The notes under the pieces: model-generated
What the model was told of the DNA's origin: nothing
Databases searched by the model: none
The model's input: the letters and a program-made list of their open reading frames with translations, nothing else
Position numbers and translations under genes: made by a program
Origin: Eunapius fragilis
Lineage: Eukaryota > Porifera > Demospongiae > Spongillida > Spongillidae
Assembly: GCA_963681505.1 (NCBI GenBank)
Contig: OY811982.1
Coordinates: 7,021,261-7,085,260 of the forward strand
DNA length: 64,000 nucleotides
Reading direction: 5' to 3'
Shown: in pieces, positions 1-64,000 of the stretch
Layout of the letters: every line of letters starts with the position of its first letter
Numbering within the stretch: the stretch's first letter is position 1

Positions 1-105
1 CGATTTCAAAACGTAGCCAATAGAAAAGTCGCTTCGTTCAAAAGCTATCGCGCGTCAGTCAAACGATACCGAATTAGACATTATCCACAAAATTTAATTC
101 CGCGG

Positions 106-1294
106 TTAGGGAGCGTTCACAAATGATGTCACGCTGACCATATGTATGTATGGTTCCCCCTAACATGATATATAGGGTATGTATGTATGGTAATGATAGC
201 GTGACTTGTTAATTTATTCTCGGATTTAATATGACGGCGGTAACAAGAGGGAATTGTTTTTCCGTGTGCGCGAAGCATACTGGAAGTCACACACACATCA
301 AAAATATCAAACAAACCATGAAAATTCCATCAATCATTATATCTAGAATGACATGAAAAAGGCGGACAATTTGTCCGATGCCGTAAAGAAGTTTAAGGAG
401 GAGCAAGCAATGGTGTCCCTTAAGAGAATGGACAACTTTTAGGGTTTTGGAGTAGTCTACCTTATAAGCCGGCAGAGGAAAACATTACTCAATGCCAAGG
501 CCAGGCTGAATTGGGATTGATCTTTACAGCGGACGGACGTGTCTTGAAATCACAGGTTATACCAAATTACCTTTACTGCCATCAATTCAGGATAATTTAC
601 AAGGTCGGACTTGTCAGTCACGTGGCCTGTATTTTGCAAGTAAAAAGATGCTTCAGCAGCACAGACAAATACATAGGAAGAATAAAAGTGACACTACAGG
701 AGCCCAATTATTGACCACTTTGTAGTTCCTCATCGTATGAAAGTGTTAGTAATAACTGGTGACCGCCCTGATGGAGAAGCAGCAGATTGGGTGATTATTG
801 AAGACATTGCTACTGAGCAACACAAAAACATTCCACCTGATAGTGTTCAAAGTAGTTCCCATATATAGGTGATCAACTCCCAGTAATGAACACTTCCAAG
901 AACCATGGGAAGAAGATACACTGTAGCTTGAAATAAACAACTGTGCCAATTGTCATTTAATGTGATTAAAAAACTCTGCCTGCATGTGTGAATAAAGTCA
1001 AGATATTTAAATAATATCACAGAAACAATTACTTCAATAAATATAAAAACACTCTACTAGTACATCAGTACATTATGTTGATGGGTAGAAATCAGCGGAA
1101 ATGAGAAAAAAGAAACCTCATACTTGTGCGTGGCGATAAAGGGGGACGGGGGGTATGGTGTAATGAAATGTGACATCATTTAAAGGTGGGGTATGGGGTA
1201 TGGTTCTTAAATTTGTGACAAATGTGGACAACATATGTATGTATGGTCCAATATTCATCGAAAAAGCGTGACATCATTTATGGATGCTCCCTTA
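106..1294. mobile_element. DNA transposon relic, PIF/Harbinger-like by its TTA duplication
   Basis: Inverted ends of about 27 bp match: GGGAGCGTTCACAAATGATG at 109 and, read from the other strand, GGGAGCATCCATAAATGATG ending at 1291, both continuing TCACGCT. The trinucleotide TTA flanks both ends (106-108 and 1292-1294), the target-site duplication typical of PIF/Harbinger elements. Inside, plus-strand fragments such as KKADNLSDAVKKFKEEQ (from about 358) and RMKVLVITGDRPDGEAADWV (from about 735) look like decayed coding sequence with stops between them. I do not recognise the protein, so the superfamily call rests only on the duplication. Bases 1-105 show nothing I can name. Confidence 0.55.
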
Positions 1295-1337
1295 GTGGTT
1301 ACGTTACGTTATGAATAATTTCGCGTATAATCGGATA

Positions 1338-1368
1338 ACACACACACACATACGCAACACACACACAA

Positions 1369-1400
<32 letters not shown>

Positions 1401-1455
1401 ACACGCACACACACACACAAACACACACACATACACAAACGCATACACACACGTC
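1338..1455. repeat. (CA)n microsatellite
   Basis: An almost pure CA/ACAC run with a few CAAA, ACGC and ATAC interruptions. A shorter CA tract sits at the matching place upstream of copy D (about 61504-61530), followed in both by similar sequence containing CTCACG and ATAAGACAGTTTTCTTTTCC, so the tract belongs to the duplicated upstream segment. Confidence 0.9.
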
Positions 1456-1837
1456 CCATGTCATACGTTTACTCACGTTTTCCACCATTCATAAGACAGT
1501 TTTCTTTTCCCGGCCCTTCCTGTATACCCTGGAGTGTGCATGCTACAGCGTACAGTAAAACCGCCCTACGTACTCCACAATTTCCCTAGTTCACCACTGC
1601 CACAGCGCGACCGGACCACAAGGGCCACTGTACCGCAATCCACCCACTACTGTTTTGCATCCCAATGATTGGTCGTTCAATTTGGCGGGAATTAATTGTT
1701 TGTCTAACAACCTTTGTTTGATAGGTTCCATTCAGGCCCGCCGTGTAGTGCAAGCTTCTTTATTATAAAATAAAGTCGCTTGGTAGTTACCAAGTTTAAC
1801 TCGTTATCGTTTCCGCGACGTCATATTAATCGTCAAT
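1456..1837 (+). promoter_or_regulatory. Upstream region and leader of copy A
   Basis: This segment is shared with the upstream region of copy D (about 61530-61853) and in part with copy B (24580-24971). It holds a palindromic CCAAT/ATTGG pair at 1662-1672, about 170 bp before the ATG. The inverted CCAAT box (ATTGGTC) recurs at 24584 and 61717. Just before the start codon a conserved stretch contains AAGTCGC, AGTTACCAAG and CTCGTT. These blocks are the best candidates for the core promoter and 5' untranslated leader. No transcription start can be placed from sequence alone. Confidence 0.5.
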
Positions 1838-4800
1838 ATGGCTCGGGTCGCAAGTGCTCATGAAGATGACGATGCCTGTATACAAAGTACCTACGAAAGC
1901 AAAGTCGCCACCTACCTATCCATCAGGGAGCAGAAACGGAAGCAGCTTAACAAGGATCTGAATGCAGCAGCTTCTCAAGCAGAGAAGGAGGAAGTGTTTC
2001 GAGAGTATCTTGTCAGCATTTTCCGCGAGAATATAGGCGAATTTACTTTCGGTTTTGAAGGAGAGTGTAATGAAAAGTGGGAAGCTTCCCGAAACGAAGA
2101 TTATGTGGTGCTGTTCACTTTAGCGAACAAGCATGGATGCATGCACATAGTGGAGGAATGCTCTCAGTCACTGGAGATGCAGCCAGGCTCAGGGCTCCGG
2201 ATGCAACCACTGGATGAAATCATGTGTGCCAATTGCATTCCGAAGAGCGGGTCACAAACCAGGTACGGCGTTGCTAGGTGTGAGAAGCGAGGGATGATGG
2301 ACTGTTCTGAAGGGTGCCGCCTGGTGAAATATTGCTCCCAGAGGTGTCAGAAAGAGCATTCACTAGCACATAAGGTTGATTGCAAGTCAAGGTATGCTGA
2401 GACAGCATGGCTGAAGGGCAGTAAGTACGATACGACTGCAGAGGATGCCAGTGGGGAGCCCCAGATTGTGGATCGAAGATTCCACCCAAAGGCAATCCGG
2501 TTTCCATCCAGTGTGACGAGCCTCCCAACACCATGCAGTGCATGCCTGGCTGAGAGTGGGGACCTGAGTGACATGGTGTATACGATTCTGAGTGTTCCAG
2601 ATGGATATGAGGGCGAGATCACCCTGCATCTCAACCATGCATCACCTAACATAGCTTTCTGCAACCTGCTATTACTGCTAGCCATGGGCACTCTTGGAGA
2701 GTTGAGTTTTGACATGGTGATACAATTGTGGTATTCTGTTGCAATGACTGACAAACAAATGTTGATCATCACTAAAATGATCGGAAAGCTAGTGCAGGAC
2801 TCTGAGGGAAAGGTGACGAAAGGTCCGTACAGTACATCTTTGCCAAAACTGCCACATGTCATGCTCACAGTAGACCTTGATCCAAAACATTGGTTTGTGA
2901 TGCTCACCGAAAATACATTGGAATCATCACGACACATTAGAAAGTGCATGGTAGATCGGGATAAGCACTTTTTGAGCCCTCAAGGCAAACGATACGCTGT
3001 TGAGATGCTCACCACACTGTCCTCTCACCAGAGAGTCTCGTGGGACAACTTCGCGGAGCAGGGCATGCTTCTGCCTCTAGGAGCATTCAATGCACATCAC
3101 AATGTGCAGAACCCATTCCTGTTCAATGTTGATAATCGCTGGAGGCCAGAAAGTCAGCTTGATCCACTACAGTGCTGGCCAAGGGCTGAGATAATTGCAG
3201 CAGGGGAGAAGTGTAATGTACCCAGCAATGACATTTATGGTGCATTGTTCTTCCTTATTCGGCAGAAGCTCTCTGAGTGCATCCAGAAGCTAAGCAAGCA
3301 CAGGTTTCACATCGTAGTCACCTGCTGTGAACCAAGTGCCCTCGTGCATCGACTTCAACAATCCAAGACAGCAATACACTATATCTCAGGGGTGGATGCT
3401 AGACAGCTGCAGTATGCACATTCAGATGATCAGGAACTCTCAGCCCTCAGTGTTAGGGCTCTGAAGGAGATCATTCAGGGTGCAGGGCTATCAACAGAAG
3501 GATGCCTGGAGAAGAGTGATCTCGTGGATCGTGCTGCCTTGATTCTTGGACGTGCTGCACCATCCGATGGTAAGTATCCTGCTGCAGCAGACACAACATT
3601 GCCACCCACACAACAACAACCCGACGAGGCAAGTGAGAAGAGAAGGTTCATAGAGACTCGAGCAAGCCTTGATTCTCCTGATTTCCTTGCTGTCTGCTAT
3701 CTTGCCCAGCATGGCGACATAACGTGGATGGAGAAAGGTGCTGAGAATTCAATTCCTGAATGCCTTGCCCTCTATGGCTGGCATCAACTATGCTGGTTTA
3801 CACCTGAGAATGCACTAAGTGCCTTATCACATCTGCAACGAGCGAAAGACATGAAGAATGCCTGCGGACTACTTTACTGGGGTTTAGTCATGGATAGTGC
3901 ATCCGGAGATACTGCTGATGCTTGCTCCGTTGCATGGACCAGCTACCATGAGTCTGCATGCCTCGGAAATGAGGTTGGAATGTTTAATGTTGCACATGTC
4001 TTGGCAGCTCGTGGAGATCACAAACAGGCAGTTGAGTGGTGGAAAAAAGCACAGCAGCATGGGCCTTCATTGTTCGAGCTGTATCGCTGTTACCATCATG
4101 GGCATGGCTGCACACAAGATGATCTGGAAGCGAGGAAGTACTTGCAGCAGGCTGCTGATAAAGGCTATGGCCCTGCATGTACTGCCTTGAGTGAGTGGTA
4201 TTGTTCTGGCTGGGAGAATGTGCTCCGTAAGAACCCAGAGAAACAAGCGTATTGGTGCAAGCAGGCCACCATCTCATCTGAGATGCGTATCTATACAGAC
4301 CCCTTGCGGAGCTTACTTGGGACAAATGCCACTCCAGCCTGGTGGAAGTCCCTAAGAACAGTGGTGGAGTTGATGGAACCAAGTGGTGGAGGAACCAAGT
4401 CTGAGAGCAAAGCGAGTGTTGATGCAGATGACACATTTGTCACACAGAAGTTTGCTATTGAGGGAGCGGAGAAATTCATGATGCAAATGAATCCATCACC
4501 ATCCAATGGAATTGGCATGAGTTCAACTCCACCGCATCATCCGTTCCTTCTGAGAGCAGAGAAGCTGGCCCTAACATCAGAAGAACAGCTGCAGCTACAG
4601 GGCATCGTGCAGGAAATCACAGACCTTCTGACCCGCAGCAGAGTGATCACCTCAGTGGAAGTATGTGGTTCATTTGGGAAAGGCACTGCTGTAAGTGGTT
4701 GTGCTGACCTCGACATGGTGGCGATAATTGCGAAATGCTTTGAGAGCAATATGTACCTGTCTCTGCAGCGCCATGTAGCCACTCTGCTTGAAGACCTCAA

Positions 4801-7800
4801 GGTGGATATAAAGGAGGATATAAAGGTGGATATAAAGCATAAGCCTTTGGCTGTATCCTTCACATACAAGCGTGTGGGAATTGATGTGGTACTGGCTAGC
4901 CCTATCATTGAGCCCCTTTCACAGTGTTACCTTCCACCACGTCCACGCTTCTTTCGTAGGCCCTCGTTATCTGTTAAAGAGTGCGCCTTCCTTCATGCAC
5001 AGCCCCCACTGTTTGGTGCTGTTGTGCGACTATTGAAGAACTGGCGAGCAAGTGCAGAGAACTGGCCTCATCATAGCAAGCCACGTTCCTATTTACTGGA
5101 GCTCATTGCATTAGCAGCAGTTCAGAAAGTCAATGCCTCGCAGTTATCTGAAGAAAATGTCCGCAGTGGCTTTGTTACTTCACTTGAGTTGCTGCTGCAA
5201 GTAATCAGTGGCAACCTGAAGCTGTACTGGGTTGACAACTACCCTGAATATAGCATCCAGTTTGAGAACCATGATGGGCCAATCGTGATGGATCCCTTCG
5301 ATCCCACTAACAACTTGGCTGGGCTTCTTCAGATCCAGGATTGGCGTCCCCTGAGCCAGCTGGCTGAGCAGACCCTCATTGCCATAAGAGATCGCAACCT
5401 CGTGCAGAGAGTCATCCATATTACACCAACTGCTGATCAAAGTGTGTCTGCTATCTCTCCCAAGTACAGGTTTTCGTGCCTCATTCTCAGAGCAGAGCAG
5501 TTTATAATCTCTGGAAATCTGAAGGAAGCACTGAATGCCCTGGCAGCTGCATCACAGATTGACACCTCAAACATAAAACTGCAAGGCATGTGGTATGAGT
5601 GCATCACACAGCTGTTTGCCGAAGAATGTGCTGACGCAAAACAATCATTGACGGAAGCTGAGTTGCTTTTGAGATTGAAGGATGCTGTTGTGGACACACT
5701 ACAAGTGTCAAAATTTGGGAAGGAAGTGAAGAAAGTGTTTGCCCAACCAGTGAAAGCACCTGATTACATCACCAAGAACATTGGTGCATGCGAGGAGATG
5801 GACATTCCATTCTCAACTTACATGAGTTCACGTGATGAAGCTGATAGCGACTCCTCAGAAATGGATGACATCCCGCGGATGGTGAAGCTGTTCCCTGAGC
5901 CCAGTGAGGACGAGCTCTACACTCCACAAATCACCAGTGTAGTCTGGAAATCAGCTCTTAAGGATGGAAACTACACTGCATGGCTAATGTTGAAGCAACT
6001 GACCGATCAGATGCCTTCAAAAGAGCAGCGAGATATGTACACAAGGGCTAGTCTGCAGTGTGTGTTGGCACATGATGCACTTTGTGTGGGTAAGGATGTT
6101 ATTGGCCTTGACCGTATGACAGATTCCATCCTGGCAATAGCTCAAACTGCTCAGCTTCATGCGTTACGTGCCCTCGCCCTCGCTGCTGCTAAACGTGTGT
6201 TGACAGATGTTTCATCAGAGATACATGTCTTACCTCACTGTGGCCTCAGTCTTCAAGTGGCAGCCAGCATTGTCCAAGTGCACGTGTATGTGATGATGAA
6301 GGCATGGGCCAAGGTTAGGGAAGCTCTGAAGCCTCTATTGAAGCAAGATGACTTGTGTAATCGAGCTGATGTTTGTTACCTAATTGGGGGTAGCTTGATT
6401 TGGACAGGTGATCATGATGCAGCTATGTTGTGGCACGAACGAGGCATCACAGCCGACCCCACTTTCCGTTTTAATCTGTTTACACTGGGGTTTGCAATGA
6501 TTCACTCAAAGTCGACAAACAAAGCTGACCCAGAGCAAAAGTTGCTTATCATGAAGACTGCAGAGAAGCACTTATGGCAGTACATCAAGCAAGGGGTGCC
6601 AGAAGACAAAAAGCGCTGTGATGCAATGTATGAGCTGGTCTACGTGGCTGTGCTTTCATCAAAATTTCAGGAGGCTCACCGCATATTGGAGATGGCTATT
6701 GAGGCAGATATCAGGCGCACTCAGATCTACAACCAACCCAGCAACAATGGTACTAAGAAGGATCTGCTGGTGGCTGCAATCCAAATGGAGCAGTTAGCAA
6801 TGGTGAATGGAGCTACATGTATGCAAAATGATGATCAAGGGATAAATCTATTTTATGACACTGTACGAACAAAACTGGGTGGAAATCCACTCCTGATTGA
6901 TGTCGATATTGCGACGCACCTGAAGAATGTGTCGATTTTAGGCCTGGATACTGCGAGGGATAACGTTTCTCAGATAATGGCCACATCTTTTTGGAATGGT
7001 GACAAATCTAATTCTGAATTAGCTGCTAAAATACTAAAGAAACTGACACAATGTAAAGACAGTGGTGATAGTGTTTGCAGGGAAGATGATGTGAATGAAG
7101 AGCAGGGGGAGAAGAAGAGGGGCATGCAATATATTGTGGTGGACTGCGAAGGGTCTGGTGAATTCCTTTCATTGGGGGAAGCACTCAGGAGTGATTGCAT
7201 TGCCACTGGCACAGTGATTACAATGAAAGGAGGCACGTACAAGGAAAAGGTAGGCCTTTGCATTAAGCACGAACACCTCACCATAAGAGCAGCAAACAGT
7301 AAAGAGAAGGTCATTATAAAGTCGTATTCTGGAATCCTAGTGGAGGCCAATCATGTGACTCTGTCAGGGTTATCAGTGGACCTTTTGAGTCCCAAGGGTT
7401 ACGATGGTGTTGGAGAATTGGATGGTCACGCCATCCATGTACGAGCAGGCACAGCTGTGGTGCTGGAAAACTGCAGTGCTGATAGTGCGATAAGTGCGGC
7501 AATCGGTATAGGGGACGTAGTGCAGTCTACTGAGATCGAGGTCACAATGGTGATGTGTAACGCAAAATCAAGTGTTGGTAATGCAATTATTTGTGCGGGT
7601 TCCCACACCAAGGTGCAGCTGCAGCAGTGCAATGGCACTCACTCCAATAACGGGCTTGAGGTGCGAATGGGTGCCACAGCGCATGTGAGAAGCTCACACT
7701 TTTCTAGCAACAGGAATTCTGGCGTGCTTGTATGGCAACATGCAAGTTCAGAAACAGTTGTTGGACCAGATAACATCATCCAGGACAATAAAGGTTCAGG

Positions 7801-9205
7801 AGCCCTGTTGGCATCACGGGGCATCATCTTTCATCATAACAAGGTCACTGGGAATAAGCTTTTTGGGGTCTCTGTCCAGCCTGATCCTGCCCCAGGTTTC
7901 AAAGATGTCGAGGTCAAGGTAGAAGACTGTGAACTCTTTCAGAATGGCTTAGGCGGAGTCCAGTTTTACGGGGAAACGTGTGGTGTCATCTCTGGTTGCC
8001 ATATAAAAGAGAACAATCAATGTGGCATCATGGTGGGCATGGGTGTGGAGAAGTTGAGCATTGCAGGAAACCGAATACAAGGTAATTACTCCCAGCAAGA
8101 AACTGGCATTATGATGCAGGGCAGGGCAAAAGTGGGAGACGATAACAAGTTCAGCAACAATAGGATGACTCCTCAAAAGGCAGAAGAGTATTTGAAGACA
8201 ATGCAGGAATTAGGGTTAATCGATGCAAAAACAGAAATGGCAAATGAGTTCATCAAGTTGAATCAACACCATCAAGGAAGACATGCAGGTCAGAGGCGAC
8301 GTGAGATTTTAGTGTGTAAACAGATGGCTCCTCACCTGTTTGGACGACATCAGTGTGCCAAGTGTGGTGCTGAAGGTGGGCCTCGCAAGAAGATGGTGCC
8401 TTGTGTCAAATGCAATGAAGTGGTGTACTGCTCCACAGAATGCCTCGAAGCAGATGCCAATCGGCATAAAGAGTCTTGTGATCCAGTGCTGTTCTATGAG
8501 ACTGCAGATGGAAAGGAGATAAGCATTGATGCAGATCACCTGCAGCATATGCAAGCACAGCGAGAGAATGCAGGCATGGTGTGTGCCTACTGCAAAGCCA
8601 TCGCAAACAAAGAGGATTTCAAAAAGTGTGCCAAATGCAGAAGTGCTGCCTACTGTTCAAAAGATTGTCAGAAAAAGCATTGGCCTGTCCACAAAACTGT
8701 GTGCAAGAGTGCACCCAAGGAATCTTGTAGCCAGAAGACGAAGGCTGGAGCTTCCTCTTTTGTCACCGTGAAAGCCACCACTCAGAATCCATTCAAAGCT
8801 GAGTGCACATCCATGAGTGGCATAGTCCTGAGCATTAATAAATATATGGGTCCTGATGGCAGTGTGGTGGACAGGATTGGGGACCCAGTGGGCGTGTTTC
8901 ATTTGTCAAGTGATGCAGTGCCAATGGTCATCAAGATACAAGGGAGCGAGGATGGCCTCATCAAGAAAAATACCCACCTAATGTTTTATAACGAGAATCG
9001 GAGTGTGAGTGGGTGGATTCATGCTGCCATGAACACCACGGGGGAGTTTAAAGATGCTTACACCCTTATATGTGACACAATCATGCAGCGTGGGGATGCA
9101 GGTCGGTTGGGTGGCAAGAAGGGCTATTTCAATGCAGTGGTTCATAGGAACATGGAGGTGAAGGTGGATTGTGGGAATCTGGTTGCTGAGAATATTGAGT
9201 GGTGA
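1838..9205 (+). CDS. Copy A: MYND-SAP-Sel1-OAS-TPR-beta-helix-MYND2 multidomain protein
   Basis: A single uninterrupted 2455-codon frame; the ATG matches the start of copies B and D. Domains seen: MYND finger about 130-182 (CANC start, YCSQRC, H and C end); DUF4470-like region about 235-330 (DLSDMVYTILSVPDGYEG); SAP-like motif about 533-571 (GCLEKSDLVDRA); Sel1-like repeats about 610-815; OAS-type nucleotidyltransferase about 925-1190 with GSFGKGTAVSGCADLD (G944, S945, D957, D959), third acid D1016 in GIDVVLA, and the OAS C-terminal helix (PLFGAVVRLLKNWR, PRSYLLELIALAA); TPR-like helices about 1210-1700; parallel beta-helix about 1762-2108; MYND fingers 2173-2214 and 2249-2289; unrecognised C-terminal domain about 2310-2455. 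OAS enzymes polymerise ATP into 2',5'-linked oligoadenylates. All three metal-binding acids are present, so activity is plausible. No signal peptide or membrane segment is evident, suggesting an intracellular protein. The overall role (immune sensing) is inference. Confidence 0.88.
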   Translation: MARVASAHEDDDACIQSTYESKVATYLSIREQKRKQLNKDLNAAASQAEKEEVFREYLVSIFRENIGEFTFGFEGECNEKWEASRNEDYVVLFTLANKHGCMHIVEECSQSLEMQPGSGLRMQPLDEIMCANCIPKSGSQTRYGVARCEKRGMMDCSEGCRLVKYCSQRCQKEHSLAHKVDCKSRYAETAWLKGSKYDTTAEDASGEPQIVDRRFHPKAIRFPSSVTSLPTPCSACLAESGDLSDMVYTILSVPDGYEGEITLHLNHASPNIAFCNLLLLLAMGTLGELSFDMVIQLWYSVAMTDKQMLIITKMIGKLVQDSEGKVTKGPYSTSLPKLPHVMLTVDLDPKHWFVMLTENTLESSRHIRKCMVDRDKHFLSPQGKRYAVEMLTTLSSHQRVSWDNFAEQGMLLPLGAFNAHHNVQNPFLFNVDNRWRPESQLDPLQCWPRAEIIAAGEKCNVPSNDIYGALFFLIRQKLSECIQKLSKHRFHIVVTCCEPSALVHRLQQSKTAIHYISGVDARQLQYAHSDDQELSALSVRALKEIIQGAGLSTEGCLEKSDLVDRAALILGRAAPSDGKYPAAADTTLPPTQQQPDEASEKRRFIETRASLDSPDFLAVCYLAQHGDITWMEKGAENSIPECLALYGWHQLCWFTPENALSALSHLQRAKDMKNACGLLYWGLVMDSASGDTADACSVAWTSYHESACLGNEVGMFNVAHVLAARGDHKQAVEWWKKAQQHGPSLFELYRCYHHGHGCTQDDLEARKYLQQAADKGYGPACTALSEWYCSGWENVLRKNPEKQAYWCKQATISSEMRIYTDPLRSLLGTNATPAWWKSLRTVVELMEPSGGGTKSESKASVDADDTFVTQKFAIEGAEKFMMQMNPSPSNGIGMSSTPPHHPFLLRAEKLALTSEEQLQLQGIVQEITDLLTRSRVITSVEVCGSFGKGTAVSGCADLDMVAIIAKCFESNMYLSLQRHVATLLEDLKVDIKEDIKVDIKHKPLAVSFTYKRVGIDVVLASPIIEPLSQCYLPPRPRFFRRPSLSVKECAFLHAQPPLFGAVVRLLKNWRASAENWPHHSKPRSYLLELIALAAVQKVNASQLSEENVRSGFVTSLELLLQVISGNLKLYWVDNYPEYSIQFENHDGPIVMDPFDPTNNLAGLLQIQDWRPLSQLAEQTLIAIRDRNLVQRVIHITPTADQSVSAISPKYRFSCLILRAEQFIISGNLKEALNALAAASQIDTSNIKLQGMWYECITQLFAEECADAKQSLTEAELLLRLKDAVVDTLQVSKFGKEVKKVFAQPVKAPDYITKNIGACEEMDIPFSTYMSSRDEADSDSSEMDDIPRMVKLFPEPSEDELYTPQITSVVWKSALKDGNYTAWLMLKQLTDQMPSKEQRDMYTRASLQCVLAHDALCVGKDVIGLDRMTDSILAIAQTAQLHALRALALAAAKRVLTDVSSEIHVLPHCGLSLQVAASIVQVHVYVMMKAWAKVREALKPLLKQDDLCNRADVCYLIGGSLIWTGDHDAAMLWHERGITADPTFRFNLFTLGFAMIHSKSTNKADPEQKLLIMKTAEKHLWQYIKQGVPEDKKRCDAMYELVYVAVLSSKFQEAHRILEMAIEADIRRTQIYNQPSNNGTKKDLLVAAIQMEQLAMVNGATCMQNDDQGINLFYDTVRTKLGGNPLLIDVDIATHLKNVSILGLDTARDNVSQIMATSFWNGDKSNSELAAKILKKLTQCKDSGDSVCREDDVNEEQGEKKRGMQYIVVDCEGSGEFLSLGEALRSDCIATGTVITMKGGTYKEKVGLCIKHEHLTIRAANSKEKVIIKSYSGILVEANHVTLSGLSVDLLSPKGYDGVGELDGHAIHVRAGTAVVLENCSADSAISAAIGIGDVVQSTEIEVTMVMCNAKSSVGNAIICAGSHTKVQLQQCNGTHSNNGLEVRMGATAHVRSSHFSSNRNSGVLVWQHASSETVVGPDNIIQDNKGSGALLASRGIIFHHNKVTGNKLFGVSVQPDPAPGFKDVEVKVEDCELFQNGLGGVQFYGETCGVISGCHIKENNQCGIMVGMGVEKLSIAGNRIQGNYSQQETGIMMQGRAKVGDDNKFSNNRMTPQKAEEYLKTMQELGLIDAKTEMANEFIKLNQHHQGRHAGQRRREILVCKQMAPHLFGRHQCAKCGAEGGPRKKMVPCVKCNEVVYCSTECLEADANRHKESCDPVLFYETADGKEISIDADHLQHMQAQRENAGMVCAYCKAIANKEDFKKCAKCRSAAYCSKDCQKKHWPVHKTVCKSAPKESCSQKTKAGASSFVTVKATTQNPFKAECTSMSGIVLSINKYMGPDGSVVDRIGDPVGVFHLSSDAVPMVIKIQGSEDGLIKKNTHLMFYNENRSVSGWIHAAMNTTGEFKDAYTLICDTIMQRGDAGRLGGKKGYFNAVVHRNMEVKVDCGNLVAENIEW
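4799..4834 (+). repeat. In-frame 12-bp triplication inside the OAS domain of copy A
   Basis: Three 12-bp units (AAGGTGGATATA, AAGGAGGATATA, AAGGTGGATATA) encode KVDI-KEDI-KVDI. Copy B has a single unit at the same place (about 27949-27960). The tract lies between the DxD pair and the third catalytic aspartate, so copy A has 57 residues between D959 and D1016 while copy B has 49 between the matching residues. Confidence 0.9.
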
Positions 9206-10660
9206 GAGCTCAGGTGAGATGGTGCTATGAGCATTAGCAAGCCAGCCCCCTAATGTCCAAATGCAGAAGTGTGCTATTTACAACTTGTGCACTTTGTTAA
9301 GGTCATGCATGTCCAGATGTGGCCCATATCTTGCTTTTTATTCAAATTGAAATTTAAACAGTATAAAACTGTATATAATGATGCAAGCCATCCTATAACT
9401 ATATTCAAGACACTTTTTAAATTTTACATGTACCCTCATGCTTAATTTATTGCTCTAATTATTAAAATTATATGTAGCTGGTCAATATGTGCTCACGAAC
9501 ACATGTTAAAGCCTATATGTAACAAAAGTAACACTGCAATTCTCTACCCTTCCACTTTTTAGTTACATTTGCCCCCTGGGGGCAAATGAAACTAAAAGGT
9601 AGAAGGGTGTGAGGGTGCAGTTGACTCCTGGGGGCCACCTCAGTGTAACCAAAGTAACTAATTCATAGCATTAATTGATGCCAAATGTGCTACTAGTTCA
9701 GTATACAATGTATTACACAACGCCATAGGGTACAGTTTGTTGGCCTTCGTAAGTAGTTTAGTCCTTTGGAAGTCAATTTTTGTTTGAAAAATTTGATTTG
9801 TTGTACGGCACCTAAAGCTTCTGGTTGCCCCTCCCCACCCCCTTGCCCCATCGTGAGAATGCCTCCCCTCAATTAACGTGATATGGGGACACCATTCTTT
9901 TAGTAATTCCAACTGTTGCTTGAAGATCCATAATAAACACCCATTTATAAATCAAATCATAATTCCCCCTTTGTACATGTATACAAAAATATTCATGACA
10001 TGAATATGCATGCTCTCTCAATCCTTTAGTATGGACTTACACTATACTTGTATTTGCCTGTGAACATGTGCATCCTTTTTAGTGAGGTGTCCAGCAAATT
10101 ACCTCTCTCTTCCTCCCGTACCTAACACCATAACTTTCTCACATCAGCAGTGATGGTAATGGGCTCCCTTGCAAAACTTCAAAGATCCTATGGTTAAAAT
10201 GACTTCAGCTAGTAGTGCTGTGTGTAGGCTAATTGTTTTTATGAACATGTATTGTGTGGAACATATTACTTTGGAATGATATTGACTAAGTTCGTACTTG
10301 CGCACACGCACGCACATGCACACACACACACACACATGTACACACACATACGTGCTGCCCTGCATGGGCACCCCCAGCTTTTCTAGAAGGAAGGGGCCAG
10401 AGGTGAGGGGGAGGAAGCACCAATTATATGGAGGTGGAGGGGGGGGGGGGAAGGCGCACGTATGTAGAAATACTGGGACAGGCTTAAATAATTTAACATG
10501 CATTTATTCAGGGTGTGATGCCACTGAGTCTCAAGGGGGAGGGGGGTGGGGCGCTATGGCCCTTTCTTATAGCTTGACCATTTGAAAAATTGTGTAACCT
10601 CTTCATCTGCCTCCCTTCACCATCCATCTCTTTCTCAGTGCTTACCATGCTTTCTCCTTT
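9206..10660 (+). other. 3' flank of copy A, shared with copies B and C
   Basis: No gene is supported here. The sequence after the stop is homologous to the 3' flanks of B (31683-32215) and C (36770-40110). Shared blocks include GTCCAGATGTGGCCCATATC near 9311, GATCCATAATAAACAC near 9925, TAGTGAGGTGTCCAGCA near 10080, and TTGCAAAACTTCAAAGATCC near 10170. AATAAA at about 9931 and ATTAAA at about 9462 are candidate polyadenylation signals. A CA/CG-rich microsatellite lies at 10300-10350 and a G run at 10436-10450. Confidence 0.6.
9546..9608. repeat. Long inverted repeat in the 3' flank
   Basis: Two arms of about 30 bp meet at CCCCCTGGGGG. The left arm begins ACCCTTCCACTTTTTAGTT; the right arm reads CAAATGAAACTAAAAGGT and ends AGAAGGGT. 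The same hairpin occurs in the 3' flank of copy C (about 37427-37486), and a right-arm relative lies at 37110-37150. It could be a small foldback element carried by the duplication or a structured 3' RNA element. Confidence 0.65.
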
Positions 10661-11234
10661 AACCCTATCTCTGTGCAGTGAGCAAAATTAATAGATCGTA
10701 TTCCAAGGGCATTAAAAGAGGACTGACTAATGTTATGCACATGCATGTACTGGACACAGCAGAAATACATATTACGTGCTGCAGTGTAGACGTGGATGCC
10801 ATTCCAAAAGCGCATGCAGCTGTAATTGAATTTAAAATCACTTCAAAGTTAAAGAACTGCTTATGACTTTGCAATAACTGCACTGAGAATTGCATACAGG
10901 TTGTGAATAGACAAAGTTCAAGCAGAGAAGGTCCATGCCAAGTACTGAGATGGAGGTGCAGAGGTGTCATGTCCACATAGGATTGATCCTCATCATTTAC
11001 ACAGCTTATAGATTTATTGATAGTCGATGGGCTTTATCTGTGAAGGTATACACACTAAAAAGAACACTCTGTTATTCTGCTTGTGGCATCAAAAGATTGT
11101 GGTGAGTGCTCCTCCACCTACACCACCCTAGATATCCTCTGGACTGGGAATGAGTGAATGCGTAAATAGCGTTTCAAGCAAACTAACAAAGTTATCGAAT
11201 CATGCTCCAATGCACTTTGCTCCACATGTAACAA
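10661..11234. other. No supported feature
   Basis: Short open frames on both strands show no recognisable motif. I see no RNA gene, repeat array or clear exon here. Confidence 0.5.
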
Positions 11235-12199
11235 GCCCGTACCCAGGTCTGGAAAAGGGGGGGGGGGGGGTTCGGAAAGTAATAAATGTGGACCTAACTA
11301 GTGGGCGGTGGCCAAGTTGCCCGATACGAAGAGTAAACCATATGTAACGAGACAGACTTTGGCCTGGGAGGAGTCTGGGACGGAGCCCTAACAGTTTTGC
11401 AATGTGTATCTCAATACTACATGCATGTATATTGCGTTGTAACATGCAGATAGAATAAAATGACTTGCTTTTTTGCATTCGGTATATGGTTATTGAACGG
11501 CACAATGAACAACGGACTGCATGGGCCAGTACGCATGCGCATTGTGAATCGATCTACGCGTATCATACTCCCGGCCCCATGAACAATACTTCTGATCCAA
11601 TGCTGAGACATATACTTGAATGGCACAAAATACTACTTTATACTGAATATAAGGATACAATTATACACACAAGTACAGTGACAGAGGTTTGAAACTGAAT
11701 TCAAGGGTGGATGATATAGTCATGTTCAAGCTTCCTTGGGTGCAAACGGGCATAGCGTGTGATGACTTCATCAGTGTTCAAGCCGATCTATTGCATTGCG
11801 GATGTCTGGCAGGGAGCTGGACTTGCTGATGACAAGGTTCAAACAGTGTCCACTACAATGGACGTAAGTGGCAAGAGGAGCATGCAGCTTGTTGGATCCG
11901 TGCTTGCACTCCAACTCGATCAGAGGACAACTAAAATTAAACACTTCTACTGTGCTAGTATAGACGGGCCGGCCCTGGCGCGGGTTGGTTAACCGTTTTC
12001 GGTTTAACTTAAAGGCTTCATGCAGCTGCAACACTGGGATACATGTATAATTATTATTATATACGGGTCAGAAGGCCTCTAATCGCCTCGGAGAGCAGCT
12101 GGGACCACTATCATAGCGGACCTTGACCTTTTGAGGGGGGGGGGGAGGGGGGGGGGGGGGGTTCGATCGAACCCCCCGAACCCCCCCCTGGCTACGGGC
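11235..12199. mobile_element. Deleted hAT-type element with GCCCGTA terminal repeats
   Basis: The left end reads GCCCGTACCCAGG at 11235; the right end, read from the other strand, is GCCCGTAGCCAGG ending at 12199. Both ends are followed inward by G-runs and TTCGG. Flanking 8-mers ATGTAACA and ATGTGAAA are only weakly similar, so a target duplication is not firm. The interior holds a minus-strand hAT transposase fragment (listed separately), which supports the element type. Long G/C runs at 11258-11270 and 12136-12187 may be unreliable in an assembly. Confidence 0.5.
11771..12034 (-). pseudogene. hAT transposase fragment
   Basis: The minus strand encodes KHGSNKLHAPLATYVHCSGH followed by CLNLVISKSSSLPDIRNAID. 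The HCSGHCLNLV block is the conserved histidine/cysteine stretch of TTF-type hAT transposases, near the start of the long insertion in their RNase H-like fold. Only about 88 codons remain and neither end of the protein is present, so it cannot be functional. Confidence 0.6.
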
Positions 12200-12222
12200 A
12201 TGTGAAAGCAAGTTGCACATAC

Positions 12223-12440
12223 GTGGCCCGGTAGGTCGCGGGTACGAGCAGCGGTTTGAGGGCAAAAATGCGTACGAGCAACGGTCTTAGAGCAAAATTG
12301 CGTACGGCCTGAGAGCAAAATTGCGTACGGTCAGAAAGCAAAATTGCGTACGGTCAGAGAGCAAAATTGCAAATTGCGTACGGTCCGAGAGCAAAAACGC
12401 GCAGGAGTTGAGAGCAAAAAATGCGTACGAGCTGAGAGCA
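12223..12440. repeat. 23-bp tandem array beside a conserved terminal sequence
   Basis: About six to seven imperfect copies of a 23-bp unit (GCAAAATTGCGTACGGTCAG plus three bases), preceded at 12223 by GTGGCCCGGTAGGTCGCG. A related array in the opposite orientation lies at 24290-24535 and is bounded by the same terminal sequence. Together they look like the subterminal repeats of one family of DNA transposon ends. Confidence 0.6.
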
Positions 12441-13335
12441 GTTGTTTACATACATATGGATTTAGGCATCACGCCATTATTTTTTTTTTCTTTAAAAAAA
12501 ATGGCTTCCAGATGCGTCGCTAGCGTCATCCGTTTGTATAACTTTCCAAGGGCTGTTAACTTGCCCAAGGCTAGGGTTGTTAACATCCTGAGGCAGCGCA
12601 ATGCAGCTATCCTCGATCCCTGAATGCGCACCGGTGAGTGTCTTGTGTGTATGCATGTGTGTGTGTTTGTGTGTGTGCGTGTGCGATTCCTTTTACATCG
12701 TGATGTGTATCTCTTTATTTGTCATGCACTGGTACAGTTAAGAACAGTCTTGGGAGATTTACCAAAAGCACGGTGCGTTATGTTTTCTAAATTAAGTTTT
12801 AACTTTTTTTCAGAGCTGTGATCTCATCTTATTTACTTTGCACTAAGTCGGCTGACTGAAGTGTGTGTGTGGTTTTGTCTGCATCATGCATGTGTATGTT
12901 CTACGCGCTAAAGAAGGGAAATTTTACTTTTAAATCAAGCATACTTTCATCTATTGTTTTGTCCCACTATTGATTGGGCTGAGGATCTTGTAACACTCAA
13001 GATTGAGATAATCAACTTCAACCCAGAGCTCTCCAAGTTGCTGACATGTTGTCCCTCATGAATTGCGTTGTTGCAGCTTTGATTGCCTCCCTGTCATTCT
13101 CAGGCTTGGGCAGTGCTGTTAACAGTAGGCGATGGCAGTGTTCAACACCAAGGTCTCCCTCTCCAGTGCCATCTCTGCTCTGGACTCTCCCATTCCCCAG
13201 AGGGTCTTGTCAGGAATGATAATGAAATAAGTTCAACATTTCCACATCTTGTTGGAGTCTTCGTCCCCCAGCCAACAGAGCTTACCTTCTGTCAGTAGCA
13301 GATAGCTCCTCATGCTTCCTCTTGGCTACCAGTGG
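12441..13335. other. Mostly unassigned; small open frame near 12500
   Basis: A 41-codon frame starts ATG at 12501 (MASRCVASVIRLYNFPRAVN) and stops near 12623, next to a GTGAGT that could be a donor site. I do not recognise it. TG-rich microsatellite follows at 12650-12685. Nothing else is supported. Confidence 0.35.
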
Positions 13336-13535
13336 TCACTTTCCCTTTTGGTGACCAAAAGGGTTGAGAGCAGTATTGGGGTACAATGCATGGGCACATA
13401 GACTGATCGGAATTATCCAACTAAAGCCACCACCAATGGCCATCTGGTACTCATTGGAATCCAGGTACAAACCCATACCAGGGGAAGTGTACTGGTGTTG
13501 ACACTCCAGGTCATGCCTGGCATCAGGCTCAACTA
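13336..13535 (-). pseudogene. LINE reverse-transcriptase 3' fragment, inverted
   Basis: On the minus strand GMGLYLDSNEYQMAIGGG and the following residues correspond position by position to GLDLHLDPNELQISIQWW in the better preserved plus-strand copy at 14600-15629. It is a short inverted piece of the same non-LTR element family. Confidence 0.45.
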
Positions 13536-13639
13536 AGTTTGCCCAGGAGTGGATTAGGGCTCCGTTCACTTGCACACCATTCTCAAGTTGCTTATATAGT
13601 ATCTCTGAGCTACTAAAATTATGCAACATCAACTTACTG

Positions 13640-14458
13640 CCATTGCACAATACAACACTTTTGTGCTGCCTTCTGATGCTCTCTCTGCTAATGATTTTGT
13701 GGATCATACTATTTATCAGAGACAACTTTCAGATAGGCTAGAGGATGTTCAGTTTAACAATCTCTTTGATGTTGCCTCCTGTGCTGATAAAGCACAGTTA
13801 CTGTCACATCATCACCACATGCATCTGCCTGGGTAACTGTTGTACCATCAGATAGTCTAGGCCTTCACCTACAACCCAATGTGTTTCAAACTGCTATCAG
13901 ATGGTGGTTAGGCATTAGACACACAGCATCTAATTGCTTAGTTTGTCCTCTTTGCCCTGACAAAGCATTAGGTCATCACTGTACAACTTGCAAGTGTGGA
14001 GATGATGTAAAAAAACAAGCACAACTTGCTTCGAAATGCATTGTTCAACACATTCTGTCAAGCATCTTTATCAGCTCACCTTGAGGTTGGATGTGGCTGG
14101 GGGCTGGATAAATCTAAAACTAGACCAGCTGACATCCTAGTCTTCAACTGAGATGGCAATGCCTCTGCAGCTTTTGATATCTGTGTGACATCCTCGCTAA
14201 ATTTATCTTTAGTTGTGGAAGCAGGCATGTCATCTGGTATGGCTGCTAGAGCTGCAGAACAAAGGAAGCACTCAGGAGCTGAAGCCATTCATGTTTTTTT
14301 TTCTATAGTGGCATCACACCTGGCTGTGAGTACAAACGCAAGGGCTCTGGCCACCTTATATGGCCGTCTGAGCTCGATTTTGGTACGGGCCAATGCTGGA
14401 GCTATCTTGATGAGATCCTTGCCATCATTTGCCTTTGATGACATCATTTTGGACTTAT
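13640..14458 (+). pseudogene. LINE 3' fragment, copy 1
   Basis: Several broken plus-strand frames match the C-terminal part of a non-LTR reverse transcriptase protein: QTAIRWWLGIRHTASNCLVC with CPLCPDKALGHHCTTCKCGD (a cysteine/histidine-rich knuckle), SLNLSLVVEAGMSSGMAARA, and finally ILVRANAGAILMRSL near the element's 3' end. Frameshifts and stops separate them. The order is the same as in the neighbouring copy. Confidence 0.55.
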
Positions 14459-14599
14459 AGTAACATTAGTGTGTATAATCATTATTATATAACAAAATTA
14501 CTTGAATGAATACAAAAACACTATACTAGATGTAAATATGTATTTATGTATAATAATTAGCGAATAAATGTTATGTCCTTTTTTCATAAATTAATACTA

Positions 14600-15629
14600 C
14601 CCTGCCAAGTTTAGTCTCAGAGGCACTTCAGCTGTTCGATGTTGAGGTTAGGCAGTGCTTCGCACTGAGTATAGCTGTAGAAGTTACGGATCGTGCATGG
14701 CAGCAGGCCCAACTGAATCTAAGTCACGGAGGTCTTGGGCTTCGCTCAGTTTCCCACCACTCCTCAGCTACCTATATTGCTTCCCTTTGTGCTTCCGGCT
14801 TTGGTGATGCACAGAATCCACACCTATCTCACACGGTTGATCTCTTCAACAAGCTTGTTTCCCCGTCTGAGTTAATCTCTGTGGATGCTATCACTATACC
14901 TTACTCATCCACCACAGGGTACTGTCAAAGAAACTAGAGGACCACCAGTTCTCTTTGTTGTTGGAAGCATCATCACCTGCCGACAAGGCTCGGCTGCTCT
15001 CTGTGTCAGCACCTCATGCTGCATCCTGGCTACTGGTCACACCTTCTCCTGGCCTCGACCTGCACCTTGACCCTAATGAGCTGCAAATTTCCATCCAATG
15101 GTGGCTAGGGATAGACACAGCTAGAGGCTCCTCGTGCTCTCTGTGTCCTGGCTTAGCTCTTGACCACCCTGGCAACCACGCTACTACCTGTAAACGGGGT
15201 GGTGATGTCGTTACCCGCCACAACCATCTGCGTAACGTGATTGTTGAGTTTTGCAATCATGCCCATCTTGGAGTGAGAGTAGAGTCGGGCAGTGGCATTA
15301 CACCAGACTTAAGCCGCACCCGGCCAGCAGATGTACTTGTTCTCAATTGGGAGAGAGGGAAACATGCTGCCCTTGACATCACAGTGACCTCTTCCTTAAT
15401 CCCTTCTATTCTAATAGCAGCAAGCTTGTCTGAAGGGGCTGCAGTGGAGGAGGAGGTCAGGAAGCACAGAGCAAATGACCCAAAGTGTTCAGAGCTGGGT
15501 TGGGTGTGTATCCCACTTGCAGTAGAGACTTATGGAAACTGGGGTAGGGAAGCCCAATCTACTTTCTCTCGCCTAGCTCCTCACATGGCCATCATCACCT
15601 CTTCTCACAAAGGTAAGGTGCGCTCATAG
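14600..15629 (+). pseudogene. LINE 3' fragment, copy 2 (RT thumb, zinc knuckle, endonuclease-like domain)
   Basis: The start encodes a reverse-transcriptase C-terminal region (LNLSHGGLGLRSVSHHSSAT). After a frame break a 224-codon frame at 14955-15629 carries the CSLCPGLALDHPGNHATTC knuckle, then RPADVLVLNWERGKHAALDI followed by TVTSSLIP, which resembles a PD-(D/E)XK restriction-like endonuclease core, and LAVETYGNWGREAQSTFSRL. The 5' part of the element is absent, as usual for 5'-truncated LINE insertions. Confidence 0.65.
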
Positions 15630-15719
15630 AGCTATAAAGCAGGCTGAACTTCACCCTGGTTCGGGCTGTGACTAGAGCCTTGGTACCATATTGTGAACCC
15701 TGCTTTGAAATCTTGCGCA

Positions 15720-16487
15720 ATGCATTGAACGACATCATTTATTCCAGGGGCCTGTAAGTGACTCCAAAAAGAAACTGTTTTCACTTCCTGCTCGTCATGG
15801 TGGACTGGGAATTTGCGATCCCTATCAACAGCAGTATCTCCCTTCAAAAATTCATGAAAATGTACAGACCATATAGCACATGCAATCTAGGGTAATTCAG
15901 TCTTCTCAGTATTCCTCAGTATTTCTCAGTATTTAACCATCTTTCGAAGCTACACTGGGAATCAAATATAGAAAATACCAGAACCAATGGAAGTCAACCT
16001 TTGATGACAACAAGAAGAGAGCTGTACAACATGGAATTGATGGAAAGACCTCAGCATGGTTGACAGTAATACCAGTGGCATATCATCATTTTGATTTATC
16101 TGCCACTGAAATTTGGGACTCACTGGCACTCAACCATTACTATGATGCCAGTTATGTGTGATGGTTGTGGTAGTAACTTCAACACTGAGCCCTTAATTGT
16201 AGAAGGATGGTTTAGTCATCCAAAAACACAATTAGATTAGGGATGCCCTAGGTGACCTGGCTTCAATTGCCTTCAAAGAGGTTGTGAGAGAACCTGTCGT
16301 AAGAGAACCCAATGACCAAGGAAATGTCCCTGCTTTGGTTGCTGATCTCTTTGTTCATGATGTATGGCAGCCTCAAGCTACTACCTTTTTTGATGTTCAA
16401 GTAGTGGGCTCAGATGATAATTCCTATTTGCATTGTGATGTGGGTGCAGTTCTTTTATCGATTGAACACACTAAGAAAAAGAAATAG
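15720..16487 (+). pseudogene. Second LINE family, 3' fragment
   Basis: FSLPARHGGLGICDP near 15777 is a reverse-transcriptase thumb motif. Further on, CDGCGSNFNTE (about 16159) recalls the cysteine knuckle of these proteins, and the final frame 16284-16487 has NVPALVADLFVHDVWQPQAT and ends in a lysine-rich tail. The order fits the C-terminal end of a second type of non-LTR element. The frames are interrupted by stops. Confidence 0.5.
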
Positions 16488-19250
16488 ATGCGCACGTGCC
16501 ATATCATTTATTGGATGACATTTTAAATTTAAAACAAATTTGAATTTCCATGTAAGATGTTCTAATTTCGGTGTACTGTGTTGGTGCAACTAGTACTGCT
16601 GATTGATTTATATCTGTCACTGTGTCTCTGAGATTCACAGCTTCAGTAAGGTTGGATTCATAGATTGCATGCTCGTTTACTTATGCAGTATCCTCATCCC
16701 TTTCATAAACCCTCATCCTTCTTAACGGTACCCTGTTGCTGAGGTTCGTCCCTTCATGATGACTTGTGTGTGACATGTGTGTGCATGCATTTGTACGATT
16801 CCATTAAAAGATGTACCAGTTGCTAGTTCTAGCTTAACCAGGGTGTGTGGTTTTTAATGTGCATTTTGTTGCTCCAAATAGGCGTGGTCAACAAGGTGTG
16901 GTATGGTTTCATCTTGCAGACTTCAACATACCTGCGACTATTGTGTTGGAGGCAGCTCCTACTGTGGCGACCTTTAGAGGGCTCTACACAAGGTCTGCTG
17001 AGGCTCTCGAAGGTGGAGAAGGAAGGAGGGACGGAGGGAGGGAGGGAGAGATAGAGAGAGTGTGTGTGCTGTCACAAACCATTAGGGTTATGACCTACTG
17101 TCACGGGTACTATTCAGAAGTTGGAAGTTGATGTGAAAGATCATTTAGGTCACATGGTATTTTAAATATCTGTACTTCCGGAGCTCGGCTAGATTGGTCA
17201 AAGTGAGGGGGTGTGCATGTCCGTATGTGTGTTGTGTGTGACTGTGTGCATGATAGTGTTGCATGTGTGTCACTATGTGAGTGTGTGTGGATTGGGCTAG
17301 GGGCGATAATTTTCTAGAACCTTTTATGTCTCATTAGGTATGTTCCTCCAAAAAAATGATGGAACCACATAGTCTAGGCATACTCCAGCTGCTAGGTGTG
17401 TGTGTGTATGTGTGTGAAGTGTTGGTGTGGTTACATCATGTGAGCTAATATTTTTTGGGGTATTTTGTAGTTCCTAACCTATTGTTCGTCACGAATGTCC
17501 GTTGGCCCTGAGACTAGCAATTCACTTACAGCTCACCTCCCTCAGAGGGGGAGTGTCAAAGTGGGTGTGGTTGCATAATGTGAGCCAAAGTTTGAATTGA
17601 ATAAAGAAGTTGGAAGGTGGTGTGACAGATCATTAATTAAAGCTTGTATTTTTGTCAATAAAGTCAGTCAACCAAGAGAGCACAATGGTGTAATGTGCGT
17701 GTAAGTATCCGGTGCTCAACATGTGACATGTGGTGTGTGTGTGCACATGTGCGTGTGTACATGTGTGTGATGTGTGACTGCATGAGTGTCAGCTGTGTAC
17801 TTTGTGTACATGTGTGGTGTATGTGTGTGAGCATGTGTGTGACTGTCAGGTGTGTCTGTGACAGTGGTGTATCAATGAGTGTTGTGTGGGGGCTTGTGTG
17901 ACTGAGTGCATGTGTGTGACTGCCAAGTCTAAGTGAATGTGTGTGTGTGTGTGTGTGTGTTAGTTTACGTTAGCCTTCACATGAGTGTATCTCATATCAT
18001 ATCAATGTACATGTATTTTAACGAATTTTTATCATAGCTGTAATGGAGGCTATGGTATAGCAGCAAAGTTGTCTGCAGTCATGAGAGACAGCACCCAAGG
18101 GTTAGAGAATGGGTAGCCATAACACCCACACCAGCCACTCCCCTCCAGTTGTATGATTTATAATAAAGTGTGTGAGGTGTGTTTTTGTGCATATGCGTGT
18201 GAATAACAGTGCGTCATGCAATTATATGTATTTATGTGTGTTGCATGCATTGTGTTTTTAGATACGGTCCAACCACTTCTTCTGTCCCCCCCCCCCTCTC
18301 CCCCGTCCCTCCCTTCTTTCCCCTTGCCCATATGCATCTCTATCTAAAGGACACTCTCATTTCTCCATTTACCATCCTAATCTGAGAGGGGGAGGGATTG
18401 TGTGTGAGTGTTTACATGTGCATGTGGTGCATACACGTGACAGTGTGATGTGTTTATGAAACCAATGAGATAAGTTATTTAAGTGAAGGGGAGGGGGTCC
18501 CTGAACTAGCCTTTGCTTGTTTCCCTCAATGTTCCACTTTTCTCATTGATGTGGATGAGAGATGAGGGACAGCTTAATTTCATTCACGCTCATTGCATGC
18601 CTATTCTCTCTCCGCATCTTTTTTGGTGGGGGCCAGGAATTGATATAAAAGGAAGTGTTTGTGCACTATTACACACTCACCCTCACTAAGCAGTGTGTTA
18701 ATAATGTTACTACATGTATATATGTGTGGTAATACGGTAAGTGTGACAGATGAATGAATGCAAGTTGTTTAGTGTTTATCATTTTATACCTATTTCTCAG
18801 ACCACTTCGAGATCAAACGCTGTTTTGGTGATTTCATACTCTCCAATTTGTATAGAACAGAAAATTGGTGCATTTTTGGGTGTCTTTTATAAGTGATCCA
18901 CTCAACAGTATTTGCATGAAGTCAATTTGCATGGTATATGAATAACAGACACTGACACACATTGACTCCCCAAACTGACTTGCCTGCCTTGCCAACTCCC
19001 TCAGCTGATGCATAACAAACCACATGTACACAAGCCTGTTACAAGTCATGTACACATTCCAGAAGTCTTGCACTGCTGATGAATATGCAATAGGGCGGAT
19101 CCATACAAGGGTTCTTGTGATGTTGCTATCACACAGCAGGATTCTGAGATAGTGGTTGTACAGAACATGATTCTTGCCATATATACATACATACTCAACC
19201 TAGATGAATTCACACACACACACACACAATGAGTAGGTTTGCCATATATC
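16488..19250. other. TG-rich, no supported gene; one possible exon near 16850-17010
   Basis: Long stretches are TGTGTG-rich (17205-17300, 17690-17965, 18160-18250, 18400-18460). A plus-strand frame from about 16847 reads NRRGQQGVVWFHLADFNIPA and looks less biased than its surroundings, but I recognise no family and see no matching exon. A motif around GAAGTTGGAAG and GTGACAGATCATT occurs twice (17115 and 17605), pointing to a small repeat. Confidence 0.4.
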
Positions 19251-20401
19251 GAGAGTTACGTTAGTAACTCTCATATAGGATTTGACCCCGATTATGAAGT
19301 CATTTAAAAAACGCGACCCGCTTCTAACAAGACTCCCGACGAGCGGATGGCTTACCTTGTTATCGTCGTCGTACAAGAAGGCAACAACAAGCAGTTTCGT
19401 GTTTGTTTGATGTCACAAAACGGCGTGGTTGTAGAGAACAAAACAATTTTCGAAACTCGTACCCAGTCCCACGTATTTCTCGTACTTCTTCTTCTTCTTG
19501 TTCTTGTTCTTGTTCTTGTTCTTGACCACGCATAACTCGGGATAGGAACACTTTTAAGAAATGAAAATTACACCAATGGCTTCAGAATTCGTTGGCATTC
19601 TCGCTTCTGTGGTCAAAACGTCTCGAGGCTACATGACATATATCGGTGGTTGTGCTAGCAAATCACGCATAGTTAAGCTTACTGCACTGACAAGACTCGG
19701 ATAGGTCCTACTTCGCTCTTTATACGAAGTACTAGCAGTATACATCATGTAATCAAATGTGTATGGTCTGGGCACTACACGTAGTGGTAATTAACTGTGG
19801 CGGTTATAGTAACGTGCACGTGCGTACTATAATCATTCTTGTTATTCGATCGTTGTAAGTTTGATGCTCTTTGTAACTTAGTGAAGTAGCTTTTTTTTTT
19901 TTTTTTTTTCAAAATGCCTTCACGTGCAAGGTACAGATCCTGAAAAAAGACAGCGATATTGCCACAGTCCTGAACGTGCATCTCGCTCGGCGAAAAGAGT
20001 TAAGGTCACTCAATGGTATGTCGTACCTTTACAACCTCCCTCTCATATCACGATGGATTACTTAACATGCTATACGGCTCATAATCGGGTATGAATAAAA
20101 ATCAATGAAACAAGTAAATAAAAAACATTCTCTATGAGAAAGTTGGTGGCATATAGGATTTGAAGGCAATGGTGGTGTAAAAAGGAAGGAAACAAGGGTC
20201 TAATAATAAGGGAAAATGGAATAGTCCTATATTTAGCACATTTCTATATGTAGGATATAGTATGTTGTTCGTGTGCTAAGTATAGGACTATTCCATTTTC
20301 CCTTATTATTAGACCCTTGTTTCCTTCCTTTTTACACCACCATTGCCTTCAAATCCTATATGCCACCAACTTTCTCATAGAGAATGTTTTTTATTTACTT
20401 G
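19251..20401 (+). mobile_element. Composite repeat, copy 1: hairpin-headed module plus foldback
   Basis: The left edge is a hairpin (arms GAGAGTTAC and GTAACTCTC, loop GTTA, 19251-19272) followed by CATATAGGATTTGA and about 320 bp of sequence that recurs at 44756-45090 and, inverted, at 33477-33140. A GTT/CTT triplet-like run lies at 19484-19524. The right part is the foldback listed separately. No convincing transposase is encoded. The 190-codon-scale open frames inside are low-complexity. Confidence 0.5.
20111..20401. repeat. Foldback (MITE-like) element, copy 1
   Basis: The two halves are nearly perfect inverted copies: CAAGTAAATAAAAAACATTC at the left and its complement at the right, then AGTTGGTGGCATATAGGATT, CAATGGTGGTGTAAAAAGGA, and so on to a short loop near 20245-20262. 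Related foldbacks lie at 32499-32795 and 45379-49329. Transcribed, it would form a hairpin of roughly 130 bp. Confidence 0.85.
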
Positions 20402-21371
20402 TATATATATATGCACCACATCTACAATACAAGATACAGTTAATTTAATTGATAATATAATGTCCTGCCATTAGGAAAGTTCACCATTATATAAGTATTT
20501 TCTGCCACACTTGAGGATAAAAGGTTCTCAGCTTTCACAAAATTTCCTGCTCTGTTATCTGTGGTCTCAATGAATGAAAAATCTCTGTATTATCATATCA
20601 TTCTAAGATGATGGTAATGAGGTTTCAAGATGTGAAATTGCTTTGTTGGCAAATGTTTCCATAACACCAATGGTTATCACCAGTGAAAACACAAACCGTA
20701 GTGACATCAGCCTGAAGACAATATGAATTGTTCTATATTTTTTTCTTCACTAAAAATACTTACCTTTCTTAAGAACTATACACTCCTTTTGACACATGTA
20801 AGAGCTGCAATTTAGAAAATATCTTAATCTATAAAAGAATTATATAAACCACTGTATCTCTCGTTTATCGGCATAAAAAACTTCACGTGTGCCATGGAAA
20901 ACTTTTCACAGTACATAGTTCATCATTTCAAATGGGAAGCAGTACTGAGTATACTGATGCAGATGATTTAAATACTCTAACTCCATCAGTATATGTCATT
21001 TTCTGTTCTGTTTTGCAGAAACTTGGCACCCAACGAGCTGGTTTATACTGAAGGCTGTAGTGAAGACACAACTGCATTGTAAATGAATTTAAATGTGACC
21101 AATCGGATTACTATTATTGCTTTGCAGGTGGAGGGCACAATGAGTTCATCAGCTGCATGCTAACTTTGCTGTGTGGTGTTACCATTTTCCCCTTATTGAT
21201 AATACTGAACTTGGAAGATCACAGCATCCTGGACACGTACATGTAAGTCATAGGCAAATGCTGACTATTTGTTGCCGTCTTTGACATGTTATGTCTTATT
21301 AAATGTAAGCTAATGTTGATAGGGTTAAAAAGCTAACTGCTTTACGCACTTAATCATATCTTTTCATATAG
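20402..21371. other. No supported feature
   Basis: AT-rich sequence without a recognisable gene. A possible acceptor (TTTTGCAG at about 21019) opens a short frame that may be an upstream exon of the gene at 21372-22005, but I cannot link the phases. Confidence 0.4.
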
Positions 21372-22005
21372 CTCCTAGTCACTCACTAGTCCACTTCTTG
21401 GGTGACAACACAATGGTTATCGTTCCACTTAAGAAAATAAAACCTGCACAGAATGATTTTTTGAGTGAAGGAGGTAGATGCAGTGTAAAGTGGACTGATG
21501 GTGTCAAGTACGAGGCTGTCATACAAGCATTAGGTAAGCATTATTGCATACAGACATGCCCACAAATATGAAGGTGCATGCAGCAGCTATAGGTTATTAT
21601 ATACATCCACAGAAGGAGTGGAGGAGATGCAGGCAATTCAAGATGGGTTGGTGCCAGATGATGACGCTAGCAATGATTCTGCACGTGCATCAGAAGCTGA
21701 GGGGCCAGTCACAGATGCCCAAGATGATGGCATAATAGCAAATGAGGTATAGTATATATTTGAACTTTTGATGACACAAGCATGTATGTTGGTCGCTTAG
21801 CTGGGTGCCGCCGGTCGTGCTTAAGATTCAAAAATAGAAGCTTCAGTCCACCAAGAACACGACATGAAGGTGCGCTCTATGTTGTAATAATATTATAAGC
21901 TAGGCAGTTTCAATATTTTTCAATGGTTAACATATACACTAGGTAGTAATAACTCCCCAGCCAGAGGCAGACTCTTTGACCCAACAGGATGACTTAATGA
22001 CAAAA
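21372..22005 (+). CDS. Spliced gene fragment with WTDGVKYEAVI motif, function unknown
   Basis: Three exons with consistent phases: 21372-21533 (after ATAG, ending before GTAAGC), 21613-21746 (before GTATAG), and 21961-22005 (before GTGGTA). Exon 1 encodes LVHFLGDNTMVIVPLKKIKP and SVKWTDGVKYEAVIQAL, a pattern like small Tudor-type barrels that often precede other domains. Exons 2 and 3 are acidic and low in complexity (GLVPDDDASNDSARASEAEG; PEADSLTQQDDLMTK). The introns after exons 2 and 3 resemble each other (CAAGCATG, TTGGT, GCTAGGTGCCGG), suggesting local exon-intron duplication. Neither the start codon nor the 3' end was found. It may be a fragment of a larger gene or a decayed copy. Confidence 0.4.
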
Positions 22006-23169
22006 GTGGTATATTCATCACTTTTGATCACGCAAGCATGCACATATTCATGTTGGTTGCTAAGCTAGGTGCCGGTAGTTGTACTAAACGGGTGAAAATA
22101 GGTAGTAACTTAGGTCACGTGAGCCATGCACCTCGTGGTGGGGGAGTATACAAGGGATTGAACAAGGGGTTACGGTCATTCTAAGCGTATGTGCATGGTT
22201 GTGGCAGTTTGCTGTGATTTTTTCACTGTATGTGTGGTATCATTGTTAAGAGTTTTTTTTTGGCGATGAGGTATCATTCTCGTGACAATCAGATGCAGAT
22301 GTTTCCTTGACAAGGTTCCCAAACGTGCAACATCGAAGTGAAATGGAGCTGGAGCATGGAAGAGAGCCAAACGAACGTTTATGTCATGCTGTGTGTGGCA
22401 TGGGTTTTTTTTTCCCCATGCAAATTTTTTTTTCCCATGTGGGTTTTTCTCCCCTGAGGGTGGCACCCTGCTCATAATAAATTTATTTGTGTTGTATGCT
22501 GTCATTCTAGTTTGTGTACATGATGTGTGTTTGAGCTGCATAGTGCACAATGCACTCTGAACAAGTTATGGCGTCATGTCAAGGGTGATAGTGCGGTTAA
22601 GGAGAGAGGCCAGAAATGTTTTAATGGAGAGCGTACATCTTGGTCTGCTTTCTGGGATTCGTTTGAGTAGCACAAGGGTGGAACATGGTTGTGGCACAAG
22701 GGAAACTCTCATTCCCCACTAGGGGGCCCCCATACGGTACAATCTTGCTCTGGAAACTGTCCGTGCGAACCGCCGTGGAGTTTTCCAATATGGAGCTCAC
22801 ATGGGGGTAGATGAACTCATGCCATGGGTACTGAAGGACAGTTTTGCTGATAGGGGGTCGTCCCATTTTGTCCGTTGTGGTGCCATAGTATGCACAGTTG
22901 AAAACAACAATCAGTTTCTCAATGAGACACACATGAACATAAGTCCCCCAGCCAGATAAAAGGGGCACGGTCAGGCCTTATGGTCTGGCCCACACCTCCA
23001 GGCTGACGGGAAGTCACTATCCCTAAGGGGGCATATCCGTGCTTTTTTGCCAACCGCACACCTGCTCCCGAGGGTCACCCATCAGATTATGGGCTGGGAT
23101 CAACACGACGTGGTGTACGATCCCCAGGTTTACGACGGCAAAAATATCGGCCGCTACATTAATCAGGGC
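22006..23169. other. Unassigned
   Basis: A plus-strand open stretch at about 22738-22960 reads YNLALETVRANRRGVFQYGA and then HFVRCGAIVCTVENNNQFLN; a further one at about 23090-23165 reads HDVVYDPQVYDGKNIGRYIN. Both look protein-like, and the second vaguely recalls SET-type domains, but I cannot identify them. The minus-strand frames here are weaker. Confidence 0.3.
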
Positions 23170-23490
23170 GGACTCCTCGATAGCAGTCCTAAAGGAAAGA
23201 TTTGGTAACAAGCAACGGCTAATCACCACACACATGGACGTGCTTCTACACCTTGAACCAGTGACATCATCCCCAGAAAATTGAAGGTTTGCGGCAACTA
23301 TACGACAAGATGGAGTTGCAAGTGAGGTGTCTCAAGTCTCTTGAGATAGATTCCACATCGTATGGTACCTTGTTAACATCCATCCTGACAAGTAAGATCC
23401 CTCACGATTTGTTATCAATCATCACCCATGAAGTATTGCGAGATGAATGGAACTTTGAAACCATATTGATAGAGGGGTAGAAGCAAGGGA
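23170..23490 (+). pseudogene. BEL/Pao retrotransposon gag fragment (DUF1759-like)
   Basis: Two plus-strand frames separated by a stop and frameshift near 23283 carry the DUF1759 pattern of BEL/Pao gag proteins: IAVLKERFGNKQRLITTHMD, then LRQLYDKMELQVRCLKSLEI and TSILTSKIPHDLLSIITHEV. The gag would package element RNA, but only about 100 codons survive and no LTR, protease or reverse transcriptase is visible nearby. It is a dead relic. Confidence 0.6.
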
Positions 23491-23639
23491 GAGAACAGTT
23501 GAATCATATGTGCCTAACAAACTTTTATGGCGTGTTATCTAATGATTTTTGAATAGTCTGCAGGATACAGAATGTCAGAAGCCGCACAACTCATCGAACT
23601 ATATCGGCAAAACAGCTTGAGACACAATGAAAACAAAGG

Positions 23640-23860
23640 GAGACTTTGGTTTCTGCTGATGTAGATCTGCATGCTGTTGAACTAGAGATACAGCTTCTTA
23701 GGAAGTCACTTAGCAAGTATCCTCTTGATATCATCTTTAACATGGACAAAGCAGCGCAAACTTTTAGAGCAATACCCAATCAATCTTATTCATTGATGCC
23801 TGATGAAGGCGATCCTCGACAGATAAGTTGAGGCTGTAAAACTACACCATGTGTGACTAC
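23640..23860 (+). pseudogene. Pogo/Tigger-like transposase fragment
   Basis: LDIIFNMDKAAQTFRAIPNQ matches the first-aspartate region of the CENP-B/Tigger DDE domain, where the usual pattern is an NMDET-type block followed by an aromatic residue and LP; here the block is NMDKA. The reading continues LMPDEGDPRQI before a stop. The DNA-binding region and the later acidic residues are missing. Confidence 0.45.
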
Positions 23861-24065
23861 TTAAACGATGGTGGTTAACACACCTACATGTTGGAAGATG
23901 CTTTGCACCGACTCGTACAAAACTAATAGCTGCCTCTGTTCAAGAAAACCATCCACAAGGAAGAAACGGATGATACTACCAAGTTAATAAATTAATTTCT
24001 TCTCTGTTTATATGGTATGATATTTTTGGGACTGAATTATAGGATTCTCTATGCAATGCCCACCG

Positions 24066-24240
24066 ACAGGGCTATTACACCTCCACCATCCCCTACACAC
24101 ACCTCCACTATCCCCTACACACACCTCCACTATCTCCTACACACACCTCCACCATCCCCTACACCTCCACCATCCCGTACACACACCTCCACCATCCCCT
24201 ACACACACCTCCACTATCCCATACACACACTTCCACCATT
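24066..24240. repeat. CACCTCCACCATCCCCTACA minisatellite
   Basis: Tandem, imperfect units of about 22 bp (CACACCTCCACCATCCCCTA) repeated roughly eight times. The two plus-strand frames through it are threonine/proline repeats and are not taken as genes. Confidence 0.85.
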
Positions 24241-24289
24241 TGTCTGCCTGCCTGCCGTATATATCGCTCCAATAACTACTCGACATCCG

Positions 24290-24535
24290 GTCCGGGCAAC
24301 GCCCAAAAACGTTTTGCTCCAAAAACGTTTTGCGCCAAATCCGACATACGCTTTGCGCCAAATCCGACATACGCTTTGCGCCAAATCCGACATATGCTTT
24401 GCGCCAAATCCGACATACGCTTTGCGCGACGTACGCTTTGCGCGAAATCCGTCATACGTTTTGCGCGATTTGGTTTTACGCCAAATCGCTCTAATGTCTA
24501 ATGTTTTGGTACGCGAACTACCGGGCCACCGTATA
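24290..24535. repeat. 23-bp tandem array and terminal sequence, inverted relative of the 12.2-kb array
   Basis: Units of 23 bp (TTTGCGCCAAATCCGACATA plus CGC) run from about 24325 to 24450. Read from the other strand, the right edge near 24530 is GGTGGCCCGGTAGTTCGCG, matching the edge at 12223. The unit itself, complemented, shares GCAAA, GCGTA and a TC-GA spacing with the 12.2-kb unit. Confidence 0.6.
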
Positions 24536-24659
24536 CAATCGCTTACGTCATAGGCGGTCTGGGTACGGACTATCTTTGTAATGATTGGTCATTTATTTGG
24601 CGGGTCATCAATAGTAAACAACATGCTTCCATTTTGTAGCCGGTAGTGTAGTATTAAAG

Positions 24660-24789
24660 CAGGCACGTATAAGCAGATGGGCGTTTCTGGTCCGGCGTCA
24701 ATAACATTCATCGCTGACTTTTACCATATAAAGGTCAGCGATGAATGTTATTGACGTCGGACCAGAAACGCCCATCTGCTACGTGCCTG
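24660..24789. mobile_element. 130-bp foldback element
   Basis: The left arm begins CAGGCACGTATAAGCAGATG and continues to CGCTGAC; the right arm is its complement ending ACGTGCCTG, with only small mismatches (TA insert; CGGCG against CGTCG) and a loop around TTTTACCATATAAA. It has no coding capacity. No target duplication is clear. Confidence 0.75.
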
Positions 24790-24800
24790 TAAAGTCGCAT

Positions 24801-24903
24801 TAGTCTCGTACCCAGACCCTGGTTCCCACAGCTGCGGGTGGATTACGTAGCGGTGATGTAATCCACCCGCAGCTGTGGGAACCAGGGTCTGGGTACGAGA
24901 CTA
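24801..24903. mobile_element. 103-bp foldback element with 9-bp target duplication
   Basis: The element starts TAGTCTCGTACCCAGACC and ends with the exact complement; the centre is near GATTACGTAGCGGTGATG. Each side is flanked by AAGTCGCAT (24792-24800 and 24904-24912). The duplicated 9-mer is part of the conserved leader of this gene family (AAGTCGCTT in copies A and D), so the insertion is later than the gene duplication. Nine-base duplications are typical of Mutator-like elements. Confidence 0.85.
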
Positions 24904-24971
24904 AAGTCGCATGTAGTTACCAAGTCTACTCGTTCACTTAGCAGTTCACGACATCGCCGTTAACCGTCGAT

Positions 24972-27900
24972 ATGGCTGCATGCGCGGTAAGTGATCATGA
25001 CGAAGATATCAACGACTGTGTACGCGAAAGCCAAATCGCCACCTACATAATATCCCTCGGGGAACAGAAATTGAAGCAGCTGAACAATGCTCTGAATGCA
25101 GCAGCTTCTCAAGCAGAGAAGGAGAAAGTGTTTCGCGAGTATCTTGTTAGCATTAACAACGATAAGATTGACGAATTTGTATTCAGTTCTGAAGGAGAGT
25201 GTTATGAGAAGTGTGTCGCTTCCCGAAACAAAGATTATGTGGTGCTGTCCATTTTAGCGAATAAGCATGGGTGCAAGCACATCGTGGACGCATCCGATCA
25301 GCTAGTGGTAGACAAGATGCAGCCAGGCTCAGGGCTCCGGATGCAACCACTCGATGAAATCATGTGTGCCAATTGCACTCCGAAGATGGGGTCACCAACC
25401 AGGTACGGTGTTGATATATGTGAGAAGCGAGGGATGATGGACTGTTCTAAAGGGTGCTGCCTAGTGAAATATTGCTCCAAGAGATGTCAGAAGGAACATT
25501 CACCAACACATAAGGTTGATTGCAAGTCAAGGTATGCTGAGACAGCGTGGCTGAAGGGCAGAATGTATGATATGACTGCAGAGGATGCCAGTGAGGAGCC
25601 CCAGATTGTGGATCGAAGATTCCACTCAAAGGCAATCAGGTATCCTTCCAGTGCCGCGAGCCTCCCAACACCATGCAGTGCATGCCTGGCTGAGAGTGGG
25701 GACCTGAGTGACATGGTGTATACGATCCTGAGTGTTCCAGATGGATATGAGGGCGAGATCACCCTGCATCTCAACCATGCATCACCTAACATAGCTTTCC
25801 GCAACCTGCTATCACTGCTAGCCATGGGCACCCTCGGAGAGTTGAGTTGTGACATGCTGATACAATTGTGGTATTCAGTCACAATGACTGACAAACAAAT
25901 GGTGATCATCACTAACATGCTGAGAAAGCTAGTGCAGGACTCTGAGGAAATGGTGCTAAAAGGTCCGTACTGTGCATCTTTGCCAAAACTGCCACATGTC
26001 AATCTCACAGTAGACCTTGATCGGAAACATTGGTTTGTGATGCTCACTGAGAATAGATCACGAGATTTTGGAAAGTGCATGGAAGATCGGAGTAAGCATT
26101 TGTTCAGCCCTCAAGGCAAACGATATGCTGTTGAGATGCTCACCACACTGTCTTCTCACCAGAGAGTCTCGTGGGACAAATTTGTGCAGCTGGGCATGCT
26201 GCTCCCTCTAGGAGCACTCAATGCATACCACAATGAGCAGAACACATTCCTGTTCGATGTTGATAATCACTGGAGGCCAGAAAGTCAGCTTGATCCTCTA
26301 CAGTGCTGGCCAAGGGCTGAGATAATTGCAGCAGGGGAGAAGTGTAACGTACCCAGCAATGATATTTATGGTGCATTGTTCTTCCTTATTCGGCAGAAGC
26401 TCTCTGAGTGCATCCAGAAGCTAAGCAAGCACAGGTTTCACATCGTAGTCACCTGCTGTGAGCCAAGTGCCCTCGTGCATCGACTCCAACAATCCAAGAC
26501 AGCAATACACTATGTCTCAGGGATGGATGTTACACAGCTGCAGTATGCACGTTCAAGCGATCAGGAACTGTCAGCTCTCAGTGTTAGGGCTTTGAAGGAG
26601 ATCATTTATGGTGCAGGGCTATCATCAGAAGGATGCCTGGAGAAGAGTGATCTCGTGGATCGTGCTGCCTTGATTCTTGGACGTGCTGCACCATCTGATG
26701 GTAGGTATTCCGCTGCAGCAGACACAACATTGCCACCCACACAACAGCAACCCGACAAGGCAAGCAAGAAGAGAAGGTTCATAGAGGCTCGAGCAAGCCT
26801 TGATCCTCATGATTTCCTTGCTGTCAGCTACCTTGCCCAGCATGGTGACATAACGTGGATGGAAAAAGGTGTGGAGAAGTCGATTCCTGAATGCCTCGCC
26901 CTCTATGGTTGGTATCAGCTATGCTGGTGTAAATCTCAGAATGCACTAAGTGCCTTATCACATCTGCAGCATGCAAAAGACATGAAGAATGCCTGCGGAC
27001 TACTTTACTGGGGTTTAGTCATGGATAGTGCATATGGAGACACTGCTGATGCTTGCTCTGCAGCATGGACCAGCTACCATGAGTCTGCATGCCTCGGAAA
27101 TCAGGTTGGAATGTTTAATGTCGCACATGTCTTGGCAGCTCGTGGAGATCATAAACAGGCAGTTGTATGGTGGAAAAAAGCGCAGCAGCATGGGCCTTCA
27201 TTGTTCGAGCTGTATCGCTGTTACCATCATGGGTATGGATGCAAACATGATGATCTGGAAGCGAGAAAGTACTTGCAGCAGGCTGCTGATCAAGGCTATG
27301 GCCCTGCATGTACTGCTCTAAGTGAGTGGTATTGTTCTGGCTGGGAGAATGTTCTCCGTAAGAACCCCAAAAAACAAGCACATTGGTGCAAGCAGGCCAC
27401 CATTTCATCAGAGAAGCATCTATTTCATATCTATAAACACCCCTTGCGGAGCTTACTTGGGACAAATGCCACTCCAGCCTGGTGGAAGTCTCTAAGAACA
27501 GTGGTGGAGTTGATGAAACCAAGTGGTGGAGGAACCAATTCTGAGAGCAAAGCGGGTGCTAAAGCAGATGACACATTTGACACACGGAAGTTTGCTATTG
27601 AGGGAGCGGAGAAATTCATGATGCAAATGAATTCAACACCATCCAATGGAATTGGCATGGGTGACTTCAGTTCAACTACACCACACAATTCATTCCTTCT
27701 GAGAGCAGAGAGCTTGGCCCTAACATCAGATGAACGGCTGCAGCTGCAGGGCATCGTGCAGGAAATCATAGACCTTCTGACCCGCAGCAGAGTGATCACC
27801 TCGGTGGAAGTATGTGGTTCATATGGGAAAGGTACTGCTGTAAGTGGTTGTGCTGACCTTGACATGGTGGCAATAACTGCGAAATGCTTTGAGAGCGATA

Positions 27901-30900
27901 TGTACCTGTCCCTGCAGCACCATATAGCCACTCTGCTTGAAGACCTCAAGGTGGATATAAAGTATAAGCCATTGGCTGTATCCTTCACATACAAGCATGT
28001 GGGGATCGATGTGGTACTAGCCAGCCCTAACATTGAGCCCCTTTCACAGTGTTACCCTCCACCACGTCCACGTTTCTTTCGTAGGCCCTCGTTATCTGTT
28101 CAAGAGTGCGCCTTCCTTCGTGCACAGCCCCCACTGTTTGGTGCTGTTGTACGACTATTGAAGAACTGGCGAGCAAGTGCAGAGATCTGGCCTCGTCATA
28201 GCAGGCCACGTTCCTATTTACTGGAGCTCATTGCATTAGCAGCAATTCAGAAAGTCAATGCCTCGCAGTTTACTGAAGAAGCTGTCCGCAGTGGCTTTGT
28301 CACTTCACTTGAGTTACTGCTGCAAGTAATCAGTGGCAACCTGAAGTTGTACTGGGTGGACAACTACCCTGAATATAGCATCCAGTTTGAGAACCATGAT
28401 GGGCCCATTGTGATGGATCCCTTCGATCCCACTAACAACTTGGCTGGGCTTCTTCAGATCCAGGATTGGCGTCCCCTGAGCCAGCTGGCTGAGCGGACCG
28501 TCATTGCCATAAGAGAACACAACCTCGTGCAGAGAGTCATCCATATTACACCAACTGCTGAGCAAAGTGTGTCTGCTATCTCTCCTGAGTATAGGTTTTC
28601 GTGCTTCATTCTCAGAGCAGAGCAGTTTAAAAGAGCTGGCAACCTGGAGAAAGCACTGGATGCCCTGGCAGCTGCATCACAGATTGACACCTCAAACATA
28701 AAACTGCAAGGCATGTGGTATATTTGCATCACACAGCTGTTTGACGAAGAAAATATGGCAATAAAGCAATCATCATTGACAGAAGCTGAGTTGCTTTTGA
28801 GGTTGAAGGATGCTGTTGTGGCCACAGAAAAAGGGTCAAAAGACGTATTTGCCCGACCAGCTAAAGCACACGATGTTTTCACTAAGAACAAGGGTGCATG
28901 CGAGGAGATGGACATCCCATCCTCAAATTACATGAGTTCATTTGATGAGGTTGATAGCGACTCCTCAGAAGAGGAAGACATCCCGCGGATGGAAAAGCTG
29001 TTCCCTGAGCCCAGTGAAGATGAGCTCCACACTCCAGTAATCACCAGTGTAGTCTATAAATCACTTTTTGAGGATGGAAAGTACAAAGCGTGGTTGATTT
29101 TGAAGCAACTGACCAGTGAGGACGAACTCTACACTCCACAAATCACCAATGTTGTCTGGAAATCAGCTTTTAAGGATAAAAACTACGCTGCATGGCTAAT
29201 GTTGAAGCAACTGATCGATCAGATGCCTTCAAAAGAGCAGCGAGATATGTACACGAGGGCTAGTCTGCAGTATGTGTTGGCACATGATGCACTTAGTGTG
29301 AGTAAGGATGTTATTGGCCTTGACCGTATGACAGCTTCCATCCTGGCAATAGCTCAAACTGTTCTGTATCCTGAGTTACATGCCCTCGCCCTCGCTGCTG
29401 CTACACGAGTGTTGAGAGAAGTTTCTTCAGAGATACATGTCTTACCTCACTGTGGCCTCAGTCTACAAGTGGCAGCCAGCATTGTCCAAGTGCACGTGTA
29501 TGTGATGAAGCAGGCATGGCCCAAGGCTAGGGAAGCTCTGAAGCCTCTGTTGAAACGAGATGACTTGAGTAATCGAGCTGATGTTTGTTATTATATTGGG
29601 AGTAAATTGATCTGGACAGGTGATCATGATGCAGCAATGTTGTGGCACGAACGAGGCATTGCAGCAGACCCCACCTTCCATATCAACTTCTATGCACTCG
29701 GGTATGCAATGATAAACTCGAAGTCGACAAATGAAGCCGACCCAGAGCAAAAGTCGCTCATCATGAAGACTGCAGAGAAGCACTTGTGGCAGTACATCAA
29801 GCGAGGATTACCAGAAGACAAAAACCGTTGTGAAGTAATGTACGATCTGGTCGGTTTGGCTCTACTTTCTTGGAATTTTCAGGAAGCTCACCACATATTG
29901 GAGATGGCTATTGAGGCAGATATTCAGCGCACTCAGATCTACAATGAACCGAGCGACTGTGGTAGTAAGAAGACTCTGCTGGTTATTGCAACCCTAATGG
30001 AGGTGACTGGGGGTGATCCTCAGAGAAATCTATTTTTAGCCACTCTGCGAACAAAACTGTGTGGAAATCCACTCTTGATTAGTCTTGATATGGCAACACA
30101 ACTGAAGAATGTGAAAAGTACATTTCAGCATACCATGAGGGATTGTGTCTCTCAGATTATGACCGCATTGTTTTGGAGTGGCGACGAATTAGAATCTGAA
30201 TTTGCTGCTAACATTCTGAAGAATATGACACAAAGTAAAGACAGTGATGACAGTGTTGGCAAGGAAGATGATGTGAATGAAGAGCAGGGGGATAAACAGA
30301 AGGGCATGCAACATATTGTGGTGGACTGCGAAGGGTCTGGTGATTTCCTTTCATTGGGGGAAGCACTCAGGAGTGGTTGCATTGCCACTGGCACAGTGAT
30401 TACAATGAAAGGAGGCACGTACAAGGAGACCATAGACCTTTGCATTGTGCATGAACACCTCACCCTAAGAGCAGAGAGTAGTAAAGAGAAGGTCGTTATC
30501 AAATCATACGCTGGAATCCGCATAGAGGCCAGTCATGTGACCCTGTCAGGGTTATCAGTGGACCTTTTGAGTCCCAAGGGTTACGATGGTGTTGAAGAAC
30601 TGGGTGGTCACGCCATCCATGTACAAGCAGGCACAGCTGTGGTGCTGGAAAACTGCAGTGCTTTTAGTGAGACAGGTGCAGCAATTAGTGTAGGGTACAG
30701 TGCACACTTTAATGAGATCGAGGTTACAATGGTGATGTGCAACGCAAGATCAAATTGTGGCAATGCAATTATTTGTGCGGGTTCCCACACCAAGGTGCAG
30801 CTGCAGCAGTGCAATGGCACTCACTCCAAAAACGGGCTTGAGGTGCGAATGGGTGCCACAGCTCATGTGAGAAGCTCACACTTTTCTTGCAACAAGATTT

Positions 30901-31682
30901 CTGGCGTGCTTGTATGGCAACATGCGAGTTCAGAGACAGTTGTTGGACCAGATAACGTCATCCAGGACAATCAAGGTTCAGGAGCCCTGCTGGCGTCACG
31001 GGGCATCATCTTTCATCATAACAAGGTCACTGGAAATAAGCTTTATGGGGTTACTGTCCAGCTTGATCCTGCCCCAGGTTTCAAAGATGTTGAGGTCAAG
31101 GTAGAAGACTGCGAACTCGTTCTGAACGGCTGGGGTGGAGTCCAATTTTGTGAGGGGGCATGTGGTGTCATCTCGGGTTGCCACATAAAAGAGAACAATC
31201 GATGTGGCATCATGGTGGGCATGGGTGTGGAGAAGTTGGCCATTGCAGGTAATCAAATACAAGGTAAATACTCCCTGCAGGAAACTGGCATTATGATGCT
31301 GGGCAGGGCAAAAGTGGCAGGTAATAACGAGTTTAGCAACAATAGGGTGATTCCTGAAAAGGCAGTAGAGTATTTGAAGACATTGGATGTATTGGAGTTG
31401 GTATGTAGCTACTGCAACACCATTGCAATCAGAGAGTATTTCAAGAAGTGTGCCAAATGCAAACGTGCTGCCTACTGTTCAAAAGAATGTCAGAAAAAGC
31501 ATTGGCTTGTCCACAAAAGTGTGTGCAAGAGTGCACCTAAGGAATCTTGTAGCCAGAAGACGAACGCTGGACCATCACTGTTTTCCTCATTTGTCACTGT
31601 GAAAGCCACCACTCAGTATCCACCGGAAGCCAAGCGCAAGGTGAAGGTGAATTGTGGGAATCTGGTTGCTGACAGTATATAA
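24972..31682 (+). CDS. Copy B: MYND-SAP-Sel1-OAS-TPR-beta-helix-MYND multidomain protein
   Basis: A 2236-codon uninterrupted frame, homologous to copy A along its length. The OAS core reads GSYGKGTAVSGCADLD (G949, S950, D962, D964) with third acid D1013 in GIDVVLA; the C-terminal helix motif VVRLLKNWR is kept. The N-terminal MYND finger, DUF4470-like region, SAP-like motif (GCLEKSDLVDRA) and Sel1 repeats are present. Differences from A: one 12-bp unit in place of three between the acids; a 34-residue internal duplication near residues 1348-1415; loss of the middle MYND finger so that the beta-helix runs almost directly into the last finger (CSYC to H and C); and loss of about 115 codons of the C-terminal domain, leaving KVNCGNLVADSI. 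All changes preserve the frame, suggesting selection for the coding sequence. Confidence 0.87.
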   Translation: MAACAVSDHDEDINDCVRESQIATYIISLGEQKLKQLNNALNAAASQAEKEKVFREYLVSINNDKIDEFVFSSEGECYEKCVASRNKDYVVLSILANKHGCKHIVDASDQLVVDKMQPGSGLRMQPLDEIMCANCTPKMGSPTRYGVDICEKRGMMDCSKGCCLVKYCSKRCQKEHSPTHKVDCKSRYAETAWLKGRMYDMTAEDASEEPQIVDRRFHSKAIRYPSSAASLPTPCSACLAESGDLSDMVYTILSVPDGYEGEITLHLNHASPNIAFRNLLSLLAMGTLGELSCDMLIQLWYSVTMTDKQMVIITNMLRKLVQDSEEMVLKGPYCASLPKLPHVNLTVDLDRKHWFVMLTENRSRDFGKCMEDRSKHLFSPQGKRYAVEMLTTLSSHQRVSWDKFVQLGMLLPLGALNAYHNEQNTFLFDVDNHWRPESQLDPLQCWPRAEIIAAGEKCNVPSNDIYGALFFLIRQKLSECIQKLSKHRFHIVVTCCEPSALVHRLQQSKTAIHYVSGMDVTQLQYARSSDQELSALSVRALKEIIYGAGLSSEGCLEKSDLVDRAALILGRAAPSDGRYSAAADTTLPPTQQQPDKASKKRRFIEARASLDPHDFLAVSYLAQHGDITWMEKGVEKSIPECLALYGWYQLCWCKSQNALSALSHLQHAKDMKNACGLLYWGLVMDSAYGDTADACSAAWTSYHESACLGNQVGMFNVAHVLAARGDHKQAVVWWKKAQQHGPSLFELYRCYHHGYGCKHDDLEARKYLQQAADQGYGPACTALSEWYCSGWENVLRKNPKKQAHWCKQATISSEKHLFHIYKHPLRSLLGTNATPAWWKSLRTVVELMKPSGGGTNSESKAGAKADDTFDTRKFAIEGAEKFMMQMNSTPSNGIGMGDFSSTTPHNSFLLRAESLALTSDERLQLQGIVQEIIDLLTRSRVITSVEVCGSYGKGTAVSGCADLDMVAITAKCFESDMYLSLQHHIATLLEDLKVDIKYKPLAVSFTYKHVGIDVVLASPNIEPLSQCYPPPRPRFFRRPSLSVQECAFLRAQPPLFGAVVRLLKNWRASAEIWPRHSRPRSYLLELIALAAIQKVNASQFTEEAVRSGFVTSLELLLQVISGNLKLYWVDNYPEYSIQFENHDGPIVMDPFDPTNNLAGLLQIQDWRPLSQLAERTVIAIREHNLVQRVIHITPTAEQSVSAISPEYRFSCFILRAEQFKRAGNLEKALDALAAASQIDTSNIKLQGMWYICITQLFDEENMAIKQSSLTEAELLLRLKDAVVATEKGSKDVFARPAKAHDVFTKNKGACEEMDIPSSNYMSSFDEVDSDSSEEEDIPRMEKLFPEPSEDELHTPVITSVVYKSLFEDGKYKAWLILKQLTSEDELYTPQITNVVWKSAFKDKNYAAWLMLKQLIDQMPSKEQRDMYTRASLQYVLAHDALSVSKDVIGLDRMTASILAIAQTVLYPELHALALAAATRVLREVSSEIHVLPHCGLSLQVAASIVQVHVYVMKQAWPKAREALKPLLKRDDLSNRADVCYYIGSKLIWTGDHDAAMLWHERGIAADPTFHINFYALGYAMINSKSTNEADPEQKSLIMKTAEKHLWQYIKRGLPEDKNRCEVMYDLVGLALLSWNFQEAHHILEMAIEADIQRTQIYNEPSDCGSKKTLLVIATLMEVTGGDPQRNLFLATLRTKLCGNPLLISLDMATQLKNVKSTFQHTMRDCVSQIMTALFWSGDELESEFAANILKNMTQSKDSDDSVGKEDDVNEEQGDKQKGMQHIVVDCEGSGDFLSLGEALRSGCIATGTVITMKGGTYKETIDLCIVHEHLTLRAESSKEKVVIKSYAGIRIEASHVTLSGLSVDLLSPKGYDGVEELGGHAIHVQAGTAVVLENCSAFSETGAAISVGYSAHFNEIEVTMVMCNARSNCGNAIICAGSHTKVQLQQCNGTHSKNGLEVRMGATAHVRSSHFSCNKISGVLVWQHASSETVVGPDNVIQDNQGSGALLASRGIIFHHNKVTGNKLYGVTVQLDPAPGFKDVEVKVEDCELVLNGWGGVQFCEGACGVISGCHIKENNRCGIMVGMGVEKLAIAGNQIQGKYSLQETGIMMLGRAKVAGNNEFSNNRVIPEKAVEYLKTLDVLELVCSYCNTIAIREYFKKCAKCKRAAYCSKECQKKHWLVHKSVCKSAPKESCSQKTNAGPSLFSSFVTVKATTQYPPEAKRKVKVNCGNLVADSI
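29013..29216 (+). repeat. 102-bp in-frame tandem duplication in copy B
   Basis: Units 29013-29114 and 29115-29216 encode SEDELHTPVITSVVYKSLFE and SEDELYTPQITNVVWKSAFK and their continuations. Copy A has one unit (near 5907). The second unit is closer to the copy A version, and the first has diverged. Confidence 0.85.
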
Positions 31683-32498
31683 AGGTGTGCTATTTACAAC
31701 TTGTGCGCTTTGTTAAGGACATGCATGTCCAGATGTGGCCCATATCTTGCTTTTTATTCAAATTGAATTTTACTGTGCACAAAAAATTGTTCGGATTGTA
31801 ATGTGTTCTTCATCCTAAAACTAAATTAAACACAAGCATAATTAATTTATTCGTATGTCATTGCTTTAATTATTACATTATTACTTTACTAGTATGTACT
31901 TGTGAACATGTTTATCCATGGTAGTGAGGTGTCCAGCATTTCATTTATTTTGCATTGCAAAATTAATGTCATTTATTTGAAAAAACTACATCTCTTCCTC
32001 CCTTTCCTATCTCACCAAACACCATATTGACCTTCTCACATCTATACAGCAGTGATGGTAATGGCCTCCCTTGCAAAATTTCAAAGATCCTCTGGTTGAA
32101 AGTACATCAGCTAGTAGTGCTGTGTGTGCTAATTGTTTTAATGAATATGAATTGTGTGGAATACATGTATTACTCTGGAATGGTATAGACTAAGTTAGTC
32201 CTGCATACACACTCACATACGTAGTTTCTGAAATAATGTCGTCAGTTTCGCTATATATATTAATATGTTTGAATCGCTATATCTTCTGAACTGTAAATGC
32301 TTTTGATGACTTTCTATTTCTATAAGTACACTTTTTACTACACGATTTAACTGACGATAATTTTTGATTTTGGAGTCTTACATTTGCCAGTGATATAACA
32401 GTATCTGTCAAAATAATTGTGAAAGAATCGCCTCATTGCACACTCCTTATGTGTCAAACCCCATAAATCCTCAGAACAGCTATAAATGTAAATAATTA
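31683..32498 (+). other. 3' flank of copy B
   Basis: To about 32215 this matches the 3' flanks of A and C (GTGCTATTTACAACTTGTGC, GATGTGGCCCATATCTTGCT, GTGAGGTGTCCAGCA, TTGCAAAATTTCAAAGATCC), with internal deletions relative to A. No gene is supported. The remainder to 32498 is AT-rich and unassigned. Confidence 0.6.
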
Positions 32499-33477
32499 CA
32501 AGTAAATAAAAACCTTCTCTAACGAGAAAGTTGGTGGGCATATAGGATTGACAATGGTGGTGTAAAAAGCACGGAAACAAGTGTGACAGAAATTTTACTG
32601 GAAAATTGAAATAGGCCTATATATTTAGCCCATTTTCTCAGGCGTGCGCTGCCTAAATGTGAGTGGGCTAAATATAGGCCTATTTCAATTTTCCAGTAAA
32701 ATTTCTGTCACACTTGTTTCCGTGCTTTTTACACCACCATTGTCAATCCTATATGCCCACCAACTTTCTCGTTAGAGAAGGTTTTTATTTACTTGTTTCA
32801 TAAGTTTTTTTTTCTCCGTGTCAACGAAGCTTCATAACTGTAATGTGATGAGGAACGATGTGCAATGGACAAATGTCTATTCCTTACGAACGCTTTGTGC
32901 ATTGCCCCGACCACAAGTTACTATATAACTTTAATAAATACGTACTAGTACATGTATGTAAAAAATTTAGCCCACTCACGTCTCAACATATAGTGCACGG
33001 TTTGTTGTATGGGCTAAATATAGGCCTATTTCAATTTTTCAGGATTATTAAATGCACAGCTCGCAGGTATTTAGTATACCCATACCGTATATGATACTTT
33101 TTCGTTGTAGCTTCTTTCTCAATTATGACCTTAAGGGGCACCGCGCCGGTAAATTCTGAAGCGTTTGGTATCATTGCCGTTCTTTAAAACCATTCCTAGC
33201 GTGAGTTATACTTGACGGAGAAGAAGAAGAAGACGACGACGACGACGACCAACAATTTTTTTTGGGAATGGGCACGAGAAGCTGTCTGGAAGCGCATAGT
33301 TTAAATTTTAATGACATGAAACTAGCACGAAAACGTAGATCTTGGTGTTGTCGTTCGATAGCTGCAAAGTGATAAGCAATCCGTTTCTTCGTTGTTCCTC
33401 CCGACGCGATTTAAAAATTTTAATGACATTCATCACTCCTCAATCAATCCTATATTGAACCTGCTGACGCAGGTTCA
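32499..33477 (-). mobile_element. Composite repeat, copy 2 (inverted)
   Basis: The foldback occupies 32499-32795: CAAGTAAATAAAAACCTTCT at one end and its complement at the other, with a loop near 32636-32655. On the minus strand the head module begins with a hairpin (arms TGAACCTGC and GCAGGTTCA, 33456-33477), followed by ATATAGGATTGA and a GTC/TTC triplet run (33216-33250), matching the heads at 19251 and 44756. A partial extra inverted pair with GGGCTAAATATAGGCCTATT lies at 32968-33045. Confidence 0.55.
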
Positions 33478-33579
33478 GATAAGTAGAATACAACATAACA
33501 CTTCAACCTAATGAACATGTACTCTTTAAATTTTGCAGCAAGCGTATGCGCAAGCATCGCCACGTGGAACATATTTTGG

Positions 33580-34190
33580 AAGGTTGGGTATAAGATTCGA
33601 TATTGCTTTCCTCCAGCACAAAGGCTGGAGGAAAGTCTTTTCGTGCACCCAAGGCACACCAAAAAAGGAAAAAGGAGAGCATTTGCTGCTGATCTGCAAA
33701 TTACTTTTTTCATCAACACCCTTACTGATAATGCTGAAGTGCACCCTGAACATTTCTGCCATTGCTGCCATCATTCAAGACAGAGTTATCAGTGCTCGGG
33801 CAGGAGTGCACCATACATGTAGGTGTTCACATGGATCTTTGTATGGGAAGTACACAGGTGTAGGGTACATAGTATATGTTTTTATGCCACATCATCAATA
33901 TACAAAATCATATCACAGGTGTGTGAGCAGTGCAAGAGGTCATATGTCAGGAGGCATACAGTTGGCAGAGGTCGTCAATCAGGCCTCACACAACATGCTC
34001 ATTGCACACCTTTAGTAGATGACCTTCCTCTCATACATGTATGAGCCATACCCACCATTGTCAAGCCAAAACAGTGTCAGTACTGTCTTGTATGAGTTGA
34101 GCGGCATGGTGTGTTCAAAACAGTCTGACATCTGCCATGTTGCAAGCTAGCCTGCACCAGATGTGGTGTAAAGTGGGTAGCAGCATCATT
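33580..34190 (+). pseudogene. RAG1-like N-terminal zinc-binding region, degenerate
   Basis: Plus-strand fragments line up in the order seen in RAG1 and RAG1-like transposon proteins: HTKKGKRRAFAADLQ, then DNAEVHPEHFCHCCHHS (the VHP-FC-C pattern), then in another frame VCEQCKRSYVRRHTVGRGRQ, then a RING-like arrangement QCQYCLV, stop, VERHGVFKTV, stop, HLPCCKLACTRCGVKW (34063-34170). Frameshifts and two in-frame TGA codons show it is not intact. No core transposase or RAG2-like gene is visible. The call rests on motif spacing alone and could also fit another RING-containing transposon protein. Confidence 0.35.
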
Positions 34191-35584
34191 CATGCTGCTT
34201 ATAGACAGCTCTTTGATAAGTGAGGGAATTAGTTAAATGGCGGTGAGGCATTTCCCAGACTTTTAGGCTAGGGAATGAATGGAATTGAGGCTTTCCCAGG
34301 GGATTTCCCAGGCTGTAGGTGGGAATTAGCTGAATTAAGCACCTTGCTATTGTTCCTATTCACCAAAACATTAAACCAAGTTTTATACATCTACGTAAAC
34401 AACATCTACGTAAACAAACGCTACAAGTACATTGTACAAGTACATGTTTGGACCTTTGTGGCCCGGTTAGCCCCGCTGTTTGGGAGTTAAATCAAGAGAT
34501 GATGAACAGGTCTTGAACCTATTTTTTAAGCATCCGGTTACAAATGTCTGGTGCACTTCATACACACACTGACACACAAACACACATAAATGCCATGGGC
34601 AGTCAGCCATTCACACATTAACGTTCGGGGTTTGCTGTAGTAATTTAAGGAACATAAGCATGATTGGGGGAACCCAGAGGGTGTGTCCATGCAGTAGAAA
34701 TGCACTGTACCTTATATAAATATAATACCCAAGTACCTACACCTAAGACTAAACCATATATCTTGTAGCCAATGACATTCTTGCATGTAGCAAATGCATG
34801 GCACCTGCGTCAGACCTTAACTGCTTGTTCTAGGACAGTGCAGACAAGGTGTTCAGAGATTCAGACTGTGAAGAGCATTGTCAGTGGAGGGAACCATCTG
34901 CCCTGCTGAAGAAGGAGGTGCTCACTCTGAGTGACGAAGTCTCTATTGCAGAAGGCAGGCATCACGAACTTTGCAATTGACTGAAGCTCAAGTATTGGCT
35001 ATAAAAGCCGGCCTGACTATTCCCTGGAACTGTAGAATAGAACAAAGCATTACATGAAACAAAAAAAAAACATGTCCAGGTGGCTCAAAGCATCAGGAGT
35101 TTCTCTAGCTGGGGAGGACAGGATGTGCCACATCTGCAGACTAATTGTGAGTAACAACCTAAAGGAGAGGTGGCTCTGTTTCAATTTCCTCACACTTCTG
35201 GTTGTGCAGAGCCCACTGGCTTATATTCCTGATCTGGTTCAAAGGTTGTGGACCTCTTGAAAGAGAATGATTGTTTAAGAGGTCAAGACATAAACCTTAC
35301 TCTTACACAATAATTTTTACCAATGCAGGACAGGACGGTTTACCTGGCATGATGTGGTCATTCCTGCTAGTGAGGTACATGTATAGTACAAAACTGGAGG
35401 GACCAAGGCGGTCGCTCATTCAAAGTGACCTTCAGATAGTGAATGTTGCAGTGCCTAATTCTATCCACAACACATGCATTGGTTTTGGAAATAGTGGGCT
35501 GAGTCCATTCATGCCAAGTTTACATGACTTGGCTTGGCATACACAAAGCAACTTCATAACTTTATAGCCTCACAAGCTGTACCC
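34191..35584. other. Unassigned
   Basis: Short frames only. A stretch at about 34835-34950 reads DCEEHCQWREPSALLKKEVL and one at 35070-35140 reads RWLKASGVSLAGEDRMCHIC. These may continue the degenerate zinc-rich gene upstream, but I cannot tie them together. ATG-rich AT sequence otherwise. Confidence 0.3.
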
Positions 35585-36769
35585 CACCACATAAAGAAGA
35601 ACAATCAATGTGGCATCATGGTGGGCATGGGTGTGGAGAAGTTGAGCATTGCAGGAAACCGAATACAAGGTAATTACTCCCTGCAAGAAACTGGCATTAT
35701 GATGCTGGGTAGGGCAAAGGTGGCAGGTGATTACAAGTTCAGCAACAATAAACTGACTCCTGAAACGACAGAAGAGTATTTGAAGACAATGCAGGAATTA
35801 GACTTTATGCAGGCAATATCAGAAAACGATTTCATTGTGGTGAATGATCAGCATGTAGGTCAGAGGTGAAGTGATATTTTAATGAGCAAACAGATGGCTT
35901 CTCGTCTATTTGGACGACTTCAGTGTGTCAAGTGTGGTGCTGAAGGCGGGCCTTGCAAGAAGATGGTGCCTTGTGTCAAATGCTATGAAGTGGTGTACTG
36001 CTCCACACAATGTCTTGAAGCAGATGCAAATCGGTATCAAGAGTCTTGTGATCCAGTGCTGTTCTATGAGACTGTTGATGGAAATGAGATAAGCATTGAT
36101 GCAGAACACCTGCAGCATATGCAAGCAGATCGAGCGAGAGAATGCAGGCATGGTGTGTGCCTACTGTGATGCCATCACAAACAAACAGCCTTACGAGAAG
36201 TGTGCCAAATGCAGACATGCCGCCTACTGTTCAAAAGAATGTCAGATAAAGCATTGGCCTGTCCACAAAACTGTGTGCAGCCAGAAGACAAAGACGAAGG
36301 CAGTGATATCGCTGTCTTCCTCTGTTGTCACCTTGAAAGCCACCACTCAGAATCCAAATGAAACCATGCATACATCAGAGAGGCACAGTCCTGCGATTTA
36401 ATTCATATATGGGTCCCCAGATGGGAGTGCGACAGTAAGGATTGGGGACCCAGTGGGCTTTTTTCAGTTGTTGAGTGATGCAGTGCCAATGGTCATCAAG
36501 ATACAAGGGAGCGAGGATGACCTCATCAAGAAAAATATCTTCCTTCAGTTCTATAACGAGAATAGGAGTGTGAGTGGGTGGATTCATGCTGCCATGAACA
36601 CCACAGGGAGTTTAAAGATGCTTACACCCTTATATGTGACACAATCATGCAGCGTGGGGATGCAGGTCGGTTGGGTGGCAAGAAGGGCTATTTCAATGCA
36701 GTGGTTCAGAGGAACATGGAGGTGAAGGTGGATTGTGGGAATCTGGTTGCTGAGAATATTGAGTGGTGA
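35585..36769 (+). pseudogene. Copy C: 5'-truncated, broken 3' end of the OAS multidomain gene
   Basis: Homology to copy A begins abruptly at about 35585 in the last beta-helix turns (NNQCGIMVGMGVEKLSIAGN) and runs through both C-terminal MYND fingers and the C-terminal domain to NLVAENIEW. Lesions relative to A: CGA changed to TGA at 35867-35869; a 4-bp gain near 36132 that shifts the frame; rearranged sequence with a stop near 36400; and a 1-bp loss near 36604. Unlike copy B it keeps the middle finger and the C-terminal domain, so B's losses are derived. The 5' three quarters of the gene, including the nucleotidyltransferase, is absent. Confidence 0.8.
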
Positions 36770-39700
36770 GAGCTCAGGTGAGATGGTGCTATAAGGTCCA
36801 TCATGCATGTCCAGATGTGGCCCATATCTTGCTTTTAAGATTAGAAGTGTAAATTATTCTGATTTTAATGTGTCTTTCATCATACCAGTCAACATTTTGT
36901 CATTAAGCATCCTTAACCTAAACTCAACCAAGCATAATTAATTCATATGTCATAGCTTTAATCATTGCTAAATTTATGGCTCCATCTGTAAGCAGTGATT
37001 TAACTCGAGCTCACTTGTACTTGGTCATGTGCTCATGATACGCATGTTAAAGCTGGTATGTAACATGACCTGTATAGAAGGAGCACTACAGTGCTACTAG
37101 TACACTCAGGTTCCCTGGGGGTAAATGTAACTAAAAGGTGGAAGGGTGTGCACCGGAAGCTATTGGTGCCGTAAACAATTTATGCATGAAATCACAGGTT
37201 TTCAACAGTTTCAAGCAAAATCAATTCCATACATCTACTTCCAATTGAAAATCAATTCTGTACTTTTAAAGGACTGCACTACTTATGGCATTGTAATGTA
37301 CTGACTGGTAGCACGTCTAGCATAAATGAATGCTATGAATATTAATTAGTTGGTATGATGGGGGTGAGTGGAGCAAATGTACCCCCTTTGCCACATCAAG
37401 CAGACACCGATGCTACCTATATCCACACCCTTCCACTTTTTAGTTACATTTGCCTCCCTGGGGGCAAATTGAACTAAAAGGTGTTGTGTGTGGGACCCTC
37501 TCACTGGAAACTCTAGGTGCCCTAATCAATGTATGCATGCAATCTCAGGTTTTCAACAAGCAAAAATTGACTCAAAAGACTGAGTGCTCCTTATAAAGGA
37601 TGAATATTTATGTATACACAGAGGTTGGGGGGGGGGGGGGGGAGGGGGGGGGGGCAATGCATTCCCCTGGAGCGGACGTCTGATCATTATATGGGGACTC
37701 CAGTATCCAGTATATTTGGAAGGGAACCATTGGACTCCAGAGGTGCCTTTTCTACCAACATTTCCAACTGTTTGCTGAAGATCCATAATAAACACACATC
37801 ACTACTACTAATGTCTATTTGCATCCTACAATGTGTACAGTGGTACACAAATTACTCCTTTCATTTTGCTGCATTATATCTCATACCAGCAGTAAGCAAT
37901 TTACACAACTTGTGAAAATCTATACCCCCTATGGTGGTGTTAACTTGTGGTTAAGTGTGTCATGAAATGCTAATTTTGGCTAATTGCAATAACAACTCTT
38001 AATTCTGTTATCTATAGCACTGCAGAACACTGCAAAAGTTAGAGATTAAAACAAACATGATGGGAACATTCTCAATAAGTCAAATTTTATCCACATAGTT
38101 TGTTTTGTATGTACATCAAACAAATGCTGTTCCTTTTTGGTAATCACTTTTACAGTCATATGCTCTAATTTGTGTACGCCTGTACACATATTACAATAGT
38201 AGTATACTTTTTCAAATGAGTATTGAAAGTGATAGAGGGCATGATGTAGTAACTATATAATATGAAATTATTCATGTTGTTGTATCAGGAAAGTTTTGCA
38301 GTAAAATGTGTACAGGTGTACATAAATTAGTCTATGTAGGAAAATGATGTTCAATGCAAAAGAATCTCGCAAATTCAATCACTTGTGTATCAAAAAACAG
38401 CAACAATGCTAAATGTTCATGTTAGCATCACTCCATCATCTCAGGGCAGACTGCTGCTTTAGGTTTTGAGGTTTTACTCCTTCACTCCTACATGCACTTC
38501 CTCTACCTCTACTTGCACTTCCTCTACCTCTACTTGCACTTCCTCTACCTCCACTTGCACTTCCTCTACCTCTACTTGCACTTCCTCTACCTCTACTCGC
38601 ACTTCCTCTACCTCTACTTGCACTTCCCTACCATGCCTCCACTACTCACTCTTTCACTATTTGCACCTTCAGTGCTAGCGCCTCCACTATTTGCGCCTCC
38701 ACCATTTTTGCCTCCACTATTCGAGCCTTCAGTGCTCGTGCCTCCACTATTCGCGCCTCCGCCATTTGTGCCTCCACTATTTGTGCCTCCCCTATTCGAG
38801 CCGTCAGCTCGATCGTGCCTCCTCTGCTCGCGCCTCCTCCATTTGTGCCTCCACTACTCGAGCCTTCAGTGCTTGTGCCTCCACTGTCAACACATTCTCT
38901 TGCTCTGCGTACACGTACACCTCAGTCACATGCACAAAGTTTTCTTTGTTTTTCTAATGTGGTTTATTTGTTAGATAACAATCAAATAATTTGAATTAAT
39001 AGTGACCATCAATTAATAATCAGTTGTGTACTCAGATATTAATTTTTGAATGACAAATGTGATTACTTACAAAGATAAGGTAAGGTAAGTAATTTGTGCT
39101 ACCTTGTACACATATAACCCAATATGTGTACAGGTGTACACACGGATGCAAATAGACACTAATATTGCAGCTAGGTACATGTATAAGTCTATAAATAGCA
39201 TCTACAAGAATGCACGCTCTCTGCATCCTGTAGCATGCACTTAGTATGTACACTATACTTGTATTTACATGTGAACATGTGTATGCCTATTAGTGAGGTG
39301 TCAAGCAAGTCATTTTTGGCATTGCTAAATTAATGTCATAGTTATTTGAAAAAACTACCTCTCTTCCTCCCTTTCCTATCTCACCACCTAACACCATATT
39401 AACTTTCTCACATCTTTACAGCAGTGGTGGTAATGGCCTCCCTTGCAAAATTTCAAAGATCCTCTTATTGAAAGGACATCAGCTAGTAGTGAACATCAGT
39501 TGTGTGTACTGGTCGTTTTAATTAACATGTATTGTATGAAACATTACTTAGGAATGATATTGGCTATGTTAGTCCTGCACACACAACACACAATGTTTAA
39601 TGTAAAATGATATGCATGCATGTGTATGTGTTTGTGTGTTTGTTGGATTTGGCATAGACCGACTTTCAATGGCGGTAGGTCCTACACCTAACGTCTTATC

Positions 39701-40110
39701 TATCACTTTGTGCATTTAGAGCATCACTTGGTGGTTCATCCATCTGATGGATGTGACCTACACTCACTATCAGATGGAAACAAATCTTAGGCTTGATACC
39801 CGACCTGCCAAAATGCAAAGGTCGGGCTATGTCCAACTGTGTGTGTGTGGTATTACATGTCAGTGTCTCAACTAGAAGCACACATTCGACATACACTATG
39901 TGCAAGGATAGGTGTTCATTTGGTGTTGATCGTTGAACAACTGTGTATGAGTGTACCTTTGTGCGTGAATGCAGAGTGTATATGGCTATTAAGTAATGGT
40001 AATGTCTTCAGTTATCTTATCATGCTGTCCTTTCTCATAACTTGACAATTGAAAAATTGTGTGACTTCCTCTCTGCTCTGATTTGCCTCTCCACAATCCA
40101 TTTTTCTACC
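36770..40110 (+). other. 3' flank of copy C with repeat expansions
   Basis: Homologous to the 3' flank of A in blocks: GTCCAGATGTGGCCCATATC (36811), the inverted repeat (37427-37486), GATCCATAATAAACACAC (37781), GTGAGGTGTCAAGCAA (39293), TTGCAAAATTTCAAAGATCC (39443), and TTGAAAAATTGTGT (about 40050). Extra material between blocks includes a G run (37629-37655) and the tandem repeats at 38477-38890. No gene is supported. Confidence 0.55.
38477..38890. repeat. 21-bp tandem repeat followed by CCTCCACTATT-type repeat
   Basis: About seven units of TGCACTTCCTCTACCTCTAC plus T lie at 38490-38630, then a second degenerate array built on GCCTCCACTATTTGTG and GCCTCCACTATTCGAG to about 38890. The open frames through it (HFLYLYL repeats) are products of the repeat. 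Confidence 0.85.
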
Positions 40111-43100
40111 TCAATGCTTACCATCACAGTAATTCGAATGTCCTTCTGCGGCAGAGACCAGAAAGCAATTGATCTGTGATTGTTCTGTGTGGACATGTGG
40201 CTAGGTTGTCATAAGTAATGCATTCGTAATGGGACACACACTTTGAATGCATGTAAAGGTAAACAATTTAAAGTTATAATGATGCAATTGAAAGTTTACT
40301 AATGTTCTTTGATACAGTCACACATGCATGGATAGACAACAGATTATAAAATTGTACCGGCACTCAATGAACTGGGATTGTACTTAGGTTAGCCAATTTT
40401 TGTTTAATTTTAAACTAAACTGTGAACATAGACATCATTGCACCAACATGGACACGAACAAGTCTGCATGAATAATGTCACAGGTTGGCCCCTATTTGAA
40501 GTCCTTTGAATAATATTGTCTTACCAACAGACTTGAATTGGTGAGTGTGAAAGGAGAACTCATAATGCATATCACATCCACGTGCATGCATGCACGCAGT
40601 GTGCATTGCGCGGGGCAGGTATATGTAATACATACGCTAGGGAGGCTGCAAACGCGCGGAACCTATGGCTGGCATGAGGACAATATGGAAAGAGTCGATA
40701 ACAGATTGTTTACTTTGCCAGGCACAACGAAGCGGCGCGCTCAAGTGAATTACATTTCAGGTAAGGGCGCTTTCAGCGGTGAATCTCTTAGAGGGCAACG
40801 TGGTTGGTTTGTTTAGACCACGGACTGTTTATTTAAAGAAAAATGAATGTGCCTTATATTCCGTATCTTTGAGGTGCCGTATCTTCGAGTCCCTACTGTA
40901 CGTCCACTTGTGTATAATTCATAATAAACATAAACAATAGACAGGTGCAGAAGGGTACACAAATACATATATACATGTATACATGTTAAATGTTTCGAGT
41001 TATTGAGGAGATCAGCCTCTTAACGCCCACGTTACATTACGTCTGGGACACAACCACTTTAGCCTAAAAATCTAGAGCATCAAAAAAGGGACACTAAAAC
41101 ACACACAATTGCTGAATGTGTTGCTCTATCTGAGAGTAAGAAAACACTTTTCATGATGAGCTAGATTCCGCCGCCTGCACAAAGCTAGAGAGGCCTACAT
41201 TTTTTGGCGGGATCACCTTGCCAAATCTTCAACTGTGGGTTTGTGCTGGGATGAATAGGGTTGAACAAAAAATTCAACACGACCCCTACCTTTTACACTA
41301 TGCAAGCATTCTGGTACTCCACTTTATCAAACTCCGCGCACTTCATTCAATTCAATCCTGCCTCGTAGTGACGCTGGTTAGCTGCGTAAAAGACAACGAT
41401 ATTGTAAAATCGGAGAAGCAAACCGGTTAGTTTTCTTTAACAAAGTTGACACAACTATCGACAACCGAAGTAACTGCAAAACGTATCACATGGGGTAAAA
41501 CAAAACTGTTTCATGCCTTGTCTGATCATGAGTTGCTTGTTTTCAAATCCTTGATAGAGTTCATATCGAGCGCAACATGTACCCTTATACGAAGAATGCC
41601 ACTTATGGGACACCAGCAGCAAGCGTGTAGGCCTGCAACAAATCAGTGTATGGGACAGTGTCAAACAAAATCACCCTTCTGGGTAGTTTTTCAAGTTTTC
41701 AAATTTTTTTAACTTTCCGTGAACTTCAAAGAGCTTCTATCAAATGGTCCTAAATCGGAGTATCCGTCATAAAGTTATTAGGCACCGAATTTATATTTAG
41801 CCATACATTTCAATGCGAGCGTTACTTATCTTTTACTTGTCAAATTTGAAAAAGGGTGATTTTGCTGGACACTGTTCCATATTTCTCACCATCAAATTGT
41901 ACTTTCAACAGGGTATCTTTAAAGAAGCGCATCTCCAAACCATCAGTCTAGATCTCTGCATTGTGCATACCCCTGGATATGCAGTGCATGCAATAAGGTC
42001 ACCTCCTGGTGGAAATATAAAATATTACAAAACAATTATATTACATTGCCGAGATTATGTACATTTCAATTAAGACTGAGGGTAAGGGCCCTGTAAAACC
42101 ACATGTAAGCAAGTCATACATGTGCTGCATCACTGCATAGCTGCATAAGGTGCGGCACTACTGAAGTGCAAATCTCCACATAGTTGGGTGGATAGGAGGG
42201 GGGGGGGGGGGGTACAAATGGGTGAGTTTGGAATTTAGCCTCACCCACTTAATCCTGTGTGCCCATGGAGGAATGAAGCATTTGGCTGTAGAACGTATAT
42301 ACACCCATCTTTAGATTTACTCCTTGAATAAAACATATTAAAATTCACTTCCGCAACCTAAAGTGGACACCGTGAAAGTTGAGTATAAAATTTTTTTCCT
42401 ACTCGTCAATGTTTGAAATCAATAATGAGATGAGCTATAAAAATTCTAATAATGCAGTCTCGTTGGCAAACTAGTTTTCCAAAAGATTCGTGCAACCTTA
42501 CCTTCAATTTTGGGGAATTTGTGTTCCTCGTCCTGAAAAAACTTTTTAGCTGATTTCTCCCCTATTCGGAAACAGATCAGGCTAAACATTGGCAGATAAC
42601 TACCCCATATATAACTGCACTACTTGGTCGGGCCGAAAGTTCAATGCACTAAACGGTTCGAGGACCGCGGCTGCAAATGTGTTGTTTTAGAGGGAAATCG
42701 CGTATTGCTTTGATTTTTGGCTACCGAAACCTAAACAATGCATAGAAGACAGGTATCTGTATCTGAAACGCTAGTTTATCGAGAAGTTTCGTTTACTCTG
42801 CCACTAAAATGTTTGCCTCGAACGTTGGCTCTCAAAAGTTAGCCATTTTCGGAAGAATAACATTATAATTATTGACAGTATTGTGGTTATCGTGGTTATG
42901 ATTGAGATCGAGCAAGTTGAAAACGGTTCTTTTCAGAACCAAACGGAGAATCCATTAGCACGCAGGCTGCCACGAAGAGCTGGCAGACAGGGACCACTGT
43001 ATAAAGAATGCAGGTGTGGCACAGTTATTACGTAGAAACTGACAAAATGTGGGTTGCCATGGTTGCCACACATTGAGCAGTGACATGTGGGTTGCTATGG

Positions 43101-44755
43101 TTACTATACAGGCTTAGTTACCTCTCTGATATACATCACTGTGGATGCCTTGGAGCCGATGACTGTTGTGACTACCTCACCAACACATCACTGGTTGCTA
43201 TGGTCACACACATGGAGAATATGCCTCTAGTAAAAAGAACTTTCTTATCCATGAAGAGGTGCATAATAATAGCCCATCGACAAGGAAATGGCTTGCATGC
43301 AGACTACGTTAGCCTGATGTAGTAGAATAATGCAAACATTGAATTTGGCTGCAACATGGATGCCACCTTAATCTCCACCGGGCTCCATGCATGGCTATTC
43401 AATCAGTGAATATTCTTGACTAGCTTGTAACAACCGAACATTCATGGTGACAGAGATATAAAGACTCTGCATCACATAAATTGTTTTGTATCAGCCCATA
43501 TTCAGTATGTAATTTTTGCCACATTGGGCTAGGAGAGCTTTTGAAAGTATCGAATTGGGCCTCCGCCTCATTTCCCCATGCAACAATCATCAAAACGCAG
43601 TAGCTGAAACAGAAGAAATGCAGCTATGTAATACAGCAGATACAAAGGAGCAATTATCACATTTGAGCTCATCACCATAGTCATACACCATTACAACACT
43701 ATGAGGCTGGTACACAGTGTGCATTCTTGCAACGATAATACGCAGGAGCTGAACATCAAGTTCTGTTAAAAAGGTTATATTCATTTTCATAGTAACAATC
43801 AACACATATATTTATGAAATTTTCGCATTTGTCTGTAGTGGCATGACTGCCCAGAGACTTGTCCATGGGCACACACAGGAGTCCAGGTTCAAGTGGGTAA
43901 TAATATGACCCCCACGACCACAGCAAGTCTTGCCCGGCTGACGTCTTATTATTTAAACAGTGCCCCAGCTGTCAACAGACCACATTGGCATCACATTGAA
44001 CTCCAATACTGGTAGGTTTAGAGCCCACATTTCCCCAGTACCTTGAGCTGCTGTAGGTTCCCCAAGCAAGCAACTGAATCCTCTCATGTAGCTGACTATA
44101 GCATGCACATAAAAAGGCGACACTTACTGTTACTTCACTATCCATCGTACACTTTGCCTAATATATCAGAGGTATGCTTGTTTTCGTATGCATATATAAT
44201 AATTATGCCTATCTCTCTATCTTTATAATAATATTATCTCAGTACGGATACATGTAATTATAATCTGTTTTACTTAAAAGTATATGAGCATTAGTCTGCA
44301 TGGGGACTTGTCCACGCTTACCTACCATGCATGCATGGACATCGCTGTAGCATTCGTACCATGGGGAGATTAGGAAGGGAAGATACTGCAAGTCCGAGGA
44401 GAAAATAGTATTCAGTGGTACAATGGAGAATGTAGCTCCACACCAATATAAACATTAGTGCAGGATGCACTGTTGATCCTGTGCAGGCGCGCAGCCAGTC
44501 ATCTCATTCCGAATACTATTGCTGCATAGTATAAATAGCATAGTGCATGTAACAACTAAAAGGATTATAGAATCATTTAGTAAACATATATCTAGGAAGC
44601 TTAAACAGAGGATGATAAGCTGCAGGAGAAATTGAATAGATCAGAGGGTCACGCTAAGCAGCATGCATACATGTATATCAGTAGCATGCGCGCGTACTAA
44701 TTTCTAGGGGTCCTTTGCTACTGTTGCTACATGTAAATCTGCCTTATTGCAAATC
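40111..44755. other. Unassigned intergenic region
   Basis: No protein family, RNA gene or element end is recognisable. A possible first exon at 40690-40760 (MERVDNRLFTLPGTTKRRAQ, ending before GTAAGG) has no supported partner. A G run lies at 42200-42213. Frames at 41218-42073 look non-coding. The X-box-like motifs near 43050-43210 are listed separately. Confidence 0.4.
43045..43210. promoter_or_regulatory. Three X-box-like palindromic motifs
   Basis: GTTGCCATGGTTGCC (about 43053), GTTGCTATGGTTAC (about 43091) and GTTGCTATGGTCAC (about 43194) each resemble the RFX-factor X-box (GTTGCC, short spacer, GGYAAC), the right half being imperfect. No clear gene start is adjacent, so they may equally be remnants of a small repeat. 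Confidence 0.25.
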
Positions 44756-45915
44756 AGGAACTACGATAGTAGTTCCTATATAGGAATTGACCCGGGTCGT
44801 GAATATCATTAAAAAACGCAACCAGCGTACAACTCGCGCACCAAGAAACGGATAGTTTAGCTCTTTGTTCCTATCAAACCAGAAGGCAAAGACGGTCATT
44901 TAGATGTTTTGTTCCTGTCTTCAAACTGTTTGCTTCAAGAGAACAAACAAGCTCGTGTTTTACCTCGTTCCCAGGCCAATTCTTCTCCGTCGTCGTCGTC
45001 GTCTAATTCTTCTCGCGCGAGTACAACTCCGGATAGGAATGGTTTTAAAGAGTGCAAATTATACCAATCGCTTTAGAATCTCCTGGAAGGACATCTTCAA
45101 GTATCAGATATATGCATAAAACTGATATACGTAGTCATTACGTAATGCGTAGTGTAAAATATAAGCGTTCCCATGGCGACATTACGTATATTTAGAATTG
45201 TGCAGCTAAACAACGAAACGACCTGTTAGAATTCTCCCGCGTTCCTTACAGTGATCCCAAACAAAAGCGTGCGTCTGCTCGTGACGGTAATTGAAGCGGG
45301 GGGGGGGGGGGGAGGGCGGTGGCACTTGCCATATTAATAATCGATAAAAAATGATAGATAATTAAAAAATAGAGGAAACAAGTAAAGAAAAACATTTTCT
45401 AACGAGAAAGTTGGTAGGATATAGGAATTGGAGGCAATGGTGGTGTAAAAAGGAAGGGAACAAGGTGTTGAGAAAAGGGTTATGAGACAAAAATCCTATA
45501 TTTAGCACGTGTAAATGTAACAGAACCAAAAGAAGTGCTAACATAGGATTTTTGTCTCATTACCCTTTTCTCAAAACCTTGTTCTCTTCCTTTTTACACC
45601 ACCATTGCAGTGCCGTAGCATCGAAAAACAAACCGGTCCGGCCACTGTGAAAATAGGAAATGCAGAGGAATCCCCGGGGAGGGTGCGGGAGGTGGGCACC
45701 CCTCCAACCCAGCTAGGGGGTATGGGGGAGCGATGGAAGCTCCCCCATCGGTGTCTGGGGCTCCGCCCCAGGATCCAACACTTTTTGACACGAAAAACTA
45801 CGCGTGCGTCACATGTAAACACTATTGTCGTTAGTTTACTAATATCACATCACAAGTGATCATTCATTAATATATATACTATGGGACATAGTACGTCATT
45901 CATGCATGCACATCA

Positions 45916-48060
45916 TCAAAACTTTCCCTCAAATCTACGTTTTCGCGAGCTGACGAAGTCATTCAAGCAAGAGGCGATGGATAAACCATCTGTCCTATCC
46001 TTGTGGGCATGAAGAACACACAAGTTGTTTACACGCATTTGTGACATGCTTGTACGAAGGTAAGTTTTCACCCTGCACGCACTGCGCTCACTTATCGCAT
46101 TGGTCGCTGGTGTCACTAGGATAAGCTTGTGCAAGATGCAGACTTCAGAGATGCCTATGCGTGTGGCTGGTGAAAGGCCAGTGATATAAGCTCTGATTGT
46201 GCTAAGAGTCGGTTTTTTAGGCAAGGAGTAGAACATCGCTGGCAGCAATTCAAGCTGTGTTTCAAAACTTGATGCTACAAAGTCATTATGGTAGTGCTTT
46301 AAAACAAAATCAAGCTCTGAGCGATACTCTTATCTTCTTGCTGCCTTCAACAAAAGACACTCCAACTGTTTTAGGACTCCATAACCTGGTTGGTTGAATC
46401 TCTCTCTAACTGCACTGATAATAAAATCCAGACATTCATAATACTCTTGGCAATAGCGGTCTTTGGCTGTGCTATGTTGGGAGCTCTTCTTTTTCTAGGC
46501 AGTGAGGCCTCCTCTACATCATACTTCCTTTGAAAAGGCAGCACCCTTTCCCAAAATAGGTCAAATGATTCTGATGATCTTATGCTACTGAGAGTTGCAC
46601 AAGTAAGCTCTGCACATTGCTGACCTTCAGATGCTGTTAAGGTTGGAACTTGTAGAGTTTTGCTTAGATTATCAGTATGTTTTAGTATACGTTCACCAAG
46701 CAGCAAACCAAAACGGAAATTAAAGTTCCTCATTGTTGCTTCCACTCCTATAACTCGAGCTTTTATCTCTGAGTCAGTGATAACATCCTTGATCTCTTCC
46801 CATAAGACCTGGAATACCTCATAATTGTCAAGTATGCTCTGCAATGATGCTGCACGGACAGTCCACCTAGTTGGACACAAGGTACGAAAGCCTGATGTAG
46901 ATGGTGCCAGCTCATCCTTCAGCCGATTGAAAATTGCATCGCGCTTCGGAGAGTACTTTAAAAGCTTTGATATCTCAAAAGCTGCATCGAGGGTGTCTCG
47001 GAGGATTTCATTTTTTTAATCGAATCACTGGCTGCGAGGTTTAATGCGTGTCCATAATAGTGAGTATACGTAGCCCTGGACTCCACTGATAATATCTGTG
47101 CTGCCACTCCACTTCTGTGTCCAGCCATATTAGCAGCCCTATCGTAGCATTGACCTCTACAATTTGCAATAGACAAATTCATTCGTATCATCGTGTCTTT
47201 GAGGATGTGAACAATTCGATCACTCTCAATAGACTCTACCACATAAAGTCCAATGAACTCTTCACTGCAATTGAAATTATCATCTAAGCTTCGGAAACAA
47301 ATGGCAACTTGCGTTTGATTGGCAGCGTCTGTCACTTCGTCTGCCATTAAGGTAAAGAACCTGGCATTTTTGATTGAAGAAGCAATATCCCTTACTACAT
47401 TTAACGCCATGATAGTAATGATTTCGTTCTAGATTTCAGGACTGGTGTACTTGTACGTTATTCGCTCCAACCACTTAAGCAATTCAGGTTGGTGAATGGC
47501 TCTAAGCTTGATAAGTTGCATGAAATTGCACTCCTTTTCGTCATCATCCCCGCGCAAAGCTATACCTTGCTTGGCCAAAAATCGTAAATTTTCGGCTATA
47601 GTTACAAGACACTGCCGAATTGCTGCTTTCTCATCTGCATGAGCCAGTGACAGTAGCTCTCCTACATCCCGTGTTGTTTCAGGTAGAGTAACTACCATCT
47701 CAACAGCTTTCTTATGGGTGTCCGATTTCTCATGGCAGAGCCGGCGGAAGGTCAAAAATTCAACCCAGGCAAGAGGAGGGTTGCCAAGTAGGGGGGGGAG
47801 GGGGGCGGAAACTTTAAAAGTATATGTAAGCCCAAAAATCTACCCATGCAATTGCCTGGGTTGCCTGCTGGGCTCCGCCGGCCATGCATGGCTCGGGAAA
47901 GCTACTGTTGCATCCTTCCAATTACTAAATCCAGCATAAATGAAAGCTGAATCCTTGATGTTACCCGAGGTTGTGCTTAACTTTTCTGTGGTCACAGCTT
48001 TAACACAAGTAAAACAAAACGCTCGATCGTGGCAGCTGTCATAGTGCAACCAGCCTCACT
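45916..48060 (-). pseudogene. TTF-type hAT transposase (ZMYM1-like), inactivated
   Basis: Read on the minus strand from 48060: TTF-type zinc finger remnant (YDSCHDRAFCFTCVKAV, GFSNWKDATVAF), linker (LRFLAKQGIALRGDDDEKEC), DDE region (FFTLMADEVTDAANQTQVAI, CRGQCYDRAANMAGHRSGVA, HYYGHALNLAASD), CPTRWTVRAASLQSILDNYE, and the C-terminal hAT dimerisation block (LVTPATNAISERSACRVKTY). Lesions: a base missing in an A-run near 47014, another frame change near 46470, and an in-frame TAA near 46331. A normal copy is about 700 codons, so nearly all of the protein is represented. Confidence 0.8.
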
Positions 48061-48276
48061 GTGAAAACCATTTTGGTTTGAAAGCCCGTTTTACTATGGT
48101 CTTTTTTCCGAACTCACGCATCGAAAATGGAAACCGCAGTGGTTGATTAGCCATTTCTTCGATTACAGGTGGCTGCACATTCATCGTCCCTCGAGTTACA
48201 AATTAAACCGGGTGAAAAACCACTTTATAAATTACAATTATAATCGTTAATATTTTCAAATGTTGTGGCTAAAACC

Positions 48277-49190
48277 GGTCAGTGGCGGATCCAGGGGGGG
48301 GGGGGGGGGGGGGGGGGGCACCGGGGGCACTTGCCCCCCCCCCCCCCCCCCCCCCCTTTCGTTCGTCTAATTATAGTTGCGCAATATAGCATTTTAAATT
48401 GCAATTTGAAGGTACAGCAAAAAAAAAAAAGCGTCCGCGCTTCGCGCGGGAGCAGTGACGGATACATGGGGGGGAGGGGGCGGGGTGATGTACAGATGCT
48501 TCAACAGCAAGAAAGTGAATTATCTTTTAACAAAGCAGCTTTAGAAAGCATTGCTGATTGTTTAGTGTACTGTGGTAAGCAAGGAATTGCACTTAGAGGC
48601 CACCGGGATGATAGTACTGACAATGAAAGTGCTAACAAATTAAAGGAAATTTCAAAGCATTGCTTTTTTTTTTTGCGGAATCAGTAGTCACAGTATGTGA
48701 ACTGATTATCTCACCTCACTTTTACACTAATAATGAAGATTATTAAGGCTGCACAGATGGCTGGAGTTGGGACTCTGACACTAAAACTAGAGCGCAAGGT
48801 ATTTTAGCCTCATTTAGGAATTTCGAGTTTTCTGTTTGTATTGTTGCACAGAAGAACATTTTGATGCCTTTACGTGGTATAACATCCAAGCTTCAAAAGC
48901 GAGATCTGGATATATATGAAGCATTCTGTGATGTTGAAAGCGTGGTCAAAGATGTTGAGACCATACGTAGCGGAGAGATATGAAAGTTGCATGGTATGAA
49001 GAAATTCTTCATATTACGAAATGCACTGGAGGCGAAGAAAAACAACCTCGAGTAGTTGGACGGCAGCAGAACAGATCCAATCACCAAGCAAGTAGTCCTA
49101 AGGAATACTACAAAATTGCAATTATGGTTCCATTCTGCGATGTCTATGATTTCAAAAGCTTCCGCACCCACCCACTGTGGTAACCCCCCC
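48277..49190 (+). pseudogene. Second hAT relic, opposite orientation
   Basis: The start CAGTGGCGGATCCAGG (48281) is a typical hAT end, followed by a long G-run and C-run. Coding pieces on the plus strand are LVYCGKQGIALRGHRDD, LQKRDLDIYEAFCDVESVVK, and RVVGRQQNRSNHQASSPKEY with YKIAIMVPFCD, in the order found in TTF-type hAT proteins. The central DDE region is missing, so this is an internally deleted copy. A second end-like GTGACGGATACATGGGG occurs at 48454. Confidence 0.6.
48293..48357. repeat. Poly-G / poly-C inverted tract
   Basis: About 26 G, then CACCGGGGGCACTTG, then about 27 C. This kind of sequence is common at hAT ends. Its exact length is likely unreliable. Confidence 0.8.
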
Positions 49191-49329
49191 TTTGAAAATT
49201 CCTGCATCCGGACCGGCCGGACTGGATGCTACCAGAGATAATATATTATCTCTGATGCTACGGCCCTGCATTGCCTCCAATTCCTATATCCCACCAACTT
49301 TCTCGTTAGAGAATATTTTTCTTTACTTG

Positions 49330-49774
49330 TAGACATTAAAACAGCCGTTGCAGCGATTGTGGTAGGGTTGTTCGGTTCTTTAAAATATGAAATAAGGGAT
49401 ATAGTACAATTTTTATCTAATGGCCGTTGCAGATGGCCCTACACAGAGGCATTGTATGGTTGAACATTAAAATCAGACGCGTACTTCTCAGTTCAATCAC
49501 ACTACATGCATGAGTTCAAAATCATTCTATGCGTTAATTTTTCCTCCCTAGTATTATAGAATACTAACGTATATGGCGGGGGTTTGAACAGTAAACACGC
49601 TAAGACCCTGCCCGTGGTTACCTGTTTCCGCATTAGAACTGGTTTGGTGCGCTCTACCTGGGAATAACAACGACCCACACTTGCAAAATCATCTCTAACG
49701 TATTACGTAGGCCTACCGGAGTAAACCAAAGAAAACACAGCGTAATCTGTGGTCTGTAACTGAGTGTTACGGCT
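49330..49774. other. Upstream region of the ankyrin-DHHC gene
   Basis: No repeat or gene is recognised. It presumably contains the promoter of the gene starting at 49775. Nothing specific such as a TATA box can be assigned. Confidence 0.35.
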
Positions 49775-52700
49775 ATGCTTCCATTATCACAAAAGTTGTA
49801 CGACGAGGTTTGGGCACCCAAACCAGACCTGCATACGGTGCGAGAGATTATTAAAAGGGACCCAGCCGTTCTCAACGCAGTCTGCGCGCAGAATGGGCTC
49901 ACCCCGCTGCACGTTGCAGCCAGAAGAGCTCACGTGGGCCTGGTTCGTCTGCTGGTGTCCGAAGGAGCCGATCTGGAAGCGAGAACCGCTAACGGAGAGA
50001 CGGTCCTGATTGTGGCGTGTCAGGTGAGGTGTATGGAGACATAACGCATACGGCGGTAAGGAGTCCGGAAGGTGGGGGGGGGAGGTATTAGGTTAACGCA
50101 TGTCTTTGTCACAGTGCCGTATCTACTTCACCCTTGCAGAGAGATACATGTAATGTTTATTCTCTTTTTTGTGGGGAGGGGTGGGGGGTGGGGGCAGAGA
50201 TCATATATAGAATATATGATCTCTGGTGGGGGGGAGGGATTTCATTGTTTATATGATCTCTGGATTTATAAATCTAATTGCCCAACAACAAATATGAATT
50301 TTTGGATATACAATGGCAAGAACTTTATTTCAGCCCAATCACTAGCATCATCCTGTATGATCCAGTTAGTCCCCAGAAGATGTGAAAAACAAAAGCACTT
50401 TTTACTAATCCAGAAACTACATGTACATGTAGTGGCAGTTTGAAAAAAGAACACTCACAGTTTCCTACACGAGAACATGTCATGTGCTTGTTTCAGTATG
50501 GCTTTCCTCCTACCACAATTGTCAGGTTGCTTTGTTTGCCTCTGTGCTGTGAACACATCATTTTTTAAAAGTCTCGAAGCAATTTCAGCATTCCCCAAAT
50601 ACTTTGTCTACAACCCTGTATGATGTTAGTATGGCTGTACATATGCCCCCCCCCCCCCATCAACCCACCCTTGGCCTGCCCCCCCTCTTTCTAAGGCCAG
50701 CAGCACACTGCTCTCCCTTGCCAGCATTGCTGGTTCGTTTTCTTAAAAGCCAGCTGCCTTATAAAGACGTTGTAATTACGGCCTCCTGAAGGAAATAGTG
50801 AGGGCACTGTGCCATACGTACAGTACTACTCCCCTGTGCATGAGTTGTGTGTTACACTGTGACTTTCACTTTCACTTTCATTCAAGCACAGTGAGACATG
50901 GTTTGCACACCCAGACTAAATATTACATGTACCATGTACATATTCCATCTTTACCATCCACACATGTGCACACACACATGCACACACACATTCACACACA
51001 TGTGCACACACACACACGCACATACACACACACACACGCACACACACATGCACACATGCACGCACACACATGAACACACACACACACATGCACACACGCA
51101 CACACTCACACATGCACACACAGGGAGGCAGCCTTTACACAGTACATGCTGTAGTGGAGTGTGGAGGGAACACTGGTGCTACGGATGGTGTTGGCAGAGG
51201 TGCCGTCCACCACGCCGCCATTATTGGAGCTGCGTAAGCAGAGGGTTGGCAGGAGAAGTGGGGAGGAGGGAGAGGTGGGGAGGAGGAGGAAAAAAGAGGA
51301 GTGGGGAGGAGGGTGCAGGGTGCCGTACAATACTTGGACAAGGAGGGAGGGGGAACGTTGATAAAGAGGGTTACAGGGAGCATCAGAGGGAGGGGTTAAG
51401 CCGAGTGGGCTGATCTAACTGTATTTATTTTTTCCCTGATACTTGAGGCATGTCTTGCACTACCTCACGTCTGCGAGCAGTCTGCCCTGCAACGTGGCTG
51501 ACAGGGAGTAAGTGTTTAGGACATGTGCTAGTGTACGTACTACCAATACTGTCTTACTTGAACCTACATGTATACAAAAAATATTATCTTTTGGAAGGGG
51601 AAGGAGGTACATGTAGTTGCCTTGGTACTATTATAACGTGCTCACAATGCTTGTATCAATAATGTGCTAATAGTGGCTACATGTATGTTGTTTTATTCTG
51701 ACAAATACCAATGCACATGGTACTTAAAGTTTACAATATTTTTTTCCTGTTTAACTGAAACATTGTATGTATATTTGTGCTTATGAAATGTAGTGTTTTT
51801 AGTTTGTTTTAACTTAAGCATTTGTGTATTGCTTTTGGTATGACCAGTTCTGTATGTTCCCGTTGCTTCGTTTCTGGCCCCTCCCACTAAGTGGCTACAC
51901 CCCCCTCCACCTTGCGGTTATGAACAGACATGTTGATACTGTGGCCTATCTGTTGAGACACAATGTGAGTGTGCTGTGTATGTATGTGGGGTGTTTCATG
52001 TGTGTGTACGTGTGAGTGTATGTGTGTGGGGTGTTTCATGTGTGTGTAAGTGTGATTATGTGTGTGTGTGGTGTTTCATGTGTGTGTATGTGTGAGTGTA
52101 TGTGTGTGTGGTGTTTCATGTGTGTAAGTGTGAGTGTATGTGTGTGGGGTGTTTGGTGTGTTTAAGTGTGAGTGGATATCTGCGTAGGAGTATATGTGGA
52201 TGCATGTTGCCAATTTTCTCCATTTAACACTCACCACCACAGCGCTCTGATGTGTTGCGCAGTACAAACCAGGGACTGACGTGTTTGCACATGGCAGCCA
52301 TTGGTGGGAGTCCGTAAGCGCCATCATCACAACAGTACCCTCACCATCTCTACCTCCCCCTCCGCAACCACACCACCTCATACCATCTTCATCCTCCCCA
52401 CTTGCCATCTCCACCATCCCATTAAACCATTACCACCTCCACCATCACTCACACCATGTAAAAATGCTTTTTTACATGAAAATCACCTCACCATCACCTC
52501 CTCCACCTCACCATCACCTCCTCCACCTCACCACCACCATCACCTCACCATCACCTCCTCCACCTCACTATCACCTCCTCCACCTCACCATCACCTCCGC
52601 CTCACCATCACCTCCTCCACCTCACATCACCTCCACCTCACCATCACCTCCTCCACCTCACCATCACCTCCACCTCACCATCACCTCCTCCACCTCACCA

Positions 52701-55700
52701 TCACCTCCTCCACCTCACCATCACCTCTACCACCTCACCATCACCACCACCTCACCATCACCTCCTCCACCTCACCACCACCTCACCATCACCTCACTAT
52801 CATCTCCACCTCACCATCACCTCACCTCACCATCACTTCCTCCACCTCACATCACCTCCACCTCACCATCACCCCCTCCACCTCACCATCACTTCCTCCA
52901 CCTCACCATCACTCCTCCACCTCACCATCACCCCCTCCACCTCACCATCACTTCCTCCACCTCACCATCACTCCTCCACCTCACATCACCTCCTCCACCT
53001 CACCATCATCTCCTCCACCTCACTATCATCTCCACCTCATCACCACCTCCACCTCACCATCACCTCCACCTAACCATCACCTCCTCCACCTCACCATCAC
53101 CTCCTCCACCTCACCAGGGTTCTCTGCTGGATGCTGCTGACCAGGGGAGCCATCCCTCTTCTTGCTGCCAGGGACACCCATGGCCACACCCCTCTGGATT
53201 CTGCCATGTTAGGTGCCACCCCAAGGTTAGCCCATCATATGTGGGCATGGTTGTAGAGGGTGAGGGAGAGGAGTGGTTGTGGAGGGTGAGGGAGAGGGGT
53301 GACTGGAGGGTGAGGGAGAAGAGGACTGGTTGTGAGGGAGATGAGTGGCTGTGGAGGGTGAGGGAGAGGAGTGACTGGAGGGTGAGGGAGATGAGTGGCT
53401 GTGGAGGGTGAGGGAGAGGGGTGACTGGGAGTATTGAATAGTGTGGAGGTGTTTACACATGTGTGTAGGTATTTGTAATGCTGGAAGAACAAGAATAGTC
53501 TGAAACTGTATTTCTTTTCTTATTTCTTAATATGATATTGCATTGAACATCATATTGCTTTTCTACATTGGTCTGTGGTATGGCTATTGTCATGTTGGCT
53601 TTGTGTTGTAATTTAATTAACCATTATTTACAATCACCCTACTTCTGATCATCCCATCCATCCTCCCCTCCCTTCTCCTCCACCCCTCCCTTCTCCTCCT
53701 CCTCCTCCCATCACCTCCTCCCCCTTCCTTCTCCTCCTCTCCCTCCCTCTTTTCCACATCCCTCTCTATCCCCAGGCATCGCGATGTAACCAAGCTTCTC
53801 AGAAGGGCCAGTCCTAACTACCTCCGCTGGTCTCCGTGGTTTTCCTGGCTCCTCCCCTTCCTGCTTCCAGGCTCCTCCCTCCTTGCGGCCATGCTCTCGT
53901 TCTGTCACCTCTATGCTCCAATCGGCTTTGTGCTGGCTCTGATCATTGCATACTTTGGCTTCTTTGGGCCCATGGCCGCCCACAGGATCAGCCATGACTC
54001 CAACTGGCCAAGCCCCGCCCTCTTTGGTGCCTGCATATCTGGGGTCACCCACACACTGGTGTGCTTCCTTGCTGTGGTCTATCCTCATATCCTTCAGGCA
54101 TCATTATTCGTCTATTTACCAAGTGCACAAATGGATGTCAGCATTTCCCTCCCCTACTCTCTTCCATACATGGCCTCTTCCAAACATGGCCTCTTCCATA
54201 CATGGCCTTTTCCATACATGGACTTCCAATGCACAGACATTTGCAATGTGTGCAGGTGTCACACATACATGTACCAGCGTATTAGTATACTCCATGAGTA
54301 CACGTACGTGTATGTAATTTATATGCGTGTGGTTCAATACCTGCCATAGACATGTAGATGACAGCTCTTTTGCCTTAACCTGATCAAGCATGGACAATGG
54401 GACCAGTTGGCTCGTGATCACTTCCATCACCGTGGTGGGGGTGCTTGGTGCACTTTGGTAAGTATGGGTGCGGCAGTGGGGGGTAATCGTAGTAAATTAA
54501 CACTGGGTGTGGCCATGCTCTGTAGATTTTTTCGTTGTGGGGGTGGCCTTTCTTTTGTTGGTAGCATTAGGTGCAGTCAGTTGAGATGTACGCACAGTGA
54601 TGGTGGGTGTCCTACAGGAGTATTCTGGTATAAATTATTTGGGTGACAATAACTGAGAGGAATTTAATCAAGGTGATGTGGATAGTTAGTGAAGGTGATG
54701 TAGATGTATGTGGTAGATCCAACATGTTTGATATGGCTATACATGTGGCTCTTTCTGTGAAAGGTGTCTGGTATGTGTGTACATTTGTGTGGGTGTGTGT
54801 GGTGATAATTGCTGCATTCCCATTTCATCCTGCCAGCAAACTTAAGTTGTCTGATCCAGGAGTAGAAAGGGCGGACAAGCAGGAACCAGATGGCACTCCC
54901 ATGGTGGGTGGATGGGAAGTACTGTTCATTTAGGATTCACCTCTCCGTGCTCTCTCCCTTCCTTTCTCTCCCTCCCTTCCTCTTCCTCCCCTCCCTTCTC
55001 ACTCCCAATTCCCTTCCTCACCCTCCCCTCCCCCTATTCCCTCCCCTCCCCCTCTTCCCTCCCCTCCCCTTCTTCCCTCCCCTTCTTTCTCTTCCCTCCC
55101 CTCCTCCTCCTCCTCCCCATACCTTCCTTTCCTTAGAGCATTGTAACTGTTGCCAAGCAAGAGAGAAGCCAACTAACAGCCAGAGCAGAATGTAGCTTCT
55201 GTGTACATTGTGAGGTGAGGCTGTGTGGGTGTAAGTGTAGATGTATGTGTGGGTATGTGTGAGTGTAAGTGTAAGTGTGGTGTACATGAACATGAAAGTG
55301 TGTTTATGTTTGATGTGGGTGTAAGTGTAGGTCCTAATTCCCAAGTGACACACCTCCCTCTCCTTCCCACTCAAAATAATGTTTGTTGCCGCTTCATGTA
55401 ATCATTAACCACACAGTAGTCACCATGGTCACCATGGTCACCATGGTTTTCTCAATGGCAGTTCCATACTCTCAAGTCATCCCTTGCTTGGCTTCTCCCT
55501 GCAGATTGTTGTAGGTGACAGGACGAAACACTGCAAACTGTGTGAGAAGTGCATTGGAAGATTTGACCACCACTGTATGTGGCTAATGCAGTGCGTGGGC
55601 TCCAGAAATCATAGGTTAGGGCCAAGCCATCAGAGGATGGGGGGGGGGAGGGGGAGGTGAACCACTGCTCTCTAACATGGTGTGTCCATTGCTCCCCTAA

Positions 55701-58032
55701 TATTGCAGGCTGTTTGTTCTTTTTATCGTAACTCTTGTTGTCGCAAACTTTATGTTTATCGGAGCAGCCTTGTCATGTATGTTACCGCCAAGTTGGGCTT
55801 AAGTTGGTACCTTTGCAGTATCCGATATCTGTGTACATGTGTGTATTTGTGCTATACATGCGTTAATGTATTTATTCCTTTTCCTTTGCCCTCTCCTCCC
55901 CATCCCTTCCTTATACTTGTATCCTTCTGTATCCTCTTCCCCATCCTCTTTTATATCCTCCTACTCTTCCCCTCCCATCTCCTCCTCCCCATCCCTTCTC
56001 TATAATCCTCACCATCGCCATCCTTTGCTACCGTATGTGCATGCTTTACACATTTGTAACCCCTCTCTACGTAAGAGGCCACACCCATAAATATTCATAA
56101 CACCAGATGTTGGGTTTACTACTAGGCAGAGTTTCATATATGCAGTTCGCAGTCTTTCAATTGTGCACTCATGATCTTTGTACAGGTTTGTCTTCAGTAT
56201 ACAATTCCTCTGACCCTCTGAAAATCTTATATGTAAGCTATAAGCAGTTGACTGTATATTTGTAGACATCCTTAATGTCCAATACACACCCACACCCTCA
56301 CTGTACACACCCACACCCTCACTGTACACACCCAATCCCTCACACCCACACCATCACTGTACACACCCACACCATCACAGCACACACCCACACCCTCATA
56401 GTATACATCCACACCCTCACAGTACACACCCACGCCCTCACAGTATACATCCACACCCTCACAGTACACACCCACACCTTCATAGCACTCACCCTCACAG
56501 CACACATCCACAGCACTCACCCTCACAGCACACATCCACACCCTCACAGTTCATTCAATGATCGCCAGTTTAGTAGATAATGTTCATTCTGGTACCCTGG
56601 TTGCATGACATGCATGTATGTTGGTATTTAAACGCACACACAACACAGAACACACACATGCACACACAACACAGAACACACACATGCACAGAACACACAC
56701 GTGCACACACACACACAGAACACACACGTGCACACGCACGCACAGAACACACACGTGCACACACAACACAGAACACACACGTGCACACACACATTCTATT
56801 CTCCATGCCACCGTTGCTGCAAACAGCATGTGTCCTTTATCACTGTCATTCCACCTTCCTCTCTTCTTTCGTCATATTGGAACAGGATGCTGTGAAGGGT
56901 GAACACTGGATTCTGTTTTTGTTGTTCTGCAATTTGTGCACAGGAGTGTACGGAATTTTGGTAAGAGAACTTACATCAATGCATCCAAACAAATCACTCC
57001 CTTTTGACCGATGGCTTCACATTATTTAAAAAACAAGAGTTAATATACACTGTACATGTATGCAGTGAAAGTTACATAACCTCGTACGTATCCTTGTGTA
57101 CATGGTTAACATCAGATTGATATAAAGTAAAGTACACACACATATTACATGTAGGCATAACATTGCATCTGTGTGGACAAAGATAAGGGTTACACACATG
57201 TAAAATTTACAGATACATGTTGAATAAAAGAATGGATGTAGTTGTTGGTTCCTCTTTGCCGAACCCCAGTGTTGTTCCATCTCCTCATATTATGTAGAAT
57301 ATTGTGCAACAGCTGCTAAACATATCTGCTAGGGAAACCACATATTTTGATTTCACTGGTGCTCCTGCATACAACAGACAAAGGTACTTATGTGTGTTTA
57401 TGTGTATTATGGTATATTGACATGTACATGTATGCATATGTTATATGGTGGACTTGTGTGCCTGTTGCATGTATGGAAAACTTTTTTTTTAACATTTGTC
57501 TCTAAGGTCTACTTCACCATCTAACAATTTCTCTCCACATATCCTGCTTAGGAATAGGGAAAGGCTGTCACTGATCCAAAGGGGCAGAAATATCCTATTG
57601 TTCTTTACAAACTACCCAAAGTGGTGCAGACTGACAGATCCATCTCAGACATGTGTCCGCCATGTGTAGCCCATGCAGTCATCTTTGGAGCCCTCTGTTT
57701 TCACATATCCTCCTTGTGGATCTCATAACGTGATATTTATACCTGTGGGCACTTACGTGCTGTTGCTTGCTGTGTCATGAGAGGGAATGGAGAAATGATT
57801 TGGGCTTTTAAAATGCATCATGTGCATCATGTACAGTGTTTTTGCATGAATGCAGGTTTTCTTATACATGCTCATGTTGGTAGCACTAAAAGAGTCAGTT
57901 AAATATTTTAATCACCTCAGAAAAGCGTACCGCCTACTCAGCAACATGTTAATCACTTGCCATACCCCCCATATTGCCATCAAAAATGGTGGAAGGCATA
58001 CGGCACTTTTCAGTATAACCGTTAACACTTAA
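49775..58032 (+). CDS. Ankyrin-repeat DHHC palmitoyltransferase (HIP14/ZDHHC17-like), about 14 exons
   Basis: Exons with matching phases: 49775-50023, 51124-51233, 51448-51507, 51892-51964, 52243-52313, 53118-53225, 53776 to about 54060-54140, 54389-54457, 54837-54903, 55137-55214, 55505-55614, 55709-55776, 56827-56960, and a less certain last exon 57856-58032. Ankyrin repeats: [78 protein letters not shown]. Membrane segments follow ([49 protein letters not shown]), then LSDPG, then the cysteine-rich DHHC domain ([20 protein letters not shown]), and two more membrane segments ([39 protein letters not shown]). The family transfers palmitate to protein cysteines at Golgi and other membranes; ankyrin repeats recruit substrates. 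The donor of the seventh exon and the 3' end are unresolved. Confidence 0.8.
50964..51121. repeat. (CA)n microsatellite in an intron
   Basis: CACACACA with ATGC and ACGC interruptions, ending at the CAG acceptor of the second exon of the DHHC gene. Confidence 0.9.
52490..53115. repeat. CACCTC/ACCATC minisatellite filling an intron
   Basis: About 600 bp of units such as CACCATCACCTCCTCCACCT, ending right at the acceptor of the exon starting at 53118. It creates long open frames of S, P, T and H residues in two frames. Those are not genes. Confidence 0.9.
53250..53440. repeat. GTGGAGGGTGAGGGAGAGGA minisatellite in the next intron
   Basis: Imperfect units of about 26-34 bp containing GAGGGTGAGGGAGA, GTGACTGGA and TGAGTGGCTGT, roughly seven copies, just after the exon ending at 53225. 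Confidence 0.85.
56280..56800. repeat. Two tandem arrays in one intron
   Basis: ACACCCACACCCTCACTGT-type units of 18-20 bp fill 56280-56550. A second array of AACACAGAACACACACATGC-type units lies at 56632-56795, shortly before the exon at 56827. Confidence 0.85.
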
Positions 58033-58903
58033 CGAGCGGATACTGTATGTATGTCCAATCAATATTTGTAATGCCTAATTTATAGGTACTTTACCAAAAA
58101 GTTTCAAACAAACATTCACGCATAACTAAATGCATCAGTTTAAAGACCATATTGAATGGTTTTCAAAACAGTTTTTATCTTTTTTGTAGCTTAATCCTAA
58201 CCGGAGAAACGGGCCTTTAAGTACCGATAAAACAATGTATTGTGAGTGATGCGGAGATATTATAAAAACTGTGATCGCGGTAATGCCTATATTCAAACGG
58301 TCATAAGATTTTTGTCTTTCAACATTTCGATTCCAAATTTGATATGTAGAATGCCATGTTGTAGATCTACACAAGTAATCTGCATATAGGGAAGAAATAC
58401 TATTTTCTTAGTGAAATTGTAACGTGTATTTATCGATGTATTATGCATTAAACTAAATTTCTTGACGTCCGTTTGAATGTTTCAAATAAATTAAAGATCA
58501 AATTACCCCAGGTAATTAATGATAAGAAAGACACTGGGGTACGTTTTGAATACATTAAATCTGTAAAAATAAAATCACATGGATAGTACACACTTACACA
58601 AACACAACTAAATCTTTTGAATTACATCAGTAACAAACTGCACCAAAGTTATAGATTCATCTTCTCCATCATCTTCAGTTTCTTCCACTGTCCAATATGA
58701 AATAATTAATTTTGTACCTCGTTTACTGTTTTTTACAAATAACACTTTTCCATTAAATTTTTTGTTTATTCCAGGTGACATGCATGTTCCACTCCTGCTC
58801 TATGTATTTACCTACTAACCATGAAGGGCTTTTAACAACAATTTTAATATTATCCAATGTATCTTTTGCGATTTGAGGAAATGTTTCTTCTATTTTGCAT
58901 TCA
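58033..58903. other. No supported feature
   Basis: AT-rich with no recognisable gene or repeat. A stretch upstream at about 57550-57730 reads [20 protein letters not shown] and may be an unassigned exon of the gene before it. Confidence 0.4.
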
Positions 58904-60413
58904 TTAGCAAGTATAGACTTTACTTTTTTTTTCAGTTTTTCCTCTTGAATCTTTCTCTTGCTTACTTTGTTCTTCTTGAAGTCTATAATGTTGAATTTGT
59001 ATTCTCAGTTCATCATTGGCTTTTCTTTGCTGCCATGTAAATTTATTGAAAATAATATGTTTTTCTTGAATTTCATCAGCTTTGCCCTGAAGCCAGGAGA
59101 GTGTTGGATTTTTTGTACATTTCACCTTCCCATCAATGAAGCCTATATTAGCATTAGGTGCATGCCGAACATGGTAATCGACAAGACCAAGAGTCTGTTC
59201 AGACAGCATATTATGCACTGGAGCAGCTTGACTTCTTACTAGCATATCATTTGATGGGTTATTGAGAGAACCATGCAAGTATGGTTCCAGCTGATGCTCA
59301 AGAACTTCAAGAGTGCTTCTTACAGCCAAGCTCATAACTTCATTAAATTGGGATTCCTCATCACTGGATAATTGTGCTTGCAAACACAGTAGAGTCTCAT
59401 CCTCTTCACTTAGCTTCTCTCCAAAGACATTTGATATTGCAGTTAGAAAGAAAGTTGCTTTCTGTATCAGGTCCCGCAATGTCATTGTGCACATCTTTAT
59501 CACGGGAACCATTTCAAGGTTTGCCTTACATTCGCTATAACTGTAAAGGATCTTCATCCAAGGCCCAGTTATGAATTTTCCAATCAATCCTAGTACTCTT
59601 AGCTGAATTATTATGTAAATCATTAATTAAGCTAGTCTTCAAACTGTTTTAATTTGCAGTAACACATATTTTGCAGATAGTACAATAATCTATCTTTGAT
59701 CTTAAAAAAGTTTCCGCCAAATAAAATAAAACATTGAATCGATTTCCTACATATCGAATAACAGTCCCTGGCTTAACATTTTCACAACGCAAAAAGTGCT
59801 TAAAGCCACTTGGGTCTCCTGTGCCCTGTTTAAATCGCATCTTGGTTAGCCCATATATAACATTTGCCACTGCACAATCACTGCCAAATGTGAAACTTTG
59901 TATCCCATTGTCATTGTCATATACTTTTAATGTACTTCTAATCTTATTTGATATACCATCCAGTGGATGCACATTACATTTTAACTCTAAAAGTGTGTGC
60001 TGAAACAGTTCTTCTAGTTTTAACCATACACAGTGATTGACACTAACTCTATCACTCATAGTACATTGTAAATGATTATTAGCTAATTTTTGACACTACA
60101 TCTAAATTAAAGCAGGCTGAATATGCCATAACAGCATCATTTATCGAATTGGCAATGTGGGTATAATAATCATCCGTTTTTCCACCAGGAAGCTCATTAA
60201 TCTGCAACACATTAGCTTTTCCTCCTGGGGCACATATATGTACCTCATTGATATGTAAACCATCAGTACATGTTGCATCCCATGCTAATGTTATGTTATC
60301 TTGTGTAACTAAGAGTTCTCCAGACTGGATGTCACTTAACACACCCATCTCATAGGCCATACGACTGATTGTAGCCACACTTGGAAGGCTTTGTACGCAA
60401 TCTCCAGTCATTT
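58904..60413 (-). pseudogene. Transposase-like gene of unassigned family, degenerate
   Basis: Three minus-strand frames continue one another. 60411-60079: LPSVATISRMAYEMGVLSDI, then NITLAWDATCTDGLHINEVH (an aspartate in a beta-strand context as in RNase H-fold transposases) and LPGGKTDDYYTHIANSINDA. 60059-59649: MSDRVSVNHCVWLKLEELF and CNVHPLDGISNKIRSTLKVY. 59623-58904: AAPVHNMLSEQTLGLVDYHV and NPTLSWLQGKADEIQEK, ending in a charged helical tail. A one-base difference in an A-run near 60085 and stops near 59640 break it. I do not recognise the superfamily and found no terminal repeats. A domesticated gene with unseen introns is an alternative. Confidence 0.45.
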
Positions 60414-61330
60414 CTTAACTACCATTTCTATTACTGTTGCAGCAGTTTCAACAGAAACATTATTAAGAAGACAATAGTATATGCATTTTCTGATAGGTAC
60501 ATCATACATTTTTTTTTATTTCTCATGGTATCAATATTGTTAGTTTTAGGTTGATTTTTAAAAAACGGTCTTTGCACGCATGGTAAAGGCATCTCCCGCA
60601 ATCCTATAAACTTGGTCTGTGGCGAAAATAAATTATTGCGCACAGTCCAAAAATTCTGAAAGTTGCATATAATAGCGCTCATAGATCAATACAACGATGC
60701 AATGTGTTTATACATAGGACCCGAGTATACACCCTCAAAAAAGGGCGTATTTATGTGACTCGAAGGTATTCTACAAAGAAGTGTATTATAAATCCAATTT
60801 CTACATCTCCTAACAGAGTATTGATTCCTTTCTATGAAAACCAAATTCTGTTTTAATACGATAAGCAATGACGTAGCTGTGACACATTCAACGGCGAGCT
60901 GAAAATGAGCGATTGCGCATAGCCAGATCGTCCTAAAAGTTACAAGGTAGATAGAAATTGCTTGCCTGCAACGTTTTTTGACATTTGTGAGGAGGACCCG
61001 TCATTAGAAGAGTACAATAAACAACGTTGACTTTTTACTCTAATTAGAAAGCAGTACATCCTTAATTTAGATATTGCGTACGATGTTACATACAATACTG
61101 CGTGAAAGAGCGCTCAAAGCTTCATGATCCAGGCAAATTTGAAGTATTATCGTCTTTAAACTATCGAGAACTAGATTTTCAAAAATATCTACCTCACTTA
61201 ACCTTCGTATAAACCAGTCACAATTTTTACTGCAGATATTTGGATATGCGGAAGTACGTTACGTGAAATGATGTGAAAGTACCTAGCCTAATGGAAGGAA
61301 AAACAAACGCAGGCCAGGCATTAGCTAAAT
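60414..61330. other. No supported feature
   Basis: AT-rich sequence with scattered short frames and no recognisable domain, RNA gene or repeat. Confidence 0.4.
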
Positions 61331-61853
61331 TGCCTAATTGCTGCTAGAGTCGTTCGGACCAGGCTTAGGTTGCGAATGTTGGCATGCATGGGCTGAAACA
61401 CATGTAACACTTGCGATTTATTTTAATTTTTTCTGTATATTAAAACCCCCACTGACCTCCGTTTTTCATTATCTGCATAGGTGGCACACCCACCTGCTGC
61501 TATTTACACACGCGCACACATACACACGTCTACTCACGCTTTCCACCATAAGACAGTTTTCTTTTCCAGGCCCTTGCCGTATACCCAGTAAATTGTTATG
61601 TTGTGTGCATGCTACATCAGTACAGTAAAACCGCCCTTTGTACGCCACACATTGTTCACCACAGCGCGAGGGCCACCGTACCGCAATCCACCCACGTTTT
61701 GCATCCTAATCGAATCATTGGTCGTTACAAAAACGATGTCATTTAGGTCCGCCGTGTATTAGTACAAGCCTTTATCAAGCTAGGAGTAAAGTCGCTTGGA
61801 AGTTACCAAGTTTAACTCGTTATCGTGGCCGCGACAACATATTGATCGTCAAT
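61331..61853 (+). promoter_or_regulatory. Upstream region and leader of copy D
   Basis: Homologous to 1300-1837 upstream of copy A: a short CA tract, ATAAGACAGTTTTCTTTTCC, GTACAGTAAAACCGCCC, ACCGCAATCCACCCAC, inverted CCAAT box at 61717-61721, then AAGTCGCTTGGAAGTTACCA and CTCGTTATCG before the ATG. The match covers about 500 bp, so the promoter was duplicated with the gene. Confidence 0.55.
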
Positions 61854-64000
61854 ATGGCTGCAAGTGCTCATGACGACGAAGATGACGATGTCTGTGTACA
61901 AAGTACCTACGAAAGCAAAGTCGCCACTTACCTATCCCTCAGGAAGCAGAAACGGAAACAGCTGAACAAGGATCTGAATTCAGCAGCTTCTCAAGCAGAG
62001 AAGGAGGAATTGTTTCGCAAGTATCTTGTTAGCATTTCCCTCGAGAAGATAGATGAATTTATATTCAGTTCTGAAGGAGAGTGTAACGAGAAGTGGGTCA
62101 CTTCCCGAAATAAAGATGATGTGGTGCTGTCCACTTTAGCGAACAAGCATGTGTGCAAGCACATCGTGGAGGAATACTGTCAGTCACAGGTAGACAAGAT
62201 GCAGCCAGGCTCAGGGCTCCGGATGCAACCACTAGATGAAATTATGTGTGCCAATTGCACTCCGAAGATCGAGTCAGGTGTTGCTATGTGTGAGAAGAGA
62301 GGGACGATGGACTGTTCTGAAGGGTGCGGCCTGGTGAAATATTGCTCCCAGAGATGCGAGAAGGAGCATTCACCAGCACATAAAGTTGATTGCAAGTCAA
62401 GGTATGCTAAGAAGGCCTGGCTGAAGGGCAGTAAGTACGATATGACTGCAGAGGATGCCAGTGGGGAGCCCCAGATTGTGGATCGAAGATTCCACTCAAA
62501 GGCAATCCAGTTTCCGTCCAGTGCCACGAGCCTCCCATCATCATGCAGTGCATGCCTGGCTGAGAGTGGGGACCTGAGTGACATGGTGCATACGATCCTG
62601 AGTGTTCCAGATGGATATGAGGGCGAGATCACCCTGCATCTCAACCATGCATCACCTAACGTGGCTTTCCGCAACCTGCTATCACTGCTAGCCATGGGCA
62701 CCTTCAGAGAGTTGAGTTGCGACATGGTGATACAATTGTGGTATTCTGTCGCGATTACATACGATCAAATGACGATCATCAATGAAATGCTGCGAAAGCT
62801 AGTGCAAGCCTCTGAGGGAAGGGTGATGAAAAGTCCATACTGTGCATCTTTGTCAAAACTGCCTTACATCATGCTCACAGTTGACCTTGATCTGAAACAT
62901 TGGGTTGTGATGCTCACCGAGAATAGATTGGAATCATCACGACATATTGGAAAGTGCATGGAAGATCGGGATAAGCATTTGTTCAGCCCTCAAGGCAAAC
63001 GATATGCTGTTGAGATGCTCAGCACACTGTCCTCTCACCAGAGAGTCTCGTGGGACAACTTTGCGCAGCTGGGCATGCTGCTCCCTCTAGGAGCACTCAA
63101 TGCACACCACAATGTGCAGAACCCATTCCTGTTCAATGTTGATAATCGCTGGAGGCCAGAAAGTCAGCTTGATCCTCTACAGTGCTGGCCGAAGGCTGAG
63201 ATAATTGCAGCAGGGGAGAAGTGTAACGTACCCAGCAATGACATTTATGGTGCATTGTTCTTCCTTATTCGGCAGAAGCTCTCTGAGTGCATCCAGAAGC
63301 TAAGCAAGCACAGGTTTCACATCGTAGTCACCTGCTGTGAACCAAGTGCCCTCGTGCATCGACTCCAACAATCCAAGACAGCAATACACTATATCTCAGG
63401 GGTGGATGCTAGACAGCTGCAGTATGCACATTCAGACGATCAGGAACTCTCGGCCCTCAGTGTTAGGGCTCTGAAGGAGATCATTCATGGTGCAGGGCTA
63501 TCATCAGAAGGATGCCTGGAGAAGTGTGATCTCGTGGATCGTGCTGCCTTGATTCTTGGACGTGCTGCACCATCCGATGGTAAATATTCCACTGCAGCAG
63601 ACACAACATTGCCACCCACACAACAACAACCTGACGAGGCAAGTGAGAAGAGAAGGTTCATAGAGACTCGAGCAAGCCTTGATCCTCCTGATTTCCTTGC
63701 TGTCTGGTATCTTGCCCAGCATGGCGACATAACGTGGATGGAGAAAGGTGCTGAGAAGTCAATTCCTGAATGCCTTGCCCTCTATGGCTGGCATCAACTA
63801 TGCTGGTTTACACCTGAGAATGCACTAAGTGCCTTATCACATCTGCAGCGAGCGAAAGACATGAAGAATGCTTATGGACTACTTTACTGGGGTTTGGTCA
63901 TGGATAGTGCATACGGAGACACCGCTGATGCTTGCTCTGTTGCATGGACCTGCTACCATGAGTCTGCATGCCTTGGAAATCAGGTTGGAATGTTTAATGT
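61854..64000 (+). CDS. Copy D: 5' part of a third full-frame OAS-family multidomain gene (cut by window)
   Basis: The frame is open from the ATG to the window edge, about 715 codons. The start matches A (MAASAHDDEDDDVCVQS). It includes the MYND finger (CANC; YCSQRCEKEH; VDC), the DUF4470-like region (VHTILSVPDGYEGE), the SAP-like motif (GCLEKCDLVDRA, with a cysteine in place of a serine) and the first Sel1-like part. Relative to A it lacks five codons just after the first CxxC pair of the MYND finger. The nucleotidyltransferase and everything after it lie outside the window, so whether D is intact cannot be judged. Confidence 0.82.
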   Translation, partial: MAASAHDDEDDDVCVQSTYESKVATYLSLRKQKRKQLNKDLNSAASQAEKEELFRKYLVSISLEKIDEFIFSSEGECNEKWVTSRNKDDVVLSTLANKHVCKHIVEEYCQSQVDKMQPGSGLRMQPLDEIMCANCTPKIESGVAMCEKRGTMDCSEGCGLVKYCSQRCEKEHSPAHKVDCKSRYAKKAWLKGSKYDMTAEDASGEPQIVDRRFHSKAIQFPSSATSLPSSCSACLAESGDLSDMVHTILSVPDGYEGEITLHLNHASPNVAFRNLLSLLAMGTFRELSCDMVIQLWYSVAITYDQMTIINEMLRKLVQASEGRVMKSPYCASLSKLPYIMLTVDLDLKHWVVMLTENRLESSRHIGKCMEDRDKHLFSPQGKRYAVEMLSTLSSHQRVSWDNFAQLGMLLPLGALNAHHNVQNPFLFNVDNRWRPESQLDPLQCWPKAEIIAAGEKCNVPSNDIYGALFFLIRQKLSECIQKLSKHRFHIVVTCCEPSALVHRLQQSKTAIHYISGVDARQLQYAHSDDQELSALSVRALKEIIHGAGLSSEGCLEKCDLVDRAALILGRAAPSDGKYSTAADTTLPPTQQQPDEASEKRRFIETRASLDPPDFLAVWYLAQHGDITWMEKGAEKSIPECLALYGWHQLCWFTPENALSALSHLQRAKDMKNAYGLLYWGLVMDSAYGDTADACSVAWTCYHESACLGNQVGMFN

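Follow-up and report, generated by a model that had tools for sequence, protein, structure and literature searches.

A single open frame in the sponge Eunapius fragilis raises the question of what an OAS-type nucleotidyltransferase might be doing in the middle of a giant protein built from repeats, MYND fingers, and a beta-helix. The frame (1838..9205, + strand) lies in a stretch of 64,000 nt that was analyzed as a whole (hereafter, the window), and extends over 2455 codons, from its ATG to a stop, without an internal stop, its translation being a single-exon protein of 2455 residues. The preliminary description of this locus had set the mid-protein placement of the enzyme apart from plain vertebrate OAS, and this is borne out here, with the domain embedded in 2455 residues among MYND, Sel1, TPR, and beta-helix parts. 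The explanation we favor, with a confidence falling just short of even, is that the protein is a giant OAS-family nucleotidyltransferase with a scaffold, that it is probably intracellular, and that, as a lineage-expanded sensor or scaffold, it would have its OAS domain make a nucleotide signal.

Domain organization of the open frame

All features of the protein are encoded on the + strand. Nearest the N-terminus is a first MYND finger (2225..2383, residues 130–182), recognized by the zf-MYND profile and by a profile of residues 1–560 that matches the MYND of SMYD3 (E 3e-4). This is followed by DUF4470 (2531..2743, residues 232–302; 32.8 bits against a cut-off of 25), by a weak SAP-like stretch (3434..3532, residues 533–565; ARMET_C at 21.4 bits, below the cut-off of 23.5, and RNF34L-like at 14.1), and by Sel1/TPR repeats (3980..4168, residues ~715–777), for which Sel1 scores 31.2 bits (cut-off 30.7) and the Sel1 repeat protein in PDB entry 6ork is matched at E 7.3e-8. 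The enzyme itself comprises a nucleotidyltransferase lobe (4535..4927, residues 900–1030; a PADLOC cyclase matches 924–1183 and OAS1 chains match 939–1179) and an OAS1_C lobe (PF10421; 4985..5377, residues 1050–1180). Beyond it are a TPR-like alpha-solenoid (5405..7117, residues 1190–1760), a right-handed beta-helix (7121..8170, residues 1762–2111; Beta_helix 62.2 bits, NosD 33.3), a second MYND finger (8354..8479, residues 2173–2214; zf-MYND profile), a third (8582..8704, residues 2249–2289; zf-MYND profile and PDB sequence search), and a C-terminal region of unassigned fold (8720..9202, residues 2295–2455), for which no sequence in the PDB matched at E ≤ 1.

The domain order given in the preliminary description is largely recovered by Pfam, where zf-MYND (72.3 bits over three stretches), Beta_helix, OAS1_C, NosD, DUF4470, and Sel1 are above the cut-off, and ARMET_C (SAP-like), the TPR models, SMODS (17.2 bits), and Pectinesterase (13.1 bits) are below it. 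An identity as a pectinesterase was rejected, as the match covers only positions 2–65 of the 298 in the Pfam profile and, in the comparison by beta-helix profile, about residues 5–58 of the region. For the solenoid, a profile of residues 1190–1762 matched consensus TPR chains with a whole-sequence E of 1.2e-8, around residues 1510–1570, with no single stretch of the best rows passing alone. The predicted model of this region, which is of low confidence (pLDDT 56.9), displays helical hairpins, and a Foldseek search with it returned no matches at E ≤ 0.001, though many of the weaker ones were TPR proteins. A TPR solenoid is hence backed by the profile matches and, weakly, by the low-confidence model.

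Comparison with Ephydatia muelleri

The nearest named relatives of the window protein are the Ephydatia muelleri models Em0015g1305a and EMCRGX_G024202, which are 86% and 84% identical to it over the full length. Although the preliminary description knew of no described protein with this set of domains, a passage in PMC7882143 lists for an E. muelleri Oas1-like (OAS1A) gene the domains OAS1, NT, and TPR, three MYND, a probable pectinesterase, and two beta-helix regions. OAS, TPR, three MYND, and beta-helix parts are thus common to both, the TPR of the window protein being under the Pfam cut-off. Here, the published gene is compared by its description, and the two gene models by sequence. According to the same paper, the gene is expressed, with lower levels in sponges that bear algae, and pectin on the symbiont is raised as a possibility (PMC7882143). 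The paper deals with one gene in one place, and DUF4470, introns, and an active-site analysis are absent from that account; "tandem" is a term that PMC7882143 nowhere uses, and "oligoadenylate" is absent from the available main text of the E. muelleri genome paper (PMC7385117). Among the matches listed for open PMC papers, there was no other account of the architecture, nor any of an intronless expansion, of turnover, or of changed dsRNA-contact and acceptor residues. As such, the architecture is already in print for one E. muelleri gene, as far as that passage describes it, and what is added here is the large family and the altered enzyme pocket.

The pectin question leads to a further reading, in which the protein would recognize glycans or act on pectin in dealings with algal symbionts. 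Besides being raised for the E. muelleri gene in the passage cited (PMC7882143), it draws on weak matches of the beta-helix profile to mannuronan epimerase (E 0.011) and pectinesterase (E 0.018). Set against this, a protein with MYND, SAP-like, and TPR parts would be expected inside the cell, and we consider such a function to be very improbable.

Identity of the nucleotidyltransferase domain

The preliminary description had called the enzyme OAS-type, while allowing that another nucleotidyltransferase family might score better. This was not seen, if narrowly: the bit scores tie (46.5 for OAS1_C, 46.2 for CBASS_cyclase_a (NF041116), and 46.5 for a PADLOC cyclase), and only OAS1_C is above its curated cut-off (19.9), CBASS_cyclase_a being far from passed (46.2 versus 200). 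As controls, none of eight bacterial CBASS cyclases (8 of 11 plasmid cyclases) passed OAS1_C, with a best score of 14.1 bits, and seven of them passed CBASS_cyclase_a, while both mammalian OAS tested passed OAS1_C at 285–290 bits and scored about 55 on CBASS_cyclase_a. Moreover, hhalign placed the sponge rows with 103 mammalian OAS at 99.0% (score 128) and with nine bacterial rows at 97.4% (score 84), against 0.2% and 0.8% for a control region, with the mammal-to-bacteria comparison (98.7%, score 121) being nearly as high as that between sponge and mammal. Both the hhalign scores and the bacterial controls fall on the OAS side.

Alternatively, the domain could be a bacterial-type CD-NTase that was gained apart from animal OAS and makes a cyclic or 3′,5′ product. 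The tie in bit scores (46.5 versus 46.2) speaks for this, as do two weak CBASS cyclase matches from a plasmid search (25% identity over 74%), this being the nucleotidyltransferase core shared with bacterial clade C CD-NTases (CdnC, CBASS). In the published work, as excerpted, OAS is itself placed within bacterial clade C (PMC10732462), and a closeness to bacteria is therefore to be expected. The window enzyme differs from the clade C enzymes in failing the CBASS cut-off and in having no CBASS operon, as one would expect of an animal. We further took account of phylogeny, using trees in which the animal OAS besides the sponge rows were mammalian only. An unrooted tree of 30 rows separated sponge, mammalian, and bacterial rows into three groups, with the 11 bacterial rows apart at 99/94. 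As this first tree had long branches, it was rebuilt without two and without three of the long rows, giving an unrooted 28-row tree with mammals versus the rest at 99/99 and bacteria at 100/99, and an unrooted 27-row tree with 97/93 and, for the bacteria, 100/99. Joining the sponge rows with the L032–L034 cyclases was rejected (p-AU 0.0007 and 0.03). Since the trees are unrooted, they place the domain outside the sampled bacteria, with no nesting in their cyclases, but do not make mammals its sister; that sponge and mammal cannot be joined in this way is a point in favor of the bacterial origin.

Other searches yielded few further candidates. For the window protein, the cGLR mark Mab21 (PF03281) was not listed at E ≤ 0.1, and the eSMODS mark SMODS (PF18144) stayed, at 17.2 bits, under its cut-off of 26.5. 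Two short peptide patterns each found no relatives in prokaryote genomes or viral contigs, and none were found among phages. A domain-only protein search returned eight sponge-like fragments, and the best 120 of 614 matches of a mixed profile were sponge-like fragments or, where named, mammalian OAS, with no marine sponge OAS among these best 120. Whether the three acids meet in the fold was examined in a predicted model of the enzyme, whose confidence is low (mean pLDDT 49.1, pTM 0.43), and no claim about the fold is built on it. By title, all 33 of the model's Foldseek matches at E ≤ 0.001 have the nucleotidyltransferase fold (TM ~0.35), and they are led by CdnC and then OAS1, the rank of CdnC being a further point for the bacterial-type reading. 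Taken together with the curated cut-offs and hhalign scores, which favor OAS, a bacterial-type enzyme appears unlikely to us, and identity as an OAS-superfamily member is well supported by the profile comparisons. In sequence, an intact OAS-superfamily core lies between MYND, DUF4470, and Sel1 parts on one side and TPR, beta-helix, and two MYND parts on the other.

Conserved and altered residues of the enzyme

The catalytic triad proposed earlier holds up in the alignment. Its first two acids, D957 and D959, are found within the P-loop-like motif GSFGKGTAVSGCADLD (4667..4714, residues 944–959), and the third is D1016 (4883..4885). All three, along with K948, R1064, and K1067, are present in 36/36 sponge rows, many of which are close relatives. 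An OAS-like DPxDPTNN motif is retained as well, which again argues against a bacterial-type CD-NTase. With vertebrate OAS1/2/3, the window enzyme accordingly has in common the OAS1_C domain, the catalytic triad, the K/R nucleotide-contact positions, and the DPxDPTxN motif, but it is only 23–31% identical to the mammalian rows among the matches listed. The sponge enzyme also has 14 fewer residues between the third acid and the second lobe, this stretch measuring 48 residues in all 36 sponge rows and 62 in 39 of the 40 mammalian rows used for the residue comparison (40 of 103). The sponge length is nearer to the 51–52 found in 9/9 bacterial rows, and the Ser at position 1084 is likewise that of 9/9 bacterial rows, both being features that a bacterial-type enzyme would share.

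The basic groove is mostly lost. Among five basic positions that we take to be the dsRNA contacts of the human OAS1–dsRNA structure, four are non-basic in 36/36 sponge rows, and the fifth is an Arg in 30 and a His in four. Plain sponge OAS, such as those of Geodia, Lubomirskia, and others, are plain single-unit enzymes. As for the acceptor side, the 2′-acceptor pocket of the pig enzyme is described as S186, T187, T190, Q193, and R129 (excerpt of PMC6307210), and these align to R, P, S, E, and L in 36/36 sponge rows, in an acceptor loop whose alignment is uncertain, as hhalign places a gap there. At the T187 position, Pro is the commonest residue in mammals too (25/40), which leaves four of the five acceptor positions at odds with the mammalian consensus. 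Given the altered groove and acceptor residues, neither a vertebrate kind of dsRNA activation nor a strict 2′ specificity is to be assumed. This agrees with the available reports on other sponge OAS, where the enzymes of the same phylum are described as dsRNA-independent and as producing 2-5A and 3-5A (PMC6307210), and where two marine sponges are described as making 2′,5′-heteronucleotides in vivo (PMC2852836).

A family of copies in the genome

Going beyond the preliminary description, we found that the gene belongs to a large tandem family, with altered groove and acceptor positions. The window already holds more than a lone gene, as it includes a second copy of 2236 residues with a shorter C-terminus (24972..31682, + strand; 77% identical over residues 4–2214), a 3′ remnant of a further copy (35588..36766, + strand; tblastn pieces), and the 5′ part of the next copy, which is whole in L010 (61860..63998, + strand; genome loci and tblastn). 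Genome-wide, a profile search of 219 Mb in 24 contigs gave OAS1_C matches at 24 loci, with 16 in one array on contig C12, one more on C12, five on C3, and one each on C11 and C5. The 16 in the array are all on one strand, with a match-to-match spacing of 16–46 kb. Single uninterrupted full-length frames with 74–96% identity occur at 13 loci, three more (L013, L014, and the window copy at 24972–31682) are uninterrupted with a shorter C-terminus, and eight are broken or truncated as assembled. In the three shortened copies, the main match to the window protein stops near residue 2214, and the normal C-terminal region is missing. The open pieces of the 24 loci contain the DxD pair in 23 cases and the third acid in all 24. 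Where the upstream stretches could be aligned (19/24 loci), chiefly across the few tens of bases just 5′ of the ATG, its position is matched in 19/19. The gene belongs to a family of freshwater sponges that is specific to the lineage, lacks introns, and is for the most part arranged in tandem.

Turnover and selection

A total of 34 relative proteins were collected, 14 of which are the same genome again (99.9–100% identity). A quickly built tree, with 21 of the 24 own proteins and 19 of the 20 from other genomes (the two E. muelleri models among the latter), requires the genome label to change six times. There are own-only and other-only clusters, with four C3 copies forming an own-only clade, and one own copy (L029 on C11) facing eight proteins from other assemblies (P0024, P0025, and P0027–P0032), which, from their grouping, would be an expansion elsewhere of a different paralogue. 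From the six label changes and the own-only and other-only clusters, copies have arisen and disappeared by lineage.

Mean dN/dS among 14 copies was 0.416 overall and, of 15 segments, lowest in the enzyme (0.247), these being pairwise values that are not independent of each other. The enzyme is followed closely in constraint by the SAP-like (0.259) and Sel1 (0.269) segments, and higher values were obtained for residues 1421–1760 (0.52), the linker before the enzyme (0.57), and residues 2130–2170 (0.99). Values of 0.25–0.57 hold for 14/15 segments. As for sequence variation in 13 copies, the most variable 40-residue windows were 2121–2160, 1641–1680, 1681–1720, and 321–360. These comparisons show purifying selection, as estimated from codons, to be strongest on the enzyme, and a birth-and-death of copies between genomes. 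With 7.4 kb open, uninterrupted full-length frames at 13/24 loci, and a dN/dS of 0.25 in the enzyme, a chance origin of the frame is excluded. Broken or truncated loci (8/24) are what an assembly artefact or a dead gene family would produce, but this hardly seems credible given the 13 uninterrupted full-length frames with 74–96% identity, the conserved triad, dN/dS of 0.25–0.57 in 14/15 segments, and the same kind of proteins in E. muelleri.

This pattern of selection fits a scaffold with variable surfaces around a conserved engine, though relaxed constraint would look alike, and the expansion and variation, with 8/24 loci broken or truncated, fit relaxed constraint too. Here, a constitutive metabolic or housekeeping OAS deserves consideration, in which the scaffold (e.g., the MYND fingers) only localizes the enzyme, ligand gating is absent, and the copies come from ordinary tandem duplication. 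The E. muelleri genome paper, in its available text, presents tandem and segmental duplication as a general feature of the species (PMC7385117), 2-5A is reported in an excerpt to accumulate in vivo in two marine sponges (PMC2852836), and the broken or truncated loci (8/24) are in keeping with such a role. However, the divergence is not uniform and is focused on the solenoid end and the linkers, and the turnover between genomes is lineage-specific, both of which can also arise without gating. A housekeeping OAS is thus somewhat unlikely in our estimation, if a real contender.

Proposed function

For the scaffolded, signal-making enzyme that we prefer, the retained triad and contact residues suggest that the enzyme is active, and the altered groove that dsRNA would not be the switch in the manner of vertebrates, leaving the activity probably dsRNA-independent. 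Instead, the repeat scaffold and its variable stretches (~1641–1720 and 2121–2160) may gate the enzyme through the binding of a ligand or partner. The product of the enzyme could be a 2′,5′-linked or mixed-linkage (hetero)oligonucleotide that would signal in immunity or in symbiont tolerance.

A bolder form of this proposal, and to us a rather doubtful one, is a large receptor family of OAS origin made up of giant single-exon proteins, in which the fast-evolving solenoid and beta-helix, rather than nucleic acid in the groove, gate the enzyme, and in which the messenger from the reshaped pocket is something other than plain 2-5A. If true, the family would amount to a copy-number-rich, species-specific recognition in animals without adaptive immunity, and perhaps one that decides between microbe and algal symbiont. 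RNase L is reported as absent from four sponge species checked, though sponges have OAS (excerpt of PMC6307210), and a sponge OAS without RNase L bears on the role of OAS at the base of animals.

Other sequences in the window

Between the family copies, there are transposon-like broken frames (45916–47839, − strand), with one of four matching DUF4371, which is of the hAT type. Three adjacent frames of 111–240 residues (58904–60414, − strand), with no Pfam matches at E ≤ 0.01, are possibly another transposon, and long Thr/His- and Pro/His-rich simple-repeat frames at 50895–53411 are, so far as seen, not genes. Lastly, by eye in the upstream alignment, we noticed, just upstream of position 24972, a long inverted repeat that may be a small transposon.
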